Source of the DNA: Streptomyces halobius
GTDB taxonomy: Bacteria > Actinomycetota > Actinomycetes > Streptomycetales > Streptomycetaceae
DNA length: 64,000 nucleotides
Direction: 5' to 3'
NCBI RefSeq assembly: GCF_023277745.1
Contig: NZ_CP086322.1
Location: 1,426,001-1,490,000 of the forward strand
Shown here one piece after another: positions 1 to 64,000 of this stretch. The position numbers and the translations under genes were made by a program. Position 1 is the first letter of the stretch. Each line of letters starts with the position of its first letter. The notes under the pieces were generated by a model. That model made no database searches. It was not told the DNA's origin and saw only the letters and a list, made by a program, of their open reading frames with translations.

Positions 1-98
1 GCTGGCTGACCGAGAACTGGGACTACAGGCGAGAGGAGGCGATCCCCGGTGGCGCTGAAGCTGAAGAGCAGGACGCCCGTGAAGTTCGAGCTGAGTGA
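1..98 (+). CDS. 3' end of an upstream small phage gene (partial)
   Basis: An open frame enters from the left edge and reads W-L-T-E-N-W-D-Y-R-R-E-E before stopping at 96-98. The composition is protein-like, but only 32 codons are visible and it overlaps the next gene by about 50 nt. It could be the tail of another gene of the rightward small-gene operon. No function is assigned. Confidence 0.35.
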   Translation, partial: WLTENWDYRREEAIPGGAEAEEQDAREVRAE

Positions 99-366
99 CG
101 ATCTGGTCGAGACGAGCGTAGTGCTCTCGGAGCAGGACTCCGAGGAGACGCTTGTGGCGAAATTGAAGCGGATCGTCGCCCTCGTGGAGGGCGAGCCGAG
201 GCCGGAGCCCGTGGGGGCTTCGCCGGACACTTGGCCCTACCCGAAAAGGCCAGAGCCTCAGGCTGAGGCTGTCACCACCAACGGCTGGAAGAGGTACGCC
301 AAGCCGGACCCGCCCGAGCGCTGGACGGGCGAGGTCGAGCTGATCGAGGACGGAGGTGAGGTGTGA
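49..366 (+). CDS. Hypothetical phage protein, 105 aa
   Basis: GTG start preceded by a strong AGGAGG at about 10 nt. The predicted product is a soluble acidic protein with a Pro-rich middle (residues about 50-75) and no membrane segment. It is translationally coupled to the next gene by a GTGA overlap. I do not recognise a family; the position at the end of a short rightward operon convergent with the virion genes gives no clear role. Confidence 0.6.
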   Translation: MALKLKSRTPVKFELSDDLVETSVVLSEQDSEETLVAKLKRIVALVEGEPRPEPVGASPDTWPYPKRPEPQAEAVTTNGWKRYAKPDPPERWTGEVELIEDGGEV

Positions 367-593
367 GCGCCCGGGACGACCTGATCAACATCTTTGAGGG
401 GCATCCCACCGAGGCCGATCACGAGAGCATCGGCGAGTTCATCGACGCCTACGCCCACGAGCTGGCGGAGAAGATCGCGGAGAAGATCAGGGCAGCGAAG
501 GTGCCCAACCCGGTCGGCGAGGCCGAGGAGCACGTGAACTACGTTCTGGACGATCTTGCAAACCGGATCGCCCCCGGAAGGGAGCAGGAATGA
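363..593 (+). CDS. Hypothetical phage protein, 76 aa
   Basis: GTG start overlaps the previous stop (GTGA), so translation is probably coupled. The product is a small acidic helical protein with an A-H-E-L-A-E-K-I-A-E-K-I helix and no membrane segment. It sits in the middle of a three-gene unit at 49-808. Function unknown. Confidence 0.65.
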   Translation: MSARDDLINIFEGHPTEADHESIGEFIDAYAHELAEKIAEKIRAAKVPNPVGEAEEHVNYVLDDLANRIAPGREQE

Positions 594-808
594 AGGACCG
601 TGAATGGTGGTGCGTCGCGGCCAAGGACGGGGCCAGGACGTACCCGGACGAGTTGGGGAACTACGAGTTCCCCAACATTGAGACCGCGGAAGCGGTGGTC
701 GCGAAGTTCGCCCCGACCGTCGACGGGCTGGTGCTCATGCGCGGCACCGTGAAGATCGTCAAGGTCTTCGAGCGCAGCATCACAATCACGGAGACCGTGG
801 TCTCCTAA
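590..808 (+). CDS. Hypothetical phage protein, 72 aa
   Basis: ATG overlaps the previous stop as ATGA. The product begins M-K-D-R-E-W-W-C and looks like a small alpha/beta protein. It is the last gene before the convergent hairpin region (916-1067) that separates this operon from the late genes. Function unknown. Confidence 0.65.
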   Translation: MKDREWWCVAAKDGARTYPDELGNYEFPNIETAEAVVAKFAPTVDGLVLMRGTVKIVKVFERSITITETVVS

Positions 809-915
809 ATCGGCCGACGGTGTGCCACCATGGGGGGCGTCGGCTTCCTCTCCAGGGGTCTTGGGGCTGATCCCCCCGCCGGACTGATCATCCGGAACAG
901 GGACCTCGAAGCCGC

Positions 916-951
916 CCCCGGCGGGCCCTCTCCCTTGGCTGCCCGCCGGGG
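916..951. terminator. GC-rich hairpin, putative terminator
   Basis: An 11-bp perfect stem (CCCCGGCGGGC with GCCCGCCGGGG) and 14-nt loop downstream of the rightward operon. No U tract. It may act with the stronger hairpin at 1030. Confidence 0.4.
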
Positions 952-1029
952 CCCCCAGCTCCCCGGTGCGCAGCGCCCGGGTGCTCCAGGATCGAACGCG
1001 CCGTGGAAACCCTGTCCACGCGGAGGATG

Positions 1030-1067
1030 AAGGAAAGCCCCTGAGTTGCGGTTCAGGGGCCTTCCTT
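1030..1067. terminator. Bidirectional terminator between convergent phage operons
   Basis: A long inverted repeat (AAGGAAAGCCCCTGA against TCAGGGGCCTTCCTT, loop about 8 nt) lies between the rightward small-gene operon ending at 808 and the leftward late operon ending at 1120. The A/T-rich outer stem gives U-rich tails in both directions, as expected of a shared terminator. Confidence 0.8.
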
Positions 1068-1119
1068 TGCCTGTCACCAAGGAAGGCGCTGCTGCCTGTT
1101 CTCAGAGGGGGCAGCCACC

Positions 1120-1377
1120 CTACTCTGTCCCGCTGACATCCTGCTGGGCCGCGCGCACCGCTGCCTTGATCCGGGCATCCAGCACACCGTTGGTGTTCTC
1201 GTGGATCTCGCCCAGGACCCGGTCCTGCTGCTTGAGGTGGCTCATCAGGAACGCCGCACCCAGGACGGGGCCCACCAGGGCCACGTATTCGGCGGTGGCC
1301 TGGTCCTTCAGGGCCAGCGCCACGTAGCCGACCACGGAGATGGCGAACACCGCCACCTGCACCATCTTGTCGTTCAT
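1120..1377 (-). CDS. Putative holin, 85 aa
   Basis: Small membrane protein with two hydrophobic segments (about residues 5-23 and 30-46) joined by a short loop, then a charged C-terminal tail. I chose the ATG at 1377, which has a GAAGGAA ribosome site; longer in-frame extensions are Arg/Gly-rich and non-coding in character. As the last gene of the late operon, after a peptidoglycan-binding-like gene, it fits a holin that lets the endolysin (21099-21992) reach the wall. Two-helix topology and position are the only evidence. Confidence 0.65.
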   Translation of the reverse strand: MNDKMVQVAVFAISVVGYVALALKDQATAEYVALVGPVLGAAFLMSHLKQQDRVLGEIHENTNGVLDARIKAAVRAAQQDVSGTE

Positions 1378-1379
1378 CT

Positions 1380-1613
1380 TTATTCCTTCAGAGACGGGGG
1401 CCGCAGACGGTCCAGACGCTCCGCTGTGGCCCGATCGAGGCATCCCGTGACCGGGAGTCCGAACACGTACTGGACGCCCCGCAGGCCGGCCTGTGTGGCC
1501 GCATCCATCTCGCCGGTGACGTCCAGGTTCAAGGCGCGCTGGGCCGTGCGTACGGCCTCGCGCTCGGCCTCGCTGACCGGGCGGAAGATGTCCCGCGGCA
1601 GCCACTCACTCAT
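1380..1613 (-). CDS. Small peptidoglycan-binding-like protein, 77 aa
   Basis: The sequence follows the PG_binding_1 pattern: A-Q-R-A-L-N-L then T-G-E-M-D-A-A-T-Q, and a second L-P-V-T-G-C-L-D-R-A-T. The ATG overlaps the stop of the upstream 636-aa gene as ATGA, so coupled translation is likely. It has no catalytic domain. It may help target lysis or adsorption to the wall; that is inference from fold pattern and from its position next to the holin-like gene. Confidence 0.6.
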   Translation of the reverse strand: MSEWLPRDIFRPVSEAEREAVRTAQRALNLDVTGEMDAATQAGLRGVQYVFGLPVTGCLDRATAERLDRLRPPSLKE

Positions 1614-3520
1614 GCCGTGATCACATCCGCGATGGTCCGCAGCTTCACGTACAGGTAGCCGCCGTAGTTGGTGCCGTTCAGGCCCGGATTCGCCTTCTGT
1701 TCGAACTGGTATTCGTCGATCAGGACGAGATAGGACAGGCCGTTGTAGAGATCCTGGAACTGCACGGCGTCCCCGGCCTGAGCCAGCTCCTCGAAGCCCT
1801 CCAGGCGGGCCCTGGTGCGACCCTCGAAGCCCACCAACTGGCCATGGACGTCCTTCTCCTTGTCGAAGCAGGCCAGCGGGATCGTGAAGATCCGCTGCTT
1901 GACCTCGCCCGGCAGGGCCTTGAACTGCCAGCCGTTGACCTCCGGACCGGTGGCCGTATCCACCGTGGACCGATTGAAGGTCAGCTTGAGCTGGATCCAT
2001 TCCACGGCCGTGGCCGGCGACTGGAGGAGCACATTCTCGATCTGGGCGGAGCCGCCCTGAGAGATCGTGATAACGGACGTCTCGCCCCCGCCGGGGTCGA
2101 TGATGCTCGCCGTGAGCGAACCCGCCAGGTCGTCCGGCGTCTTCACGCTCAAGAACTTGAAGATCTTCTTGATCAGCGTGTTGTAACGCACGCGACCCGT
2201 GGTGAAGGTACCGCTGGTCTCCAGCTCACCGGCACTCTCCAGGTACGAGCCGGAGGCACGCACGGTGAAGACCATCCGGTCGGAGTTGCCGAAGTTGGTG
2301 ACCGAGTCGACCTCGCCGGAGACGCCGGACTGGAGGTCGGTGGCGTAGGCGAAGCGGATGCCCGGAGTGACATCCCCGGTCTGGATCGGCTGGCCGAGGT
2401 CGACCCGGTACAGACCGCTGCTGCCGTCGATGGAGTTCTCGGCAGCCACGAAGAAGAACCGGTCAAAGGCCGCGATGGAGCGGACGGGCCCCTCGGTGGC
2501 GAACAGCAGCGGGCCGTACGCGATGTCGCCGTTGTCGTCGATCTGGCCGACACGGAACCCTCTGTTCGTGCCGATGCCCACGAAGGTGCCGAGGTAGCCC
2601 AGCAGGCTGTGCACGACCTCGCCATGCGGCAGCTGGGCAGTGAGCACGCCACCGGTGGTGAGCGTCGGCACGTCGCCGGTGGCGTCCAGCTCGAACTTGT
2701 AGATGGAGGACTGCGAGCCGGCAAAGCCGCTCGCATAGATGGCGTTGGTGCCCTCGGCGAAGTCCGTCCATGTCCAGGCAGAGTTCAGATGGGTGAAGCG
2801 CAGGGTCTTCACCCCGGCTGCGTCCGCCTCATAGACCTGATGGTCCAGGGCGATCATGATGCGGCCCTTGACCCAGCGCACCAGGGCGTTCGTAGTGCCT
2901 GTAGCCGTCCAGGCGGCACCATTACCCGTACCTGCGCCCTTGTAGACGTTGTTCAGGTCGGCGACGTAGTAGTTCGTGCCGTCGCTCGCCAGGGACCGGA
3001 TCGTCTCCACGCCGCCCCACGTGATGGTCGTGCCATCCGAGGACTTCAGGGTCGTGGCGACGCCCGACCAGTAGCTGTCGGTCCCGGCGTTGTCCCAGCC
3101 GAGCACGAAGTGCGGGTTGACGGTGGCATCGGCGATGTCCACTGCCGTGGAGCGCAGCATCGTGAGCGAGCCGTTGACCCACGGGTTCACGCCGACGGAT
3201 TCGCCGAACCGGATGGCGAACTCGTTGCTGACGTCCGGGTCCTGGTAGAGCAGGCCGGCGCCGCCCACGAAGGTCGACTGCGACCTCAGCCACCAGTCGG
3301 CGAGCGACTGCTCGCCTGGATTGCGCGAGTTGTCGAACTGCTCCCTTTGGGTCTGCGCCAGCTCGCGCGTCATCGGACGCTCGTCGCTGATGGCAGTCAG
3401 GAACGGGATGCCGCCAATGGCGACGTCATAGCGGACGTCCTTCAGGGCGTAGGTGGCAGCACCGGCGACCGTTCGCCCCGAGAAGGGGAACGGGAGCCGG
3501 GTGACGATGCTGCCTGCCAT
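1610..3520 (-). CDS. Large minor tail / virion structural protein, 636 aa
   Basis: The sequence is rich in beta-strand patterns with repeated T/G/D turns, a beta-propeller-like middle (about residues 100-400) and a beta-sandwich-like C-terminal third. No enzyme motif is visible. It is immediately downstream of the tail-fibre gene, with 9 nt between them, in the distal late operon, where receptor-binding and tail-tip proteins usually lie. A minor tail role is inferred from position and composition. Confidence 0.6.
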   Translation of the reverse strand: MAGSIVTRLPFPFSGRTVAGAATYALKDVRYDVAIGGIPFLTAISDERPMTRELAQTQREQFDNSRNPGEQSLADWWLRSQSTFVGGAGLLYQDPDVSNEFAIRFGESVGVNPWVNGSLTMLRSTAVDIADATVNPHFVLGWDNAGTDSYWSGVATTLKSSDGTTITWGGVETIRSLASDGTNYYVADLNNVYKGAGTGNGAAWTATGTTNALVRWVKGRIMIALDHQVYEADAAGVKTLRFTHLNSAWTWTDFAEGTNAIYASGFAGSQSSIYKFELDATGDVPTLTTGGVLTAQLPHGEVVHSLLGYLGTFVGIGTNRGFRVGQIDDNGDIAYGPLLFATEGPVRSIAAFDRFFFVAAENSIDGSSGLYRVDLGQPIQTGDVTPGIRFAYATDLQSGVSGEVDSVTNFGNSDRMVFTVRASGSYLESAGELETSGTFTTGRVRYNTLIKKIFKFLSVKTPDDLAGSLTASIIDPGGGETSVITISQGGSAQIENVLLQSPATAVEWIQLKLTFNRSTVDTATGPEVNGWQFKALPGEVKQRIFTIPLACFDKEKDVHGQLVGFEGRTRARLEGFEELAQAGDAVQFQDLYNGLSYLVLIDEYQFEQKANPGLNGTNYGGYLYVKLRTIADVITA

Positions 3521-3529
3521 ATCAGCTCC

Positions 3530-4744
3530 TCACTCCGTGTCGGAGATCGCAATCCAGTCGAAGTTGGTGGCTGCATCGGTGTCACGCCAGCAGTTGATCG
3601 TGAAGCCGGTGGCGGACTCCCCCGCGATGGCCCAACGGATATTGGAGTTGTTCAGGTCCGTGCTCACGCTGTTCGGCGTGGCAGTGATCCGAGGCGTCCC
3701 GGCCATGGCGGTGGTGAACGTCACGGCCACAGAGGTCTGAGCCGGGGATGCACCTGGAGTTGGGGTCTGGGCCCGCCCGGCACGCATGTTGGCGGCCAGG
3801 AACGTGTCGTCAGTCTTGAGGGTGTTGGCCGCGGAGCGATAGAGGTTGGTGTCGACGGTATTCGTGCCATCGCCCCAAAACGTCTTACCGTCGGCGTTGA
3901 CGAGCAGCCGCGAGGCGGCGTCACCGACCAGGCGCACCGAGACGGCGTTGTCGCCAACAACGGACCGGTAGACGCGGAAAAGGTCATTGGTCGCCAGCAC
4001 ATCGACGGCGTCCCGGAACAGCTCGACATCTTGAGGGTTAGTGCCATCACCCCAGAGCACCTTGCCGTCGGCGGCTATCAACAGCCGGGAGGCTACGTCA
4101 CCTGTAACACGGACCGAATGCGCGTTCTCGCCAACAGCAGACCGGAAGACGCGAAAGGTGTCCTTGGTGGCCAGCACATCGACGTCATTCCGGAACAGCT
4201 CGACATCGACAGGATTGGTGCCGTCCCCCCAGGCGGTCCCGCCGTCAGCGATTACCGCGTACCGCGGATTGGCATCTCCCGCGACCCGACCACGAATGAT
4301 CGCGTTGCCCACCGCTCCACCCTCGAACTCCGGGGAGTCGTTGAAGAGGATGTTCGAGGTGAAGGTCTTGCTGGAGATGGTCTGAGTGTCGGAGGTGCCC
4401 ACAATGTCGCCGGTCAGGCCATGCACGGCCCCGGTGGCATCCTCATGGGTGCGGAAATCCGTCGCGTCCTGCGCGTTGTAGACGTGCCGCACCACAGCGC
4501 CCAGACTGTGGCTCTGGGCGCTGGTGCCGCCGAAGGCGCGCTCGATCGTCAGCGTGGTGCCGGAGGCGGCGGTGACCTTCACCAGCTCCTCGGTGGTCCC
4601 CTCCCAGTCCACGGCGAGGATGTAGGGGAAGGACGCCGGGAATCCGGTGGTGGCGTCCACCGTCATGCTTGTGGCGCTGTTGGAGATGGAGCCGGACAGG
4701 GCCGTCTCGACGGCCGTGTTGCTGTAGAAGAACGCGTTGGCCAT
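3530..4744 (-). CDS. Tail fibre with tandem 59-residue modules, 404 aa
   Basis: ATG at 4744 overlaps the upstream stop (TGATG). The N-terminus (M-A-N-A-F-F-Y-S-N-T) has the beta-rich attachment look of phage fibre proteins. The middle carries modules that each begin W-G-D-G-T-N and recur exactly every 177 bp (from about 4231, 4054 and 3877; the last is partial), with a shared R-V-F/Y-R-S-x-V-G core. The C-terminal ~75 residues (T-P-R-I-T-A-T-P-N-S) resemble a lectin-like fibre tip. It probably mediates host recognition. Confidence 0.75.
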   Translation of the reverse strand: MANAFFYSNTAVETALSGSISNSATSMTVDATTGFPASFPYILAVDWEGTTEELVKVTAASGTTLTIERAFGGTSAQSHSLGAVVRHVYNAQDATDFRTHEDATGAVHGLTGDIVGTSDTQTISSKTFTSNILFNDSPEFEGGAVGNAIIRGRVAGDANPRYAVIADGGTAWGDGTNPVDVELFRNDVDVLATKDTFRVFRSAVGENAHSVRVTGDVASRLLIAADGKVLWGDGTNPQDVELFRDAVDVLATNDLFRVYRSVVGDNAVSVRLVGDAASRLLVNADGKTFWGDGTNTVDTNLYRSAANTLKTDDTFLAANMRAGRAQTPTPGASPAQTSVAVTFTTAMAGTPRITATPNSVSTDLNNSNIRWAIAGESATGFTINCWRDTDAATNFDWIAISDTE

Positions 4745-5652
4745 CAGGACCCCTGGAAGGTCGCGAAGTTCGGAATGTCGTGGAACATGCGCCGCCGCTC
4801 CTCCTCCAGGCGCTGGTAGTACAGCGCCTGGTAGTACTGGGCCGTCTTGACCGCCGACTGCGGCGGCACCAGAACCGCCCGCTCGGTGGCCTCGATGGCC
4901 TGCTGCTGGAGCCGGGCCGACTCGGCCGCGGGCAGCAGGCGGGCGCAGGTGCCCCACACCACGACATCGCTGACCCGGTCCGGGAAGCCGGTCACGGTCG
5001 CGAAGTCGTCAGCTCCGGCGCTGAGCACGGTCGGCTCCTTGGCGTAGACGACCCGGACCTTCTGGCCTGGGACCACGCCGTCGAGCTGTTGAAGGCTCTT
5101 GCCGGTAGGGAAGTCGCTCGTGGCGGCCCTGGGGTTGAACCGCCAGTTCGGCAGCGGCTGCCAGACCTTGGTCGGGCCGATCAGCTCGCCGGTGACGTAC
5201 CAGACGTCCGCCACGTCGGCGGGCAGTTCGTACTCGAACTGCACCGCGACCCGCGTCAGTTCGGTGGTGTCGAAGACGACCAGATCCGGATACAGGGCCA
5301 GGATCGTGTCGTTGATGGCCTCCTTGACCCGCGCCCGGGGATAGGCCGGCGAGGAGGTCACCAGAGAGTTCACGGCGTGCGCCGCGGCCGTGGTGCCCTC
5401 CGCTCCGCGGCCGTTGGCCAGGCCCATCACCGAGACCACGCCCGTGGTCCGGTCGAAGGTCTTGACCAGGATCAGCTCATCGTCGATCTCCACCAGGCCA
5501 CGGCTGAGGTTGTCCACCGTGTCGGTGTCCACCGTGAACGAGGTGTCGCCGGAGGTCATGGCAACAGCCAGCTCACCAAGGGCCTCCTGGTCCTTGGTGT
5601 AGCCCCGGAGCTGCTGACGCACGCGCGTGACGAGTTGATCGAAAGTAGGCAT
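4744..5652 (-). CDS. Head-tail connector / tail structural protein, 302 aa
   Basis: A 302-aa protein with a helical N-terminus, a beta-rich domain (about residues 30-100) and a strongly helical Gln/Tyr/Arg-rich C-terminus (Y-Y-Q-R-L-E-E-E-R-R-R-M). That layout is common for phage adaptor or connector proteins. It lies between the small post-capsid genes and the tail fibre. No enzymatic motif. Connector function is inferred mainly from position. Confidence 0.6.
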   Translation of the reverse strand: MPTFDQLVTRVRQQLRGYTKDQEALGELAVAMTSGDTSFTVDTDTVDNLSRGLVEIDDELILVKTFDRTTGVVSVMGLANGRGAEGTTAAAHAVNSLVTSSPAYPRARVKEAINDTILALYPDLVVFDTTELTRVAVQFEYELPADVADVWYVTGELIGPTKVWQPLPNWRFNPRAATSDFPTGKSLQQLDGVVPGQKVRVVYAKEPTVLSAGADDFATVTGFPDRVSDVVVWGTCARLLPAAESARLQQQAIEATERAVLVPPQSAVKTAQYYQALYYQRLEEERRRMFHDIPNFATFQGS

Positions 5653-5653
5653 G

Positions 5654-5827
5654 TCAGGCCGCCAGGACTACGGCGGTAACGGTCGGGGAGCCCGTTACGC
5701 GCACGTCCCGGGCGTAGAGACGAGCGCCGGTGACGTCGCGCGAGGTGCCCGCGCCTATTCCGGTGGCTGCATTGAGGGAGGCGAAAAGAGTGCCCGTTGG
5801 CACCGTTGCAACTTCCTGAGAAGCCAT
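5654..5827 (-). CDS. Small virion-operon protein, 57 aa
   Basis: ATG at 5827 overlaps the stop of the upstream gene (TGATG), and the frame ends 1 nt before the start of the 302-aa gene. The product starts M-A-S-Q-E-V-A-T-V-P and is a small beta-type Thr/Val/Ala-rich protein. Overlap at one end and tight spacing at the other support it as a real gene. Function unknown. Confidence 0.65.
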   Translation of the reverse strand: MASQEVATVPTGTLFASLNAATGIGAGTSRDVTGARLYARDVRVTGSPTVTAVVLAA

Positions 5828-6108
5828 CACGCCTCCAGCGGTTCGGCCTTGGAGAAGTCACGGCCGTAGGCGGCCCCGGCTTCATCCGAGAGGCGCCTGG
5901 CCTCTTCGATCTTGCGCATCCGGGTCCCGCCGGGCCGGATGCCTTCCTTGCGCGCCTTGCGGTACGCCTCCAGCTCGCCGTCCCACTTCTTCTGGGCGGT
6001 GGCGTCGCCGCCACCGATGCCGCAGTAGGCGACGCGCAGGTGCGCGGCGCGGGCGCATTCGCCCCAGGTCCGGTGACTACCGGGTGCGGGGCAGCCAGTT
6101 CGGCACAC
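5827..6108 (-). CDS. Small late-operon protein, 93 aa
   Basis: GTG start with GGAG about 7 nt upstream, overlapping the end of the previous gene by 32 nt. The C-terminal half is helical and charged (A-Q-K-K-W-D-G-E-L-E-A-Y-R-K-A-R). It contains three or four Cys in the first 30 residues but no clear zinc motif. Function unknown. Confidence 0.6.
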   Translation of the reverse strand: MCRTGCPAPGSHRTWGECARAAHLRVAYCGIGGGDATAQKKWDGELEAYRKARKEGIRPGGTRMRKIEEARRLSDEAGAAYGRDFSKAEPLEA

Positions 6109-6238
6109 GGTGGAACTCCTGCTCCTGCTTGCCCTCGGCGCGCGAGGGCAGGACGGCGGAGCGCTTGAGGATCTCCGCCTCGTCCTGGTTGGTCAGCTGC
6201 TTGTTGCCGGCGCCGCCGGTCGGCTCGGGGTTCTTCAT
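6077..6238 (-). CDS. Small charged late-operon protein, 53 aa
   Basis: ATG at 6238 overlaps the stop of the 28-codon gene upstream (ATGA). It begins M-K-N-P-E-P-T-G-G-A and ends H-R-V-P-N-W-L-P-R-T-R. Highly charged and probably disordered. Supported by coupled spacing; function unknown. Confidence 0.55.
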   Translation of the reverse strand: MKNPEPTGGAGNKQLTNQDEAEILKRSAVLPSRAEGKQEQEFHRVPNWLPRTR

Positions 6239-6321
6239 CGGTAGCCACCGCCCTTGGGCTTGGCGGGCTTCTTCTTGGCCATGGCCTTCTCCTCGGCCTT
6301 GCTGTAGGGCTTGCCAGGCAT
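6235..6321 (-). CDS. Lys-rich 28-aa peptide
   Basis: A short frame (M-P-G-K-P-Y-S-K-A-E-E-K) ending in a Lys/Pro/Gly-rich tail. It overlaps its neighbours at both ends (TGATG upstream, ATGA downstream), which is the main reason to accept so short a gene. The composition suggests nucleic-acid or capsid-interior contact, but this is a guess. Confidence 0.5.
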   Translation of the reverse strand: MPGKPYSKAEEKAMAKKKPAKPKGGGYR

Positions 6322-6605
6322 CAGGTGATCTCCTCGAAGTTGGCTTCGGTGACGCCGATGTCCGCCTCAACCAGCGCGTCCTTGGTGGCCTGAGAGACCA
6401 CGTACTCATGGCCGCCCATGTAGACGACGTCTGCCGTGTCGATCTCGCCGCCGACGCCCTGAGTGGGGAAACGGACGGCGGTGTAGACGCCGCCGTTGTT
6501 CAGGATCGTGATCCCCCGATCCAGGGTGACTCGGACGAACAGGGGGTCCCCCCACGACGCCGGACCTTCGGCGACGGCCGGCGTCGTGAAGAGGAAGTCA
6601 GCCAC
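6321..6605 (-). CDS. Post-capsid structural protein, 94 aa
   Basis: GTG at 6605, just after the capsid stop, begins M-A-D-F-L-F-T-T-P-A. It is a beta-rich small protein (F-V-R-V-T-L-D-R-G-I-T, V-V-Y-M-G-G-H-E-Y-V-V) without catalytic motifs. Its position right after the major capsid gene suits a decoration, head-completion or tail-fibre-base protein. Confidence 0.6.
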   Translation of the reverse strand: MADFLFTTPAVAEGPASWGDPLFVRVTLDRGITILNNGGVYTAVRFPTQGVGGEIDTADVVYMGGHEYVVSQATKDALVEADIGVTEANFEEIT

Positions 6606-6607
6606 GA

Positions 6608-7579
6608 TCAGGCGCTGTCGATCGTGCTGGTGGTCTCGACGCGGATCAGCGCTTCCTCGCGGTAGCGCTTCCAACCGGCCACGCCATACCAGCCCAGTGG
6701 CCGGAACCGAGCCAGCTTGTCGACCACGGGACCGGCCACGACGTGGAACTCCTCGCCGACGGCCTCAGCCAACGCCTGCTGGCCGCAGAAGTAGCTGCGG
6801 AAGCGCCGCACGGTGTTGTCGCCGGTGCCAGCATCGACGGCGTTGAAGCAACGCGGGGACTCGATGTAGAACGCGCCCTCGTAGACGCCGAGCTCACCGG
6901 CCCAGATGTTCCCGACTGCCGAGTAGTTGTGCGGCTCACGCCACCCCGCAGCGCCAGTCTCCGCACGAAGGTCGTGCGAGACCTCCGGGTGAATGGCACA
7001 GCCGTACAGATAGTCACGCTTGGGCACCGCCAGCTGCGTCCGCAGCTTCGCCACGGCCAGGCGAGCGATGGACGAGTCGAAGTCGTCGGTGGCCGTCATC
7101 GAGGTGGCCAGCGTGGCGCCGTCGGAGTTGGTGATGTAACTGACCGTGCCGCCGAGCTTTTGGATCAGGTTCGACCCGCCGCGGATCTCGGTCTGCACCA
7201 CTGTGTCGATGGAGGTCGCCGCGTTGTAGGCGATCATGTTCGCAATCGCCGGGTCGACGTCGGTCAGGGAGAACAGCTGGAGCTTCCGGGTGCGGAGCAC
7301 CGGGTTGCCGTACTCGTTCAGCACGATGCTGACCGTGGTCGGGTTGCCGATGGCGACCGCGTCCGGGTCGACGGTCTCGGTGAGCGTCGCGGTCTGCTCG
7401 TCGAGATCGACGAAGATCTCCAGCGTGACCGTGGAGCCGGGCGACGTCATGTCGACCGGTCGCTTGTCCGCGAAGGCGCGGAACAGGGGCTGGGAGCGAA
7501 GCTCGAACTCGAAGCGCTTGTCGTATGCCGTCTGGACGGCATTGGACATCGCTGCAATGTCGGTAAAGCTATTAACCAT
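6608..7579 (-). CDS. Major capsid protein, 323 aa
   Basis: A 323-aa protein of the size and pattern of HK97-fold capsid proteins. It has an amphipathic N-terminus, R-P-V-D-M-T-S-P-G-S-T then a long extended segment, a central helix (S-S-I-A-R-L-A-V-A-K-L-R), and a C-terminal D-K-L-A-R-F-R-P-L-G-W-Y-G strand seen in phage coat proteins. It directly follows the scaffold-like gene and precedes head-completion-type genes, the canonical order. An N4-gp56-like capsid subfamily is possible. Confidence 0.85.
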   Translation of the reverse strand: MVNSFTDIAAMSNAVQTAYDKRFEFELRSQPLFRAFADKRPVDMTSPGSTVTLEIFVDLDEQTATLTETVDPDAVAIGNPTTVSIVLNEYGNPVLRTRKLQLFSLTDVDPAIANMIAYNAATSIDTVVQTEIRGGSNLIQKLGGTVSYITNSDGATLATSMTATDDFDSSIARLAVAKLRTQLAVPKRDYLYGCAIHPEVSHDLRAETGAAGWREPHNYSAVGNIWAGELGVYEGAFYIESPRCFNAVDAGTGDNTVRRFRSYFCGQQALAEAVGEEFHVVAGPVVDKLARFRPLGWYGVAGWKRYREEALIRVETTSTIDSA

Positions 7580-7635
7580 GGCCTCTCACCCCCCTATGCG
7601 GGGATGCCGAAGGGATCGGGGGAGAGGGTGAGGAC

Positions 7636-8178
7636 TCAGCGGTTCCAGTCGTACCGGTTTCCGTTGGCCGCCATGATCTTGGCGAACTCGTCAGGACCCG
7701 CCTGCTTCAGGCGGTTCACCAGCTCGACTTCGGTCCCCTGCGGAGCCGCGGCACCCGAGGTACCGGCTTCCTGCATGAGCCGCATCTGTTCCTGACCCTC
7801 AGCCGGAACGGTTGAGGCCGGAGGACCCTGCGGAGGCTGCTCCTCGCCATTGCCTGCGCCACCCTCGCTGGGGGCGGACGGCAGCTTGGCCAGCGCATCG
7901 CCGTGGACCTTCAGCCAGTCGTCCAGCTGCTCGGGCTCGCCCTGGTACAGCGTCGCTGCGCCGGGGGCGTAACCCTTGGCCTTGAACTGTTCGACCAGCG
8001 CGTTCTGGCGATCCTTGGACCGGAGGGCTTTCAGCTCCTCCTCCATGGACTTCATCTGCTTGGAGGCGTTGGCCATGTAGTCGCGGAACCACTTGGGTCC
8101 CTGCTGCTGGGCCTGCTGCTCCTCAGACGCCGAGCTATCGCCCGGGTCGCCGTAATAGCCGAGGTCGTACTCGCTCAC
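7636..8178 (-). CDS. Putative scaffolding protein, 180 aa
   Basis: I chose GTG at 8178 because GGGAG lies 6 nt upstream and the sequence before it is non-coding in style. The product is acidic, Gln/Glu-rich, with a charged coiled-coil-like helix (about residues 35-75, M-K-S-M-E-E-E-L-K-A-L-R) and a disordered Pro/Gly/Glu middle. That profile and the position immediately upstream of the capsid gene are typical of scaffolds. No protease domain is present. Confidence 0.75.
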   Translation of the reverse strand: MSEYDLGYYGDPGDSSASEEQQAQQQGPKWFRDYMANASKQMKSMEEELKALRSKDRQNALVEQFKAKGYAPGAATLYQGEPEQLDDWLKVHGDALAKLPSAPSEGGAGNGEEQPPQGPPASTVPAEGQEQMRLMQEAGTSGAAAPQGTEVELVNRLKQAGPDEFAKIMAANGNRYDWNR

Positions 8179-8319
8179 TGCCACTCCCGTATCTCTTCGC
8201 GGCCAGCTCACCCGCCGGGGACTCGGGTTCGCGCTCCACTGCCGGACTTCGCCTGAGATGGGGCCGGTCGGTCCATCTGGAGCGGAATGTACTTCCACTT
8301 GTCCAAAATGGCGAATTTA

Positions 8320-9471
8320 TCAGGTCTGCCTGTACGGCTGGGACAAGCCGCCCGCAGAGGCGCCCTGACGGCCGCGGAACAGGGCCCGCTCCTGCGAGGC
8401 GAGGCGCTTGCGCTTCTCGGTTACCGATTCCGCGGTGAACGGCGTACCGCCGGGCGCCAGGCCCGGCTCGAATACATCCCGCTCAGCCTCTTCCTGAGTC
8501 CAGGTCAGTCCGAAACGGCGGGCGATGGCCTGCATCGGCTGGAAGGTCTCGGCCAACTGCGCGTAGCCGGCCTGCGCCTGCTCGCGCGTGACGCCCTCGG
8601 TCGCGAACGCCTCGGCGTAAATCGAGGGGCGGAAGCCGCGCTGAATGGCCGCGGCACCGATCTCGGCGGCGGTGGCCTGCTTCTGAAGGATCGGCAGGGC
8701 TCTGTTGCGGTCCAGGAAGTAGGCCACGAGGTGGCTCTGGTCCACCCCGTACATCCGGCGAAGCGCGTCCTTGAAGGCCGGGTTGGCCTGGGTGGTGGCC
8801 GCCACGGCCAGGTCCACCCGGCCCTTGATCTCTGTCGGCGAGACGTCGCCGGCAATCCAGTTCGTGAAGTCGGCTGGGTTGTCGTAGAAGCCCTTGGGCA
8901 GCCCAGCGTTGCTCAGGATCTGCCGGTAAGCGGACTCCGTCGCCAGGTACTCCGCCGGGCTCAGGACGGCGACCCCCGCCTTACGGCGGGCCTCGTTGCC
9001 TGCGAAACGCTGCTTGTACTCCGGGGTGTCCTGAAGCAGCAGGGCGATCGTGTCGGCCCCGTACCCCTCCTCGATGTACTGGAAGATCTTGCCGGACAGG
9101 CTGCCCAGGCCCATCTGGGTGAACATGGCGTTCAGCGCGTGATAGGCGTTGCGGTGCTCGCCTTTGAGGAGCTTGTCCCACTGACCGGCGGTCTCGTACA
9201 CCCGCCTCTGGGCGAATGCCTGCCCCTCCTCTGCGGCATCCAGTGCCCTCCGGATGGCGCTGACCCGCCGGGCGTAGTAAGTCCTGGTCGACGCCTTGAG
9301 GCCCCTCTTCCTGAGGGCCTTCTGGTAGTCCGCGAGTGTCGCCTCGTACCTGTCGCTCAGCATCTTCCGTTTGGCCAGTTCGGCCCTGGACCTGGCGATG
9401 TCCTGGGAGCGGTCCGGCGGGTCCGGAGTGATGTCCTCCTGGAACTCCGGCGGGATGTACGGCGTTGTCAT
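8320..9471 (-). CDS. Internal virion / structural protein, 383 aa
   Basis: Mostly helical, Ala/Arg/Glu-rich protein with no membrane segment or catalytic motif. It follows two virion hydrolase proteins and precedes the scaffold-like gene. The long helical repeats (for example A-E-Y-L-A-T-E-S-A-Y-R-Q-I-L) and the block of large helical proteins here suggest a virion-interior or ejection protein. The role is inferred from context. Confidence 0.55.
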   Translation of the reverse strand: MTTPYIPPEFQEDITPDPPDRSQDIARSRAELAKRKMLSDRYEATLADYQKALRKRGLKASTRTYYARRVSAIRRALDAAEEGQAFAQRRVYETAGQWDKLLKGEHRNAYHALNAMFTQMGLGSLSGKIFQYIEEGYGADTIALLLQDTPEYKQRFAGNEARRKAGVAVLSPAEYLATESAYRQILSNAGLPKGFYDNPADFTNWIAGDVSPTEIKGRVDLAVAATTQANPAFKDALRRMYGVDQSHLVAYFLDRNRALPILQKQATAAEIGAAAIQRGFRPSIYAEAFATEGVTREQAQAGYAQLAETFQPMQAIARRFGLTWTQEEAERDVFEPGLAPGGTPFTAESVTEKRKRLASQERALFRGRQGASAGGLSQPYRQT

Positions 9472-9480
9472 CGGACCCTC

Positions 9481-10776
9481 CTAGTACGCCATTCCGAAAT
9501 CACGCAGCACCTGATGGGCTACGCCGAAGGCCGCCTCGCGGGCATTGTTGGTCTTCTTCCAGAGCGGGTCCTTGCGGACAATCCGCTCGAACTCCCACAA
9601 AGGGAAGTTGGCCCCGGCATGCCCGCCCGCCATGGCGTTGTAGACGAAGTTGTTGGACAGGTCGATGTCGGTCTCGGGGATCTCCAGGATCTCCGAGACG
9701 CTCTTGATGTACGGCGCGGCCAGGTCCAGCGCGTTCATGCCTGCCTTGATCTGCGCGGCGTACGCCTTGTAGGTGGCGGCGGCCTGCCGCCGGATCTTGT
9801 TCTCCTGGTTCTGGAGCGTGGAAGTGCCCTTCGCGATCTTCCGAGCCTGTGTCGCGTACCAGCTCGTGCTGTACTTCACGCCGTTGAGGTAGGCCAGTTC
9901 GTGCAGCGCGTCGAACGCCTCGCCGGCCTCGCCGAGCATCTTGCCGCCGTGGACCTTGACCTTCGAGCCCAGCCAGTCCTTGAGCCGGGCGTCGTTCCAG
10001 CCCAGCGCCAGGTCGTAGTAGACCGCATCCCGGTACAGCCAGCCCGGCATCTTGCCCACGTCGACGCCGACCTGGGCGGCCAGACGCCGGATCTTGGCGC
10101 GGGAGTTGGAGCGGTTCTGCTTCCAGGTGGCCGGGTCGGTCTGCTTGAGCGTGACGTACTTGCGCAGGGTGGAGGACTGCCGCCTCCACCACCTGGTGGT
10201 CTTCAGCGCGGCCGTGAAGCGGTTCGCGCTCCAGCTGCCCGCCACGGCCTTGCCGAACAGGCGCCGCAGCTCCTTGCTGGAGTTGATCAGTCGCATGGAC
10301 AGGCCGTACTGCTCTGCTCGCTCGCTCTTGGTCAATTTCGGCCTCGCTGCTGCTACCTGGTAGGTCGATCCGCGCCCGCTGTATGGAGTGGTGCTGCCCC
10401 CGGGGTAGCGGGAGGCGCGGTTGATCACCGAGTTGACGTACTGGTAGACGGGCGGATGGCCGTAGGTCTTGCGCCAGTTCGGCTGACCCGAGTACCACAT
10501 GGACGCCGCCCCGCGGGCGCCGTACCGGTCGTAGTAACCGCCCAGCACGCCCCGTACGACCGCGTCCTGGGCGGCTCGGTTGTTGAGGAACTGCTGCGGG
10601 GTGAGGCGTCGGCCGTAGTGCTTTACCGTCCACGGGCCCACGTTGGGCGCCAGCACCTGGTAGCGGCCGTAGGCGCGTCCGTAGGGTGTGGGCGGACCGA
10701 CAGCCCGGTAGTTGCCGCCCGACTCCTGCTGCGTGAGGCTCCACAGGAACGCCTCGAAGGCCGGCCCACTAGCCAC
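9481..10776 (-). CDS. Virion protein with N-terminal lysozyme-like transglycosylase domain, 431 aa
   Basis: Residues 1-120 match a lytic transglycosylase / goose-lysozyme-like domain: W-S-L-T-Q-Q-E-S-G-G-N-Y with likely catalytic Glu18, followed by G-R-Y-Q-V-L. The remaining ~280 residues are helical and related to the C-terminus of the next upstream gene (shared I-P-x-T-D-I-D-L and V-R-K-D-P-x-W-K motifs). There is no signal peptide. It probably opens the cell wall during DNA entry as a virion component rather than acting in lysis. Its ATG overlaps the previous stop by 8 nt. Confidence 0.7.
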   Translation of the reverse strand: MASGPAFEAFLWSLTQQESGGNYRAVGPPTPYGRAYGRYQVLAPNVGPWTVKHYGRRLTPQQFLNNRAAQDAVVRGVLGGYYDRYGARGAASMWYSGQPNWRKTYGHPPVYQYVNSVINRASRYPGGSTTPYSGRGSTYQVAAARPKLTKSERAEQYGLSMRLINSSKELRRLFGKAVAGSWSANRFTAALKTTRWWRRQSSTLRKYVTLKQTDPATWKQNRSNSRAKIRRLAAQVGVDVGKMPGWLYRDAVYYDLALGWNDARLKDWLGSKVKVHGGKMLGEAGEAFDALHELAYLNGVKYSTSWYATQARKIAKGTSTLQNQENKIRRQAAATYKAYAAQIKAGMNALDLAAPYIKSVSEILEIPETDIDLSNNFVYNAMAGGHAGANFPLWEFERIVRKDPLWKKTNNAREAAFGVAHQVLRDFGMAY

Positions 10777-12076
10777 GACTCACCTCCGGGGCGAGCCCCA
10801 TGTCCGCGAGCACTTGACGGCCGACCTGCATGGCCTGGTTGATGGCCGTCGGAGCCTGCTTCCAGCGGGGGTCCTTACGGACCAGGACCCGGAAGTCGGT
10901 GAGGTTCATCGGCGACGGATTGCCCTTGTCGTCCCGCCGACCCATCGCGTCCTTCACCTGCGGGGTGAACAGGTCGATGTCGGTATCCGGGATGCCCAGC
11001 TCCTCGGACATCATCTGGATGTAGGGCTGCGCGATGTCGCGCACCGAGGCACCGGCCTCGATCTGCTCCACGAAGGCCGGGTAGGCCCCAGCCGCCTGCT
11101 GGCGGATCTCGGTCTGCACGTCCTCCATCGAGCTGACGCCCTTGACGACGTACTGGGCATAGTTCTTGACCGCCTGCTCCGAGACACGCACGCCCGCGTC
11201 GTAGGCCATCCCGGCGATCTGCTTGGCCGCGGTGCCCGCCATGCCCAGCAGCGAATGATTTTCGGTGAATTTGATGTATCCACCAAGGAAGCTCTGGAGC
11301 TTCTCCTCGTTCCAGGCGTAGGCCAGGCTGTCGCGAGCGGCCTTGTCCAGCTGCCTGTTCGTCAGGATCGCGCCCAGCTTGACCGCAGCCTGCTGGATCA
11401 TCACCCGCTGAGCCGAGAGCTGCGCCTTGAAGGTAGCCGGGTCAGTCTTGGCCAGAACCTGCGCCTCACGGGCGCTCTTACTGCTCTCGCGCCACCACTT
11501 CGTGCTCTTCAGGGACCCAGTGAACCGGTCGGCGGTCCACTGCTCCCTGGTCGCCTCCTTGAGCAGCTTCATCAACTCCGGCTCGCTCTTGAAGAAGGCG
11601 TAGCTCATGCCGTAGCGCTCGGCCAGCTCAGTGGACTCCAACTTGGGCTGGGCAACATCCAGGCCGTCCATGGAGACGGCGCCACCGCCGGTAACGCCCT
11701 GGACGCGCCGCCCGCCCATCCAGCGGTCCTGGTAGTAGGAGTCGGCCAGCGAGGAGATCTTGACCGACTGGCCCGGCCGTGGGGCGTGGATGAACTTCCC
11801 GCTCCCCAGGTAGATGCCGACGTGATCGGGGCCCTGGCGCTTGCGGTCGGTGTCGAAGAAGACCAGGTCACCGGCGTACAGCTTGTCTATGGGCACGCTG
11901 TGTCCCGTGTTGATCTGGTCGTACGTCACGCGTGGCAGCGCGATGCCGTGCTGGAGGAAGACCTGTTGCACCAGGCCGGAGCAGTCCACGCCCCTGGTCA
12001 GGCTATTTCCGCCCCAGACGTACTTTGTGCCCAGCGCCTGGCGGGCGCTGTTGACAATCTCGGCTGCCGTGGGCAT
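10769..12076 (-). CDS. Virion protein with N-terminal NlpC/P60 domain, 435 aa
   Basis: Residues 1-125 form an NlpC/P60 cysteine peptidase domain: Y-V-W-G-G, V-D-C-S-G-L with catalytic Cys32, D-H-V-G-I-Y-L with His85, and F-I-H-A-P with His97. This family cleaves peptide stems of peptidoglycan. The C-terminal ~290 residues are homologous to the downstream transglycosylase protein. The pair looks like a duplication of a virion scaffold domain with different wall-cutting heads. Likely role: local wall digestion during infection. Confidence 0.8.
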   Translation of the reverse strand: MPTAAEIVNSARQALGTKYVWGGNSLTRGVDCSGLVQQVFLQHGIALPRVTYDQINTGHSVPIDKLYAGDLVFFDTDRKRQGPDHVGIYLGSGKFIHAPRPGQSVKISSLADSYYQDRWMGGRRVQGVTGGGAVSMDGLDVAQPKLESTELAERYGMSYAFFKSEPELMKLLKEATREQWTADRFTGSLKSTKWWRESSKSAREAQVLAKTDPATFKAQLSAQRVMIQQAAVKLGAILTNRQLDKAARDSLAYAWNEEKLQSFLGGYIKFTENHSLLGMAGTAAKQIAGMAYDAGVRVSEQAVKNYAQYVVKGVSSMEDVQTEIRQQAAGAYPAFVEQIEAGASVRDIAQPYIQMMSEELGIPDTDIDLFTPQVKDAMGRRDDKGNPSPMNLTDFRVLVRKDPRWKQAPTAINQAMQVGRQVLADMGLAPEVSRG

Positions 12077-12079
12077 GGC

Positions 12080-12970
12080 CTACTCCCCCAGCTCCGGAGC
12101 GCCCCAGATCGCGTTCTCCAGGGCGTTCTGGTAGGTCGTCGCGGCCTGCACCACGCCGTACTCCTCAGTGCCCTTCACGCGCTGCTCAGCCAGGAAACCC
12201 TTGGCCGCAGCGTCGAAGCCGCCCTCGCTCGTGGAGGTCTGCCCGAGCGCCTCACCGGTGGTCGGGTCGTATTCGGTCGTCGTGGTGGTCATGATCGGCG
12301 ACTTCGCCTCGGCGGCATGCAGGGCGTCGGCGAAGCGCGCCAGCTCGCCCTTGCCGGGGTCCCGGCCCATCAAGTCCTGAAAGGCGCGCGTAGCGACGGC
12401 TGCGGCCGTGGCCGGGTCGGAGAAGTCGACGGTCTTCTGGGTCGTGGTCTTAAACCGTGGACCGATATAGCGGCGCTCGCCGGTCAGGGCGTTGACTTCG
12501 AAGTCCGGGTTGGACGGGTCGGGCTGCCAGGCAGCCCCTGGCCCGCCCTTGGACTTCACGTAGCCGGAGAGGATGTCCCAGGGCGAGACCTTGTTCTTCT
12601 TGTTCTTGCCGAAGTAGCTGGCTTCTTTCACCAGCTCGCGCCAGATCCGGCCGCCCTCCACCTCCCCGCCGTCAGCGGGGATCAGTCCGGCGATCTTGGC
12701 CTGCGCGATGAAGTCCTTGCGCTTCTTCTCGTTCCAGTTGTTGTACTCGACCTCGGCGTCCTCGCCGTCGACCCACCGGTTTCCCGAGCGCAGGGGCGCC
12801 ACCTGACCAGAGCCAAGGTGGGGGGCGCTGGGCTGCTTGATCCGGCCCATGTAGACCGGGCCGGCGTAACGGGACCTCGCCCCGCCACCGCCACCACCCT
12901 CGCCCTGAATGGCCTCGATGTAGGGCTTGAGCCAGTCCGGGGGCTCCTCGCTCTTCTTTGCCAGCGCCAT
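12080..12970 (-). CDS. Virion structural protein, 296 aa
   Basis: A Gly-rich linker follows an N-terminal helix (residues 1-20). A mixed charged body includes D-P-A-T-A-A-A-V-A-T-R-A-F-Q-D-L-M-G-R-D-P, an EF-hand-free helical segment. The ATG overlaps the stop of the 1647-aa gene by 1 nt. Position between the giant virion protein and the virion hydrolases suggests a structural or internal protein. No enzyme motif. Confidence 0.55.
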   Translation of the reverse strand: MALAKKSEEPPDWLKPYIEAIQGEGGGGGGARSRYAGPVYMGRIKQPSAPHLGSGQVAPLRSGNRWVDGEDAEVEYNNWNEKKRKDFIAQAKIAGLIPADGGEVEGGRIWRELVKEASYFGKNKKNKVSPWDILSGYVKSKGGPGAAWQPDPSNPDFEVNALTGERRYIGPRFKTTTQKTVDFSDPATAAAVATRAFQDLMGRDPGKGELARFADALHAAEAKSPIMTTTTTEYDPTTGEALGQTSTSEGGFDAAAKGFLAEQRVKGTEEYGVVQAATTYQNALENAIWGAPELGE

Positions 12971-15900
12971 CAGACCGCAGCCTCCTCTTCCTCTGCCAGC
13001 GTCATCAGCTCGACCTCTTCGTCTATATCGACCCCGAGGTCCCGCGAGAGATAGCGGCTGTGCAGGTCCCCGAAGTCAGTGTTCTTCTCCGTGAGGCTGC
13101 CGACAAAGCCGGTCCATGCCCGGCGCAGGTCGGTGTTCGCCCTGGCTCCGAGCGTCTTGAAGGGGCGCTGCTTCAGCGTCTCGACGAAGTACTTCCGACC
13201 CTCCAGGTACATGAGGAGGTGGCGCATGTCGCCGCGCTCGGGATCCTTCTTCAAGACGCCCGCCGCGACCTTCCCTAGCCTGGGGATCATGCGGTCGTAC
13301 TTCTTCGCATCGAGGCTGTAGTAGTCCTCGCTCCACTGCTCGTTGTAGTTCGGGTTCTCCTCGCCCTTCGGCATGGTGGGGTCGCCTAGCGCCATGACGA
13401 GCGCCTTCTTCACTAGCGCCAGCCTCTCGGCCCCCTCAGCCTCCAAGCTGGGCAGGTTTTGCTTCACCAGCTCGTGATTGATCCAGTTCATCACCTGGCT
13501 GAACTTCGCCCAGCCCTTACGTCGCTCGTTCTCCTCGATCGCCTCCTCCGCCGACAAGCGTCGCCGCTGGCTCTCGGCGTCGCCCGGCACGAGCGGAGTG
13601 TTGAGCTGGTAGGCGTACGCCTCCGGCGAGAACGGCCCGTTGCCCTCGGGGCCGATGATGAGCGGCCCCAGCTCTGGGAACTCCGCCAGGACGTCGGCGT
13701 ACTCCTTGGACAGCTCCACGGCCTTCCTGGTGGCCTGGATGCCTGCCACGTTCTTGGACATGGACTGGGCGAAGAGGAAGTACTCCTCGCCGAACCGGTT
13801 CAAGAACTCCTGGTCGGCGGTCTTGGGGTTCGCCCGCTGAAGGTTCCGATACTGGTCCCGCCAGAACTGATAGGCGTCCCGTTTCTTGGTCGCCATCGGC
13901 TGAAGGAAGGCTGAGCCGGCCGAGAAGAACCAGTAGTTCCGAGTCCGATCGGCGATCTCCTGCGGGGTGAGCATCGGCTTGCCATGCTCTTCGTGCTCGA
14001 AGATGGCTCGTTGCAGGATCTGCATCTTGACCTGCTGGTACCGGTGATCCGAGGTGTCGAAGGCCGTCAGGAAGTTCCGCACCGTCGCCGGTGCCACAGC
14101 GCGCAGCGCCCGGCCCGGCAGAGTCCCGTCGGTGGCCGGACCGAACGGCAGGACGCCCAGATGCCTCGCCACCTCGGCCTGCTCGGGCATGTCCTTCACG
14201 AACTCGTTGACCGGGATCTGCACGATCGGGCCGAAGCCGGGCGAGTACCACGGGTCTCCCTGCGTGACGACGTTCATCGAGTTCTGCGAGAGTGTGAAGT
14301 TGCCGCTGGAGCGCTCCACGCCGAACATGACGCCGATCGGCGAGTCGATCAGCCAGTCCGGCATGCGGCCGACGATCCAGCGGTCCGCCTTCGGTGCGAG
14401 CTTCTTCACCGCCTTGCCGGTCTTGGGATCGATCGTGACGACCGTCCCGTCCGGGAAGATCCGGTTGCCCTCCTGATCCTGAAGGTGTCCCATGTAAGCA
14501 GGGGCGTTGTAGAAGTTGGCCGCGTAACCGACGGTCTCCGGCTTGTCCGCAATCACCCGACCCCAACGCTGGAAAGACTCGGCAGTCGCAGAGAAGAACG
14601 GCATGGCGAACCGCAGGGCGGCAGCCGCATCGCTGCGGTGCGCGATGTCGAAGACCAGGCGCTTCATGTCACGCTCGGCCAGCCGACGGGACGCCTCGGT
14701 GATCTGGTCGACGTCTTTAACCGTGACCTTCGCGCCCTGAAGCTCGCGCTGAGCCGTGATCGTCTTCAGGTGGCCCTCGTAGAGCTGATTGAACAGCGGG
14801 TGCCGGGAGAAGGTTTTCGAGGGCTGCGTGACGAACCACTTGTACCAAAACTGCATGATCCGGTCCACGGTTTGCAGCTGCACCAGCGGCACATTGCCCA
14901 CATTGGCCATGTGGACCACCGGGCGGTGCGTGACCTTCGGGATCGCCTTCGTCAGGGACTCCGGGGATACCCCCTCAGGAGTGAGCGCCTGGGCGCGGAT
15001 CTCCGGCAGCGGCAGGTACTCGTCCACCTCGAAGCGCCCCTTGGCCACAACCTCCTCAGGGGTGCTGCTGTTCTCCCGACCGAGCCGCTTCCAGTACGCC
15101 TTGCCCTCAGGGGTGGCCTTCAGCCACTGCACGACCTCCTCCTCAGGGCGGCCAGCCACGAGCATGCGCTGCATCTTGTCCTGGGCGATCTGCGCGTTGA
15201 TCGCGTGCGTCCACGCATCCGCATGCTTGACCGGATCATCGACCGCCGAGATCGGACGGGCGCCGTGGTCGAAGCTGCGCATCAAGTTGGCATGCATCAG
15301 GTCCTTCGGCGTACGGAAGAGCTGGTCGTACGCCGTGTCCGGGCTGATGCGCTTCATGAAGTAGTCACCGCGCTGACCGCCGAAGGCGGCCGGGAAGACC
15401 ACATCCCCGACCTTGACGGCATTGGCGCCCTGAAAGACTTTCTGCTGCTTCTGGAGTGCCTCGTCCGCAGCCCTGGCCGAGAGGTTATGGAAGTGCTCCA
15501 GCGTGGCGGCCCTCAGTTCCAGATCGCGCAAGCGGATGTTCTTGTCCGGCCAGACCGTCTTCTCCGCGCGAGCGCGGGCGCGGGCCAGCTCGTTCCGCTT
15601 GGACTGTACGAACCGCTCCACCGCCCGCCGCTGAGCGGGCGTGGCGTCGGCCGGGAGGTTCTCCAGCCGCACCTCCGCCTTACCCAGGCGGTTCTCCGCC
15701 TGAAGAAGGTCACGCCGCCGCATGGCCCTCTCGGCCGCCATCCGGCCGCCGAGCTTGCGCATCTCTGGCTCAATCAGTTTCAACTCGCCCTTGGCGTACT
15801 CCATCTCCTGGACATGCATCTTCTCCTTCAGCTGGTTGAAGGTGCGCTGCTCGCGGTGCGCGAGATTGGTCACCGCGTTCTTTACGCCATACCCAGCGCG

Positions 15901-17913
15901 CAGCGCCATGGCGGCCGTGCCCAGACGCGCCCACTGGCTCGCGAGATCGTCGCCGACGGTCCGCGGGATGTAGCCCACCCGGAAGAGAGTGGCCCACTTC
16001 CACAGGTGATTCAGGTAGTCGCCGGCCGAGAGGATCCAGTCCGGGTTGCCGGCGTGGGACGCCCGGATGGCCTTCAGTGCGCTGGCATGCCGCGACAGGA
16101 CCCGGTTGAACTGCTCCAGGTCCGGCAGGACATGACTCTGCATGATCCGGGTGACCGTGTGCGGGGCGACCTTGACACCGCCCTCCGCATCGAAGACGTC
16201 CACCCGTAGTGGCGGAGCGCCTTCACGCGGCATCGCCGCAGCGCTGAACTGCTGCATGCGGTCGACCTCGCCGAGGAGCTTCTGCCGCTGCGCCTCGTAA
16301 ATCTCCAGCCCGATCTTGGCTGTGAGCCCATGCTTGGCCGCGATGGCGCCGGTCGCCATGCGGTTCATGTGCTCCAGGAAGTCCTTGCGCTCGGCTTCGG
16401 AGGTCGTCTTCAGGTACTGGTTGAGCATGTCGCCGCGCTGCTTGGCCTTCAGGCCGGGGATGCGGGCCAGCTGCGCGCGCAGCTCCGTGATATTCGCGGC
16501 GTCGGCGAATGCGCCCTGATCCAGGGCCATGTAGCCGCTGGGGTGGGCGTTCTTCATCATCCGCACCACCGTCACGGGCGTGCTGAAGAAGTCGCTCACG
16601 CCCCACAGGCGTGTCTTGACGAAGCCCGACTCGACTTCGCGTGTCGCCGGTCGACCCGTTGCCGGGTCTATCCGGCCGATCATCGGTGTGGTGGTGGCCT
16701 TGAACTGCCGACGCACCTTGCCGCCGCGGGCAGGTCGGGCCAGGTACTGGAGTTGTGCCTCGGTGCGCTGCTCCGCGCGCGCGAAAGACCAGCGCGAGAG
16801 GCGGATCTCGTCGATCTCGTCCGCGTGCTGAAGGATCTGCTCGTAGCGTTGCACCATCGCCGTGTCCGCGGCGATGGCCTCGTTCAGCCGATCGATCTCT
16901 TTCTCTGCCAGCGCTGCCATGCGCGGATCGCGAGCGCCCGCATAGCGGGCGTGCATGACGTCGATGGCCGCCAGACGCGAGGTATCGGACTCCATGCGGG
17001 CACGCGCGAGAGCATTGGAGTTCTTCAGCTGCCGCATGGCGCGCACGTCGCCCATGCCGGTCCGGGCGAAGAGGAACCGCTCCTCCCGACCCCTGAGGAC
17101 GGAGTTGATCGCCCCCATGCGCGGGCCAATCGTCTTCATCGCGAAGTCCGTGTTGTTGACCAACGTCCCGTTGTCGGCGTTCTTCTGAAGGAAGTCGATC
17201 AGCTGCCCGAAGCGCGAGCTGTTGACGATCTTGTCGATCTCCTCCGGCGACCAGCCGCCCGCAGGGCGGCGCTTGACCGTTTTGGCCGCACGTACGCCAC
17301 CAGCGACCTTGCCGCCGACGATCAGCGGGTCGGCGAACCATGCCAGCGCGAAGTCGCCGACACCCGTGCCGTACTTGTAGAGCCACGAGTCTTCGCGCAT
17401 CTGCTCCACGAACTCGCTGCCTATTGCGGGCATGCCCGCTTCCTTGAGGAACCGCTGCTGCTCGTCTTCGGGCAGGTCCTCGAAGCCGGCCGGTAGTTGC
17501 CCGGCCGGGGGCTTGTAGTAGACCGGCGGCGACTCGATCGCCTTGATGCGTTCCTCGTCGCTGAGGCCGAACGCCTGGGTCGGCGAAATGTGCTCAGCTG
17601 CGCGCCAGGCTCGGGACCACTGTGCGGCCGAGAGAGGATTCCACTCTTCCTCGCGCATAATCGCGCCATGCAGGATCGTCGTGGACAGCGGCTGGCTGAT
17701 GTAGTTGTCCCGGACGTACTTCCACCCCTGGAAGAACGACTCCATGGAGTGGGTGAGAGCCAGACCCCCGGGGGTACTCTCCTCTTCCTGAAGGACCGCT
17801 TGGCTGTCCTTCCACTCCACCTCGGTGTGGAGAGGGTTGAGCCCTCCAAGCCGGTCGAGGTCGTTGAAGAAGTTGGAGACGTCGTCCAGGAGGCCGGTGA
17901 ACCAGTTACCCAT
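12970..17913 (-). CDS. Giant virion protein (internal/ejection protein), 1647 aa
   Basis: The largest gene of the prophage. The N-terminus (M-G-N-W-F-T-G-L-L-D-D-V) is amphipathic. A long Arg/Glu/Ala coiled-coil-like segment lies at about residues 690-830, and the C-terminal third is helical and charged with a run of Glu near the end. It lacks the transmembrane-repeat pattern of a tape measure and no tail-assembly chaperone pair precedes it. Neighbouring virion hydrolases and the absence of tail-tube genes make a podovirus-type internal core protein the best guess; a tape-measure analogue is the alternative. Confidence 0.6.
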   Translation of the reverse strand: MGNWFTGLLDDVSNFFNDLDRLGGLNPLHTEVEWKDSQAVLQEEESTPGGLALTHSMESFFQGWKYVRDNYISQPLSTTILHGAIMREEEWNPLSAAQWSRAWRAAEHISPTQAFGLSDEERIKAIESPPVYYKPPAGQLPAGFEDLPEDEQQRFLKEAGMPAIGSEFVEQMREDSWLYKYGTGVGDFALAWFADPLIVGGKVAGGVRAAKTVKRRPAGGWSPEEIDKIVNSSRFGQLIDFLQKNADNGTLVNNTDFAMKTIGPRMGAINSVLRGREERFLFARTGMGDVRAMRQLKNSNALARARMESDTSRLAAIDVMHARYAGARDPRMAALAEKEIDRLNEAIAADTAMVQRYEQILQHADEIDEIRLSRWSFARAEQRTEAQLQYLARPARGGKVRRQFKATTTPMIGRIDPATGRPATREVESGFVKTRLWGVSDFFSTPVTVVRMMKNAHPSGYMALDQGAFADAANITELRAQLARIPGLKAKQRGDMLNQYLKTTSEAERKDFLEHMNRMATGAIAAKHGLTAKIGLEIYEAQRQKLLGEVDRMQQFSAAAMPREGAPPLRVDVFDAEGGVKVAPHTVTRIMQSHVLPDLEQFNRVLSRHASALKAIRASHAGNPDWILSAGDYLNHLWKWATLFRVGYIPRTVGDDLASQWARLGTAAMALRAGYGVKNAVTNLAHREQRTFNQLKEKMHVQEMEYAKGELKLIEPEMRKLGGRMAAERAMRRRDLLQAENRLGKAEVRLENLPADATPAQRRAVERFVQSKRNELARARARAEKTVWPDKNIRLRDLELRAATLEHFHNLSARAADEALQKQQKVFQGANAVKVGDVVFPAAFGGQRGDYFMKRISPDTAYDQLFRTPKDLMHANLMRSFDHGARPISAVDDPVKHADAWTHAINAQIAQDKMQRMLVAGRPEEEVVQWLKATPEGKAYWKRLGRENSSTPEEVVAKGRFEVDEYLPLPEIRAQALTPEGVSPESLTKAIPKVTHRPVVHMANVGNVPLVQLQTVDRIMQFWYKWFVTQPSKTFSRHPLFNQLYEGHLKTITAQRELQGAKVTVKDVDQITEASRRLAERDMKRLVFDIAHRSDAAAALRFAMPFFSATAESFQRWGRVIADKPETVGYAANFYNAPAYMGHLQDQEGNRIFPDGTVVTIDPKTGKAVKKLAPKADRWIVGRMPDWLIDSPIGVMFGVERSSGNFTLSQNSMNVVTQGDPWYSPGFGPIVQIPVNEFVKDMPEQAEVARHLGVLPFGPATDGTLPGRALRAVAPATVRNFLTAFDTSDHRYQQVKMQILQRAIFEHEEHGKPMLTPQEIADRTRNYWFFSAGSAFLQPMATKKRDAYQFWRDQYRNLQRANPKTADQEFLNRFGEEYFLFAQSMSKNVAGIQATRKAVELSKEYADVLAEFPELGPLIIGPEGNGPFSPEAYAYQLNTPLVPGDAESQRRRLSAEEAIEENERRKGWAKFSQVMNWINHELVKQNLPSLEAEGAERLALVKKALVMALGDPTMPKGEENPNYNEQWSEDYYSLDAKKYDRMIPRLGKVAAGVLKKDPERGDMRHLLMYLEGRKYFVETLKQRPFKTLGARANTDLRRAWTGFVGSLTEKNTDFGDLHSRYLSRDLGVDIDEEVELMTLAEEEEAAV

Positions 17914-17916
17914 GGC

Positions 17917-18117
17917 TCACCCCAGTCCTTCGAAGGAAGGCTCCTCCGGCGGGTACAGCTCGATCTCGGCCTCAGTACCGATCATGGAGGCCGCCAGGCC
18001 ATACCCGGCGTACCCGGCCTGGGTGGGCAGCCCGTTCAGGGCCATATCGACCGCGAGGGCCGGGGCGCCGGGGAAGGCCATGTAGTAATTGCCCATGGCC
18101 TCGAACCACTCCTCCAT
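17917..18117 (-). CDS. Small late-operon protein, 66 aa
   Basis: Begins M-E-E-W-F-E-A-M-G-N-Y-Y and contains a mildly hydrophobic Ala/Gly-rich middle, ending in an acidic tail. ATG overlaps the stop of the HTH gene (TGATG); the gene ends 3 nt before the 1647-aa gene. Function unknown. Confidence 0.6.
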   Translation of the reverse strand: MEEWFEAMGNYYMAFPGAPALAVDMALNGLPTQAGYAGYGLAASMIGTEAEIELYPPEEPSFEGLG

Positions 18118-18263
18118 CAGCGCACCCCCGACCGCTTCAACAGGTAGAAGACCGCGGGGATAGTGACGTCGAACTCCTCGGCGATGGCCTTCAGCGTCAT
18201 ACCGTGTTTGCGCATGACGCGGATCTTCGTCAGGTCAGTTGGAGTCAACTTCTTTGCCGGCAC
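18117..18263 (-). CDS. 48-aa helix-turn-helix protein inside the late operon
   Basis: GTG at 18263. A single HTH unit is visible: M-T-L-K-A-I-A-E-E-F-D-V then T-I-P-A-V-F-Y-L-L-K-R, like the resolvase/Trp-repressor-type minimal HTH. The N-terminus is basic. It sits between structural genes with coupled overlaps, an unusual place for a DNA-binding protein. It could be a small regulator of late transcription or a packaging-associated DNA binder; a small terminase role is not supported by its position or length. Confidence 0.6.
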   Translation of the reverse strand: MPAKKLTPTDLTKIRVMRKHGMTLKAIAEEFDVTIPAVFYLLKRSGVR

Positions 18264-18265
18264 CG

Positions 18266-18727
18266 CTATCCCGCCTGACTCTTGATGAACCGAACAAGAT
18301 TACGGGTCGCCTTCGACGCCCCCGGCACATTGGCCATCCGCTCCAGCGCGGGCAGGTAGGTGATCAGCGTCTCCATATCCGCGTCCTGCTGCGGGGTCAG
18401 CCCCAGCGCCTCCAGGCCGGGGCCGGCGCCCAGCTCCGCGCCGGCAGTCACCGGCGTGCCCGGCTCGCCCGACGGCTCGCCGAAACCGGTCAGGCCCTCC
18501 AGGTCGACCCCGGGGGCCATCTCTTCGCCGCCCGGCGACTCGGCGAGTGGAGCAGCTTGCTGGAGCCGTTCCAGCTCCACGCCCTCGCCGTACGCCCCGC
18601 CGGTGGGTGTACGGACAGGCTGACCGGGGCCGCCGTCCGTGCGGCGGGCAAGGGGGCCTGGGCCGCTGACCGGCGCCGGGTTAGCCGGACGCCGGTAGCC
18701 GCCCCGTCCTTCCGTTGGCGTGGTCAT
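18266..18727 (-). CDS. Pro/Gly-rich late-operon protein, 153 aa
   Basis: The first ~100 residues are Pro/Gly/Glu-rich and probably disordered; the last ~45 form helices (A-D-M-E-T-L-I-T-Y-L-P-A-L-E-R-M) with a basic end. No known motif. Located between portal-proximal small genes and the giant virion protein. Function unknown. Confidence 0.55.
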   Translation of the reverse strand: MTTPTEGRGGYRRPANPAPVSGPGPLARRTDGGPGQPVRTPTGGAYGEGVELERLQQAAPLAESPGGEEMAPGVDLEGLTGFGEPSGEPGTPVTAGAELGAGPGLEALGLTPQQDADMETLITYLPALERMANVPGASKATRNLVRFIKSQAG

Positions 18728-18741
18728 CGGCCGTCAGCCCC

Positions 18742-18954
18742 TCAATGCACCGGGTTCTTGTTCGCCGGGTTCAGCGTGGTGTGGCCCGGCTTGAGCGAGG
18801 TCGACTCCCAGGACTGCCCGATGTTGTCGGCGGCAGCGGAGCGCGGGTTGGTCTTGGATTCCGACGTCATGGGCTGCTGGGTGTGTGGCATCTCCATGCC
18901 GCCCTGGAGGTGCTGCTGCGGCTTCTCGCCGCTGTGGAAGTCGTTGTCGTGCAT
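18742..18954 (-). CDS. Small hydrophilic late-operon protein, 70 aa
   Basis: His/Gln/Ser/Asn-rich protein beginning M-H-D-N-D-F-H-S-G-E-K. It looks disordered and has no Cys or membrane segment. The 3-nt gap to the upstream gene and 14-nt gap downstream fit the operon. Function unknown. Confidence 0.55.
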   Translation of the reverse strand: MHDNDFHSGEKPQQHLQGGMEMPHTQQPMTSESKTNPRSAAADNIGQSWESTSLKPGHTTLNPANKNPVH

Positions 18955-18957
18955 GAC

Positions 18958-19236
18958 TTACTTCTCCTTCCGGCTCTTGGCCGTGCGGTGGTCGTCGCAG
19001 TACTTGGGCTTGGGGCCCTTGCCCTGCGGACGCTTGGGGTTGGCGCACTCGCCGAACGTGCAGCGGTCGACGGGAACGGGCAGGTCGGCCAGATTGTCGG
19101 CTTCGGCAACCTCGGGCACCTCCGCCGCGCGAGGCGGGGGCTCCGGCGCACGTTCGGCCTTCTTCGCCTTACAGCCGAGCCAATGGGTCGGCGTGCCGTC
19201 GGCCTGCGGCTCCCGACCGCAGTGCTTGCAACTCAT
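18958..19236 (-). CDS. Zinc-ribbon-like protein, 92 aa
   Basis: Begins M-S-C-K-H-C-G-R-E and contains C-T-F-G-E-C and Y-C-D-D-H-R motifs. Together these make two C-x2/4-C knuckles plus Cys/His separated by an acidic Pro-rich linker. The C-terminus is Lys-rich. ATG overlaps the portal stop as ATGA. Zinc binding is likely from the Cys pattern; its role next to the portal is unknown. Confidence 0.6.
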   Translation of the reverse strand: MSCKHCGREPQADGTPTHWLGCKAKKAERAPEPPPRAAEVPEVAEADNLADLPVPVDRCTFGECANPKRPQGKGPKPKYCDDHRTAKSRKEK

Positions 19237-21065
19237 GCGGGTACCGATCGCTTGACGGAGGCGGACAGGTTCGGCCGGCCGGAGCTGGTGAGTCCGGCCA
19301 AGAGCGTCTGAAGGTCAGGTCGGCCGCCCGGGCCGAGCTGGGCCTGGCCGGGCGCAATACCGCCCGGCAGGCCGGTCGACGGGTTGATTCCGAAGGGCAC
19401 CCCGGGTTCACCACCCTCGCCAGCGCCCGGGGTGCCCGGGGGAGCGGCGGCCGAGGCGGGCTCAGGCTGCGGCTCCGGCTGGAAGGCTTTCAGGATCGCC
19501 TCGTGCATCGGCATCTTCTCGCGCAGCTCGATGATCGAGGCGGCCTTGGTGAGGATCATCGTCGGATCCATGCCCTGCTGCGCCATGATTCCGGCCGAGC
19601 TGAGCAAGGCGAAGATGCCCTGCTTGAGCGCGTCGGTGGTCTGCTCCTTGTCCACCTCGGCCTGGAGCTGAGCAACATCCACATCCATCGGGAGCTGACG
19701 CTGGACGAAGTCGCGCGGCACCAGCTGGTCGCCGCGGAGCTGAAGCAGGAAGACCAGCGCCTGATTAGGGTTCATCCCCGAGGCGAAGCCGTAGCTCACG
19801 CTGACGCGATAGTTGCCCTTGATGTCCTTGGCGGGGGTGTAGCTCTCCTTGAATGGCGTCCCGTTGATGACGCCGGTGATCTCCTTGAAGGCATCCGGCC
19901 AGAACTTCTCGTCCATCTCGAAGGCCAGCTCAAGCGCCTGCTCCAGAGCGTGGCCGATCATGAGCTGACCGGTGGCGATCTGCACGTCGTAGCCGCCGTT
20001 GAGGGCGTCCACGCCCTTGCCGGTGATGATCGAGGCGTCCACATCGCCGGTGGCGCTAGCCGGCGTGCGTGTGCCACGCATGACCTCCTGGGAGAGGATC
20101 GCATCCTGCTGCCAGGCCGCCTGCGGCAGGTCGGTGCCGACCCTGCGGATCTTCTCCGGGCTGTTGGTCCGGATGACCTGGTCGTCGCCGAAGCCGATCT
20201 TCTGGACGTCGGTCGGCACGGCCAACGGGGCCCTGACCGTCTGCTGCGTGGCCTGAAGGGCCAGCATGGCCATGCGGTTGTGCGCGAGCATCGGCCAGAC
20301 CACGTCGTCGTACTGGCCGCGGTCCTGGTCGTCGTAGGACGGCTTGAGCGCGATGGCCACCGGGACCTTGCCGAAGCGGTTCGGCATGTCCATCAGGACA
20401 AGGTTCTTGCGCTCCGGCATGTAGAGGACGTAGGAGTCCTTGTCGCAGTACTTGATGACCTCAAGCTCAGCGTCCGGCGAGGTCTGCTTGTCCCACGGGG
20501 ACTCCGGCCGGCCCATGATGGCGGCGGCGTGCTCGGGGAACTTGTCCGCGAGCTTCCAGGCCGCCTCACGCCAGACCTTGGTGTAGCTGACGACTCGACC
20601 CGCCAGGTCGAACTGCGGGTAGGTCTTCATCGGGTTGTCGAAGCGCAGCCTCGGCGCGCCGGCCTCGAAGTCCGGCTCCACGACGATCGGCATCGAGCCG
20701 TACGTCAGGTACCAGTCGCAGCCCTGCGGCATCCGCGCCTTGAGCGCGGAGTTGATGATGTAGCTGTAGGCGATCTTCGTCCGGCGGGCGATGCGCTTCT
20801 TGGCCCGCTCGGAAGACTCCCGGCCTTCACCCGAGGCGCAGTTGATGCTCGGCAGCGGCGCCAGGTTCTCCGCCAGCTGCCGCGCGCTCGCGTCGATGAG
20901 GTTGGCGACGATCGGGCGCGGCCACGCGTCCGGCATCGTGCCGGGGGCGATCTGGTCGATCTTCTGCGCGCGAGCGTCGTAGATCGTCTGGTGTCGCTGA
21001 TCCCGGTCGACGGCATCACGGCGCAGCGCTTCGACTCGCCGAGAGACCTTCGATATATCTGCCAT
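19233..21065 (-). CDS. Portal protein, 610 aa
   Basis: Size (610 aa), acidic mixed composition and order (after terminase, before capsid) are those of a portal. Recognisable features include the N-terminal W-P-R-P-I-V-A-N-L-I-D-A segment, a central beta region with W-Y-L-T-Y-G-S-M-P-I, and a long C-terminal stem/crown helix region, followed by a Pro/Gly-rich tail (last ~100 residues). GAGGTGTC precedes the ATG. It forms the dodecameric DNA channel at the capsid vertex. Confidence 0.85.
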   Translation of the reverse strand: MADISKVSRRVEALRRDAVDRDQRHQTIYDARAQKIDQIAPGTMPDAWPRPIVANLIDASARQLAENLAPLPSINCASGEGRESSERAKKRIARRTKIAYSYIINSALKARMPQGCDWYLTYGSMPIVVEPDFEAGAPRLRFDNPMKTYPQFDLAGRVVSYTKVWREAAWKLADKFPEHAAAIMGRPESPWDKQTSPDAELEVIKYCDKDSYVLYMPERKNLVLMDMPNRFGKVPVAIALKPSYDDQDRGQYDDVVWPMLAHNRMAMLALQATQQTVRAPLAVPTDVQKIGFGDDQVIRTNSPEKIRRVGTDLPQAAWQQDAILSQEVMRGTRTPASATGDVDASIITGKGVDALNGGYDVQIATGQLMIGHALEQALELAFEMDEKFWPDAFKEITGVINGTPFKESYTPAKDIKGNYRVSVSYGFASGMNPNQALVFLLQLRGDQLVPRDFVQRQLPMDVDVAQLQAEVDKEQTTDALKQGIFALLSSAGIMAQQGMDPTMILTKAASIIELREKMPMHEAILKAFQPEPQPEPASAAAPPGTPGAGEGGEPGVPFGINPSTGLPGGIAPGQAQLGPGGRPDLQTLLAGLTSSGRPNLSASVKRSVPA

Positions 21066-21098
21066 GACACCTCCTCACCTAAGAATGTAAGGCAAACT

Positions 21099-21992
21099 CT
21101 ACGATTCCATCCTCGCGGCGAGAACATCTGCCACCTTCTCCGCGACTGCCTGCATCTGCGTGTCGGTCAGGCCGGTCGTCTCCAGCGCGTCGACCTTTGC
21201 GGTGAGCGCATCGACCCGCTTGAGGATCTCGGTGAAGGCGTACTTGGTGGTGTAGGTCGGGTTGTCCGCCGGGGCTCCGGGGATCACGATCAGGCCGTCT
21301 CTGTTCAGGACCGCCGTGGCGATCTTGTCTGCGTCGGCGTTGGTGATGGCCATACTGTCCTCCTGTTCAGGCCCCCAGCTGCCCGCGGGCAGCGCCAGGC
21401 ACGCCGCGACATCGCGGCGGAAGGTCTTCATGTCGATGCCGCGGGGATCGACCTTGCCGGGCTGCCATTCCTTGTGCGCGATGACCGACTTGGCGGTCCA
21501 GCCGTACTCACGCAGCACGGCCGCGGCAGCCTTGACCATGGCGACGTACTGCACGCGCGGCCACGGGTCCTCGCCATCGCCGAGGTTCTCGCACTCGAAC
21601 CCGTAGAACCTCGCGTTCCCGTCGGTGTTGGCCTGGTTGTCCGGCGGCGGGTAGTCGCCGTAGCTCTCGTTGATGACGGCTCGCAGCACATCGCTGTCGC
21701 CGAGCCCGGCATGGTTCGAGCGGCCGGCCGAGGTGAGCCACACCGTGCCGGACTTGGTGATGCAGCCCTGGGAGAGCGGCCCCGGCAGCGAGGAGTGGCC
21801 GTTGTAGATCAGGGCCACGACGTCCGTCCCCGGACCGGTCACGGTGTGATGCATCATCACGCCGTTGATGGGGCCGAAGGCCCCCGTCGATGGCGGTCGG
21901 CGATGGGTCTCCCAGTCCCGATACTCACGGACCGAACAGCCCTCGCGGACCAGGGTCGCCTTGAGGCGGCTCGCACTCAGTGGGTCAGCCAT
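21099..21992 (-). CDS. Endolysin, N-acetylmuramoyl-L-alanine amidase, 297 aa
   Basis: Residues about 40-200 are an Amidase_2/PGRP domain: M-M-H-H-T-V (zinc His48/49), N-H-A-G-L-G (His93), G-F-E-C-E-N, and V-I-A-H-K-E-W-Q-P-G-K-V-D (His173 and Asp182). Zinc amidases cut the bond between muramic acid and the stem peptide. The C-terminal ~90 residues are helical with a coiled-coil-like end, possibly wall-binding or oligomerising. There is no signal peptide, consistent with holin-dependent release. ATG overlaps the terminase stop (TAATG), an unusual place for a lysin gene. Confidence 0.85.
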   Translation of the reverse strand: MADPLSASRLKATLVREGCSVREYRDWETHRRPPSTGAFGPINGVMMHHTVTGPGTDVVALIYNGHSSLPGPLSQGCITKSGTVWLTSAGRSNHAGLGDSDVLRAVINESYGDYPPPDNQANTDGNARFYGFECENLGDGEDPWPRVQYVAMVKAAAAVLREYGWTAKSVIAHKEWQPGKVDPRGIDMKTFRRDVAACLALPAGSWGPEQEDSMAITNADADKIATAVLNRDGLIVIPGAPADNPTYTTKYAFTEILKRVDALTAKVDALETTGLTDTQMQAVAEKVADVLAARMES

Positions 21993-23983
21993 TACCAGCG
22001 CAACCTCCCGTCCCAACCGGACACCGCGCCCTGCTGGAGCGCGAAGTCGATGTCCACGACCATCTGGTGGGACCGATCGACCTCGGAGGTGAACTCCGAG
22101 GCGTCCAGGTGGAAACCCGAGAAGTCGCTCATCACCAGCTCGCGGCAGCGGATCTCGGCGAACCACAGGGCCATCACCGTGTCGGTCAGGCCCTTGCTCT
22201 CGGGGAACCAGCTGCACAGCTGCTCGACCAAAGCCCGCACGGACTCGGACTGGGTCTGCGAGGGCAGCCGGATCAAGTTCCGCCCGTCCTTCCAGCCCTC
22301 GAAGAGCGTGGCCATGGAGGCCACGCCGAAATCGGAGTCCCACTTCTTCTGGTCTGTGTGGTGCGCGGTCATCAGGCAGCCGCGCATGTTCAGGTACGAG
22401 CGGATGTCCGCGTCCTGGACGATCGAGCCCTGGTAGGCGTTCTTCTCCACGCGCCACTCGGAGATGCCGTAGCGCTCGGTCAAGCGCTTGATCTCGGCAC
22501 GCATCTCATGCGGCGGCATGGCGCGCTTGTTGATCACGTCCAGCAGCCAGCGCACGCCGGTCTGACGGTCCAGACCGATGACGACCATGGCGGTGTAGCC
22601 GGCCGCGGCAGGGTCAAGGCCAGCGACGACCAGCAGGCCGTCCATGCCGTAGGTCCGATGGTCGCTCTGCCCGGCGAACATCCTCCCCGGATACCTCGCC
22701 CGGTCCACGCACCCCTGGACGTCCTCCATCGCGAAGATCGCGTCGTCGGCCACCTGGTCCTGCATGTAGACGAGCGACCAGTTCCTGGGACTCATTTTCC
22801 GGCGCTTCTTCGCCAGGGCCGGCCCGTCCCACATCGGCCACAGACCCTCCTCGTCCTGACTGACGAGCTTGCGAGCCCTCACCGTCACCGGAGGCCGGTT
22901 GGTCCTCGGCCACAGGGTTACCCAGTCCTTCGGGTCGTCCGCGTACTCCAGGACGGCCGGCTGCGTCAGGTACGTCCACGGGCTCTCGCCCTCCGCGTAG
23001 TACTGCGGTTTCAAGATCTCGCTGTAGAGATCCACGGTCTCCATGCGCGTGCCGATCAGCAGCATGCGCCCGCCGGCGTCCGCGACGCGGGAGCCCACCT
23101 GGTTCTGAATCCAGGTGATCTGCGACTCGAACTGCTGGTGGTTGGTGTGGTCTACGCAGTCGTCCATGATCGCCAGATCACAGCGCGAGCCGTAGATGTG
23201 ACCGCCGATACCCACGGCCTGAACCGTGGGGTCCTTCTCGCCCGAGTCCCGGCCGGCCACGTAGATCTTGTCGGCAGTCCAGGCCGCCGATCCCTCGGCG
23301 AAGCCTCCGGGCGGCGCGAACGCCTGCTGGAGGTCGGTGTAGGCGTCCGAGGCCGCCAAGCGCTCCTTGATGCTCAGCAAGAACTTCTTCGCCATGTCCT
23401 GCGTCTTGCTGATCAGCAAGACGCGGACGTTGGGGTCCTGCACGATGCGCCAGACCACGTAGTTGACCGTGAGCGCGGTCGATTTCGCGTGCTCGGGCGG
23501 AGTGTTGACCAGGATCTGGTCCTCATCCCCGCGCACGAAGCGCTGACGGGGATGCAGGTCCCGGGGCTCACAGCCCTCCAGCAGGTCGTACCACTGCAAG
23601 TGATGCCAGAACAGCCGGGTGTTCAGGTACTTCTGACAGAACTCCGGAAAGTCCGGCACGACCTCGCGGTTGCCCGCGACCCGCTCCAGCTTGGCCTGGA
23701 GAGCCTTGTCGATCAGAGACCGGAAGTCGACATCCGTCTTGCGGTAATAGTCGTACGCCTTGCGCGAGCGGTTCGCCCGCCGGCACCCCTCCTCGATCGT
23801 CCCGCCCATGCGGACGGTCGCGAGGATGATCTGCTTGCACTCCTTCGAGGAGCGCTCGTCGCTGCGCCGGTCCCGGGTCTTCAGGGGCGGCAAGTCGCCC
23901 TGGATTAGCTTGACCACCGCCACCTCCCGCCGGCGGGCCCCCAGGGGGCCGTTCAGCGGGGCAAGGTACGTGCGCCAGCGCAT
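21992..23983 (-). CDS. Terminase large subunit, 663 aa
   Basis: An N-terminal helical region precedes an ATPase domain with a deviant Walker A (N-T-P-P-E-H-A-K-S-T, about residues 158-168) and Walker B (L-A-I-M-D-D, about 268-275). The C-terminal nuclease has RNase-H-like G-L-D-P-A-A-A-G (Asp near 455) and later acidic residues. It packages DNA into the procapsid. I chose ATG at 23983 because AGGA lies about 10 nt upstream and the longer extension is non-coding in character. It is the first gene of the late operon; no small subunit gene is recognisable nearby. Confidence 0.9.
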   Translation of the reverse strand: MRWRTYLAPLNGPLGARRREVAVVKLIQGDLPPLKTRDRRSDERSSKECKQIILATVRMGGTIEEGCRRANRSRKAYDYYRKTDVDFRSLIDKALQAKLERVAGNREVVPDFPEFCQKYLNTRLFWHHLQWYDLLEGCEPRDLHPRQRFVRGDEDQILVNTPPEHAKSTALTVNYVVWRIVQDPNVRVLLISKTQDMAKKFLLSIKERLAASDAYTDLQQAFAPPGGFAEGSAAWTADKIYVAGRDSGEKDPTVQAVGIGGHIYGSRCDLAIMDDCVDHTNHQQFESQITWIQNQVGSRVADAGGRMLLIGTRMETVDLYSEILKPQYYAEGESPWTYLTQPAVLEYADDPKDWVTLWPRTNRPPVTVRARKLVSQDEEGLWPMWDGPALAKKRRKMSPRNWSLVYMQDQVADDAIFAMEDVQGCVDRARYPGRMFAGQSDHRTYGMDGLLVVAGLDPAAAGYTAMVVIGLDRQTGVRWLLDVINKRAMPPHEMRAEIKRLTERYGISEWRVEKNAYQGSIVQDADIRSYLNMRGCLMTAHHTDQKKWDSDFGVASMATLFEGWKDGRNLIRLPSQTQSESVRALVEQLCSWFPESKGLTDTVMALWFAEIRCRELVMSDFSGFHLDASEFTSEVDRSHQMVVDIDFALQQGAVSGWDGRLRW

Positions 23984-24277
23984 TTTCACTAATCCTGCTA
24001 GCAGTCCAGGATGCGCGAACCTCAACCATGCTTGAGTTTTGTTTTTTGCAGAACCATCAGGTCTTCTATGCATGCCGAGTTGAGCACGCTCCTCGGTCAC
24101 CGAATCTGAAATTCGATGCAGGCCGTCAGAGGGCGCCGCATAAGCGCGCCCGGATTCGGCCGGGCGCAACCACGAGTAGAGGGACGTCCGGAGGCCGGAG
24201 CGCCGTGGCGGACCAACGAAGACGACTGAGGCACATGTCGTGATCCCCTACACAAGCCGCGCTGGCCAGGAGTAACG
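23984..24277. promoter_or_regulatory. Upstream region of the late operon
   Basis: No gene is supported here. It includes an A/T-rich stretch at about 24,030-24,075 (TTGAGTTTTGTTTTTTGCAG), unusual for this GC-rich genome and a plausible site for the late promoter reading left. I could not define -35/-10 boxes with confidence. Confidence 0.35.
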
Positions 24278-24988
24278 CCCTGAGCCCTTCCCTGTCAGGG
24301 GCTCCCCTGCCCACGCGCCGCCAGCGCGTGGGACCGGCCGCGGCCGGCAGCCGCGGAACCAGACCGGCGCCTCGCCGGCGGCACCAAGCCGCTATCGGCG
24401 AGAATGGCGCCGGAAAGGGCCCGGAGGGCCCAGAGGGCGGCCGACACAAGCCGCCCCAGTACCAGGGGGTTTGCCAGAGATGGATGGTCGGAGACCATCC
24501 CATCCCATCGGCCCCAGGTTTAAAAACCTGGAGTCAGACCTGCTCATGACCATGGAATCGCAGGCCAAACAGGGGTTACAGCCCCTGTTTGAGCCGATGG
24601 GATGGTGTCGAGTCGACACCCTCACCTGCATCGATGTGCAGGTTCTGGTGTCGCCGACATGGTGTGACCTAGCGGGTCACACCTAGTACATGGTCAGCCG
24701 AGCCTTACAGGCTCACGGGCTGACCCATGGTCCGGCCGCAACAGGTCAGGCGGCCGGACCTAGTAGGGGGCGCAGCTCTTCGAGCTGCTGCCCTGCTGGC
24801 TCGTGTGCAGGGGCTTGCGCCCCTGATACTCGCTCCGGCCGTCTAGGCAGAGCGCAGCTCTGCCGCACTGGCCACCCGTCCCCTTGAGGGGACGAGGCGG
24901 AAGAGGGGGGCAGTGTCGGCCCGTATAGGCGGCGGGCCGACCATGGGCCGCGCCATGGCGAGCGCGGCCCCTGACGCGCGTACGCGCG
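24278..24988. repeat. Tandem array of about two dozen unrelated perfect hairpins
   Basis: Consecutive stem-loops with different stem sequences and short loops. Examples: 24310-24332 (9 bp), 24334-24347, 24364-24378, 24417-24431, 24435-24456 (7 bp), 24482-24500 (8 bp), 24514-24531, 24539-24564, 24567-24590 (9 bp), 24604-24620, 24624-24643 (7 bp), 24661-24683 (9 bp), 24692-24725 (two-part stem), 24729-24760 (11 bp), 24772-24788 (7 bp), 24808-24825 (7 bp), 24846-24864 (8 bp), 24877-24894 (7 bp), 24915-24941 (9 bp), 24945-24970 and 24975-24988. No ORF is credible. A structured RNA, an origin or packaging element, or an attenuator array are all possible. Confidence 0.85.
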
Positions 24989-26254
24989 CGAGAGCGCCGC
25001 TCCCTCTTACGCGCCGCCGCATCTTCCGTCACACACGCCCCATCTACCCCATCGATGTATCGACATGACACGCAGTCATATGACGCATGCGTATCACCTC
25101 TGACCTGCTGTTACGCCCTACGTCTGATATCAGCCACTCTCCATAACCTGCACACGCAGATGACCAGCTTGTGAACGAGTCGGATTCCCGACTTCAGACC
25201 TAGCCCGTCTGCTCATCAAGCGACTGAGTGTCGCCTAACTAGCCTCGCTGAACAGGTAACTTGGTAGATCATTCACACTTTACTTTCTCTTTACTATTGA
25301 GTCTCTTGACCGGAAATCCGACCAGGAGGAGTGTTGAAAGCGTTCCACCCCGGCTTCACCGGGGAGCGGACGGGAGAGCCGAGAGGCTGAAACGGACCGC
25401 GTGGGGCCTGAGAACTGAACAGCGGAGTCCGCAGGGATAGCGCGGGATCAGACCGCGTGGCAGGTGGCTAGGTCGAGGGACCGGGGCCATACCGCACGCA
25501 ACAGGTGATCACCTCACGCCAGGGCAGGCGTGGGCCGTCGTACGGGCCCTTCCCTTTCGGGACACATGTGGTAGTCGGTGCACACGTCGACTACGCGGCA
25601 TGCACAGTTCAGCTACGCACACCGCAAGCGATCCACACCCGTACCCAGGGTCTTGACCACTCCGCACCCTCCAAACGGCCCTGATGGGCCGTGAGGGGCG
25701 TTCGAGGGTCCGAGGGCAGACGGGCGCGAGGACCGGGCGCGTAGAGCCACTGACAGACACGTAAGGGCAGCACATACGCGGCACAGACGTGCGATGGCAC
25801 AGGAGTTGGGAGCCTACGGGCACCAATACGCGGCATGAGCTAGATGGCGGGGTAACGGCCCACCATGGCGACGATTGCCAGTGCATCAGCCGGAAAAGTC
25901 GGCGGTCGCCACCACGTCCCGCACAGGGACGGAACGTCATATTCACACGCCGCACCACTCTTTGCTGCACCTGCGAACCGTGAGCCATGCGCAGTGATGC
26001 GTGTGGGGCGGGCTAGTGATCCGTCGCCTTGAGCGACGGGAGCGCATGTGGCGCTATCCGGCACGCCGTTCGTCATGCGGGCAGGGCTGATCTCCCTGCC
26101 CGTTTGATGATCGCTCACACGAGCGTCATAGGGGGGTGCGTATTGGAGAGCGGTGATCCGGACCTGATCCGGGCCTGTCCGTGGGCCGAACTTTGGAGAC
26201 GAGCCCATGGAGCGCACCCCCTGCCCATCACATGATCCTTTCGGGAGGGGAATC
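24989..26254. other. Gene-free region with further stem-loops before the small-gene operon
   Basis: No convincing ORF on either strand. The part at 25,080-25,320 is less GC-rich and may hold the rightward promoter. Stem-loops recur, for example AGCC-GAGA-GGCT near 25,378, a 7-bp stem ending in GGGCCGT near 25,690, CCGTCGC/GCGACGG at 26021-26039, AGCGC/GCGCT at 26041-26055, CGGGCAGGG/CCCTGCCCG at 26078-26102 and 26107-26129. TTGGAGAG at 26,144 and TTTGGAGA at 26,191 resemble the small-gene ribosome sites without a following gene, and may be cassette remnants. Confidence 0.5.
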
Positions 26255-26527
26255 ATGATCAACACCGATGGCTGGATGGTTGTAAACGAGGTCACGGGCG
26301 ATGCACCGATCAAGGGCGACACCGTGACCAGCTTCCGGGGCGAGGAATGGCGGCTGGATGCCATCTCGCGCCTGCCCGAGGGCAACAGCATGGGCCGTGT
26401 CCTGGTGTCGCGTGAATGCCCGGAGTGTCGAGGCAAAGAGCACGTCGTGTCGTGGCACCGAGACGAACGCGAACAGCGCGAGTTTCTCCCGTCCGTGTTC
26501 GACCTCGTGATCACGGAGGACCACTGA
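26255..26527 (+). CDS. Small phage protein with Cys-x2-Cys, 90 aa
   Basis: ATG at 26255 follows GGGAGGGGAATC, the local ribosome-site style; an upstream ATG at 26207 in the same frame is an alternative. The product contains C-P-E-C-R-G and H-V-V-S-W-H, possibly one zinc knuckle. First gene of the small-gene series, followed by the hairpin at 26536. Function unknown. Confidence 0.65.
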   Translation: MINTDGWMVVNEVTGDAPIKGDTVTSFRGEEWRLDAISRLPEGNSMGRVLVSRECPECRGKEHVVSWHRDEREQREFLPSVFDLVITEDH

Positions 26528-26535
26528 CCCAGTGA

Positions 26536-26572
26536 CCGACTTGGCGCCCGCCCCCACCGGGCGCCTTGTCGG
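26536..26572 (+). terminator. Intergenic stem-loop (cassette type A)
   Basis: Two-part stem CCGAC-TT-GGCGCCCG with CGGGCGCC-TT-GTCGG. An almost identical copy is at 29250-29286. It lies between a stop codon and the next GGAGAGG ribosome site. Probably a transcription attenuator or terminator; the U tract is weak. Confidence 0.55.
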
Positions 26573-26617
26573 CCCCGACTGGGAGGGCCGGTCAGTCCCT
26601 TGGAGAGGGGAATGATC

Positions 26618-27103
26618 ATGAACAACGAATACGGGCACAGCATCCTGTGCGCATGGCCGTACCGGCCCTGTGCGGCCCTGTGTGGCGTCGCCACGGAGCG
26701 CACGTCGCCCAAGTTCAGTTCCGCTCTGGCCGAGCGTCTGTGGACGTTCACGTTGGAGTCTGGCCAGGATGACGACCTGGGTGACGAGTCCTTCGGATGG
26801 TTCGACCTGTTCAAGGGCGAGAACGCCATCCTCATGACCGACGATCAGGGGTTCGTCGACACGGTGGAGTTCGTAGGGACCGTGACAGGCGCATGGGCCG
26901 GAATCGAGACGGCTTGGCATGCGCATCACGTGCGCACGGTCGTCGATGCGCTGGACACGTCGGAGTGCGACGAGCTGTTCAGCATCGTCAACGTGAACAA
27001 GATCTATACGGCCGACGGCCTGCCGGACATGGACGAGATCGCCGAGCACATCAACGTGCACCGCGAGTGCTGGCAGCGCAACGCATGGACATTGGAGGTC
27101 TGA
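26618..27103 (+). CDS. Acidic phage protein, 161 aa
   Basis: I chose the second of two close ATGs (26612, 26618) because its spacing to TTGGAGAGGGG matches the other cassettes. The product is acidic with F-D-L-F-K-G-E-N-A-I-L-M-T-D-D and a helical C-terminus. Its acidity and size recall DNA-mimic anti-restriction proteins, but I see no specific family motif, so it remains hypothetical. Confidence 0.65.
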   Translation: MNNEYGHSILCAWPYRPCAALCGVATERTSPKFSSALAERLWTFTLESGQDDDLGDESFGWFDLFKGENAILMTDDQGFVDTVEFVGTVTGAWAGIETAWHAHHVRTVVDALDTSECDELFSIVNVNKIYTADGLPDMDEIAEHINVHRECWQRNAWTLEV

Positions 27104-27113
27104 CGCACCATCA

Positions 27114-27139
27114 CGGGCCCGGCTTGATCACCGGGCCCG
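27114..27139 (+). terminator. Intergenic stem-loop
   Basis: Nine-bp perfect stem CGGGCCCGG / CCGGGCCCG around the loop CTTGATCA, located 10 nt after a stop and upstream of the next GGAGAGGGAG site. Confidence 0.5.
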
Positions 27140-27172
27140 CACTGCTTCGCAACCCTGGAGAGGGAGACCATC

Positions 27173-27400
27173 ATGACCGAGCGCAGCAACAACTACCCCA
27201 CCGGCGACCCGTCCGGAATGTCGTTCATCGCGAACCGATGGACGTTCACGGGTCCGCAGGGATACCGCGTTGTGTTCGATGGCGACGGGTACACCGTCCT
27301 GTCATACAACGGGGCGGAAGAACGCCCGGTACCTCACGGGCGGGGGCTGTCCGAGGACGACGCGCACGCGTTGGCCGCGCGGCTGTCCGGGAGGGGCTGA
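27173..27400 (+). CDS. Small phage protein, 75 aa
   Basis: ATG preceded by TGGAGAGGGAGACC. Predicted small beta protein (W-T-F-T-G-P-Q-G-Y-R-V-V-F-D) with a helical end. First gene of a three-gene cassette with close spacing (2 nt and 2 nt). Function unknown. Confidence 0.6.
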   Translation: MTERSNNYPTGDPSGMSFIANRWTFTGPQGYRVVFDGDGYTVLSYNGAEERPVPHGRGLSEDDAHALAARLSGRG

Positions 27401-27402
27401 CC

Positions 27403-27594
27403 GTGACCAACACGAGCGAGCGTTACGACGTGTGGATCTTCGGCCGTTTGCCGAAGTACGTCCCACGCGGTGGTGTCGCGTCGATCACCAGTGGACTCAC
27501 GCTGGAAGAGGCACGCGCGTACCGCGACAAGAACACCGACGCGAACCACTACGGCCTGATCTACGTCGCGGGCACCCGTCGGCGGGTGAGCTGA
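27403..27594 (+). CDS. Small phage protein, 63 aa
   Basis: GTG start 2 nt after the previous stop, with GGGAGGGG 8-12 nt upstream. The product begins M-T-N-T-S-E-R-Y-D-V-W-I-F-G and has the look of a small alpha/beta protein with a basic end. Function unknown. Confidence 0.6.
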   Translation: MTNTSERYDVWIFGRLPKYVPRGGVASITSGLTLEEARAYRDKNTDANHYGLIYVAGTRRRVS

Positions 27595-27596
27595 CC

Positions 27597-27941
27597 ATGA
27601 TCAACACCGAAGAGCTGCCCGCGATCACGCACGTGTGGTCGTCGTTCGGACACACCTTCCTGAGCACGGGCGAGTACGACAGTGATGGCAATCCGTATGA
27701 GAAGTGCCTGACCTGCGGCGCCCAGTACGTGTGTAGTCGGCGGGAAGACGACCCGTCCGGCGGCGACTATCAGGCCAGTAACGGCGACGACCCCACCGAA
27801 TGCACGGGGCGCACCGACCTGTACCACGGTGAGGCGCCCTGTCAGGCGGACTACGGCCACCCGTGCGCGGCGGCCGAAGACGGGCCGTGCGAGCACGAAG
27901 CGCACACACACGAGTGCAATTGCCTGTACTGCACTGGCTGA
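27597..27941 (+). CDS. Cys/His-rich protein, probable zinc binding, 114 aa
   Basis: ATG 2 nt after the previous stop. It carries C-L-T-C in the middle, more Cys at about 46, 69, 82 and 90, and a C-terminal C-E-H-E-A-H-T-H-E-C-N-C-L-Y-C cluster. This pattern suggests at least two zinc sites. It ends the three-gene cassette; a strong stem-loop follows. Function unknown. Confidence 0.65.
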   Translation: MINTEELPAITHVWSSFGHTFLSTGEYDSDGNPYEKCLTCGAQYVCSRREDDPSGGDYQASNGDDPTECTGRTDLYHGEAPCQADYGHPCAAAEDGPCEHEAHTHECNCLYCTG

Positions 27942-27960
27942 TTCTCTGTTGGCCCAGACT

Positions 27961-27997
27961 GCCTCACGCCCTGACGTCCCCACCGGGGGTGTGAGGC
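27961..27997 (+). terminator. Intergenic stem-loop
   Basis: Eleven-bp stem (GCCTCACGCCC / GGGTGTGAGGC, one G-T pair) followed by CTTCCTGGTCTTGCAG, a tail shared with the next intergenic hairpin at 28260. Confidence 0.55.
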
Positions 27998-28027
27998 TTC
28001 CTGGTCTTGCAGAGGGGAGAACTGACC

Positions 28028-28240
28028 ATGACGACACACACGAGCGGCCCTGACTATCGCGCGGAAGCGGTCCGGGCGCTGGTCGAGAAACTGAACGCCG
28101 GTGAGGACCGGAACCGTCCGCAGCGATGGGAGCCGGTCATTCCGCACGACACCGTGATCACGGTGTTCCCTGGCTACGTGATCCAGTTCGGTGATGGGTT
28201 CAGGCGTGATCGCTGGTACTACCTGAAATCCGGAACCTGA
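28028..28240 (+). CDS. Small phage protein, 70 aa
   Basis: ATG after AGAGGGGAGAACTGACC. Helical N-terminal half (A-E-A-V-R-A-L-V-E-K-L) and a beta C-terminal half (V-I-T-V-F-P-G-Y-V-I-Q-F). A monocistronic cassette flanked by stem-loops. Function unknown. Confidence 0.6.
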   Translation: MTTHTSGPDYRAEAVRALVEKLNAGEDRNRPQRWEPVIPHDTVITVFPGYVIQFGDGFRRDRWYYLKSGT

Positions 28241-28259
28241 CTCCCTGTCGGATCAGCTT

Positions 28260-28289
28260 GCCCGGCACCTTCCCCATGGGGTGTCGGGC
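28260..28289 (+). terminator. Intergenic stem-loop
   Basis: Ten-bp stem (GCCCGGCACC / GGTGTCGGGC, one G-T pair) followed by the same CTTCCTGGTCTTGCAG tail as at 27998. The tail is not a U tract. Confidence 0.5.
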
Positions 28290-28312
28290 TTCCTGGTCTT
28301 GCAGTGAGACCA

Positions 28313-28339
28313 CGGCCGGCGACTGATCCTCGCCGGCCG
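28313..28339 (+). terminator. Second intergenic stem-loop
   Basis: Perfect 10-bp stem CGGCCGGCGA / TCGCCGGCCG with loop CTGATCC, directly before the next CTTGGAGAGGGG site. Two hairpins in one gap. Confidence 0.5.
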
Positions 28340-28366
28340 CAGGACTTCCCTTGGAGAGGGGAGATC

Positions 28367-28618
28367 ATGACCGAAAAGATCCCCGAGCCGCAGCTCGGCG
28401 AAATCGTACTGGGCGGCATCCTGGCCGCCCTTGAGGTTGTCGAGGAGTGGCGCGACAGTCAACCCCACGTTGTGGACTATCGCATCGAGGACGGTCTATA
28501 CGGGCTTCAGCTGGCCCGTAAGGCGTTGTCGCACTACCAGATGGGCACGCAATACCCCGAGTGGGAGGCAGCCCGTAAGCGCTTCGTCGCAACCCTTCGC
28601 AACGAAGGTGGCGAGTGA
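28367..28618 (+). CDS. Small helical phage protein, 83 aa
   Basis: ATG after CTTGGAGAGGGGAGATC. Mostly helical, acidic first half and basic second half, with no membrane segment. Its TGA overlaps a possible GTG start of the next gene, so the two genes form a coupled pair. Function unknown. Confidence 0.65.
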   Translation: MTEKIPEPQLGEIVLGGILAALEVVEEWRDSQPHVVDYRIEDGLYGLQLARKALSHYQMGTQYPEWEAARKRFVATLRNEGGE

Positions 28619-28620
28619 TC

Positions 28621-29241
28621 ATGGCGAAGCGACTGGCTACGCGTTCATGGCAGGCTCGTGAGGCTCTGGCGCGGCGTGAGCCGTACAACACGTACGGCGC
28701 TATGCGCGCGGAAGAGGGCGGCTCATGGAGTGCCGGGCGGCTCCCCGAACCGTGGCGTGAGCGCTACTTGAACGCCTACCGAGACAACAGGATCACCTAC
28801 ACCGTGCTGTCGTATCACACCCCCATTGCGTGGGTGCTGGACGACGGAGAGGTGATCGTGCCGGACGTGAAACACAGCCGCACCACGACCCGTCACCAGG
28901 ACCTGCTGTACGCGCTGGGACGGTCGTCCGACCAGTTCGCCAGGGAGGCACAGGAGGAGCGTCAGACGGCCCGTCAGCGGGCCGCAGAGCGACGAGCAGA
29001 GCGACGCGAGCGGCCGACCACGGTCACGTCCTTGCCAACACGGCCGACGGCCGTCAAGGCGGAGTCAGCAGAGCCATACGACCCGTACGCGGATCGGCCC
29101 TCCCGTAATCCGGTCGTGGCGCTGCGGCCGGTACCGAGGTCCTCCGGTGAGGCTGCCATCTATTCGGTCGAGTACCTGCACAAGCGCGAGAGCGCGTACG
29201 GCACGGAGCCGGACCGGTGGCGCCAGTTGCCCGTTGAGTGA
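28621..29241 (+). CDS. Conserved-looking phage/mobile-element protein, 206 aa
   Basis: The central segment Y-H-T-P-I-A-W-V-L-D-D-G followed by S-R-T-T-T-R-H-Q-D-L-L-Y-A-L resembles a domain common in phage and plasmid proteins of actinobacteria. An Arg/Glu-rich helix (about residues 108-130) and a disordered Pro/Arg segment follow. ATG at 28621 chosen; GTG at 28615 is an alternative. Possibly DNA-associated; function not assigned. Confidence 0.65.
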   Translation: MAKRLATRSWQAREALARREPYNTYGAMRAEEGGSWSAGRLPEPWRERYLNAYRDNRITYTVLSYHTPIAWVLDDGEVIVPDVKHSRTTTRHQDLLYALGRSSDQFAREAQEERQTARQRAAERRAERRERPTTVTSLPTRPTAVKAESAEPYDPYADRPSRNPVVALRPVPRSSGEAAIYSVEYLHKRESAYGTEPDRWRQLPVE

Positions 29242-29249
29242 CCCGGTGA

Positions 29250-29286
29250 CCGACTTGGCGCCCGTCCCCACCGGGCGCCTTGTCGG
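29250..29286 (+). terminator. Intergenic stem-loop (cassette type A, second copy)
   Basis: Same two-part stem as at 26536-26572, with one change in the loop; the flanks are also nearly identical over about 50 bp. Confidence 0.55.
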
Positions 29287-29327
29287 CTCCAACCGGGGCC
29301 GATTGATCCCTGGAGAGGGAGATCATC

Positions 29328-29459
29328 ATGGAGACCATCATCACGATCTTGATCGTGAGCGTGATCGTCTACGCGCTCGGCTTCGGCAAGGGCCGCAGTG
29401 CGGGCCAGACGGACAACGTCACCCGCGCGGTGGCGGACCTGCTGAGCAGGGGGCGTTGA
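29328..29459 (+). CDS. Single-pass membrane peptide, 43 aa
   Basis: ATG after TGGAGAGGGAGATC. Residues 3-19 (I-I-T-I-L-I-V-S-V-I-V-Y-A-L) form one hydrophobic helix, then a basic polar tail. The consensus ribosome site and the 2-nt gap to the next gene support it. A small membrane peptide in early phage regions could act in superinfection exclusion; that is speculation. Confidence 0.6.
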   Translation: METIITILIVSVIVYALGFGKGRSAGQTDNVTRAVADLLSRGR

Positions 29460-29461
29460 TC

Positions 29462-29689
29462 ATGGCTGAGCGCTGCCTGGCCGAGTACACCACCGTCCCT
29501 GGTCGCTTCCAGTGCATCAGCGACCCGGTGTTTCACTTCCGGTGGGTTGTGAACCCTTCAGGCTTGCCGAATAGCGGCAAGCACTGGGAGTCGTGGAGCT
29601 GCGCGCAGCACGCTGCGCGGATCATCCGCTTCGCCACAGCCATGCGGGGCCTGGTCGGCTCCGTCAGCGTCGAGCTGCATACCGATTGA
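29462..29689 (+). CDS. Small phage protein, 75 aa
   Basis: ATG 2 nt after the previous stop. Contains C-L-A-E-Y-T, F-Q-C-I-S and W-S-C-A-Q-H-A, a Cys/His spacing compatible with one zinc site. No recognised family. Confidence 0.6.
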   Translation: MAERCLAEYTTVPGRFQCISDPVFHFRWVVNPSGLPNSGKHWESWSCAQHAARIIRFATAMRGLVGSVSVELHTD

Positions 29690-29706
29690 CCCGCTGTCGG
29701 GCCATC

Positions 29707-29732
29707 GGGTGCCCGCCCCCCACCGGGCGCCC
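29707..29732 (+). terminator. Intergenic stem-loop
   Basis: Nine-bp stem GGGTGCCCG / CGGGCGCCC (one T-G pair), resembling the inner part of the type A element. Confidence 0.5.
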
Positions 29733-29781
29733 TCTTGGCCCCGCAAGGGGGAGGACCGACGCCCTTGGAGAGGGGATCGTC

Positions 29782-30210
29782 ATGCGTATCGCTACTGCCA
29801 TCACGCTGGTTGAGCAGCTGACCTACAAACCGGGGTGGGCGTTCACGGCCACGGACCACAGCAACAGGTTCGAAGGCGTGATCAAGATCCGGGTGGACTA
29901 CCCGGCCCGCAACTCCGCTCGGGACCAAGCTGAGGCTGGATACCCGGAGGAGATCGTCACCTATGCGGAGTTCCCCATCCTGGTGGGGGACTGCGGCGAC
30001 GGCCTGCGCCTGTACCGGCGCCTGCTGGCCTCGATCGTAGAGATCGAGACGCACGAGGCGCGCGAGTTCCTGCGGCTGCCCGAGAGCAACTGGGCGCCGT
30101 TCCACCCGCACAGGATCGACGGCATGCGGAATTGGGCTGCCATGGCGCACGATCCGGACGCGGCGGTGATGCAGGGACTGTCGAGGGATCTTCAGTTCGG
30201 CATCGCGTAG
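29782..30210 (+). CDS. Phage protein, 142 aa
   Basis: ATG after CTTGGAGAGGGGATCGTC. A mixed alpha/beta protein with W-A-F-T-A-T-D and F-E-G-V-I-K-I-R-V-D-Y strands followed by a helix (R-L-Y-R-R-L-L-A-S-I-V-E-I-E). Stand-alone cassette ended by the stem-loop at 30221. Function unknown. Confidence 0.65.
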   Translation: MRIATAITLVEQLTYKPGWAFTATDHSNRFEGVIKIRVDYPARNSARDQAEAGYPEEIVTYAEFPILVGDCGDGLRLYRRLLASIVEIETHEAREFLRLPESNWAPFHPHRIDGMRNWAAMAHDPDAAVMQGLSRDLQFGIA

Positions 30211-30220
30211 CAGCATCGAG

Positions 30221-30243
30221 GGGCCCGGCCGATCACCGGGCCC
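30221..30243 (+). terminator. Intergenic stem-loop
   Basis: Eight-bp stem GGGCCCGG / CCGGGCCC followed by TCTCTCATCTG, one of the few hairpins here with a pyrimidine-rich tail. Confidence 0.55.
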
Positions 30244-30280
30244 TCTCTCATCTGATCACCCATTGGAGAGGGGATTGATC

Positions 30281-30532
30281 ATGAGCAACGAGATCACTCC
30301 GGCGAACCTGCCGGACATCGGGTCCAATGAACCCGTCGTCACGTTTGTGATGCTGGAGTGCCGCACCTGCGGCGAGCACTCCGGCTGGGTCCGGTCGGAC
30401 GATCAGATGGCGCCTGCCTGGGACGGCGGCCATTTCACGTCCACCGGTCACACCAGGTTCTACCTGTGGTCGGTTACCCGGAACACGGCCCAGGTGTCCA
30501 CGTTCAAGGCGCGGAAGCGGGGCAAGCGATGA
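30281..30532 (+). CDS. Zinc-finger-like protein, 83 aa
   Basis: ATG after TTGGAGAGGGGATT. C-R-T-C-G-E-H-S-G-W and H-F-T-S-T-G-H-T-R-F form a C2H2-like zinc knuckle pattern also seen in small actinobacterial proteins (DUF7848-like). The C-terminus is basic. Stop overlaps the next start (ATGA). Role unknown; nucleic-acid binding is possible. Confidence 0.65.
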   Translation: MSNEITPANLPDIGSNEPVVTFVMLECRTCGEHSGWVRSDDQMAPAWDGGHFTSTGHTRFYLWSVTRNTAQVSTFKARKRGKR

Positions 30533-30729
30533 ACCCCCTGGAACTGCGCTACGCGCTGTACGTCTTCCTGTCGGGCCTGAGCCAGCCTGCGGCGATCAAG
30601 TGGGCTGTTCTGATCAGCCCTGAGCCAGGCGAGCCCGTGGCAATCGAAGTCGGCGTGGACGACGAATACAGCACGCCCCCGATGGTCCGGAAGTACCGGA
30701 TCATCATCGAAGAGGTCGCCAACTCCTGA
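30529..30729 (+). CDS. Small phage protein, 66 aa
   Basis: ATGA overlap with the zinc-finger gene indicates coupled translation. A helix (residues 1-25) and two strands (W-A-V-L-I-S, K-Y-R-I-I-I-E-E) are predicted by eye. Function unknown. Confidence 0.6.
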   Translation: MNPLELRYALYVFLSGLSQPAAIKWAVLISPEPGEPVAIEVGVDDEYSTPPMVRKYRIIIEEVANS

Positions 30730-30747
30730 CCCTGCCGGGCCCAAGCC

Positions 30748-30778
30748 GGCCGCACGGTGCCCCCAGCACCGTGCGGCC
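30748..30778 (+). terminator. Intergenic stem-loop
   Basis: Perfect 13-bp stem GGCCGCACGGTGC / GCACCGTGCGGCC with a 5-nt loop, then CTCTTGGCCTT. The strongest hairpin of the cassette series. Confidence 0.65.
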
Positions 30779-30810
30779 TCTTGGCCTTACAAGGAGAGGA
30801 GAGGGCCGAC

Positions 30811-31209
30811 ATGGAGAGGAACAACCTGCCCAAAGAGCCGGAGGCGCTATGGGCGTTGCTGGCCGACGTGCTCAACGCGCTTGAGGACGCGGGTGAGTCC
30901 CCGACACTGGAAGGCTGGGACACAGAGGGCCGGGACGTAGACGACCGCACATACCTGCCGGGCATTCGTCGCCAGCCTGAAGACGGACACTGCTGGCACC
31001 GCAGGATCACATGGAATGCCGACAATTCCACCCGTTGGGTGGCGACCGAGGGCGGCACATGGGAATGGCCTGAGACTGAGCGGACGGCAAGGCTCAACGA
31101 GCTGGCCAAGGTGGCCAAGGAGATCAAGAGGGCCGGCGACGGCTCCCTACTCCGCAACCCCGAGCGGGTGTTCCGCATGGTCAGCGACCTTGCGGAGCAG
31201 GCGACATGA
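30811..31209 (+). CDS. Acidic phage protein, 132 aa
   Basis: ATG at 30811 follows AAGGAGAGGAGAGGG. Starts M-E-R-N-N-L-P-K-E-P and carries W-A-L-L-A-D-V-L-N-A-L-E-D-A and C-W-H-R-R-I-T-W segments. No known motif. Its stop overlaps the start of a broken gene (ATGA). Confidence 0.6.
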   Translation: MERNNLPKEPEALWALLADVLNALEDAGESPTLEGWDTEGRDVDDRTYLPGIRRQPEDGHCWHRRITWNADNSTRWVATEGGTWEWPETERTARLNELAKVAKEIKRAGDGSLLRNPERVFRMVSDLAEQAT

Positions 31210-31405
31210 GCAAGCTGACCGGCAAGGAGCCGAAGCACTGGCACGACGGGGACGGTAGGCACCGCATGCCGGACCCGCGCACGCTCGGGGTTGCCCCGAG
31301 CCGGTCAAGGCCGCGTTCGCCCTCATCGCGGTGAACGAGGAGCAGAACACCAAACTCCGCATGCTGATCGCTGCCTTCCGGCAAGCGCAGGCCGACGGAC
31401 GCTGA
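31206..31405 (+). pseudogene. Small phage gene with a -1 frame change
   Basis: The frame beginning at ATG 31206 (M-S-K-L-T-G-K-E-P-K-H-W-H-D) loses coding character near 31,290 and stops at 31,334. A clearly protein-like continuation (E-P-V-K-A-A-F-A-L-I-A-V-N-E-E) runs in the -1 frame to a stop at 31,405. The joined product would be about 66 aa. I see no classic slippery heptamer at the junction, so an indel (or sequencing error) is more likely than programmed frameshifting. Confidence 0.6.
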
Positions 31406-31408
31406 ACC

Positions 31409-31441
31409 ACGGGCCCCGGGACTGATCCCCCGGGGCCCCGT
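31409..31441 (+). terminator. Intergenic stem-loop
   Basis: Twelve-bp stem ACGGGCCCCGGG with CCCGGGGCCCCGT (one bulged C), between the broken gene and the next AAGGAGAGG site. Confidence 0.55.
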
Positions 31442-31468
31442 CATCGCGATCAAGGAGAGGAATCGACG

Positions 31469-31837
31469 ATGAGCAGCATTCCACCCGAGATCAACCGTGA
31501 GATGCGCGGGCACACCTTCTACCCGACCGAGGCAGACAGCATCCCGCCTTTGTATGCGCAAGACAGCAAAGGCAAGGACGCCATCGCGTACGTCCACTAC
31601 TTCGGGCCCGCTCTGGATGCGTACGTGACCGAGTACGACCCCAAGACGGGCGAGGCGTTCGGTTGGGTCATGCTCAACAACGACCTGCCGAACGCCGAAC
31701 TGGGCTACATCGACTTGCCCGCGTACGAGTCGTACTCGTACAAGGCCATCTGGCCTTTCGCCGAGCGGGATCTGCATTTCGATCCCAAGCCTCTGCGCGA
31801 GTGCATCGCCGAAGTCGAGCGCCGGTTCGGCGCCTGA
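31469..31837 (+). CDS. DUF2958-like protein, 122 aa
   Basis: ATG after AAGGAGAGGAATCG. The segments P-P-L-Y-A-Q-D, V-H-Y-F-G-P-A-L-D-A-Y-V-T-E-Y-D-P, G-E-A-F-G-W and E-L-G-Y-I-D match my recollection of DUF2958, a small domain often found on plasmids and phages near anti-restriction genes. Biochemical function is unknown. Confidence 0.65.
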   Translation: MSSIPPEINREMRGHTFYPTEADSIPPLYAQDSKGKDAIAYVHYFGPALDAYVTEYDPKTGEAFGWVMLNNDLPNAELGYIDLPAYESYSYKAIWPFAERDLHFDPKPLRECIAEVERRFGA

Positions 31838-31848
31838 CTCCAAGCTCC

Positions 31849-31875
31849 AGGCCCCCGGCTGATCACCGGGGGTCT
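31849..31875 (+). terminator. Intergenic stem-loop
   Basis: Ten-bp stem AGGCCCCCGG / CCGGGGGTCT (one G-T pair), loop CTGATCA, followed by GTTCATCACC. Confidence 0.5.
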
Positions 31876-31899
31876 GTTCATCACCAAGGAGAGGAAACC

Positions 31900-32103
31900 A
31901 TGACCAAGACCGAAGCTGAACAGCACAGGCTCGAACTCGCCAAACGCACCTGGAAGAGTCTCGCGACGCTGCTCAACATCATGGATGAGCTGGACCTTAA
32001 CCCCACCCTGCCGGAGGGCTACATGGGTGACCGCATCGTCGGCAACCTCGGATCCGTCCGCCGGGACGAGAACGGCCGGAAGTGGATCGCGGTGACCCAG
32101 TGA
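31900..32103 (+). CDS. Small helical phage protein, 67 aa
   Basis: ATG after AAGGAGAGGAAACC. Helical N-terminus (E-L-A-K-R-T-W-K-S-L-A-T-L-L-N) and a short beta end. Its TGA overlaps the next ATG (TGATG). Function unknown. Confidence 0.6.
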   Translation: MTKTEAEQHRLELAKRTWKSLATLLNIMDELDLNPTLPEGYMGDRIVGNLGSVRRDENGRKWIAVTQ

Positions 32104-32354
32104 TGGACTTGGACAAGCTCAACCCCGATGCACTCGCCGAGTGCGGCGACGACGAGCTAGACGAGCGCGAAGCCGTCCAGCCGGTCACGGAAATGATGAT
32201 CTACAAATACGTAGTCGGCTCCGAGCTGCCCTCGGAGAGCGCTCATCCGTTCGCCACGTGGTTGTACCAGGTCTGGTACCAATTCAACGAGGACGGCGAA
32301 CTCACCAACGGCAAGCTGATCGCCGGACCGCTCTCCCACTGGCGCGGCCAGTGA
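32103..32354 (+). CDS. Acidic phage protein, 83 aa
   Basis: ATG at 32103 overlaps the previous stop. Starts M-D-L-D-K-L-N-P-D and is strongly acidic for its first 30 residues, then has W-L-Y-Q-V-W-Y-Q-F-N. Function unknown. Confidence 0.6.
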   Translation: MDLDKLNPDALAECGDDELDEREAVQPVTEMMIYKYVVGSELPSESAHPFATWLYQVWYQFNEDGELTNGKLIAGPLSHWRGQ

Positions 32355-32364
32355 CCCCACATAC

Positions 32365-32499
32365 GCCCGACTAGACCCCCCGGTCGGGCACGGGCCCCCT
32401 GTCACCTGGGAGGAGGGCAGGGGGCCCTCTCACGTCCGTACAGCCTCGTGACCCGCGCGCTCCTGCCCTTTCCCCTCTCCGCAGTTGAGCGCGCGGGTC
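32365..32499 (+). terminator. Cluster of three stem-loops in a 199-bp gap
   Basis: GCCCGAC/GTCGGGC at 32365-32389, GGGCCCCCTG/CAGGGGGCCC at 32392-32427, and a 13-bp perfect stem GACCCGCGCGCTC/GAGCGCGCGGGTC at 32450-32499 with a 24-nt loop. No gene fits in the gap. It probably ends one transcription unit and leads into the gene at 32554. Confidence 0.5.
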
Positions 32500-32553
32500 T
32501 CGTGGCCGCTACGGGCGGCCGGATCAAGGTCATGATCGACTGGAGAGGAAGCC

Positions 32554-33141
32554 ATGACCGACACAGAGAACCGGCAGATGCTGCCGGAGGTCGCCGCCTA
32601 CATCGAGGCGCGCGACAAGGCCGAGGAGACGTACAAGGCCGCCGGGAAGGAGATCGGGGCTAAGTACTCGGCCGCTTTCGGCGGCCTCGACTACCACTCC
32701 GAGGAGAGCAAGGAGCAGCGCAAGGCGCACCGTCAGGAGCGGGACGCGGCCTGGGAGCAGCGCCACATCGCCATCAACGAGGCGTGGAACGCGATGAAGC
32801 AGTCCAGCGACCCGCTGGTCCGTTTCATCGCCGAACACTGCAAGGAGTATCAGGGCGAGGCCATCGAGGCCCTGAAGGCCCTCCCGGCTACGGCCGACGA
32901 GCTGGACGAGCTGGCGGAGGACTGGAACTGGTGCCGTATCTGGGATCAGTTCCGGGCGCAGGCCGTCGAGGCCGGCGTGTTCCCGGGGGTCACACCCCTG
33001 AGCGCTGCCCGGAAGGCTGTGCTGGAGTGGGCCGACAACTACATCAGCCTGAGCCGGTCCAACCGCCGGAAGATCAACCAGCTGCTGGATGACCTTGTCG
33101 CCGAAGCCAAGGGCGAGAAGAGCAGCGAGGCCGCAGCATGA
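32554..33141 (+). CDS. Helical phage protein, 195 aa
   Basis: ATG after CTGGAGAGGAAGCC. The first ~70 residues are a charged, coiled-coil-like helix (Y-K-A-A-G-K-E-I-G-A-K-Y, R-Q-E-R-D-A-A-W-E-Q-R); the rest is helical and acidic, ending Lys/Glu/Ala. No membrane segment or motif. Stop overlaps the start of the next, broken gene. Function unknown. Confidence 0.65.
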   Translation: MTDTENRQMLPEVAAYIEARDKAEETYKAAGKEIGAKYSAAFGGLDYHSEESKEQRKAHRQERDAAWEQRHIAINEAWNAMKQSSDPLVRFIAEHCKEYQGEAIEALKALPATADELDELAEDWNWCRIWDQFRAQAVEAGVFPGVTPLSAARKAVLEWADNYISLSRSNRRKINQLLDDLVAEAKGEKSSEAAA

Positions 33142-33536
33142 TCGAGCTGACCTACATCAAGGCCAAGGAGTTGCCGAGCGAAGCCCTTGCCGACAAGGGT
33201 GTGGACTTCGTCTACGCCCAGCCGTATGACGACCGGATTGGCTGCTACTACGCCCACGTTGTGGGCGAGGAGTGCGTGCCCGGCTGAATCGTGGGCCACG
33301 TGCTCCACAAGGCGGGCGTACCGCTGTCCGAGTTCCAGAAGCCTGGCCGGGAGGGCATCAACGCTGACGACCTGCTGTATCGCCTGCATATGGCCGAGGT
33401 TCTCACCTACGAGGGGAGGGCCATCGCGCTGCTGAGGGTGGCGCAGAACCGCCAGGACGCGGGGGTGTCCTGGGGGCAAGCCGTGCGCGAAGCCGTCACA
33501 TCCGTGGAGTCCGCTCCGGGCCCGCGCGAGGCGTAA
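33138..33536 (+). pseudogene. Phage gene interrupted by an in-frame TGA
   Basis: A 133-codon frame is open except for TGA at 33285-33287 (codon 50). The sequence before (G-E-E-C-V-P-G) and after (I-V-G-H-V-L-H-K-A-G-V) keeps the same frame and protein character. Related small actinobacterial proteins have Cys before I-V-G-H, so TGC/TGT to TGA is the likely change. The downstream part could be re-initiated at GTG 33291. Probably a nonsense mutation. Confidence 0.65.
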
Positions 33537-33545
33537 CCCGAGCCG

Positions 33546-33583
33546 CCCACCCCGCCGGTGCCGGCTCCACCCGGCGGGGTGGG
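33546..33583. terminator. Bidirectional terminator
   Basis: Perfect 13-bp stem CCCACCCCGCCGG / CCGGCGGGGTGGG between the rightward small-gene series and the leftward DUF397 gene. Position between convergent genes supports termination in both directions. Confidence 0.75.
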
Positions 33584-33601
33584 TGCTTCAGCAACACCGG
33601 T

Positions 33602-33799
33602 TCAGGTGCTGAACTGCCCGCCCTTGACTGCGGCGACGAACGAAGACCAGCCGTCCGCCGAGAAGACCAGTGCCGGGCCGTGCGGGTCCTTGCTGTCCCG
33701 GACGGGGACGGCGCCGGGGATATTGGCGGCAACCTCGATGCAGTTACCGCCGTTGCTGCTGTAGGAGGACTTGACCCAGCGGGGGGAGTCGGTTGTCAC
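33602..33799 (-). CDS. DUF397 protein, 65 aa
   Basis: Matches the small DUF397 family of Streptomyces: W-V-K-S-S-Y-S-S-N-G-G-N-C-I-E-V-A then V-R-D-S-K-D-P-H-G-P-A-L and W-S-S-F-V-A-A-V-K-G-G. GTG overlaps the stop of the upstream XRE/DUF5753 gene (GTGA). The pair is a typical regulator/partner module affecting development and secondary metabolism in Streptomyces; here it sits in the prophage, possibly as lysogeny control or cargo. Confidence 0.9.
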   Translation of the reverse strand: MTTDSPRWVKSSYSSNGGNCIEVAANIPGAVPVRDSKDPHGPALVFSADGWSSFVAAVKGGQFST

Positions 33800-34659
33800 G
33801 GTGCGCCCTTTCGTAACTTGCTGATCATGGCCACTGATGCCGCCTGCGACAACGCTTCGGCCTGCAACTGATGGTATGCCGTCAGCAGGGACACCACGGC
33901 AGTACCTTCGCGCTCCAAGTGCCCTCGCGCCTGCGACTCGGCATACGCGACCACGGACCGGTCGGCCAGGGTAAGGAGGTTCACCGGCAGGTTGAACGAG
34001 CGCCGCGCTCCTATCGCAAAGGGGGACACCTGTAGTACCCAGTTGGGAAGAGAGGCGACTTCGACCAACCGCCGTAGCTGGCCTTCCATGACCTCGCCAC
34101 CGCCGACCTCATGACGGAGACAGCTCTCATCCATCACCACAAGCACCATGGGAGGGCGGGGTCGCACCAGGGCGGCTTGCCTCTCCGCGAGGAAGGCGAC
34201 CCGCTCCTCCGCCTGTTCGGATGTGATGGCCCCGCGCTTCACGTCACCATCCGCCACCGTCCGCGCGTACTCAGGGGTCTGCAACAGGCCAGGGATCAGC
34301 CCGATCTCAAACAGCCGAATTTCTACTGCCCGGCCCTCGTACCCGACGTACTCCGGAAAGCCCTCCAGCAGGCTGCCGTGCCGGATCTCGCGCCACTGAC
34401 GCTCGAACGAATCTGCTGCGCCCTCAAGACCGAAGACGCGGTCTGCACTGCGCGAGAACCGGAGAGTCGGAGGTTTCCGACCATTTTCGACGGCCGAAAC
34501 ATGCACGCTGGAATATTCCGCGCGCTCGGCAAGATCGTCTTGAGTCCATCCGCGCGCCTCCCGCAAGCTGCGCAAACGCGCTCCGTAGGCCGCCTCAGGG
34601 GAGGCGTCCGGGTTCAACTCGTTGCGATTCAACGGGCGTTCACGACCTTCCGTCCACAA
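33796..34659 (-). CDS. XRE-family regulator with DUF5753, about 287 aa
   Basis: An N-terminal XRE helix-turn-helix (L-R-S-L-R-E-A-R-G-W-T-Q-D-D-L-A-E-R, then S-S-V-H-V-S-A-V-E-N-G) is followed by a DUF5753 domain (E-I-R-L-F-E-I-G-L-I-P-G-L-L-Q-T-P-E-Y-A-R). Together with DUF397 this is the WhiJ/AbaA-type module. The start is uncertain: TTG at 34659 gives 287 aa, and a later TTG would shorten the disordered N-terminus. It may be the prophage repressor or a host-type regulator carried as cargo; no separate CI-like gene is visible. Confidence 0.85.
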   Translation of the reverse strand: MWTEGRERPLNRNELNPDASPEAAYGARLRSLREARGWTQDDLAERAEYSSVHVSAVENGRKPPTLRFSRSADRVFGLEGAADSFERQWREIRHGSLLEGFPEYVGYEGRAVEIRLFEIGLIPGLLQTPEYARTVADGDVKRGAITSEQAEERVAFLAERQAALVRPRPPMVLVVMDESCLRHEVGGGEVMEGQLRRLVEVASLPNWVLQVSPFAIGARRSFNLPVNLLTLADRSVVAYAESQARGHLEREGTAVVSLLTAYHQLQAEALSQAASVAMISKLRKGAP

Positions 34660-34740
34660 GTGACAGGTTGAATGGTCCCCGACTGTAGACCACGCTGATG
34701 CTCCCCGGTAGTGGAAGCGCTACGGAGAGGAGCGGCAGCG

Positions 34741-34878
34741 ATGACGTATCGGAAGGGGACTTGGGTATGGGACTCAGGCTCAGGCAGTGGTCGCGTCGGC
34801 GAGGCGCAAGCAGCCAGCAGGCTGCGGCTGGCCACGGCGAAGGAGCGGTCTGAGGCTGGCGTCAGGGCGACGGCATGA
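34741..34878 (+). CDS. Shortened member of a DUF397-associated small protein family, 45 aa
   Basis: ATG at 34741 after AGAGGAGCGGCAGCG, divergent from the XRE gene. Starts M-T-Y-R-K-G-T-W-V-W-D and ends R-L-A-T-A-K-E-R-S-E-A-G. The ends resemble an ~80-aa protein often encoded beside XRE/DUF5753 genes, but the usual middle segment seems missing in frame. Stop overlaps the next start (ATGA). Confidence 0.55.
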   Translation: MTYRKGTWVWDSGSGSGRVGEAQAASRLRLATAKERSEAGVRATA

Positions 34879-35075
34879 ACGCGTCGCCTGGACCTGAACA
34901 GATCGTCGACGGCCCTGTGGTGCCCCGGTACATGGACGCTCCCGAGTTGCGGAACCCGGACGTGCCACAGGTGCGGTTCGGCCTGCGTGGGGCGGTCGTC
35001 TACATGCCCCCCGGCGCGGACGTACCCGCATGCAACGACTCTTGCCGCCTCTGCCGCGAGAAGGGGCGGCAGTAA
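34875..35075 (+). CDS. Small protein with C-terminal Cys knuckle, 66 aa
   Basis: ATGA-coupled to the preceding gene. The C-terminus C-N-D-S-C-R-L-C-R-E-K could bind zinc. Otherwise hydrophilic (V-P-R-Y-M-D-A-P-E-L). Small proteins of this type accompany XRE/DUF397 modules in Streptomyces. Function unknown. Confidence 0.65.
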   Translation: MNASPGPEQIVDGPVVPRYMDAPELRNPDVPQVRFGLRGAVVYMPPGADVPACNDSCRLCREKGRQ

Positions 35076-35181
35076 GCGCCCGGCCCGGCCACGTAGTCAG
35101 CCCCCCCGTGGACGTGGCCTGCGGCCGGGGAACCCGCACAACTCCGAGACGGCTCCCGAGGCTGATCCGGCGTGTGTGGAA

Positions 35182-35348
35182 GGGCCCGCCCGGACTGAGA
35201 GGACCAGTCCGGGCGGGCCCGCAACACCCCAAGGCCCCCGGCGTTTTGATGACGGCGCCGGGCGCGCCCCTCGCGGTCTGAAGTAAGCCACGAGGGGCGC
35301 AACTCAAAGGGCCGTCCGGGATCCTTCCACTCCGTTCCCGGGCGGCCC
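35182..35348 (+). terminator. Three consecutive long hairpins
   Basis: GGGCCCGCCCGGACTG / CAGTCCGGGCGGGCCC (16 bp, 35182-35220), GCGCCCCTCG / CGAGGGGCGC (35264-35300) and GGGCCGTCCGGGA / TCCCGGGCGGCCC (13 bp with one T-G pair, 35309-35348) fill the gap after the regulator module. The first is a strong candidate terminator for 34741-35075. Confidence 0.6.
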
Positions 35349-35370
35349 GGACTATCGCTACGGTGAGTGC

Positions 35371-35595
35371 ATGAACAGTCACGAAGGTGATCACATCACG
35401 CGGATTCTTAAGGCTGTTGCGAAGGGGCGAGACGGTCAGACCGTTCTGTGTGATCGCTGTAAGCGGCCCCTTCAATTCACGGCGCGAGAGCGCACTGCAA
35501 GTGGCGGACAACAATCAATCGTCGCCGTGAACAGCCATTGTCCAAACCCCCGATGCTCCGATGTGGGGGACCTGCACCAGCGACCAGAGGAGTAA
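35371..35595 (+). CDS. Zinc-ribbon-like protein, 74 aa
   Basis: Contains C-D-R-C-K-R-P and C-P-N-P-R-C-S-D, a four-Cys zinc ribbon pattern. Lower GC than its neighbours in the first 60 bp. Only 3 nt separate it from the next gene. Function unknown. Confidence 0.6.
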   Translation: MNSHEGDHITRILKAVAKGRDGQTVLCDRCKRPLQFTARERTASGGQQSIVAVNSHCPNPRCSDVGDLHQRPEE

Positions 35596-35598
35596 CCC

Positions 35599-35775
35599 AT
35601 GGCGTGCCTTAGCCTCCTTGATCCCACAGAGACAGAGCGCGATCACAACACCGTTCCATCGATGGGAGGAGCGTGTCCGGTGTGTGGTTCAAGCAACACC
35701 TACAACGAAATGGACGAAAACGGTCAAACGTGGGTGGTGTGCTTGGAACCGGGCTGTGGTGCGCGTAGCCAGTGA
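35599..35775 (+). CDS. Zinc-ribbon peptide, 58 aa
   Basis: ATG at 35599, preceded by GAGGAG about 8 nt upstream. C-P-V-C-G-S-S and C-L-E-P-G-C-G make a four-Cys zinc ribbon. The two zinc peptides at 35371-35775 form a coupled pair. Nucleic-acid binding or protein contact is possible; no family name is assigned. Confidence 0.6.
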   Translation: MACLSLLDPTETERDHNTVPSMGGACPVCGSSNTYNEMDENGQTWVVCLEPGCGARSQ

Positions 35776-35873
35776 GCACGTTGGCGGCCGGGGGCCCTCC
35801 CTGCGCCTGAGCGGCGAGTAGAGCCCCAAACGGCCCCGCCCTGGCCTTCCCCACGGCGGTAGCCCCCACAGAT

Positions 35874-36027
35874 CGAAGCCCTTCGGCATCCATGCCGGGG
35901 GCTTCGTCATTAGCGCCCTGCCCTTGTGGGGCGGGATGGGCGTCGGCTCCGCCGCGAACGGAGCCCCGGGCCGGCCTGGCACCACCGGGGACGCGCAATG
36001 GTGCCGAGGCGGGGGCGGAACTGTGGA
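35874..36027 (+). terminator. Hairpin cluster after the zinc-ribbon pair
   Basis: CGAAGCCC / GGGCTTCG enclosing CGGCAT-CC-ATGCCG (35874-35906) is a good terminator. GCCC-TTGTG-GGGC at 35921, GGCTCCG / CGGAGCC at about 35946 and GGCACCA / TGGTGCC at about 35977-36006 follow. The GCCCTTGTGGGGCGG motif recurs at 38394. Confidence 0.55.
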
Positions 36028-36083
36028 CCCCACGGCGAGCCCGACGTGGCTCGATAGGGGACCTAAGCCGCCCCCGCTCTCAA

Positions 36084-36159
36084 CCCCTCGTAGCCCAACG
36101 ATAGAGGCTGGCCCACTTAAAAGGGCTGATCAGTGCGGGTCCGAATCCCGTCGAGGGGA
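36084..36159 (+). tRNA. Atypical tRNA or tRNA-like element
   Basis: A 7-bp acceptor stem (CCCCTCG / CGAGGGG), D-arm GCC-CAACGATAGA-GGC, 5-bp anticodon stem GGCCC / GGGCT with an 8-nt loop (ACTTAAAA), and a T-arm GCGGG-TCCGAAT-CCCGT. CCA is not encoded. The 8-nt anticodon loop and 7-nt variable region depart from the standard class I form, so the anticodon cannot be fixed (UAA if U33 is kept). It may be a diverged phage tRNA or a structural mimic. Confidence 0.5.
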
Positions 36160-36209
36160 CGGGCGCCTCCCGGAGAGGGGAGGCGCATCTCATGGAGAGG
36201 AAGCCGATC

Positions 36210-36233
36210 ATGCAACTGAAGGACGCGACATGA
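36210..36233 (+). CDS. Possible 7-codon leader peptide
   Basis: The cassette-type site GGAGAGGAAGCCGATC is followed by ATG and only seven codons (M-Q-L-K-D-A-T), ending ATGA over the start of the ParB-like gene. It could serve translational coupling rather than encode a functional peptide. Confidence 0.35.
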   Translation: MQLKDAT

Positions 36234-37135
36234 CAGAGTTCGACAGGGATAGGCCGAAGGCCGACGAAATGATCCCCGAGAATGACCCAATGCCTCTGCC
36301 CAGCGAGTCAGGGATCTACGAGGTCACGCCCGGGATGGCCAGCTCATGGTTCTCCTTCCGGGCCACCCACCCGAAGCTGCGCTCGTTCAGCAAGAGCACC
36401 GCAGCTCGGTATCAGGCCGACATGGAGGCGGGGCGGTGGCGCGAGGCCACCCCTGAAGGTCTCATCTTCGACACCTCGGGCTACGTCATCTCGGCGCAGC
36501 ACCGGCTCCGGGCGCAAGCCAACGCGGGCGTCACGCTGAAGTGGCGCATCTTCGTGAACGAGCCCCGCGACATCGCTCCGTACCTGGAACAGGCCCGGCG
36601 ACGGACCGCTGGTGACCTGATTCAGGTCAAGTACCGCACGCAGCTCGGCGCTGGCGCCCGGCACCTGGCCGCGCTCGCCGACGGCGACCGCTGGGGCCTG
36701 CCCCGCTACAACAAGGTCTCCGTGGTCGAGGTGGTGGATACCTACGAAAAGTGGCCCGAGCTGGGCTGGTTCATCGCCGACGTCGCAAGGGTCCAGACCG
36801 ACGCCGGCGTCCCGGCCGGGCCGCACGCAGCTGTGCTCGCGCAGGCGGCCCGCACCGGACATCGAGACAAGATCCCGGAGTGGCTGCGAGGAATCAGGAC
36901 CGGCGAGAACCTGAGCGGCGGGGACCCGCGGCTTCATCTCGCACGACGGTTCCGTAACGGCCTTCAGAGCCTGAGCCAGGTCAACAAGCGGGACTACTCC
37001 TACGCCGTGATCGCCAAGGCGTGGAACGACTACACCACCGACGTGTCGATGACCATGCTCACCTTCCGGGTGGGCGAGCCCCTGCCGAAGGTGCAGGGCT
37101 TCGACTTCAACCCGCACAGGAAGGAAGCCGCATGA
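36230..37135 (+). CDS. ParB/sulfiredoxin-like fold protein, 301 aa
   Basis: Residues about 20-110 carry W-F-S-F-R-A-T-H-P-K-L-R-S-F-S, Y-Q-A-D-M-E-A-G-R-W-R and I-S-A-Q-H-R-L-R-A. This is the pattern of the ParB-like nuclease-fold proteins common in actinophages, where the usual motif is D-G-Q-H-R. Here Asp-Gly is replaced by Ser-Ala, which may affect activity. The C-terminal ~180 residues are helical. ATG overlaps the 7-codon frame. Possible role: DNA binding or processing in phage control. Confidence 0.65.
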   Translation: MTEFDRDRPKADEMIPENDPMPLPSESGIYEVTPGMASSWFSFRATHPKLRSFSKSTAARYQADMEAGRWREATPEGLIFDTSGYVISAQHRLRAQANAGVTLKWRIFVNEPRDIAPYLEQARRRTAGDLIQVKYRTQLGAGARHLAALADGDRWGLPRYNKVSVVEVVDTYEKWPELGWFIADVARVQTDAGVPAGPHAAVLAQAARTGHRDKIPEWLRGIRTGENLSGGDPRLHLARRFRNGLQSLSQVNKRDYSYAVIAKAWNDYTTDVSMTMLTFRVGEPLPKVQGFDFNPHRKEAA

Positions 37136-37362
37136 CTTCGCTGACCCGATTGCGGTTCTGGCAGAAGAGGGCGGGACAGCTGCTGGACGACCGTCAGGCG
37201 GTCGACGACAACATCCTGGTGGCCATCGCCCAAATGAAGAAGGAGGGCTTGTCCAACGCGTCGGTGGCGGGCATGTTCGGCACCTCGCCCTCCGGCATCG
37301 CCGCCAAGGCGACCAAGGGTGAGGAGATCATCGTCGAACGGAAGAGCAGGAAGTCCACATAG
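37132..37362 (+). CDS. Small HTH-like protein, 76 aa
   Basis: ATGA overlap with the ParB-like gene. Contains L-S-N-A-S-V-A-G-M-F-G-T-S-P-S-G-I-A-A-K, an HTH-like turn, and a Lys/Arg-rich end. Probably DNA-binding and expressed with its partner. Confidence 0.6.
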   Translation: MTSLTRLRFWQKRAGQLLDDRQAVDDNILVAIAQMKKEGLSNASVAGMFGTSPSGIAAKATKGEEIIVERKSRKST

Positions 37363-37452
37363 ATACAGTGTGTGATGGATGAGGTAACTCATCCTTTGCG
37401 CTGTCCTTACAGTCCACCTGCACGCCCTACTGGCCCGGATTCGGTTATGTTT

Positions 37453-37491
37453 TGGCAAGTCTTCTCCGCCTGGTAATTGGATCGTGATCCA
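37453..37491 (+). promoter_or_regulatory. Candidate promoter and operator before the integration genes
   Basis: TTGGCA (37453) and TAATTG (37475) with a 16-bp spacer make a plausible sigma-70-type promoter. They are followed by the palindrome GGATCGTGATCC (37480-37491) near the expected start point. The genes at 37548 and beyond lie downstream. Read by eye only. Confidence 0.35.
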
Positions 37492-37547
37492 GGGCGGACA
37501 CTAGACCTGCTGCTGCCAACCGACTTCGTCATTGAGGGACCCTCACC

Positions 37548-37799
37548 GTGCCGCCACGAAAGAAGATCGAAATGTCCGACGACGTGCGCGAAGCGTTGGA
37601 GGAAGACCTGCTCATGTCCTACAAGGGCGCCCGCAGCGCCTGGGAGGACTTCAAGGTCACGGCGCATCTGGCCAACCGGGCAGGGCTGACCCACCAGGAG
37701 ATCGCCGACTTGCTGGACGTCGGCAAGACCACAGCAGGAGATTGGTGCCGGGAGGGTGAACAAGCGCGAACTGGCCGCCGTGGCGGCCGTGCTGGGTGA
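37548..37799 (+). CDS. HTH-domain protein, 83 aa
   Basis: GTG start at 37548. L-T-H-Q-E-I-A-D-L-L-D-V-G-K-T-T-A-G-D-W-C is a clear helix-turn-helix. The C-terminal ~14 codons overlap the next gene in another frame. Likely a small regulator of the integration or lysogeny genes downstream. Confidence 0.65.
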   Translation: MPPRKKIEMSDDVREALEEDLLMSYKGARSAWEDFKVTAHLANRAGLTHQEIADLLDVGKTTAGDWCREGEQARTGRRGGRAG

Positions 37800-38388
37800 T
37801 CAGCAGAACGAATGTCGGACGGCTGAAGAGGTCGCCGCACTCGCCATCGAAGCGCTGGACGAGACCAGATCACGCTCCCACCGCCTCGCGGTGGTCGGCC
37901 AGATTCGGTTCGGGCCCCAGGAGATGACCCACACGGTCATCCTGGGGCCCTTCTCGTCCCGCGGGGTGCTGGACAACCGAGAGAAGTTCCTCAAGGCCGT
38001 ACAGGGCGGCACAGCCGCCCGGGACGCAGGCCAGCACTTGGCCTGGGACGCCAAGACCGGCACCGGCACGGGGCGGTTCATGCTCGTGCCGGCGTTCACG
38101 AAGCCACGGGACGCCTGGGACTTCTACCGGCCCAGCGGGCACGGCGAGGAGACCAAGCAGCTCACCAGCAAGATGCTGCTGGAGGGCGGGTGGCGCGAGG
38201 CCAAAGGCGCCGCGGCCCTCAGGGCCGAGCTGGAGGCATGGCAGCCCGGCCTGTGGGCCGAGCAGCACGCGTACGAGCCAGCATGCGTCTGCGGCGCGGG
38301 CGAGCGCACCCTGGCCGCCGCCAAATCACTGAAGGGTAAGCACGGCGTACCCACGGGCCGCTGCCAGCGGCACCCGGATGCCGCATAA
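37756..38388 (+). CDS. Hypothetical phage protein, 210 aa
   Basis: GTG at 37756, overlapping the HTH gene by 44 nt. The sequence has a helical N-terminus (residues 1-40), a beta-containing middle (V-V-G-Q-I-R-F-G-P) and a C-terminal C-V-C-G-A-G. The real start may be further in. Located upstream of the integrase with a small gene between. No function assigned. Confidence 0.65.
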   Translation: MNKRELAAVAAVLGDQQNECRTAEEVAALAIEALDETRSRSHRLAVVGQIRFGPQEMTHTVILGPFSSRGVLDNREKFLKAVQGGTAARDAGQHLAWDAKTGTGTGRFMLVPAFTKPRDAWDFYRPSGHGEETKQLTSKMLLEGGWREAKGAAALRAELEAWQPGLWAEQHAYEPACVCGAGERTLAAAKSLKGKHGVPTGRCQRHPDAA

Positions 38389-38391
38389 CCC

Positions 38392-38408
38392 CCGCCCTTG
38401 TGGGGCGG
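38392..38408 (+). terminator. Short hairpin before the integrase pair
   Basis: CCGCCC-TTGTG-GGGCGG, a repeat of the motif at about 35,919. It lies between the 210-aa gene and the ribosome site of the next gene, so it may modulate translation as much as transcription. Confidence 0.4.
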
Positions 38409-38420
38409 AATGGAGGACCC

Positions 38421-38588
38421 ATGCAGGACGGCAAAGTCATACCGGCCGAGGAGGCTGGCGCCTGGCTCAGGAAGAACAAGCCCGAGATTGATATCAGATG
38501 GACCGTCAACGAAGAGCACGACGAGGACACTTACCGCCGTCTGCTGAAACTGCTGTTCTCGCCCCGGCCGGACAGCCGGGCAGCATAA
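38421..38588 (+). CDS. 55-aa protein upstream of the integrase
   Basis: ATG after TGGAGGACCC. Starts M-Q-D-G-K-V-I-P-A-E-E-A-G-A-W-L-R, a small acidic/helical protein without Cys. Its place next to a serine integrase makes a directionality factor or accessory protein conceivable, but such factors have no common motif, so this is only context. Confidence 0.6.
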   Translation: MQDGKVIPAEEAGAWLRKNKPEIDIRWTVNEEHDEDTYRRLLKLLFSPRPDSRAA

Positions 38589-38657
38589 TGCCGCCACATG
38601 GGCGACCCCGGCGGTGCTACGGCACCCCGGGGGTTGGCCAGTAGCGAAGGAACTGAC

Positions 38658-40682
38658 ATGACACAGGCTCTCACGAGCACGCTGCGAGCCGTCGACTACC
38701 TTCGAGTGTCGACCGAGCAGCAGAAGCAAGGCTACGGCATCAGCTATAGCGCCAAGAAGACCGCGAAATACATCGAGCGCAAGGGTTGGGCTCACGTCGG
38801 CACCTTCAAGGACGAGGGAGTCCAAGGCTCCCTGTCCTGGCAGGAGCGGGAAGACGCCCAGAAGCTGATGAAGCTGGCCCGGCAGGAGCCGAAGCCCTTC
38901 GACGTGGTGACAGTCCACGAGACGCGGGCCATCGGCCGCACGGACCGCGCCTTCTATCGCTGGGTATGGGAGCTGCAAGACCTCGGAATCTTTGTCGCCA
39001 TCGCCGACAAGGACATCGACAACACCACCGAGGATGGCGAAGCCGCCATGCGCGAGGAGGCGAACTACGCCTTCAAGGAGTACACGCGCATCCGGGTACG
39101 CACCCAGAACGGCATCCAGGAGAAGGCGGAGGAAGGCGGGCACCCGGGAGGCGCCACGCCGTATGGCTGGCGCATCGAGAACCAGGGCAAGAAGGGCGAG
39201 TCCCGCCTGGTCCTCGACACCTGCCCGGCGGACGAGCACTGCACCGCGACCCATGAAACGGACGTGCTCGGACGGGCCTGGCACCTGATCGTGCTGGAGC
39301 ACAAGAACCGCCGCCAGGCGGCCATGACTCTCAACGCCGAAGGCTTCCGGACTCGCTCGGGGAAGCTCTGGACCGAGGGCAACCTGGGACGCAAGCTTCA
39401 GTCTCGGGCCGTTCAGGAGGCCCGCATGATCTACCGCAACCCGGAGACCGCGGGGAAGAGCAACGGCACGAAGCTCGGCATGGACGGCCAGCCAGCCAAC
39501 GGCCAGACCGTGGTCATCGACCTACCTCGCCTGTTCAGTGAGGCGGAAGTGGCCCGCCTGAACAAGGCCCTGGCCCGCAATTCACGGTCCCGGCGGCCCG
39601 CCTCCGAAGGGGGCATCCATCCGCTCTCCAAGCGCGTCTTTGGCGCGTGCGGGAAGTACTACACGGGGCTGGACCGGTGCGACCGGCCGGGCCGGATGTA
39701 CCGGTGCACAGGGAAGACCGAGGCATACCCCGGCGCCCAAGTGTGCAACTGCTCGCAGGTGGACGCGGATGCGCTCGAAGAGCGCGTCTGGGCGGAGGTG
39801 CGCAGCATGCTCGAAGACCCTGATCGCCTGACCCGCATGGCGCATGACTGGCTGGACCTGGCGACCGGCCAGAAGGTCAACCACGCCGAGCGCATCGCCG
39901 ACCTGGACAAGAAGATCGAGGCTCAGGACGACGCCATTGCCGCGATGATGGTCCTCGCCGCCAAGCAGAGGAAGTCTCCCGAAGCCGTCGCCAAGGCGAC
40001 GAAGACTCTGGAGGACGAGCGTGAGGAGCTTGTCAGGCTGCGCGCCGAGGCCGCAGCTTGGCAGCAGGAGTCCGAGCTTGCCGAGCGGCGAGCCCACGAT
40101 CTTCAGGCTTTGGCCGACATGGCGCGGACGCGCATGGCGCACATGACGCCAGAGGAGAAGGCCGAGGTCTGTGACCTGCTCGACCTGAAGGTCACCATGA
40201 CCGGACCCGTGCCGAAAAAGGTGCGGGCAGACGACACTCTCAGTGCCTGGTTCCGGGAGCGAGGCCGGCCGGTGCCGGTCCTGGATGACGCGGCATGGGA
40301 GAAGGTGCGGGGCATCTTCGAGGGCGCCGATGTGCGCAACCGGCGTGATCGCCTGCCGCACCGCATGGTGCTGGAAGCGGTGCTCATGAAGGCCCGTACC
40401 GGCCTGCCATGGAAGGAGTTGCCAACCGAGTACGGCAAGACAACCGGGCTGACCACTCGCTACCAGCGCTGGATGGCTTCAGGGCTCTTCGAGGAGGCCA
40501 TGGAGGCTCTGGTCGACTGCGAGGGCACTCCCCTGCCGAGTCAGTATCCACTGCCTCCACTGGTGGTGGAGGGCAAGATCGATCCCAGGCTCCTCATCCG
40601 AGTTCCTGAAGCACCTCAGCAGGCGGTCACGAGCGCTCGGGTGATGTCCCAGGGGAATTCGTGGGTCGCGGTGATGCGGTAG
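38658..40682 (+). CDS. Large serine recombinase (integrase) with C-terminal DUF4096-like domain, 674 aa
   Basis: The N-terminal resolvase domain begins Y-L-R-V-S-T-E-Q-Q (catalytic Ser18) and includes R-A-I-G-R-T-D-R. A recombinase domain (about residues 165-270), a zinc ribbon region with A-C-G-K-Y-Y-T-G and C-T-G...C-N-C, and a long coiled coil (about 420-510) follow. Residues about 542-618 (W-E-K-V-R-G-I-F, K-A-R-T-G-L-P-W-K-E-L-P) resemble the DUF4096 DNA-binding region of IS5-type transposases. I chose ATG 38658 (AAGGAA upstream). The last ~17 residues appear to be read from host DNA across the attachment junction. Confidence 0.9.
   Translation: MTQALTSTLRAVDYLRVSTEQQKQGYGISYSAKKTAKYIERKGWAHVGTFKDEGVQGSLSWQEREDAQKLMKLARQEPKPFDVVTVHETRAIGRTDRAFYRWVWELQDLGIFVAIADKDIDNTTEDGEAAMREEANYAFKEYTRIRVRTQNGIQEKAEEGGHPGGATPYGWRIENQGKKGESRLVLDTCPADEHCTATHETDVLGRAWHLIVLEHKNRRQAAMTLNAEGFRTRSGKLWTEGNLGRKLQSRAVQEARMIYRNPETAGKSNGTKLGMDGQPANGQTVVIDLPRLFSEAEVARLNKALARNSRSRRPASEGGIHPLSKRVFGACGKYYTGLDRCDRPGRMYRCTGKTEAYPGAQVCNCSQVDADALEERVWAEVRSMLEDPDRLTRMAHDWLDLATGQKVNHAERIADLDKKIEAQDDAIAAMMVLAAKQRKSPEAVAKATKTLEDEREELVRLRAEAAAWQQESELAERRAHDLQALADMARTRMAHMTPEEKAEVCDLLDLKVTMTGPVPKKVRADDTLSAWFRERGRPVPVLDDAAWEKVRGIFEGADVRNRRDRLPHRMVLEAVLMKARTGLPWKELPTEYGKTTGLTTRYQRWMASGLFEEAMEALVDCEGTPLPSQYPLPPLVVEGKIDPRLLIRVPEAPQQAVTSARVMSQGNSWVAVMR
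40610..40665. other. Probable right attachment junction (attR)
   Basis: Host-family similarity on the minus strand (MpaB/DUF2236) stops near 40,631, inside the integrase 3' end on the plus strand. A serine integrase core is short, so the exact crossover cannot be read from one junction alone. Confidence 0.6.
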
Positions 40683-40747
40683 ATCCGCAGGAAGTCGCGC
40701 TCCGGATCGAGCCGCCGGATCTCCCTCAGCCAGTCATAGCGCCGCAC
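40616..40747 (-). pseudogene. N-terminal fragment of host MpaB/DUF2236-family gene, cut by the prophage
   Basis: Reading left from GTG 40747, the frame gives V-R-R-Y-D-W-L-R-E-I-R-R-L-D-P-E-R-D, then R-I-Y-R-I-T-A-T and H-E-F-P-W-D-I-T-R-A-L. This is the characteristic start of MpaB/DUF2236 oxygenase-like proteins, whose next residues would be E-x-A-L-x-R-T-Y. Instead the frame turns into V-T-A-C and stops at 40616. Family similarity is lost after about 40,631, which marks the prophage edge. The rest of the gene should lie beyond the left end of the prophage. Confidence 0.75.
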
Positions 40748-40803
40748 CTGACATCCGTCCCTTCGATCGCCGAAGTCCCGACACTAAGCGCTTCAGCTGC
40801 TCT

Positions 40804-41282
40804 TCAACTAGGTGACCGGCGGCACGGCAGGGCGTCGGCATGGCCGGATTCCCGCCCCCGGGTCGGCTCTCCCGGAGGTCCGCCGCGCCGCCCGGGAGCC
40901 CCGCTCCGCCGACGGGCCGCGGCCCCGTAGCGGTCGGTCGTCGTCGGGTCCCGCACGGACAGCGCCTGCTTGACGGGCGCCCCGGTGCGTTCGGCGAGTG
41001 AAAGCCGGTCCCGGACCTCGCGCCAAGTACGCGGGCGGTGCCCCGGCCCGTACCGCAGCAGCCGCCGTGGAAGGTCAGTCCGGAGCGCAGCACGGTGCCG
41101 AGCGCGCGCCGGCCCGCGACATCCCGCCGCTTGGGGACCGCCGGATCGGCGCCGGCGTTGATCAGCTTGCCCCGGCACTGCGGGCAGCGGCCGCCCTCCG
41201 ATGACCGCGCGTACGACGTCTTCCTGTACACGACCCGGCAGTCCAGGCATACGAAGTGCACCCGGCTGCTGTAGATACACAC
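40804..41282 (-). pseudogene. Host zinc-ribbon protein gene with apparent 1-nt frameshift
   Basis: From 41282 the frame gives V-H-F-V-C-L-D-C-R-V-V-Y-R-K, C-P-Q-C and F-H-G-G-C-C-G-T-G, a Streptomyces-type small zinc-ribbon protein. Beyond about 41,045 the expected continuation (R-P-R-T-W-R-E-V-R-D-R-L-S-L) is in another frame and runs to 40804. One missing C in a GC run explains it. This may be a sequencing error or a true mutation. The MpaB fragment follows 57 nt downstream. Confidence 0.6.
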
Positions 41283-41368
41283 GAGCGCAGGGTAGGGCTG
41301 GTGACAAGCTCGTCCCGAGCCAATTAAGGTGCGCCGACGTACTCCGGATGGATCGGATGGAGGCCCGT

Positions 41369-42151
41369 GTGCCCACGACGGAGAGCGCCGACGACGACCA
41401 GTTGTTCGTGCTGACGGCGGTGCTGCTCACACCCGCGCAGTTTCCCAGCGTGCTGGGCGATGACTACCCCGAAGTGTGTGCGGGCCTCGGTCTCGAACCG
41501 TACGCGGAGGGTTACGGGCTGGTCCTCGGTCAGGACGGCGCCGGCGCGCGCTGGACGGTGGCGACGGAGGACGTGTCACTGGTGGCCTGCGCGATCGCGG
41601 CCTGGGACTGTGGAATGGAGTACGACCTCTCGCCCGGGGAGAGCAGCATCGTCGCCGCCCTCCCGGGCTGGCCGCTCGCCCTCGCCGTGTCGGCCCCGGA
41701 TGTGCCGGCGCCGCACGACCCGGAGCCGCGGGACGGGGATCCGGCGCCGCTCGTGCCACCGGATGCCGGGGAGTGGGGGCCCGCCCAACGGCGGCTCGGC
41801 GCGGACGACATTGCGATGCAGTGGGTGGCGTGGCGTGAGCAGGTGGACGACGAGGTCACCTTCGTCGATGCGGGCGAACAGCCGCACCAGGGGGTGCGGC
41901 GGGTGCTGGAGGAGGCACGCGGTTATGTGGCCGATCCGCCGCCGCCCGGCCGGGTGCGGTCGTCGTTCGCGGCGGGCGAGGCCCGTACGCTGCGCGTCGA
42001 CGGGCCGGGGTGGAGCATGGTCGCCCGCACCGACGACATCGCCTTCGTGCTGCTGGACGAGGAGCCCCGCGAGGTGCATCCGGTGGGCCGTGGGCCCGAA
42101 CTGCCGGGTCTGCTGACGTCGTTGGACAAGCTGGCGGCACGCCCCGTCTGA
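41369..42151 (+). CDS. Hypothetical Streptomyces protein, 260 aa
   Basis: I chose GTG 41369 because GGAGG lies about 6 nt upstream; ATGs at 41348 and 41357 are alternatives. The product has an N-terminal alpha/beta domain (F-V-L-T-A-V-L-L-T-P, then W-T-V-A-T-E-D-V-S-L-V-A), a Pro-rich linker, and a C-terminal beta domain (W-S-M-V-A-R-T-D-D-I-A-F-V-L-L-D). No enzyme motif. Divergent from the zinc-ribbon gene. Function unknown. Confidence 0.7.
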   Translation: MPTTESADDDQLFVLTAVLLTPAQFPSVLGDDYPEVCAGLGLEPYAEGYGLVLGQDGAGARWTVATEDVSLVACAIAAWDCGMEYDLSPGESSIVAALPGWPLALAVSAPDVPAPHDPEPRDGDPAPLVPPDAGEWGPAQRRLGADDIAMQWVAWREQVDDEVTFVDAGEQPHQGVRRVLEEARGYVADPPPPGRVRSSFAAGEARTLRVDGPGWSMVARTDDIAFVLLDEEPREVHPVGRGPELPGLLTSLDKLAARPV

Positions 42152-42485
42152 AGCCTGCGGCGGGCGGCGGCAGCTGCTCGGGCAGCCTTGTCGGAGCAGC
42201 TCGGACGGCCATTGTCAGACCCGTGTGACGGACTTGTTCACGATCGCTTGAACACGGCACACGGGAGGCGTTCATGCGGGTGAACGGTGTGGGACAGGAC
42301 GAGGCGGAGGCTTCGGCGGAGGGGCTCCTGGGCCGGCGAGGATGCGCTTACGGCGTCAGACCGAGGGGGAGTCCCTGGACCTCTTACGGGACCCGGCGAC
42401 CAGCCGTGCTCTGCGGGCAGACCGCACCCCGGCCGCAGCTCTCCGTCCGGCGGCCCCCGGCTTCATCGGGCAGGCACGACGCCCC
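42152..42485. other. Intergenic region, no supported gene
   Basis: An ATG at 42274 with GGGAGG upstream opens a frame of Arg/Pro/Gly-rich composition that looks non-coding, with protein-like fragments in other frames (possibly a decayed gene). I see no reliable gene here. Confidence 0.4.
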
Positions 42486-42510
42486 GGGCCCCCGCGCGCG
42501 GCGGGGGCCC
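42486..42510 (-). terminator. Terminator after the small membrane protein gene
   Basis: Ten-bp perfect stem GGGCCCCCGC / GCGGGGGCCC, 5-nt loop, just downstream of the leftward gene at 42518. Confidence 0.6.
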
Positions 42511-42517
42511 CGCGGAT

Positions 42518-42700
42518 TCAGCGGCCGATCTGCTTGCGGCTGGCCCGGCGCAGCCGGCGTCGTTGGGAGGGGTCGAGCGTCAGATACGCGACGGCCGGGA
42601 CCCCGACCATGACCAATACGGCCGCCCAGAAAGGCAGCAGCCACAGCAGGATCACTCCCACCGCGACGCCGCCGATCGCGACCTTCGCCTGTGTGGACAT
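42518..42700 (-). CDS. Small membrane protein, 60 aa
   Basis: Two hydrophobic segments (V-A-I-G-G-V-A-V-G-V-I-L-L-W-L and V-L-V-M-V-G-V-P-A-V-A-Y-L) are followed by an Arg-rich cytoplasmic tail (Q-R-R-R-L-R-R-A-S-R-K). It resembles conserved small Streptomyces membrane proteins of unknown function. Divergent from the SNF2 gene. Confidence 0.7.
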   Translation of the reverse strand: MSTQAKVAIGGVAVGVILLWLLPFWAAVLVMVGVPAVAYLTLDPSQRRRLRRASRKQIGR

Positions 42701-42858
42701 CCTTCACGCCCCTTCCGCGGCGGATGCCGCGCTCTGTGTATTCCATTGAACGCTGTCTTCGCGCCCCAGGTTCCCTCGGGGGGCCTCGACTTCCCGCGTC
42801 TTCCTGTATCCTCGGCGCTCCAGGCGTCAGTAGTCAAACTTGAGGAGTCCTCGGCCCA

Positions 42859-45800
42859 GTGGCTTTTCTCCCCGCGGCCCCGTCCGCTCACCTCTCCGAG
42901 CTCTCCCGCTGCGCAGCGGTTTTCCTGCCGTCGGATCCGCCACGAGCCGGGCGGGTCGCGTTCTGGCGCCCCGATGGTGAGCCCGTCCCGGGCGCGACCG
43001 GCGGGGGCGGAGCCGCGCCGGACGGTCCTGTGCCGGACGGGCCTCTGCCGGATTCGCCGGCTCCGGACTCCTCGGTTCCGCGCTCATCGGTTCCGTACCC
43101 GCCGAGCCCGGACGCGCTGCCGACAGTGGGTGACCTGCCCGTCGCCGTGCCCGACGAGGACGGCGAGATCTCCGTCTGCCCCGTACCCGCCGTGATCCTG
43201 CCCGTCTCCGACGCGGTGCCCGTCCTCACCCGTGCGCGGGCCGCCCGTGACGCCGATCCGGCGGCGGCCTTCTGGGGCGCCGCGTCCGTGCTGGCGCTGC
43301 AGCTCGCCGCCCGGGGCCGGCTGCTGCCCGGTCTGTCCCCGGCCGATCATGATGCCTGGCGCATGGGCCCGCTCGACCCGAGCGACATCGAGCGGCTGCG
43401 CGACCTCGCCGCCGCGATGCCGCCCTACGCGCACGCCACCCCGCTCCCCGGCGCCGACCCGCTGGAACTGCCCGAGCCCGAGCGCCATGTACGGGCGTTC
43501 CTCGACGCGGTGGCCGACGGGCTGCCCCGCTCCCCCGCCGCGGCGCTGGCCACCGGCGCGCCCCCCTTCGCGGCGGCCGCCCCGCAGCGCATCCCGGAAC
43601 AACGCGCCTGGGCCGCGGATGTCGCCGCGGGGCATGACGCGGGCGTACGGATCTCGCTGCGCGTGGAAGTGCACGGGGCGGACGGGCCGAGCGGCCCGGA
43701 CGGACTGCCGGACGCGGGCGGCTCCCAAGCCGCCTCCGACGGCACGGCCGCCCGCAACGGAACCATCGATCCCTACGGCACCGCCGAAGCGGACAGCACG
43801 GCAGCCGAGGCCGCCGCGCCTGCCACACCCATCTCCCCTGCCCCTCCCATCTCCCCCACCTCTCCCGACTCCCCCATCACCTTCACCGCCGTCCTCCAGC
43901 TGCACAGCCTCACCGATCCGACGCTGGTCGCCGATGTCGCCGAGGTATGGGCCGGGACGTCACCCGCGGGGCAGGCGTTCGGCCCCCGGGCGCGGATGGA
44001 CACGCTGCTGACGCTCCGGCGGGCCGCCGCGGCCTGGGCGCCGCTCACCCCGCTGCTGTCCGCGGCGGTGCCGGACGCGCTGGAACTCGCCGACGAGGAG
44101 ATCGCCGAACTGCTCGGCCCGGCCTCCCGGGCTCTGGCCGCCGCGGGCGTCCACGTCCACTGGCCCAAGGAGCTGGCGCGCAAGCTGACCAGCCGGGCCG
44201 TCGTCGGACCGCCCGACCCGATGGACGGAACGGAGTCCGGGCTGCCGTCGCTGCTGTCCGCGGACGCGCTGCTCTCGTTCAGCTGGCGGTTCGCGGTGGG
44301 CGACGAGGAGATCGACCGGGCGGAGCTGGACCGGCTGGCCGAGTCCGGCCGACCGCTGGTGCGACTGCGTGACCAGTGGGTGCTGGTCGATCCGGAGGCG
44401 TTGCGCGCCGCCCGGGACCGCCAGGACCGTAAGATCACGCCGGTCGACGCGCTGAGCGCCGCGCTCACCGGCACGGTCGAGGACGACGACGGCCAACGGG
44501 CGGAGGTACAGGCCTCCGGCTGGCTGGCCCGGCTCCGGGACCGGCTCGCCGACCCGGAAGGAGACAGGGAGGAGCGCAGGGACACCACATCCATCGAGCA
44601 GCCCGCGGCGCTCACCGCGACGCTGCGCGACTACCAGCTGCGCGGGCTCAACTGGCTGCACCGGATGACCTCGCTGGGCCTGGGCGGCTGTCTCGCCGAC
44701 GACATGGGCCTCGGCAAGACCATCACACTCATCTCCCTGCATCTGCACCGGCAGGGCGATCCCGATTCCGCCGGCCCCACGCTTGTCGTCTGCCCCACGT
44801 CTCTCATGGGCAACTGGCAACGGGAGATCGAGAGATTCGCCCCCGGCACACCGGTGCGTCGCTTCCATGCCGGGCGGCGCAGCCTGGCCGATGTGGCGGA
44901 CGGCGCATTCGTGCTCACCACCTACGGCACGATGCGCCTGGACGCCGCGAAGCTGGCCGAGGCCGGCTGGGGGCTGGTCGTCGCCGACGAGGCGCAGCAC
45001 GTCAAGAATCCGTTCTCGGCGACCGCCGAAGCGCTGCGCACCATCCCCGCCAAGGCCCGGGTGGCGCTGACCGGCACCCCGGTGGAGAACAACCTGTCCG
45101 AGTTGTGGGCGATCCTGGACTGGACGACGCCGGGGCTGCTGGGCCCCCTGGGCCGGTTCCGGTCACGCTACGCACAAGCCATCGAGGGCGGTGCGGCGGC
45201 GTCCCCCGAGGCGGCCTCGGCGGCCGAACGGCTGACCCGGCTGGTGCGGCCGTTTCTGCTGCGCCGCCGTAAGTCCGATCCGGGAATCGCGCCGGAGCTG
45301 CCGCCCAAGACGGAAACGGACCGTGCGGTGGCGCTGACCAAGGAGCAGGCCGGACTGTACGAGGCCGTGGTGCGCGAGGGGCTCAGCGAGATCTCCGGAA
45401 CGGACGGTTTCGCCCGCCGTGGGCTGGTCGTCAAGTTGCTCACCTCGCTCAAACAGATCTGCAACCACCCCGCGCAGTATCTGAAGGAGGGCTGTCTGGA
45501 AGACGGTCCGGAACCCACCTCGGAGGGCGGTCCGGGCGGCCTCCCGGGAGACCAGCGGGCCACCCCGCGGACCTCCGGGCGTTCGGGGAAGGTCGAGTTG
45601 CTGGACGAACTGCTCGACACCATCCTCGCCGAGGGCGCGAGCGTGCTGGTGTTCACGCAGTACGTACAGATGGGGCGGCTGCTGGAGGCGCATCTGGCGG
45701 CGCGCGGGGTGTCCACGCAATTCCTGCACGGCGGCACACCGGTGGCCCGTCGTGAGGATATGGTGCGGCGGTTCCAGGACGGCGAGGTGCCGGTGTTCCT

Positions 45801-46110
45801 GCTGTCGCTCAAGGCGGCCGGTACGGGGCTGAACCTGACCCGGGCCGCGCATGTCGTGCACTTCGACCGCTGGTGGAATCCGGCCGTCGAGGCGCAGGCC
45901 ACCGACCGTGCCTACCGCATCGGGCAGACCCAGCCGGTACAGGTCCACCGCATGGTCACGGAGGGCACGATCGAGGACCGGATCGCCGAAATGCTCTCCC
46001 GGAAGCAGCAGTTGGCGGATGCGGTACTGGGCTCGGGCGAGGCCGCGCTGACCGAACTCACCGACGCCGAGCTGGCGGACCTGGTCGCACTGCGAGGGAG
46101 CGAACGATGA
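42859..46110 (+). CDS. SNF2-family DNA helicase/translocase, 1083 aa
   Basis: The Pro/Ala-rich N-terminal half includes the SNF2-associated region seen in bacterial homologues. Helicase motifs follow: D-D-M-G-L-G-K-T (about residue 614), V-A-D-E-A-Q-H-V-K-N (about 707), L-T-G-T-P-V-E-N-N, R-R-R-K-S-D-P, and the C-terminal D-R-A-Y-R-I-G-Q-T-Q-P-V (about 1020). GTG start. It overlaps the SWIM gene by ATGA; the SNF2/SWIM pair is a recurrent bacterial operon thought to act on DNA or transcription complexes. Confidence 0.95.
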   Translation: MAFLPAAPSAHLSELSRCAAVFLPSDPPRAGRVAFWRPDGEPVPGATGGGGAAPDGPVPDGPLPDSPAPDSSVPRSSVPYPPSPDALPTVGDLPVAVPDEDGEISVCPVPAVILPVSDAVPVLTRARAARDADPAAAFWGAASVLALQLAARGRLLPGLSPADHDAWRMGPLDPSDIERLRDLAAAMPPYAHATPLPGADPLELPEPERHVRAFLDAVADGLPRSPAAALATGAPPFAAAAPQRIPEQRAWAADVAAGHDAGVRISLRVEVHGADGPSGPDGLPDAGGSQAASDGTAARNGTIDPYGTAEADSTAAEAAAPATPISPAPPISPTSPDSPITFTAVLQLHSLTDPTLVADVAEVWAGTSPAGQAFGPRARMDTLLTLRRAAAAWAPLTPLLSAAVPDALELADEEIAELLGPASRALAAAGVHVHWPKELARKLTSRAVVGPPDPMDGTESGLPSLLSADALLSFSWRFAVGDEEIDRAELDRLAESGRPLVRLRDQWVLVDPEALRAARDRQDRKITPVDALSAALTGTVEDDDGQRAEVQASGWLARLRDRLADPEGDREERRDTTSIEQPAALTATLRDYQLRGLNWLHRMTSLGLGGCLADDMGLGKTITLISLHLHRQGDPDSAGPTLVVCPTSLMGNWQREIERFAPGTPVRRFHAGRRSLADVADGAFVLTTYGTMRLDAAKLAEAGWGLVVADEAQHVKNPFSATAEALRTIPAKARVALTGTPVENNLSELWAILDWTTPGLLGPLGRFRSRYAQAIEGGAAASPEAASAAERLTRLVRPFLLRRRKSDPGIAPELPPKTETDRAVALTKEQAGLYEAVVREGLSEISGTDGFARRGLVVKLLTSLKQICNHPAQYLKEGCLEDGPEPTSEGGPGGLPGDQRATPRTSGRSGKVELLDELLDTILAEGASVLVFTQYVQMGRLLEAHLAARGVSTQFLHGGTPVARREDMVRRFQDGEVPVFLLSLKAAGTGLNLTRAAHVVHFDRWWNPAVEAQATDRAYRIGQTQPVQVHRMVTEGTIEDRIAEMLSRKQQLADAVLGSGEAALTELTDAELADLVALRGSER

Positions 46111-47396
46111 ACACCTGGAAAGACAGTACCCCCGAGCGGACCTTCGCCGCGCTGCCCGCCGCCCGTGGCCGGGCGTTCGCGCGGAGCTGGTGGGGGCAGG
46201 CGTGGCTCAAGGCGCTGGAGGACACCGCGCTGGACGGCGCGCAGCTGAAGCTGGGGCGTCGGCATGCGCGCGCCGGTGCGGTGGGCGCGGTATCGGTGCG
46301 CCCCGGGCGCATTACCGCGGTCCTACAGGACCGCGACCACACACGGCACCGCTCCGACGTGCTGTTGCAGCAGCTCGGCGCGGCGGACTGGGACCGTTTC
46401 CTGGACCTGGTCGCGGACCGGGCGGGGCATATCGCGGCGCTGCTGGACCGCGACATGCCGCCGGTCCTCGTAGCGGACGCGGCAGAATCCGGGATCGAAC
46501 TCCTGCCGGGAATCGGCGACTTGGAGTCGGAGTGCAGCTGTGAGGCGTGGGACCACTGCGCCCATTCGGCCGCGCTCTGCTATCAGTTCGCCCGTCTGTT
46601 GGACCAAGACCCCTTCGTGCTGCTGCTGTTGCGCGGACTCGGTGAACAGGAACTGCTCGACGAGCTGCAGGCGCGGAGCGCATCCCGGGCCGAGCCGCCG
46701 GTGAGCGCCCCGCCAACGGGCGAGGAGTCGGCGGCGCACGCGGGAGTTCCGGCCGACGAAGCGTACGCGGCGCGCGACATCCTGCCGCCGTTGCCCACTC
46801 CACCACCCCCCGTCGAGACGCCGGGCGAGCCGCCGGTCCTCAGCGGCGGCACCCCGCCCGCGCCTGGAGTGGAGGTGGCCGCGCTGGAGTTCCTCATAGC
46901 CGACGCGGCAGCGCGCGCCCAGCGGCTGCTGGCGGACGCGCTCTCCACCTGGCATCCGGACAATCCGCCGCCCCCCGCGCTGACGGCCGCTCAGGACGCG
47001 GTGCGGCTGGCGGCGGCAGCACCCGGGGCGGCCATATCCGAGCGCCTGGCGGCCGGTTCGGGGCGCGACGCCCGGAGCCTGACGCTGGCTGTACGGGCCT
47101 GGGAACTGGGCGGCACGGCCGGGCTCGCGGTCCTGGAGGAGGACTGGACCCCGGAGCCGGCGGCACTGGCGCGCGCGACCGACCGGCTCGCGGCCGCCTG
47201 GGAGGACGGCGAGACCCGGCCACGGCTGCGCGCCACCCGCAACCGGTGGACGGTGGTCGGCGGCGATGCCCAGCTCCGCTATGGCCGGGACGGCCGCTGG
47301 TGGCCGTACCGCAAGGAACACAGCCAGTGGACGCCCGCCGGACCGGCCACGGACGATCCGGCGGGGGCACTCGCCGCGCTGTCCGCGGAGGACTGA
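46107..47396 (+). CDS. SWIM zinc-finger protein, 429 aa
   Basis: The C-x-C-xn-C-x-H SWIM motif is present as E-C-S-C-E-A-W-D-H-C-A-H (about residues 140-151). The N-terminus begins T-F-A-A-L-P-A-A-R-G-R-A-F-A-R-S-W-W-G-Q-A-W, typical of this family. The C-terminal half is Ala-rich and helical. ATG overlaps the SNF2 stop, so it is coupled and likely a functional partner. Zinc and DNA binding are probable; no catalysis is known. Confidence 0.9.
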   Translation: MNTWKDSTPERTFAALPAARGRAFARSWWGQAWLKALEDTALDGAQLKLGRRHARAGAVGAVSVRPGRITAVLQDRDHTRHRSDVLLQQLGAADWDRFLDLVADRAGHIAALLDRDMPPVLVADAAESGIELLPGIGDLESECSCEAWDHCAHSAALCYQFARLLDQDPFVLLLLRGLGEQELLDELQARSASRAEPPVSAPPTGEESAAHAGVPADEAYAARDILPPLPTPPPPVETPGEPPVLSGGTPPAPGVEVAALEFLIADAAARAQRLLADALSTWHPDNPPPPALTAAQDAVRLAAAAPGAAISERLAAGSGRDARSLTLAVRAWELGGTAGLAVLEEDWTPEPAALARATDRLAAAWEDGETRPRLRATRNRWTVVGGDAQLRYGRDGRWWPYRKEHSQWTPAGPATDDPAGALAALSAED

Positions 47397-47443
47397 GTCA
47401 GAGCGGCAACAGCAACCGGGAAGCCTCAGGGGTGATCCAGGAT

Positions 47444-47472
47444 TGCCGGGTGGCATGCCCCGCCACCCGGCA
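47444..47472 (+). terminator. Terminator after the SNF2/SWIM operon
   Basis: Eleven-bp perfect stem TGCCGGGTGGC / GCCACCCGGCA with a 7-nt loop, about 50 nt after the SWIM stop, followed by GTCCTCCC. Confidence 0.65.
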
Positions 47473-47530
47473 GTCCTCCCTAGCTGGCTGCACGGCATAC
47501 CGGCGCTACGATCCTGATCAGGCCGGTCAT

Positions 47531-47606
47531 CCGGACCGCCCACGAACACCCGGACCGCCCACGGACACCCGGGCAGCCCACAGGCACGGGGGCAGCCCAC
47601 CGGGCC
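47531..47606. repeat. Four imperfect ~19-bp tandem units
   Basis: Related units CGGACCGCCCACGAACAC, CGGACCGCCCACGGACAC and CGGGCAGCCCACAGGCAC, plus a fourth GGGGCAGCCCACCGGG, precede the mmuM-like gene. They lie outside a supported gene and are too GC-rich for clear promoter reading. Confidence 0.5.
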
Positions 47607-47668
47607 CGCCGAGCATCCGGACCGTCCTCCGGCCCTCCCGGCTCCGTACCACTGAGAGGCTCCGCACC

Positions 47669-48589
47669 ATGGCCAGCACGTCCCCGACGTTCGCCGAGGC
47701 CCTCGCCGCGGGACCGGTCGTCCTCGACGGCGGGCTGTCCAACCAGTTGGAGTCCGCCGGGCACGACCTGAGCGACGCACTCTGGTCGGCCCGGCTGCTC
47801 GCCGAGGAACCGGAGGCCGTCGTCCTGGCGCATCTCGCGTACTACGAGGCCGGTGCGCAGGTCGCGATCACGTCCAGCTACCAGGCGACGTTCGAGGGGT
47901 TCGCGCGGCGCGGCATCGGCGCCGAGGAGGCCGCGCCGCTGCTGCGTCGCAGTGTGGAGCTGGCGCGCGACGCGGCCCGGCGGGCGCTGGCGGGCGGGGT
48001 GACCGGGCCGCTGTACGTCGCCGCGTCGGCGGGTCCGTACGGGGCGATGCTGGCGGACGGTTCCGAATACCGCGGCCGCTACGGGCTGTCGGTGGACGCG
48101 TTGGAGCGCTTCCACCGTCCGCGTCTGGAGGTGCTGGCCGCCGCCCGGCCCGATGTGCTGGCGCTGGAGACGGTGCCGGACGCCGACGAGGCCCGAGCGC
48201 TGCTGCGCGCGGTGCGCGGACTGGGGGTCCCGGCCTATCTGTCGTACAGCGTCGCGGGAGGCCGTACTCGGGCCGGACAGCCGCTTGAGGAGGCGTTCGC
48301 GCTCTCGGCGGACGCGGACGAGGTGATCGCGGTCGGTGTGAACTGCTGCGCGCCGGACGACGCGGACGCCGCGGTCGAGGTCGCGGCGCGGGTCACCGGC
48401 AAGCCGGTGGTGGTGTATCCGAACAGCGGGGAGAGCTGGGACTCCGAGGCGCGGGAGTGGTGCGGCAGCCCGGCGTTCAGCGCGGAACGGGTCGCCGCGT
48501 GGGCCACGGCCGGCGCCCGGCTCATCGGGGGGTGCTGCCGGGTGGGCCCGGACGCGATCGCCAAGCTGGCGGGCGCCCTCGGGCGATGA
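47669..48589 (+). CDS. mmuM: Homocysteine S-methyltransferase, 306 aa
   Basis: Homocysteine methyltransferase fold: N-terminal V-V-L-D-G-G-L-S-N-Q-L-E, T-S-S-Y-Q-A-T, E-T-V-P-D, and the zinc ligands V-N-C-C (about residue 225) and G-G-C-C-R-V-G (about 288). Length suits the MmuM group, which uses S-methylmethionine or S-adenosylmethionine to methylate homocysteine to methionine. It lacks the cobalamin domains of MetH. ATG at 47669 chosen; upstream frame is repeat DNA. Stand-alone gene. Confidence 0.9.
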   Translation: MASTSPTFAEALAAGPVVLDGGLSNQLESAGHDLSDALWSARLLAEEPEAVVLAHLAYYEAGAQVAITSSYQATFEGFARRGIGAEEAAPLLRRSVELARDAARRALAGGVTGPLYVAASAGPYGAMLADGSEYRGRYGLSVDALERFHRPRLEVLAAARPDVLALETVPDADEARALLRAVRGLGVPAYLSYSVAGGRTRAGQPLEEAFALSADADEVIAVGVNCCAPDDADAAVEVAARVTGKPVVVYPNSGESWDSEAREWCGSPAFSAERVAAWATAGARLIGGCCRVGPDAIAKLAGALGR

Positions 48590-48796
48590 GCGCGCGGTCG
48601 TCCCTCGGCCGCTGAGTGACGACGGCGGGCCTCGGCCGCCGGCGCCGGCAACGCCCCATCCACCCCCCGCGCGGGCCGGAGGCGTTACACAGACGCAACC
48701 CGCGTAGCGGCGACATTCGCCCTGGCCGATGGCAGTATGCAGGCCATCTCGCAGCACCCATGGCTTGACTGATTCTCGTCCCGCTCTGGAGGACCC

Positions 48797-49591
48797 GTGT
48801 CCGCTCGCTCCTCGTTGCCTGTCATAGCCGCCTTCGCGGCCGTCGCCGTTCTGGCGGGGTGCAGCAGCACCAAGTCCGACGGGAAGAAGAGTTCCGGCCT
48901 GGAACTGGTCTCCCCCGGGACGCTCAAGACCTGCACCCACCTTCCGTATGCGCCGTTCCAGGTGAAGAAGGAAGGCAAGGTCGTCGGGTTCGATGTGGAC
49001 CTGGTGGATCTGGTGGCGAAGGATCTCGGGGTCGAGCAGGAGATCGTCAATACCCCCTTCGAAGGCATCGAGACCGGCCAGGACTTCAAGATCCGCAAAT
49101 GCGATCTGGCCGCGGCGGGCATGACCATCACGCCGAAGCGGGACAAGGTGATGGATTTCTCGGATCCCTACTTCGACGCCACCCAGGCGCTGCTGACGAA
49201 GAAGGGCAAGCCCTTCAAGAAGATCGAGGACCTCAAGGGCAAGAGGCTCGGTTACCAGAAGGCCACGACCGGTGGGATCCACGCCAAGGAGCACGGCGAG
49301 GGCGTGGATCTGGTCGAGTTCGAGGACCTGGGGCTGCTGCTGACCGCCGTGAAGTCCGGCCAGGTCGACGCCGGAATCAACGACAATGGTGTGCTCTTCG
49401 ACTATGTGAAGCAGAACCCGGACACCGAGGTGACCGCGGAGTTCCAGACCGGTGAGCAGTACGGCATCGGCGTCCGCACCGGCAATGACGCACTGCGCAA
49501 GAAGATCAACGCGGTCATCAAGAAGGCGAAGTCCGACGGAAGCTACGACCGGATCTACAAGAAGTGGTTCGGCACCACCCCGAAGAGCTGA
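48797..49591 (+). CDS. Amino-acid ABC transporter substrate-binding lipoprotein, 264 aa
   Basis: GTG start with GGAGG upstream. A lipoprotein signal (A-V-A-V-L-A-G-C-S-S) is followed by a family 3 solute-binding domain: T-H-L-P-Y-A-P-F, V-G-F-D-V-D-L-V-D, D-F-S-D-P-Y-F-D-A-T-Q, L-G-Y-Q-K-A-T-T-G and A-G-I-N-D-N-G. These are typical of polar amino-acid binders; the exact substrate is not readable. First gene of a three-gene ABC operon. Confidence 0.92.
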   Translation: MSARSSLPVIAAFAAVAVLAGCSSTKSDGKKSSGLELVSPGTLKTCTHLPYAPFQVKKEGKVVGFDVDLVDLVAKDLGVEQEIVNTPFEGIETGQDFKIRKCDLAAAGMTITPKRDKVMDFSDPYFDATQALLTKKGKPFKKIEDLKGKRLGYQKATTGGIHAKEHGEGVDLVEFEDLGLLLTAVKSGQVDAGINDNGVLFDYVKQNPDTEVTAEFQTGEQYGIGVRTGNDALRKKINAVIKKAKSDGSYDRIYKKWFGTTPKS

Positions 49592-49615
49592 CCCGCCACG
49601 TCAACGCAAGGCTCC

Positions 49616-49654
49616 GCGGAACGTTGCGCGCAACACTGCCGCGCAACGTTCCGC
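49616..49654 (+). promoter_or_regulatory. Intercistronic hairpin between binding protein and permease genes
   Basis: Perfect 15-bp stem GCGGAACGTTGCGCG / CGCGCAACGTTCCGC with a 9-nt loop. In ABC operons such structures often protect the upstream mRNA or reduce read-through, giving more binding protein than permease. That function is inferred. Confidence 0.65.
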
Positions 49655-49694
49655 AACAGTGAAGCAGCAAGGAAATCGGAGAAGGCCGGCCCTC

Positions 49695-50480
49695 ATGCCC
49701 CTGTCCAAACGACGGCGCGCGCGGATCATCCGCGGCGCGCAATACGGCGTCCTGGTCGTCGCCGTGGTGATATTCGCGCTGGCCGCCGACTGGCACCAGC
49801 TGCGTGTGGCGTTCTTCGACGTCACCGTCGCGAAGGCCCTGTTCCCGGACATCATCACCACCGCGCTGGTCAACACCGTCCTCTACACCCTGCTCGGCTT
49901 CGGTTTCGGTCTCGCGCTCGGACTGGTGCTGGCGCTGATGCGGCTGTCGTCGGTGCCGCCGTACCGCTGGATCGCCGTCACCTATATCGAGTTCTTCCGC
50001 GGTATTCCGGCGCTGCTGGTGTTCATCGCGCTCGGCTTCGGTGTGCCGCTGGCCTTCGAAGTGGCGCTCGACATGAACGTCACGGTGATGCTGTCGCTCG
50101 GTCTGGTGGGCGCCGCGTATATGGCGGAGACCATCCGGGCGGGTATTCAGGCCGTCCCCAAGGGCCAGACGGAGGCGGCCCGTTCGCTGGGAATGTCGCA
50201 CGGCCGGGCGATGATCTCGATCGTCATTCCGCAGGCGTTCCGGATCGTACTGCCACCGCTGACCAACGAACTGATCCTGCTGACGAAGGATTCCTCTCTC
50301 GTCTATCTGCTGGGTCTCTCACTCGGCCAGTTCGAGCTGGCCAACTTCGGCCGGGACGCGCTCAATGAGCACAAGAGCCTGACCCCGATCCTGATCGCCG
50401 GACTGCTCTATCTCGTGATCACCCTCCCGCTCGGCCAGCTGGTCCGGCGGCTTGAGGCCCGTACGGCGAAGGCCAGGTGA
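49695..50480 (+). CDS. Amino-acid ABC transporter permease, 261 aa
   Basis: HisM/GlnP-type permease with five or six membrane helices and the cytoplasmic coupling motif [10 protein letters not shown] (EAA loop). Also V-Y-L-L-G-L-S and [12 protein letters not shown], classic for this family. I chose ATG 49695 by length and by the hairpin upstream. Overlaps the ATPase gene (GTGA). Confidence 0.92.
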
Positions 50481-51382
50481 CCGGAATGACGCAGGACAAG
50501 ACCCAGGACAAGGCCGTGGACAAGTCCGTGAACGAGGCCATGGCGAAGAAAACAGCCAAGGACGCGGCTCCGGAGAATTCCGGGGGCGCCGAGGCGATCG
50601 ATGTGCAGGGGCTGCACAAAGCGTTCGGCGAACTGGAAGTACTGCGCGGTATCGACTTCTCAGTGGCGCGCGGAGAAGTGGTGTGCGTCATCGGGCCTTC
50701 GGGCTCCGGCAAGTCGACGCTGCTGCGCTGTGTGAATCTGCTGGAGGAGCCGAGCGCGGGCCGGGTCATGGTGGCCGACACCGAGGTCACGGACCCGGAT
50801 GTGGACATCGATCTGGTCCGGCGCCGGATCGGCATGGTCTTCCAGTCCTTCAACCTCTTTCCGCATCTGACCGTGCTGGAGAATCTGACGATCGCCCAGC
50901 GGCGGGTGCTGCGGCGGAACCGCTCGGAGGCGGAGCGCATCGCGCGCGTCAATCTCGAACGGGTGGGCATGAGCGAGAAGGAGGCGTCCTATCCGGCGCA
51001 GCTTTCGGGAGGCCAGCAGCAGCGGGTGGCCATCGCCCGTGCGCTGTCCATGGACCCGGAACTGATGCTCTTCGACGAGCCGACCTCCGCACTGGACCCG
51101 GAACTGGTCGGCGACGTGCTGGCGGTGATGCGGTCACTGGCGGACGAGGGCATGACGATGCTCGTCGTCACACATGAGATGAGCTTCGCGCGGGAGGTCG
51201 CCGACCGGGTGGTCTTCATGGACGGCGGGGTCATCGTCGAGGAGGGCAGCCCGGAGCGGGTGGTGGGCGATCCGCAGCACGAGCGGACCCGGACGTTTCT
51301 GGCGCGGGTGCTGGATCCGGCGGCCGCCGAGGTCGGCGAGGTCGCCGACACGGGGCGGGCGGGCACACGCGTCGACCGCTGA
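50477..51382 (+). CDS. Amino-acid ABC transporter ATP-binding protein, 301 aa
   Basis: Walker [11 protein letters not shown]-loop F-Q-S-F-N-L-F-P, signature L-S-G-G-Q-Q-Q-R-V, Walker [14 protein letters not shown] and switch His in V-V-T-H-E-M. This is the GlnQ/HisP class. An extra Lys/Asp-rich N-terminal stretch of ~35 residues is unusual and probably disordered. GTG 50477 or ATG 50486 are both possible starts. Confidence 0.92.
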
Positions 51383-51449
51383 GCGGCGGGCGGGGCGGCG
51401 TAACCAGCGACACCACGTCGGCATGACGAGAAAACACGGGTGAATGACG

Positions 51450-51483
51450 GACGGCCCTGACGCCTTCGGCGCTCAGGGCCGTC
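51450..51483. terminator. Bidirectional terminator
   Basis: GACGGCCCTGA / TCAGGGCCGTC with an inner CGCC-TTC-GGCG hairpin, between the ABC operon and the leftward gene at 51576. A related half-site GGGCCGTCTCACCGACAG is repeated just after it. Confidence 0.75.
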
Positions 51484-51575
51484 TCACCGACAGGGCCGTC
51501 TCACCGACAGCGGACCACCGCCGACGGGCATCGCCGCCCGGCCGGTGACGCCCCGCCCGTTCACGCCCGCCCGAC

Positions 51576-52388
51576 TCAGGAAAGCGGCTTGGTGAGCTTC
51601 TTGGTGCCGGTCCGGTTCCCCATCAGGCTGCAGCTGACGGTCTTGATGCCCATCTTGTAGCCCCTGATGTTGGGGAACTGGACGTAGGTGCCCTCGGCGG
51701 TGCCGGCGGGCTGCCTGCGCGCCTTGCTCTCCAGTTCGTCCTTGCACAGCGACGACGCCTCCGCCTTGATGGCGGAGCTGGTCGTGAAGCCGGAGCCCAG
51801 GCGGTGGATGGTGACGACCTCGGCGTCGTGCGGGCCGTTGCAGGAGGCCCGGTCATTGTTGCCGACGCCGCCCGCCGGGCGATCGAAGCAGTCCCCCACC
51901 TTCAGCTGGAAGAAGGGGATCTTGCTGCTCGTGGGCGACGGGGTGCTGGTGAAACCGGTGTCGGTCGGCGTCGCGGACGGTGTGGCGGAGGCGCTGTCGG
52001 ACGGTGTGGCGCTGCGGGAACCGGAGGGGTGCGCGCGGACCTTCTCCTCGTCACCGCCGTTGGCCATCACGACGGCGACGATGACGGCGGCCACCACGAG
52101 CACACCGCCGCCGATGATCGCCGCGATGGTCTTGCCGTTGCCACCGCCACCGGGTGGGCCGCCCGGCTGCTGCCAGCCGCCGGGGCCCCCCGGGCCGGGG
52201 GGACCGTAGCCACCGCCCGCCGGCGGGCCGTAGCCACCGGGCTGGCCACCGGCCGGCGGACCGTAGCCGCCCTGGCCGTAACCGCCCTGGCCTTGGACGC
52301 CTTGGCCATAGCCGCCGGCCGGCGGGCCGTAGCCGCCCGGGGTGTGGTTGGGCGGCTGGTTCTGCGGCGGAGGCGGCGGGTAGCTCAT
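51576..52388 (-). CDS. Septum-formation-domain-like membrane protein, 270 aa
   Basis: The first ~85 residues are Pro/Gly/Tyr/Gln repeats (Y-G-P-P-A-G-G), followed by one membrane helix (T-I-A-A-I-I-G-G-G-V-L-V-V-A), a Ser/Thr/Pro linker, and an extracytoplasmic domain with V-G-D-C-F-D-R and C-N-G-P-H-D-A-E-V-V. That Cys pattern is seen in actinobacterial septum-formation-like domains. ATG at 52388. The repeat region is coded by near-tandem GC-rich DNA. Likely surface-exposed with a cell-envelope role. Confidence 0.75.
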   Translation of the reverse strand: MSYPPPPPQNQPPNHTPGGYGPPAGGYGQGVQGQGGYGQGGYGPPAGGQPGGYGPPAGGGYGPPGPGGPGGWQQPGGPPGGGGNGKTIAAIIGGGVLVVAAVIVAVVMANGGDEEKVRAHPSGSRSATPSDSASATPSATPTDTGFTSTPSPTSSKIPFFQLKVGDCFDRPAGGVGNNDRASCNGPHDAEVVTIHRLGSGFTTSSAIKAEASSLCKDELESKARRQPAGTAEGTYVQFPNIRGYKMGIKTVSCSLMGNRTGTKKLTKPLS

Positions 52389-52523
52389 GGCAGCAATGAT
52401 CGCTTCTTTACGAGGTTTTGAGGGACACGGTGACCAACCTGGAACAATTTCCGTCTGAGACATTCGGCCCGTGGGCACGGTTGGCGACAGTCGGCAAGCC
52501 ACCCTACGGCCCGGAGGTTCTGT

Positions 52524-53489
52524 GTGTTCACCGACCTGCCCCTGGACGAACTGCACAGCTACCGGCCCCCGCTTCCCGAACCGGACGGATTCGACGCATT
52601 CTGGAAGCGCACCCTTGCCGAGGCCCGTGCCCATGACCTCGACGCCCGCTTCCAGGAGACCGACGCGGGGCTGACGCTGCTGCACAGCTACGATGTGGAG
52701 TTCTCCGGCTTCGGCGGGCACCGTATCCGCGGCTGGTTCCTGATCCCGCGGCAGGCTGCCGGGCCGCTCCCCTGCGTGGTGCAGTACCTCGGCTACGGAG
52801 GCGGGCGACTGCTGCCGCACGACTGGCTGCTGTGGCCCTCCGCGGGCTACGCGACGCTGGTCATGGACACCCGTGGGCAGAGCGGCCCGGACCGGCCCGG
52901 TGACACCCCCGATCCGGTCGGCTCCAGCAATCCGGGCGTCCCCGGCAAAATGACCCAGGGTCTGCTGAACCCGGACGACTATTACTACCGGCGGCTGTTC
53001 ACGGATGCCGTCCGCGCCGTGGAAGCGGCGCGCGGGCACCCCTCGGTGGACGCCGCGCGGATCGTGGTCGCGGGCCGCAGCCAGGGCGGCAGCGCCGCGC
53101 TCGCGATGACGGGCCTGGCCCCCGATGTGGCGGGCGCGCTGATCGATGTGCCGTTCCTGACGCATGTCCGGCGCGCCATCGACATCACGGACGCGGGCCC
53201 GTACGGCGAGCTGTCCCGCTACTTCGCGGGCGAACGCACACACATCGAGACCGCGTTACGGACGCTGGACCACTTCGACGGCCTGAACTTCGCGGTCCGC
53301 GCGAGTGCCCCGGCGCTCTTCGGTACGGCGCTGCGCGACGACGTGGTACCGCCGTCCACCGGATTCGCCGCGTTCCACCACTACGCGGGCGAGAAGGAGC
53401 TCAAGGTGTGGCGGTACAACGGCCATGAGGGGGGTGGCGGCCAACAGCGGGTGGCGGAGGTGGCGTTCTTGCGCGGATTGTTCGGCTGA
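52524..53489 (+). CDS. Acetylxylan esterase / cephalosporin-C deacetylase-type hydrolase, 321 aa
   Basis: AXE1-family alpha/beta hydrolase: Q-Y-L-G-Y-G-G-G-R, nucleophile Ser in A-G-R-S-Q-G-G-S, Asp in L-R-D-D-V-V-P-P-S and His in N-G-H-E-G-G-G. Family members remove acetyl groups from xylan oligomers or small esters. No signal peptide, so intracellular. GTG 52524 has GGAGG upstream. It neighbours xylulokinase, consistent with a xylan/xylose theme. Confidence 0.88.
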   Translation: MFTDLPLDELHSYRPPLPEPDGFDAFWKRTLAEARAHDLDARFQETDAGLTLLHSYDVEFSGFGGHRIRGWFLIPRQAAGPLPCVVQYLGYGGGRLLPHDWLLWPSAGYATLVMDTRGQSGPDRPGDTPDPVGSSNPGVPGKMTQGLLNPDDYYYRRLFTDAVRAVEAARGHPSVDAARIVVAGRSQGGSAALAMTGLAPDVAGALIDVPFLTHVRRAIDITDAGPYGELSRYFAGERTHIETALRTLDHFDGLNFAVRASAPALFGTALRDDVVPPSTGFAAFHHYAGEKELKVWRYNGHEGGGGQQRVAEVAFLRGLFG

Positions 53490-53540
53490 CCGATTCCCCC
53501 CATGGTCGCCCCGGCGCCGTGGTCAGCCGGCCTGGGACAC

Positions 53541-53560
53541 CTCCCGGCGGTAGCCGGGAG
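53541..53560 (+). terminator. Hairpin after the esterase gene
   Basis: Eight-bp stem CTCCCGGC-GGTA-GCCGGGAG about 50 nt after the stop. Weak tail. Confidence 0.45.
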
Positions 53561-53692
53561 AGACCTGCTCCATGTCGCTCGATGGGACCCAAACCCCGAT
53601 ATCCTTAAGGGCCGTAATATCGTCTGCACCCTCCACGCGCGCCTGGCCTTCACACCAGATACCGGCGCGGCCGCCTTCGCGACGCCTCCGCA

Positions 53693-53746
53693 TTTCGTCA
53701 GGCACACTATTTTCGCCAGGCACACCTTTTTCATCAGGGCGCTTGA
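53693..53746 (+). promoter_or_regulatory. Three direct repeats with exact 18-bp spacing, upstream of xylulokinase
   Basis: TTTCGTCAGGCACACTAT, TTTCGCCAGGCACACCTT and TTTCATCAGGGCGCTTGA start at 53693, 53711 and 53729. The last overlaps TTGACG and is followed by TAATAT (53769). Likely an operator/promoter region for the sugar-kinase gene. Confidence 0.5.
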
Positions 53747-53830
53747 CGAATTCTGCCCACGGCCAAACTAATATGCGGCGCACACCGGGGAACCCCCTGG
53801 AAGCACCGGCCCGGCAAGGGAGAGAGCACG

Positions 53831-55258
53831 ATGGGCGCACAGTCGGAGGGACCGCTCGTCGTCGGCGTGGACAGCTCCACCCAGTCCACCAAGACGCTGG
53901 TCGTGGACGCGGAGACCGGTGTGGTCATCGCCCGGGGCCAGGCGCCGCACACCGTGAGCGGCGACGGCAAGGAGAGCGACCCGGAGCAGTGGTGGCGGGC
54001 GCTGGGCGAGGCGCTGCGGCAGTGCGGCAACGCGGCGCGGCAGGTTTCCGCGCTGTCCGTCGCCGGTCAGCAGCACGGCCTGGTCACGCTCGACGCCGTC
54101 GGAGAGGTGGTACGTCCGGCGCTGCTGTGGAACGACGTCCGGTCCACGCCCCAAAGCGAGCGGCTGACCGAGGAGTTGGGCGGCACGAAAGCCTGGGCGG
54201 ACCGGGTCGGAGTCGTGCCGAGGCCGGCCTTCACGGTCGCCAAGTGGGCCTGGTTGCGGGCGAACGAGCCGACCGCGGCCGCCGCCACCAGGGCGGTGCG
54301 GCTGCCGCACGACTACCTCACCCAGCGGCTGACCGGCCAGAGCGTCACCGACCGTGGCGATGCCTCGGGGACGGGCTGGTGGGCGTCGTCCACCGAGTCC
54401 TACGACGCCGGGATCCTGGAGCACGTCGGGCTGGCCCCGGAGGCGCTGCCGCGGGTGGCGCTCCCCGGGGAGGCCGCCGGCACCGTACGCACCGAAGAAC
54501 TGCCGCTGCCCCATGGCGCGCTGGTGGCCGCCGGGACCGGCGACAACATGGCGGCCGCGCTCGGCCTGGGTCTGCGCCCCGGGCAGCCGGTGGTGAGCCT
54601 GGGGACGTCGGGGACGGTGTACGCGGTCGCCACGCAGCGGCCCACCGATCCGACCGGTGTCGTCGCGGGGTTCGCCGACGCGCGGGGCGACTGGCTGCCG
54701 CTCGCCTGCACCCTGAACTGCACGCTGGCGGTGGACCGGGTGGCGGCGCTGCTGGGGCGCGACCGGGAGGCCGTCGAGCCCGGTGGCAGCGCGGTGATGC
54801 TGCCCTTCCTCGATGGCGAACGCACCCCGAATCTGCCGCGCGCCTCGGGGCTGGTGCACGGGCTGCGGCATGACACCACAGCCGGTCAGCTGCTCCAAGC
54901 GGCTTATGACGGCGCCGTGTTCGCCCTGTTGCAAGCGCTGGACCGAGTGCTGGACGGGGACGCCACGACCACTACGCCGCTGCTGCTGATCGGCGGTGGC
55001 GCCAAGGGCCGGGCCTGGCGGGAGACCGTACGACGGCTGTCCGGGCGGCCGATGGTGGTGCCGGATGCGCAGGAGCTGGTAGCGCTTGGCGCGGCGGCGC
55101 AGGCGGCCGGGCTGCTGCTGGGCGAGGATCCGGCGGCGGTGGCACGGCGCTGGGGGACGGCACGCGGGGCGGAGTACGAGGCGCGCGAGCGGGACGGCGC
55201 GGCCTGGGAGCGGCTGGCGGCGACGCTCGCCGACGGCGAGGTGTTGCTGCGGGGGTGA
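53831..55258 (+). CDS. xylB: Xylulokinase-type FGGY carbohydrate kinase, 475 aa
   Basis: FGGY kinase pattern: G-V-D-S-S-T-Q-S-T-K, S-V-A-G-Q-Q-H-G, L-W-N-D-V-R, G-T-G-D-N-M-A, S-L-G-T-S-G-T-V and F-L-D-G-E-R-T-P-N, then I-G-G-G-A-K near the C-terminus. It phosphorylates D-xylulose to xylulose 5-phosphate. GGGAGAG precedes the ATG. Directly upstream of two family 2B encapsulin shell genes; xylulokinase-like proteins are one predicted cargo type for such shells. No disordered N-terminal targeting extension is obvious. Confidence 0.9.
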   Translation: MGAQSEGPLVVGVDSSTQSTKTLVVDAETGVVIARGQAPHTVSGDGKESDPEQWWRALGEALRQCGNAARQVSALSVAGQQHGLVTLDAVGEVVRPALLWNDVRSTPQSERLTEELGGTKAWADRVGVVPRPAFTVAKWAWLRANEPTAAAATRAVRLPHDYLTQRLTGQSVTDRGDASGTGWWASSTESYDAGILEHVGLAPEALPRVALPGEAAGTVRTEELPLPHGALVAAGTGDNMAAALGLGLRPGQPVVSLGTSGTVYAVATQRPTDPTGVVAGFADARGDWLPLACTLNCTLAVDRVAALLGRDREAVEPGGSAVMLPFLDGERTPNLPRASGLVHGLRHDTTAGQLLQAAYDGAVFALLQALDRVLDGDATTTTPLLLIGGGAKGRAWRETVRRLSGRPMVVPDAQELVALGAAAQAAGLLLGEDPAAVARRWGTARGAEYEARERDGAAWERLAATLADGEVLLRG

Positions 55259-57010
<1,752 letters not shown>

Positions 57011-57012
<2 letters not shown>

Positions 57013-57096
57013 ACAGACCGGACACTGAAAACACACCTAGGTACTGAACAGACCGGACGCTGAACAGCCCTGGTACGCAACAGACCGGGCGCTGAA
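57011..57096 (+). repeat. Three direct repeats between the shell genes
   Basis: GAACAGACCGGACACTGAA (57011), GAACAGACCGGACGCTGAA (57046) and CAACAGACCGGGCGCTGAA (57078). The first overlaps the stop region of shell 1. Possible regulatory sites or duplicated 3' ends. Confidence 0.6.
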
Positions 57097-57205
57097 CGAT
57101 GTGCCGAAGGGAAAGCGCCGCATCATGCGGCCCTGTGAACTCCCCGAGTTCTCCGTACGCACGCACACCCCTCACAGCACCTACCAGAACAGGTGAGCCT
57201 TCTTC

Positions 57206-58621
57206 ATGACCACATCGGTGGACCCGACGTCCGTCCCGCACCCCTCCGAGATCCAGCAGAACCGTTCCAGCCTGGACACCACGGCGGCGCGGAATCTGGC
57301 GACCACGACCAAGACCGTCCCGCAGATGCAGGGCATCTCGTCCCGCTGGCTGCTGCGCGTCCTGCCCTGGACGCAGGTCTCCGGCGGTACCTACCGGGTC
57401 AACCGCCGGCTTACCCATACGCTCGGCGACGGCAGGGTGGAGTTCGTCACGCAGGGCACCGAAGTCCGGGTGATCCCCGCCGAGTTGCGGGAGATGGCAC
57501 CGCTGCGCGGCTTCGCCGACGCCCCGACCCTGGAGGCGCTGGCCGGCCGGTTCGTCCAGCAGGAGTTCGCGCCGGGCGATCTCCTCGCCGAGAAGGGCCG
57601 CCCCGCGGACCGGGTCATCCTGATCGCGCACGGCAAGCTGGACCGGCTCGGTACCGGCAAGTACGGCGATGAGACGGTCCTGGGGGTACTGGCCGACGGT
57701 GACGCACTCGGTGACGCGGTGCTGCTGACGGCGGACGCGGAGTGGGAGCACTCGGTACGGGCGTCGACCCGGGTGACCGCCCTGGTGCTGCCGCGCGGCC
57801 AGTACGAGGAGGTGCTGGCCCAGTCGGAGGCGCTGCGCGACCATGTCGAGGAGTTCCGTACGGCGCTGGTCCCGGCGCAGAACAAACACGGTGAGGCGGC
57901 CATCGAACTGGCCGCGGGGCATGTCGGCGAGCCGGAGCTGCCGGGCACGTTCGTCGACTACGAGCGGGCGCCGCGGGAGTACGAACTGAGCGTCGCGCAG
58001 ACCGTGTTGAAGATTCACTCGCGGGTCGCGGACCTCTACAACGACCCGATGAACCAGCTGGATCAGCAGCTGCGGCTGACCGTGGAGGCGCTGCGCGAGC
58101 GCCAGGAGCACGAGATGATCAACAACCGCGAGTTCGGACTGCTGCACAATGCCGACCTCAAACAGCGCATCCATACCCGCAGCGGTCCGCCCACCCCCGA
58201 CGACCTCGACGAGCTGATCTCCCGGCGCCGTAAGACCCAGGTGCTGCTGGCGCACCCGCGCACCATCGCGGCGATCGGGAGGGAATGGAGCGCCCGCGGG
58301 ATCTATCCGACGGGTGCGGAGCTCAGCGGTACGGACGTCCGCGCGTGGCGGGGCATTCCGCTGCTGCCGTGCAACAAGATCCCGATCAACCCGGACCAGA
58401 CCAGCTCGATCCTCGCGATGCGTCTGGGCGAGGAGAATCAGGGGGTCGTCGGGCTGCATCAGACCGGCATCCCGGACGAGTACCAGCCGGGGCTTTCGGT
58501 GCGCTTCATGGGCATCAACGAACAGGCCGTCATCAAGTACCTGGTCAGCGCCTATTACTCGGCGGCGGTGCTGGTGCCGGACGCGCTGGGCATTCTGGAG
58601 GACGTGGAGATCGGTCACTGA
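57206..58621 (+). CDS. Family 2B encapsulin shell protein with cNMP-binding-like insertion (shell 2), 471 aa
   Basis: Same architecture as shell 1, with [12 protein letters not shown] and [13 protein letters not shown] near the start and the cNMP-like insertion in the middle ([19 protein letters not shown]). It differs most in the insertion and first 20 residues. AGGTGA lies 12 nt before ATG 57206. Two adjacent shell genes suggest a mixed two-component shell. A 104-nt segment is nearly identical to shell 1, pointing to gene conversion. Confidence 0.9.
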
Positions 58622-58854
58622 CACGGCGTCGGGTCCACCCGGGTGACGCGCCCCTGAGGCCCAAGGGCATGGGTGCGACACCTGGGTGACGCCCAATCAG
58701 GTATTGCGGACTTCTGACCTGGCGGTTCTGTCTTTGGTCTGCCCATGGGCAGTTCAGCGCCGCCCTTGGCAGGGCATGTCCTGTTTACGCATGATGAATA
58801 CATCACATGTGCGTGACATGTACGCGACCCGCTCGGTCCTTGTCAGGAGTTCAC
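58622..58854 (+). promoter_or_regulatory. Upstream region of the amidase gene
   Basis: Contains paired ACATGT-type half-sites (about 58805-58821, ACATGT-GCGTG-ACATGT) close to the start codon, a likely operator. No gene is supported in this 233-bp gap. Confidence 0.35.
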
Positions 58855-59532
58855 ATGGAGCACGACCGCCCCTCCCCGGCCCGACGACGTCTGCTCACCG
58901 GCGCTGCCGCGCTCGCCGCGGCCGCCGCACTCCCTCCGTTCACGGCGGCCACCGCACGCGCGGCAGCGCCGCCGCCCCCACGCCCGCCGGACGACACCAC
59001 TCCGGACCCCGACCCGCAGGGCGGCGGCGCCGACTATCCCCCCTGCCACTGGGTGCCCGCCGACCCCGCCAACTTCACCGCGGCAAACCGCCCGACGCAG
59101 TATCAGGTCGACCTGGTCGTGATGCATGTGACCCAGGAGACCTACGACGACACCATCCGGCTCTTCCAGGACCCGAACCACAAGGCGGCCGCGCACTATG
59201 TCGTACGGTCCGCCGACGGCTATATCGCGCGCTGCGTGAGCGAACGGAATGTCGCCTGGCACGCCGGAAGCTGGGACCACAACACCCGCAGCATCGGCAT
59301 CGAGCACGAGGGCTGGATCGACGATCCGAAGTGGTTCACCGATGTGCTCTACGAGCAGTCCGCGCTGCTGACCGCGGCGATCTGCGACCGCTACGGCATC
59401 CCCAAGGACCGGGAGCACATCATCGGCCATGTCGAGGTGCCCGGTACCGACCACACCGATCCCGGCGAACACTGGGACTGGGCCCGCTATATGGACCTGG
59501 TCGAGGCGGCGTCCCGGCGCACCGCCAAATGA
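58855..59532 (+). CDS. Tat-exported N-acetylmuramoyl-L-alanine amidase, 225 aa
   Basis: The signal region (A-R-R-R-L-L-T-G-A-A-A-L-A-A-A-A-A) has a twin-Arg pattern, then a Pro-rich linker and an Amidase_2 domain: L-V-V-M-H-V-T-Q-E-T, A-A-H-Y-V-V, W-H-A-G-S-W, I-G-I-E-H-E-G and I-I-G-H-V-E-V-P-G-T-D-H-T-D. Zinc His/His and a distal His are visible. It cleaves the wall outside the membrane. ATG 58855 follows CAGGAGTTCAC. The stop sits in a 21-bp repeat. Confidence 0.88.
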   Translation: MEHDRPSPARRRLLTGAAALAAAAALPPFTAATARAAAPPPPRPPDDTTPDPDPQGGGADYPPCHWVPADPANFTAANRPTQYQVDLVVMHVTQETYDDTIRLFQDPNHKAAAHYVVRSADGYIARCVSERNVAWHAGSWDHNTRSIGIEHEGWIDDPKWFTDVLYEQSALLTAAICDRYGIPKDREHIIGHVEVPGTDHTDPGEHWDWARYMDLVEAASRRTAK

Positions 59533-59612
59533 CGTGGCGGGCCGTGCCGATGACATGGTGCGCCGTACAGATGGCGTCGCGCGCGGTGCGGATGGCGTGA
59601 TGCGCCGTACCG
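59529..59612. repeat. Four tandem 21-bp units over the amidase stop
   Basis: Units start at 59529, 59550, 59571 and 59592, each beginning ATG and ending near GTGCCG/GTACAG/GTGCGG/GTACCG. Period 21 matches whole codons in one frame (M-T-W-R-A-V-P-like heptads). The first unit overlaps the amidase TGA (59530-59532). Confidence 0.65.
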
Positions 59613-59718
59613 CGCTCAAATGCCGCCCGTTCGGCGAGTGTGCACGCTCATGACATCTCCGGGTCATCGCGGGCGTCTCCGGCACCCAGGGATCATTGAC
59701 GCGACGTCAGGAGGGCTC

Positions 59719-60969
59719 GTGAAACAGCGGTTCGGTCGGGTCCGCGCGTTCCTCACCGTGCTGGTGGCGTGGGGCATGCTGCTCGGCGGCGGGGTGGCCG
59801 ATGCCGCGCGGGCCACCGCCGCGGGCGGCGCCCTCCGTCTCTCGGATGCCGTGGCGCTGGCGCCCGGTGTGAAGTACGGCGAATTCCGGGTGCCGGTGAA
59901 GCGCGGCACGGCGCACGGGCATCTGCTGACGGTCGATCTCACCGATCCACGCGTCGCGGTGAATCTGCTGCATCCGGGGGCGGTCGGTGCTCGGTCGCCG
60001 GTGTCCCAACTGGCGCATGTGCGGGGCGCGGTGGGCGCGGTGAACGGCGACTTCTTCCATATCAGCGAGACCCAGCACCCGGGCGTGGAGGCGACCGGCG
60101 CCCCGGTCGGCCCGGCGGTCGCGGCCGGGCGGGAGCTGAAGGGTGCGGTGCCGGACGGGCAGCGCTTCGGCCCGGTGATGCCGCCCGGCGCGAGCACCGA
60201 GGACGTCATCGGCGTCGGCCACGACCGCCGGGCGCGGCTGGACCGGCTCACGCTGCGCGGTGCGGTGCGGACCGCGCAGGGGACGCTGCCGCTGCGCGGG
60301 CTCAACCAGTACGCGCTGCCCGTGAACGGCGTCGGGGCGTACACCGCGCGGTGGGGCGGCACATCCCGGGTACGGGCGACCTGCGGTACGGACACCGACC
60401 GGGCCGCGCCGTGCAGTGCGGAGACCGCGGAGGTGACGGTGCGGCACGGGCGGGTGGTGGCGCGTGCGGAGCGGCCGGGCAGGGGCGGGGTCGCCGCGGG
60501 GAGTGTGGTGCTGGTGGGACGGGAGGAAGGGGCGCGGCAGCTGCGCAAGCTGCGTCTCGGGGATCGGGTGAGTGTGGGCCATCGTCTCGTGGGCCGAGGT
60601 CCCGGGCCGCTGCGGTTCGCGGTCGGCGGCTTCCCGATCGTGCGGAACGACCGGCCGGTGGACGGGCTGGACTCGGTGACTCCGGCGGTGCGGACCGCCG
60701 CGGGGACCGGGGGCGGGGGCCGGGTGCTGTATCTGATGGCGCTGGACGGGGCGGCGGACCGGGCCCGCCTGACGGTACGTGAACTGGCCGTGGTGATGGA
60801 CCGGTTGGGGGCGCGGGACGCGGTCAATCTGGACGGCGGCGGGTCCTCGACGCTGGTCACCCGCGATCCGCGCGACCTGTCCGGCCCCAGGGTCGTCGTG
60901 CGCAACCATCCTTCGGGCGGCGCGGAACGCCCGGTGCCCAATGCGATCGGGGTGTTCTCACTGGGGTGA
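59719..60969 (+). CDS. Secreted phosphodiester-glycosidase-family protein, 416 aa
   Basis: GTG 59719 with GGAGGG upstream. Signal peptide (F-L-T-V-L-V-A-W-G-M-L-L-G-G-G), then a NAGPA-type (phosphodiester glycosidase) domain: V-N-G-D-F-F-H-I, F-A-V-G-G-F-P-I and A-V-N-L-D-G-G-G-S-S-T-L-V near the C-terminus. The family hydrolyses phosphodiester-linked sugars. Substrate unknown, possibly a wall polymer. Tail-to-tail overlap (12 nt) with the porter gene. Confidence 0.85.
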   Translation: MKQRFGRVRAFLTVLVAWGMLLGGGVADAARATAAGGALRLSDAVALAPGVKYGEFRVPVKRGTAHGHLLTVDLTDPRVAVNLLHPGAVGARSPVSQLAHVRGAVGAVNGDFFHISETQHPGVEATGAPVGPAVAAGRELKGAVPDGQRFGPVMPPGASTEDVIGVGHDRRARLDRLTLRGAVRTAQGTLPLRGLNQYALPVNGVGAYTARWGGTSRVRATCGTDTDRAAPCSAETAEVTVRHGRVVARAERPGRGGVAAGSVVLVGREEGARQLRKLRLGDRVSVGHRLVGRGPGPLRFAVGGFPIVRNDRPVDGLDSVTPAVRTAAGTGGGGRVLYLMALDGAADRARLTVRELAVVMDRLGARDAVNLDGGGSSTLVTRDPRDLSGPRVVVRNHPSGGAERPVPNAIGVFSLG

Positions 60970-62151
60970 GTCCGGTGTCCGGGTGGTGTCGGCGTCCGTG
61001 GTGCGCATCCGGCCGAAGGCGTAGACGCAGCCGGCCAGCGCGAGGTCGGAGAGCAGCATGAAGCCGACGGCGTAGGAGCCCTTGCCGCTGTAGACGGCGC
61101 CCATGACGAGCGGGGGTACGAAGCCGCCGAGGCCGCCCATGGCACCGACGATGCCGGTGACGCTGCCGATCCGGTGCTGTGGGGTCACCCGTGGGACCAG
61201 GGCGAAGACCGAGCCGGATGCGGCACCGAGGCCGGCCGCCATGCCCAGGAAATCGACGGTGCCCAGCGGGTGGAGCAACGGGTCCAGGGCCTGGACGACG
61301 GCGAGCAGCGCCACCAGGCCGAGCGCCCCGGCGGTGACGACGGCCGGGTGCACCCGGTCCGAGCACCAGCCGCCGATGGGCCGGAAGAGGACAGTGACCA
61401 GCGCGAATCCGGCGGCCTTGGTGCCGGCGTCGGTGGCGTCGAGGCCGTACCAGGTCTGCAGATAGGTCGGCAGGTAGACGCCGAACGCGACGATGCCGCC
61501 GAAGCCGATCGCGTACAGCGCGGCCAGTTCCCAGGTGACGGGACGCCGGCCGGCCACGGCAAGACCTGTGGTGACGGAGGTCTGCGGGACGGGCCGGTCG
61601 GGAGCGTCGGTGATCATCAGCGCGGCGAGCATCGCGAAGACGGCGAGCACCATGGCGACGACGAGATACGGCAGGTTCTCGTCGTACGCGTGGATACGGG
61701 GCGTCAGATGGCCGGAGAGGGCGACGCCGCCCATGCCCATGCCGAAGACCCCCAGGGCAAGGCCCCTGCGGCCGGGCCGGAACCAGCCGTTGACGAGCGG
61801 GATGCCGATGGCGAACGTGGTGCCGCCGAGGCCGAGCAGAAAGCCGGCGGCGAGCAGTGTGGGGTAGTGGTGGCGGGCGGGGATGAGCAGCAGCACCGGC
61901 ACGATGGTGAGCGCGGAGACCAGGGGGAACATCACCCGGGCGCCGAACCGGTCGGTGAGCGCGCCGACCGGTACCTGGCCCAGCGAGCCGGCCAGCACCG
62001 GCGCGGCGACCAGCACCACCTCTTCGACCCCGGTCAGGCCGAGGTCGGTGGTGAAGGCGTCGCCGAGGGGGGCGATGAGGTTCCACGCCCAGAAGGTGAG
62101 GGTGAGGCCGAGGGTGGCGAGAACGAGGTTCCGGTAGGCGGCCACCGTCAC
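60958..62151 (-). CDS. NNP-type nitrate/nitrite porter (MFS), 397 aa
   Basis: Twelve-helix MFS pattern with the NNP-type segments W-A-W-N-L-I-A-P-L-G, G-L-G-G-T-T-F-A-I-G-I and W-F-R-P-G-R-R-G-L-A-L-G-V-F-G-M-G-M-G-G, similar to NarK/NasA. Likely takes up nitrate or exchanges nitrate and nitrite; other anions are possible. GTG 62151 overlaps the stop of the small membrane gene (GTGA), which supports this start. Confidence 0.85.
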   Translation of the reverse strand: MTVAAYRNLVLATLGLTLTFWAWNLIAPLGDAFTTDLGLTGVEEVVLVAAPVLAGSLGQVPVGALTDRFGARVMFPLVSALTIVPVLLLIPARHHYPTLLAAGFLLGLGGTTFAIGIPLVNGWFRPGRRGLALGVFGMGMGGVALSGHLTPRIHAYDENLPYLVVAMVLAVFAMLAALMITDAPDRPVPQTSVTTGLAVAGRRPVTWELAALYAIGFGGIVAFGVYLPTYLQTWYGLDATDAGTKAAGFALVTVLFRPIGGWCSDRVHPAVVTAGALGLVALLAVVQALDPLLHPLGTVDFLGMAAGLGAASGSVFALVPRVTPQHRIGSVTGIVGAMGGLGGFVPPLVMGAVYSGKGSYAVGFMLLSDLALAGCVYAFGRMRTTDADTTRTPDSPQ

Positions 62152-62342
62152 GGGCGCACACTGCTCACCACATCCGCAGCGCCGGAGAGGCCGTTGTGGA
62201 TCTCCGGGGCGAGGCTGCTGCTCGCCAGGTAGAAGCCGAGCAGCCCGCAGACCAGGGCGTGCGAGAACTTGAGTTTTCCGCTGCGCAGGAAGATAGCCGT
62301 CAAGATCGTCAGCAGGAGCACGATTGAGATCGAAATAGCCAT
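62148..62342 (-). CDS. Small membrane protein coupled to the porter, 64 aa
   Basis: Two hydrophobic segments (S-I-V-L-L-L-T-I-L-T-A-I-F-L and L-V-C-G-L-L-G-F-Y-L-A). GTGA overlap with the porter gene indicates co-translation. A conserved-looking small Streptomyces membrane protein; function unknown. Confidence 0.75.
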   Translation of the reverse strand: MAISISIVLLLTILTAIFLRSGKLKFSHALVCGLLGFYLASSSLAPEIHNGLSGAADVVSSVRP

Positions 62343-62617
62343 GGGACACCTCCTCGACCGCCGCCCGAACGGACGGCAATGGGTGGCCAGTTTGGCGCAT
62401 TTCGGATATGCCAGGTTCGATGCCGGATGCTCCGACCGGGTGATGACTGCGGGTTACCGCGCGGGCTTTTCGGGGTGCCCGTCCAGGGCCTCCGACCCCC
62501 TCACCCTCATGGCGGCGTGACGTGTATCACATCACTCCCTGCAACGGAGCACTCCGATCGGCCGTCTTAGCGGCCGACATCGCCGCCGATCCCCACCGCT
62601 GACGGAAAGCCCCGCAC
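62343..62617. promoter_or_regulatory. Divergent promoter region
   Basis: Lies between the leftward porter operon and the rightward L,D-transpeptidase gene. Includes a hairpin TCGGCCG-TCTTAG-CGGCCGA (62558-62577). I could not assign promoter boxes; the gap must hold two divergent promoters. Confidence 0.4.
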
Positions 62618-63820
62618 ATGAGCCTGCCCCCCGCCCCCGGCCGCCCGCGGCCGTCCCGCGTCGCCCGCGCGCTGATCCCACTGATCGGCCTGATCGCACT
62701 CACCGCGTGCGGCGGCAGCGCGGCGTCGGCATCCAAGGGCGACCCGGTGCAGGTGGGACTGGGCGCGGCGAAGGGCACCAAGACGGTGCAGGCCGGTGAC
62801 AAGCTCAAGGTGACCGCGCGTGGCGGGGTGCTCACCGATGTGACGGTGACCGACCCAATGGGCCGTCTGCTGCCCGGCGGGCTCGGGGACGGCGGCACCG
62901 TCTGGACCTCCAGCGCGAAGACCACGCCGGACACCAAGTACTCGGTGGTCGCCCGGACGAAGAACGCCCGGGGCGGCACGTTCGACGTCAAGGAATCGCT
63001 GATCACGGCGAAGGCGGACAAGCTCAACAAGCTGGTGCTCAACCCCGGCTCGCAGGGAGCCACCGTCGGCATCGCCCAGCCCATCATGATCACCTTCGAC
63101 TTCCCGGTGACCGACAAGGCCGCGGTGGAGAACCATCTCAAGGTCACCACCAGCAACCACACGACCGGATCATGGGGCTGGGTGAAGGACCACAGTGGCA
63201 AGGACCGCATCGACTGGCGGCCCAAGGAGTACTGGAAGCCCGGCACCACCGTCACACTGCGGGCCGAGCTGAACGGGGTGGACTCCGGCGGCGGCCGCTA
63301 CTTCGCCAAGGACTACGACCTGACCTTCGGCATCGGCAGAAGCCAGGTGGTGAAGGTCGACCTGGATGCCAAGCGTCTGTCGTTCGTGGAGAACGGCGAG
63401 AAGATCCGGAGCATTCCCGTCTCGGCCGGGAAGCCGGACGCCGAGCACGCGACATGGACCGGGACCTTCCCGCTGATGGCGAAGGAGGGCACGATCACCA
63501 TGAACTCCAAGACCGTGGGCCTCGGCGAGCCGTACGACAAGACGGTCCGCGACGCGATGAAGCTCACGGACTCCGGGACCTACGCGCACGCCGCGCCCTG
63601 GAACGCGAGCGACATGGGCCGGATCAACGCCAGCTCGGGCTGCATCGGCATGACCGATTCGGACGCGGACTGGCTGTACGGCAAGATCCGGGTAGGTGAT
63701 CCCTTCGAGATCACCGGATCCTCCGTACGAGGGAGAGCTGACCTGTCCAACGGGATCGGAGACTGGATGGTCGACTGGTCCCGGTGGCTGCGAAACAGCG
63801 CCCTCTCGTCGAGCAGCTGA
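62618..63820 (+). CDS. L,D-transpeptidase lipoprotein, 400 aa
   Basis: Lipoprotein signal (L-I-G-L-I-A-L-T-A-C-G-G) with the modified Cys near 31, Ig-like domains (about residues 45-250), then a YkuD catalytic domain with H-A-A-P-W-N and S-S-G-C-I-G-M (catalytic Cys). These enzymes make 3-3 cross-links in peptidoglycan. The C-terminal Trp/Ser-rich tail is short. Single gene with its own promoter gap. Confidence 0.92.
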   Translation: MSLPPAPGRPRPSRVARALIPLIGLIALTACGGSAASASKGDPVQVGLGAAKGTKTVQAGDKLKVTARGGVLTDVTVTDPMGRLLPGGLGDGGTVWTSSAKTTPDTKYSVVARTKNARGGTFDVKESLITAKADKLNKLVLNPGSQGATVGIAQPIMITFDFPVTDKAAVENHLKVTTSNHTTGSWGWVKDHSGKDRIDWRPKEYWKPGTTVTLRAELNGVDSGGGRYFAKDYDLTFGIGRSQVVKVDLDAKRLSFVENGEKIRSIPVSAGKPDAEHATWTGTFPLMAKEGTITMNSKTVGLGEPYDKTVRDAMKLTDSGTYAHAAPWNASDMGRINASSGCIGMTDSDADWLYGKIRVGDPFEITGSSVRGRADLSNGIGDWMVDWSRWLRNSALSSSS

Positions 63821-63846
63821 CCCCTTTCAGAGCCTAATGTGACGGA

Positions 63847-64000
63847 ATGAGCACCGTGCAGGACCAGGATCAACTCACCGGGTGGCAGCGCTTCAAGCGC
63901 CGCGTGCCCAATGGCTTCGCCATCATCTTCAGCGTACTGGGGCTGTTCTGCGCCCTCACGGCGCTGATCGGGCCCTTGCGGCGCGGGCTCCGCCCGGCGA
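63847..64000 (+). CDS. Membrane protein, start of gene, truncated by window edge
   Basis: ATG at 63847 opens M-S-T-V-Q-D-Q-D-Q-L-T-G-W-Q-R-F-K-R-R-V-P, then a hydrophobic helix (F-A-I-I-F-S-V-L-G-L-F-C-A-L-T-A-L-I) and a basic patch. The N-terminus resembles large Streptomyces integral membrane proteins such as lysyl-phosphatidylglycerol synthases, but 51 codons are not enough to decide. Confidence 0.6.
   Translation, partial: MSTVQDQDQLTGWQRFKRRVPNGFAIIFSVLGLFCALTALIGPLRRGLRPA

What the first reader, a model, noticed from the sequence alone, without database searches (positions are those of the whole stretch)
24278..24988. About two dozen perfect hairpins in tandem, each with a different stem
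Seen directly: successive stem-loops (7-11 bp stems, 3-10-nt loops) fill about 700 bp, while stem sequences differ from one to the next. Architecture without sequence repetition suggests selection for structure, perhaps a large phage RNA (as GOLLD/ROOL-type RNAs are), a packaging or origin element, or a set of attenuators. It lies between divergent late and early operons with no ORF.
Basis: partly seen in the sequence, partly recalled or inferred. Interest (0 to 1): 0.85.

Follow-up and report, generated by a model that had tools for sequence, protein, structure and literature searches.

The report
Giant folded RNA of Streptomyces phages
A stretch of a Streptomyces prophage packed with different hairpins is very probably part of a large, elaborately folded RNA that related phages carry at the start of their late genes; it resembles the giant phage RNAs whose purpose is still unknown, but it matched no catalogued family tested.

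Summary
In detail: 24278-24988 has 16 non-overlapping perfect hairpins with stems of at least 7 bp (22 with at least 5 bp); shuffles give 0.7 on average, at most 4. It is part of a larger element, about 24074-24995, on the MINUS strand, just upstream of the terminase gene of a Streptomyces prophage. Two conserved modules were found. A 213-nt 3' domain (24074-24286), with seven helices including a pseudoknot, recurs upstream of TerL in 11 distinct loci; over 10 of them 97% of pair cells are paired, against 32-47% when partners are slid, and 22 of 47 pairs changed on both sides. An array module (24431-24545) occurs in 24 distinct loci, 10 of them not used to build its model, all on the TerL strand; its three hairpins have different stems in different phages. 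In the 3' domain G-U outnumbers A-C 24 to 4, which points to the TerL-sense strand. The element matches no Rfam family, so it is not a GOLLD or ROOL by that test. Best reading: a new family of large ornate phage RNA at the 5' end of the late operon. Transcription and function are inferred; single-stranded DNA is not excluded.

The parts
24074..24995 (-). proposed large structured RNA (ends inferred), 922 nt, upstream of and in the same direction as TerL
   Evidence: RNA fold -547 kcal/mol, z -11.75 against 20 dinucleotide shuffles; conserved modules below. The + strand folds about as well in 200-nt windows, so energy does not tell the strand
24074..24286 (-). conserved 3' domain (covariance model R1), 7 helices
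   Evidence: R1 203 bits in the window; 11 distinct loci in all; covariation
24264..24286 (-). P1 hairpin with strongly conserved loop GCRTTACT (L026 and L030 vary one base)
   Evidence: 5 of 7 pairs doubly changed in 10 sequences; the window has one bulged base here
24186..24213 (-). pseudoknot helix a, GTCCG (24213-24209) with CGGAC (24190-24186)
   Evidence: 10 of 10 sequences pair; 3 of 5 pairs doubly changed
24170..24208 (-). pseudoknot helix b, CCACG (24208-24204) with CGTGG (24174-24170), crosses helix a
   Evidence: 10 of 10 sequences pair; 1 of 5 pairs doubly changed, in one sequence only (L030)
24146..24167 (-). P5 hairpin GCGCCCGG
   Evidence: 4 of 8 pairs doubly changed
24101..24115 (-). 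P7 hairpin CGAAT-TTCAG-ATTCG (core)
   Evidence: 5 of 8 pairs of the whole helix doubly changed; one pair that is U-G in 8 and C-G in 2 of 10 sequences
24074..24096 (-). P8 near-invariant hairpin around GAGCGTGCTC
   Evidence: 6 of 8 pairs never vary, 2 doubly changed
24431..24545 (-). conserved array module (model R2): three hairpins around the linker CARACYCC
   Evidence: 24 distinct loci, all on the TerL strand, 10 of them not in the seed; stems differ, positions kept
24514..24531 (-). H1 hairpin with TTTTAAA-type loop
   Evidence: perfect stem >=7 bp at this place in 12 of 23 loci, 2.8% of shuffles
24482..24500 (-). H2 hairpin
   Evidence: perfect stem >=7 bp in 13 of 23 loci, 3.0% of shuffles
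24435..24456 (-). H3 hairpin
   Evidence: perfect stem >=7 bp in 18 of 23 loci, 2.6% of shuffles
21992..23989 (-). terminase large subunit, next gene downstream of the RNA
   Evidence: phrog_38, E 1.1e-74
19233..21065 (-). portal protein
   Evidence: phrog_104, E 1.1e-27
38598..40682 (+). serine integrase of the prophage
   Evidence: phrog_95, PF00239

Best explanation
The array is the variable 5' and middle part of a large structured noncoding RNA, about 0.9 kb, read from the minus strand. It would be the first thing transcribed when the late operon (TerL, portal, tail genes) is switched on. In the window it ends in a pseudoknotted 3' domain that part of its relatives share. Like GOLLD and ROOL it most likely acts as a folded RNA body in late infection rather than as a coding leader: single stems may change as long as they pair. 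Shown by computation: hairpin excess, conserved modules, covariation, pseudoknot, one favoured strand, place upstream of the late genes. Inferred: that it is transcribed, that it works in trans, and what it does.
For: 3' domain: 97.4% of 453 cells paired against 31.9-47.3% slid, 22 of 47 pairs doubly changed, 0 of 500 shuffles as high (alignment fitted to the model). The seed alignment, made by MAFFT without structure, gives 98.2% and 17 of 47, slid 28.1-48.6%. A scan of all helices without a named structure ranks P7, P1, P5 and PKa highest. R1 finds L024, L039, L120 and L126, not in its seed, at 112-193 bits; L024 and L039 had been seen in an earlier alignment. Upstream regions, arrays and 3' domains together, 15 locus pairs: at doubly changed cells 139 of 226 are Watson-Crick against 22-29% with partners slid; the window's own pairs 18 of 27 against 17-42%. 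R2: the 10 distinct matches outside its seed all lie in arrays on the TerL strand. Strand: G-U 24 against A-C 4 in the 3' domain; C-GNA-G loops 39 against 8 over 27 upstream regions (three of them without an array), control region 17 against 11. In L030 a 428-aa ORF lies between the RNA and TerL, so the element is not tied to the TerL start.
Against: No transcript was seen, and no sigma-70-type promoter match or minus-strand terminator was found in 23700-26300. Fold energy does not favour the minus strand: the sense strand had the larger excess in 39 of 84 structured windows. The helix scan of the 3' domain gives only slightly more doubly changed pairs on the sense strand (24 against 20), and one helix outside the model scores as high as PKa. 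G-U is not clearly favoured in array stems (21 against 14, p 0.31, or 9 against 9). In the window alone C-GNA-G loops are 1 sense against 3 antisense. Many array stems have no one-to-one partner: unfiltered, 134 compensatory, 100 GT, 74 AC and 356 other changed cells in 12 locus pairs. R1 is present in only 9 of the 24 R2 loci. H1 is under 7 bp in 11 of 23 loci. R2 is in effect a sequence profile with 3 base pairs, and its weakest matches are marginal (L052, E 0.0098).
Confidence: 0.62

Rival explanations
1. Cis-acting leader of the late operon: the RNA folds on the nascent transcript and controls late transcription, as an antiterminator (put-like) or attenuator, or protects the mRNA 5' end.
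For: In the loci examined it lies upstream of TerL and in its direction, also where another ORF comes first. Weak constraint on stem sequence suits a structural leader.
Against: About 0.9 kb with a pseudoknot is far larger than put elements (recalled). No terminator-like hairpin with a T-run on the minus strand. Three Beephvirinae-type regions (JXY1, FlowerPower, L055) lack it.
Confidence: 0.2
2. Single-stranded DNA element: one strand is exposed during replication, packaging or entry and folds into DNA hairpins used by a replication, packaging or virion protein (as N4 promoter hairpins are).
For: C-GNA-G loops, known as very stable in DNA (recalled), prevail on one strand. Place beside TerL; in two Beephvirinae genomes terminal repeats of 264 and 253 bp lie upstream of TerL. 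G-U not clearly enriched in array stems.
Against: Conserved single-strand motifs, pseudoknot and wobble bias in the 3' domain, although a folded ssDNA could show them too. Relatives with known ends have no array. The 1647-aa protein of the late region matches no solved structure by sequence.
Confidence: 0.1
3. Packaging RNA: the RNA is a working part or cofactor of the packaging motor, as pRNA is in phi29.
For: TerL is the neighbour in each locus with R1 or R2; four motif matches without TerL had no R1 either. Most loci were found through TerL, which favours this result.
Against: No match to an Rfam family in the element; the relatives with 50-53% identical TerL that were searched lack R2.
Confidence: 0.08

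Closest known systems
GOLLD RNA
   Same: large phage and prophage RNA, many over 800 nt, conserved 3' region and less conserved 5' region, function unknown (PMC12286853, passages)
   Different: no Rfam match; beside TerL, no convincing tRNA gene near; built mainly of many short different hairpins; its 3' domain is itself not universal
ROOL RNA
   Same: large, pseudoknotted, phage-borne, function unknown (PMC12286853, passages)
   Different: no Rfam match; no convincing tRNA gene near; array of variable length
phi29 pRNA
   Same: phage RNA with a pairing-rich fold; linked here to the packaging gene by position only
   Different: about 174 nt (recalled); no Rfam match
HK022 put RNA
   Same: RNA hairpins at the start of a phage operon (recalled)
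   Different: much smaller, two hairpins (recalled)

Membership tests
GOLLD | match to the Rfam covariance model | tested here: not met
   not among the matches at gathering score in the window or 14 array loci; nothing at E<=1 for 23900-25700
GOLLD | location near tRNA genes | tested here: not met
   one weak tRNA-like match 12 kb away in the window; in 23 loci with up to 5 kb of flank one doubtful tRNA-Pyl call
GOLLD | conserved 3' region with variable 5' region | tested here: inconclusive
   true for the 11 loci with R1; the other R2 loci have a different 3' part
ROOL | match to the Rfam covariance model | tested here: not met
ROOL | homo-oligomeric RNA cage | not testable with these tools
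   needs cryo-EM
large ornate phage RNA (kind, not a family) | elaborate covarying structure in noncoding phage DNA | tested here: met
large ornate phage RNA (kind, not a family) | expressed as RNA | not testable with these tools
   no transcript data held
phi29 pRNA | required by the packaging motor | not testable with these tools
   only neighbourhood of TerL seen

The most novel reading that the evidence does not exclude
A further class of giant self-assembling phage RNA beside GOLLD and ROOL, carried by a lineage of Streptomyces phages and soil relatives, whose many freely changing hairpins form the body of an RNA particle made at the start of late expression and possibly joined to genome packaging.
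Probability: 0.22. Interest if true: 0.9.

Novelty: new variant of a known kind. Interest (0 to 1): 0.72.

Why it matters
Giant phage RNAs such as GOLLD and ROOL are elaborate structured RNAs whose purpose is unknown. A separate family at a fixed place beside the terminase gene, in prophages of culturable Streptomyces, gives a new system in which to ask what such RNAs do: there are natural variants with and without the 3' domain, and related phages (Beephvirinae) that live without the array. It also shows a way of evolving in which paired stems turn over freely while a few motifs stay.

Tried and rejected
Chance palindromes in GC-rich DNA: rejected by shuffles. Coding: the ORFs across the array are short (65-125 aa), and only one, 24471-24686, passed a loose codon-position filter, with a third-position GC of 0.69. 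Repeat array: stems are not copies of each other. Known RNA family: no match in the element. DNA relatives of 24000-25600 in phage and plasmid records: none at E 1e-5. RNA fold energy as a strand test: no answer, since perfect stems fold equally on both strands. G-U count in array stems: no clear answer; the tRNA control is itself only 12 to 5. Ranking single column pairs by covariation: confounded by relatedness, 6 of the top 20 were native; the scan by helix was clearer. The RNAalifold structure of the array module kept only 3 pairs, because stems shift in the plain alignment, so stems were listed by place. Motif scan of viral contigs: 14 matches, 10 of them on contigs with TerL beside them (two of these, L114 and L119, carry the same sequence); L111, L113, L115 and L121 showed neither TerL, portal, integrase nor R1 and were dropped as chance. 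The L040 minus-strand match of 25 bits was taken as chance and left out of A6; it is a row in A4. Duplicates left out of counts of distinct loci: L027 (as L028), L029, L020 and L109 (as L023), L046 and L127 (as L024), L108 (window). A virion RNA polymerase reading of the 1647-aa protein: no PDB sequence match, only a PHROG of unknown function.

Full report
WHERE IT IS. The window lies in a 9.24-Mb single-contig chromosome. Its genus is that of G209 and G569, which I identify with S. hoynatensis and Streptomyces sp. MP131-18 because contig length, position and bit scores agree with L023 and L024; so Streptomyces, by inference. The left 40.7 kb look like a prophage: terminase large subunit, portal and tail genes on the minus strand, early genes on the plus strand from 26207, a repressor-like gene at 33796-34659, a serine integrase at 38598-40682. 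Its left end was not located. The array lies between the divergent operons.

OBSERVATION. In 24278-24988 there are 16 perfect non-overlapping hairpins with stems of 7 bp or more, against 0.71 on average and at most 4 in 300 dinucleotide shuffles; 22 with 5 bp or more against 7.75. It is the richest of 91 bins of 700 bp in the window. No two stems of 7 bp or more share a run longer than 6 nt. The 922 nt of 24074-24995 on the minus strand fold at -547 kcal/mol, z -11.75 (20 shuffles).

RELATIVES. TerL was used to find the same place elsewhere: 3 loci in public genomes, the best 80 of 212 in viral contigs, 3 of 392 genomes of the genus, and 31 phage records with at least 80% of TerL covered, all below 60% identity. 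The three phage records looked at (WRightOn, FlowerPower, JXY1) are Beephvirinae, about 53% identical in TerL. Among loci with TerL 61-81% identical, 17 distinct ones have 11-19 hairpins in their densest 700 bp, which lies upstream of TerL; L033, L036, L042, L044 and L053 have 6-9 there, most of them with about 1 kb or less of upstream DNA held. In L030, L039, L043 and L050 no dense stretch was seen upstream, the upstream DNA being short or, in L030, the element being at the contig end. WRightOn, FlowerPower, JXY1, L055 and the low-GC group at about 50% identity do not have such an array, although the low-GC group has several shorter hairpins upstream of TerL.

3' DOMAIN. Aligning upstream regions in TerL sense showed compensatory changes in stems and near-invariant unpaired motifs. 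A hand-made structure of seven helices on a MAFFT alignment of 7 sequences gives 98.2% of 327 cells paired and 17 of 47 pairs changed on both sides, against 28.1-48.6% paired when partners are slid. On 10 sequences: 97.4%, 22 of 47, slid 31.9-47.3% (this alignment was fitted to the model and so leans towards it). Two helices cross: GTCCG/CGGAC with three doubly changed pairs and CCACG/CGTGG with one, the latter resting on a single sequence, L030. A scan of all possible helices without a given structure puts P7, P1, P5 and PKa highest; one helix not in the model scores as high as PKa, and the antisense scan is only slightly poorer (20 against 24 doubly changed pairs). The covariance model R1 finds 11 distinct loci (window, L023, L024, L025, L026, L028, L030, L033, L039, L120, L126), upstream of TerL on its strand, besides one weak match of 25 bits on the other strand of L040. 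In drawn samples of genomes R1 matched 2 of 392 of the genus, 4 of 391 of the order and 1 of 345 of the class; the samples overlap, stricter filters were used, and the hits are all in the same genus. G248, which has a 71% identical TerL, has no R1 match.

ARRAY MODULE. Model R2, in effect a sequence profile (3 pairs only), finds it in 23 of 42 sources searched: its 14 seed loci and 9 others (L054, L031, L022, L120, L126, L045, L041, L049, L052) with E from 1.7e-9 to 0.0098. The 19 sources without a match are the three Beephvirinae records, L055, nine low-GC relatives, and L030, L036, L039, L043, L044 and L050. It is also in L021 (G248), E 5.3e-8, which makes 24 distinct loci, all on the TerL strand. 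R1 is in 9 of these 24. Stems at the three places differ widely between loci. Perfect stems of 7 bp or more are present in 12, 13 and 18 of the 23 loci, against 2.6-3.0% in shuffles. Over 15 pairs of upstream regions (arrays and 3' domains together, cells counted from both sides) doubly changed cells are Watson-Crick in 139 of 226 against 22-29% with partners slid; for the window's four pairs 18 of 27 against 17-42%. Counts against: many stems turn over (134 compensatory against 100 GT, 74 AC and 356 other changed cells without any filter, 12 pairs).

STRAND AND MOLECULE. In the 3' domain G-U cells are 24 and A-C cells 4 when read in TerL sense (cells of 10 related sequences, not independent), and one pair is U-G in 8 of 10 sequences and C-G in the other 2. 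C-GNA-G loops are 39 in TerL sense and 8 in the other over 27 upstream regions, three of which (JXY1, FlowerPower, L055) have no array; the control region gives 17 and 11, the window alone 1 and 3. This speaks for one working strand, so against cruciforms or plain dsDNA binding sites. RNA is the simplest molecule, since the strand is that of late transcription; ssDNA would show much the same signs. Array stems give no clear G-U bias, and the tRNA control shows that the test is weak. Energy is silent.

MECHANISM. Committed reading: an RNA made at the onset of late transcription that acts as a folded body, with an array of pairing-conserved but sequence-free stems and, in part of the family, a conserved 3' domain. 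The place upstream of the late genes is kept even where an ORF of 428 aa (L030) or, read by eye from the alignment, small ORFs (L022, L034, L036, L037, L038, L053) stand before TerL. Trans action is inferred. A cis leader, an ssDNA element and a packaging RNA remain open, in that order.

COMPARISON. GOLLD and ROOL (PMC12286853; passages read) are the nearest in kind: large, ornate, phage-borne, function unknown, GOLLD with a conserved 3' region and a variable 5' one. In the element itself no Rfam 15 model reaches E 1 (23900-25700). In the window the gathering-score scan gave only two Sernc350 matches outside the prophage; a more sensitive scan of 24900-41000 added a weak tRNA match at 36084. 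In 14 array loci the only match was a hammerhead ribozyme in L023, outside the array. Searches of the held PMC library found no description of this element (listings and abstract starts only, except passages of PMC12286853 and PMC11536984); papers outside that library were not searched.

Noticed in passing
L023:2129-2193 (-): Type II hammerhead ribozyme (52.8 bits, gathering score 37) about 2.2 kb upstream of the R2 module, on the strand opposite to TerL, in the S. hoynatensis phage. None was listed in the window from 24900 to 41000 at E 0.5.
   Followed up: partly
55637-56147 and 57257-57758 (-): Two matches to Rfam Sernc350, an antisense RNA family, each antisense to one of two neighbouring predicted genes, 55489-57012 and 57206-58621.
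   Followed up: no
36084-36159 (+): tRNA-like sequence (31.2 bits, gathering score 29) with odd anticodon loop, inside the predicted 403-aa ORF 35924-37135.
   Followed up: no
38598-40682 (+): Serine integrase whose C-terminus matches PF13340 (DUF4096, IS4/5 transposase domain); to my knowledge an unusual combination.
   Followed up: no
L105, L106, L107: WRightOn and FlowerPower have terminal repeats of 264 and 253 bp upstream of TerL; the noncoding region of JXY1 and FlowerPower shows repeated TGTCCG motifs, seen by eye, in place of the array.
   Followed up: partly
G209:C27 (L124, L125): The 46,451-bp contig with the S. hoynatensis phage has ends that overlap by 21 bp, and its title gives coverage 273, so the phage may be circular and outside the chromosome.
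   Followed up: partly
L030:477-1763 (+): 428-aa ORF without Pfam match lying between the RNA and TerL.
   Followed up: partly
L037:3591-3677 (-): ARAGORN calls a tRNA-Pyl (CTA) in the hairpin-rich region upstream of TerL; possibly a false call.
   Followed up: no
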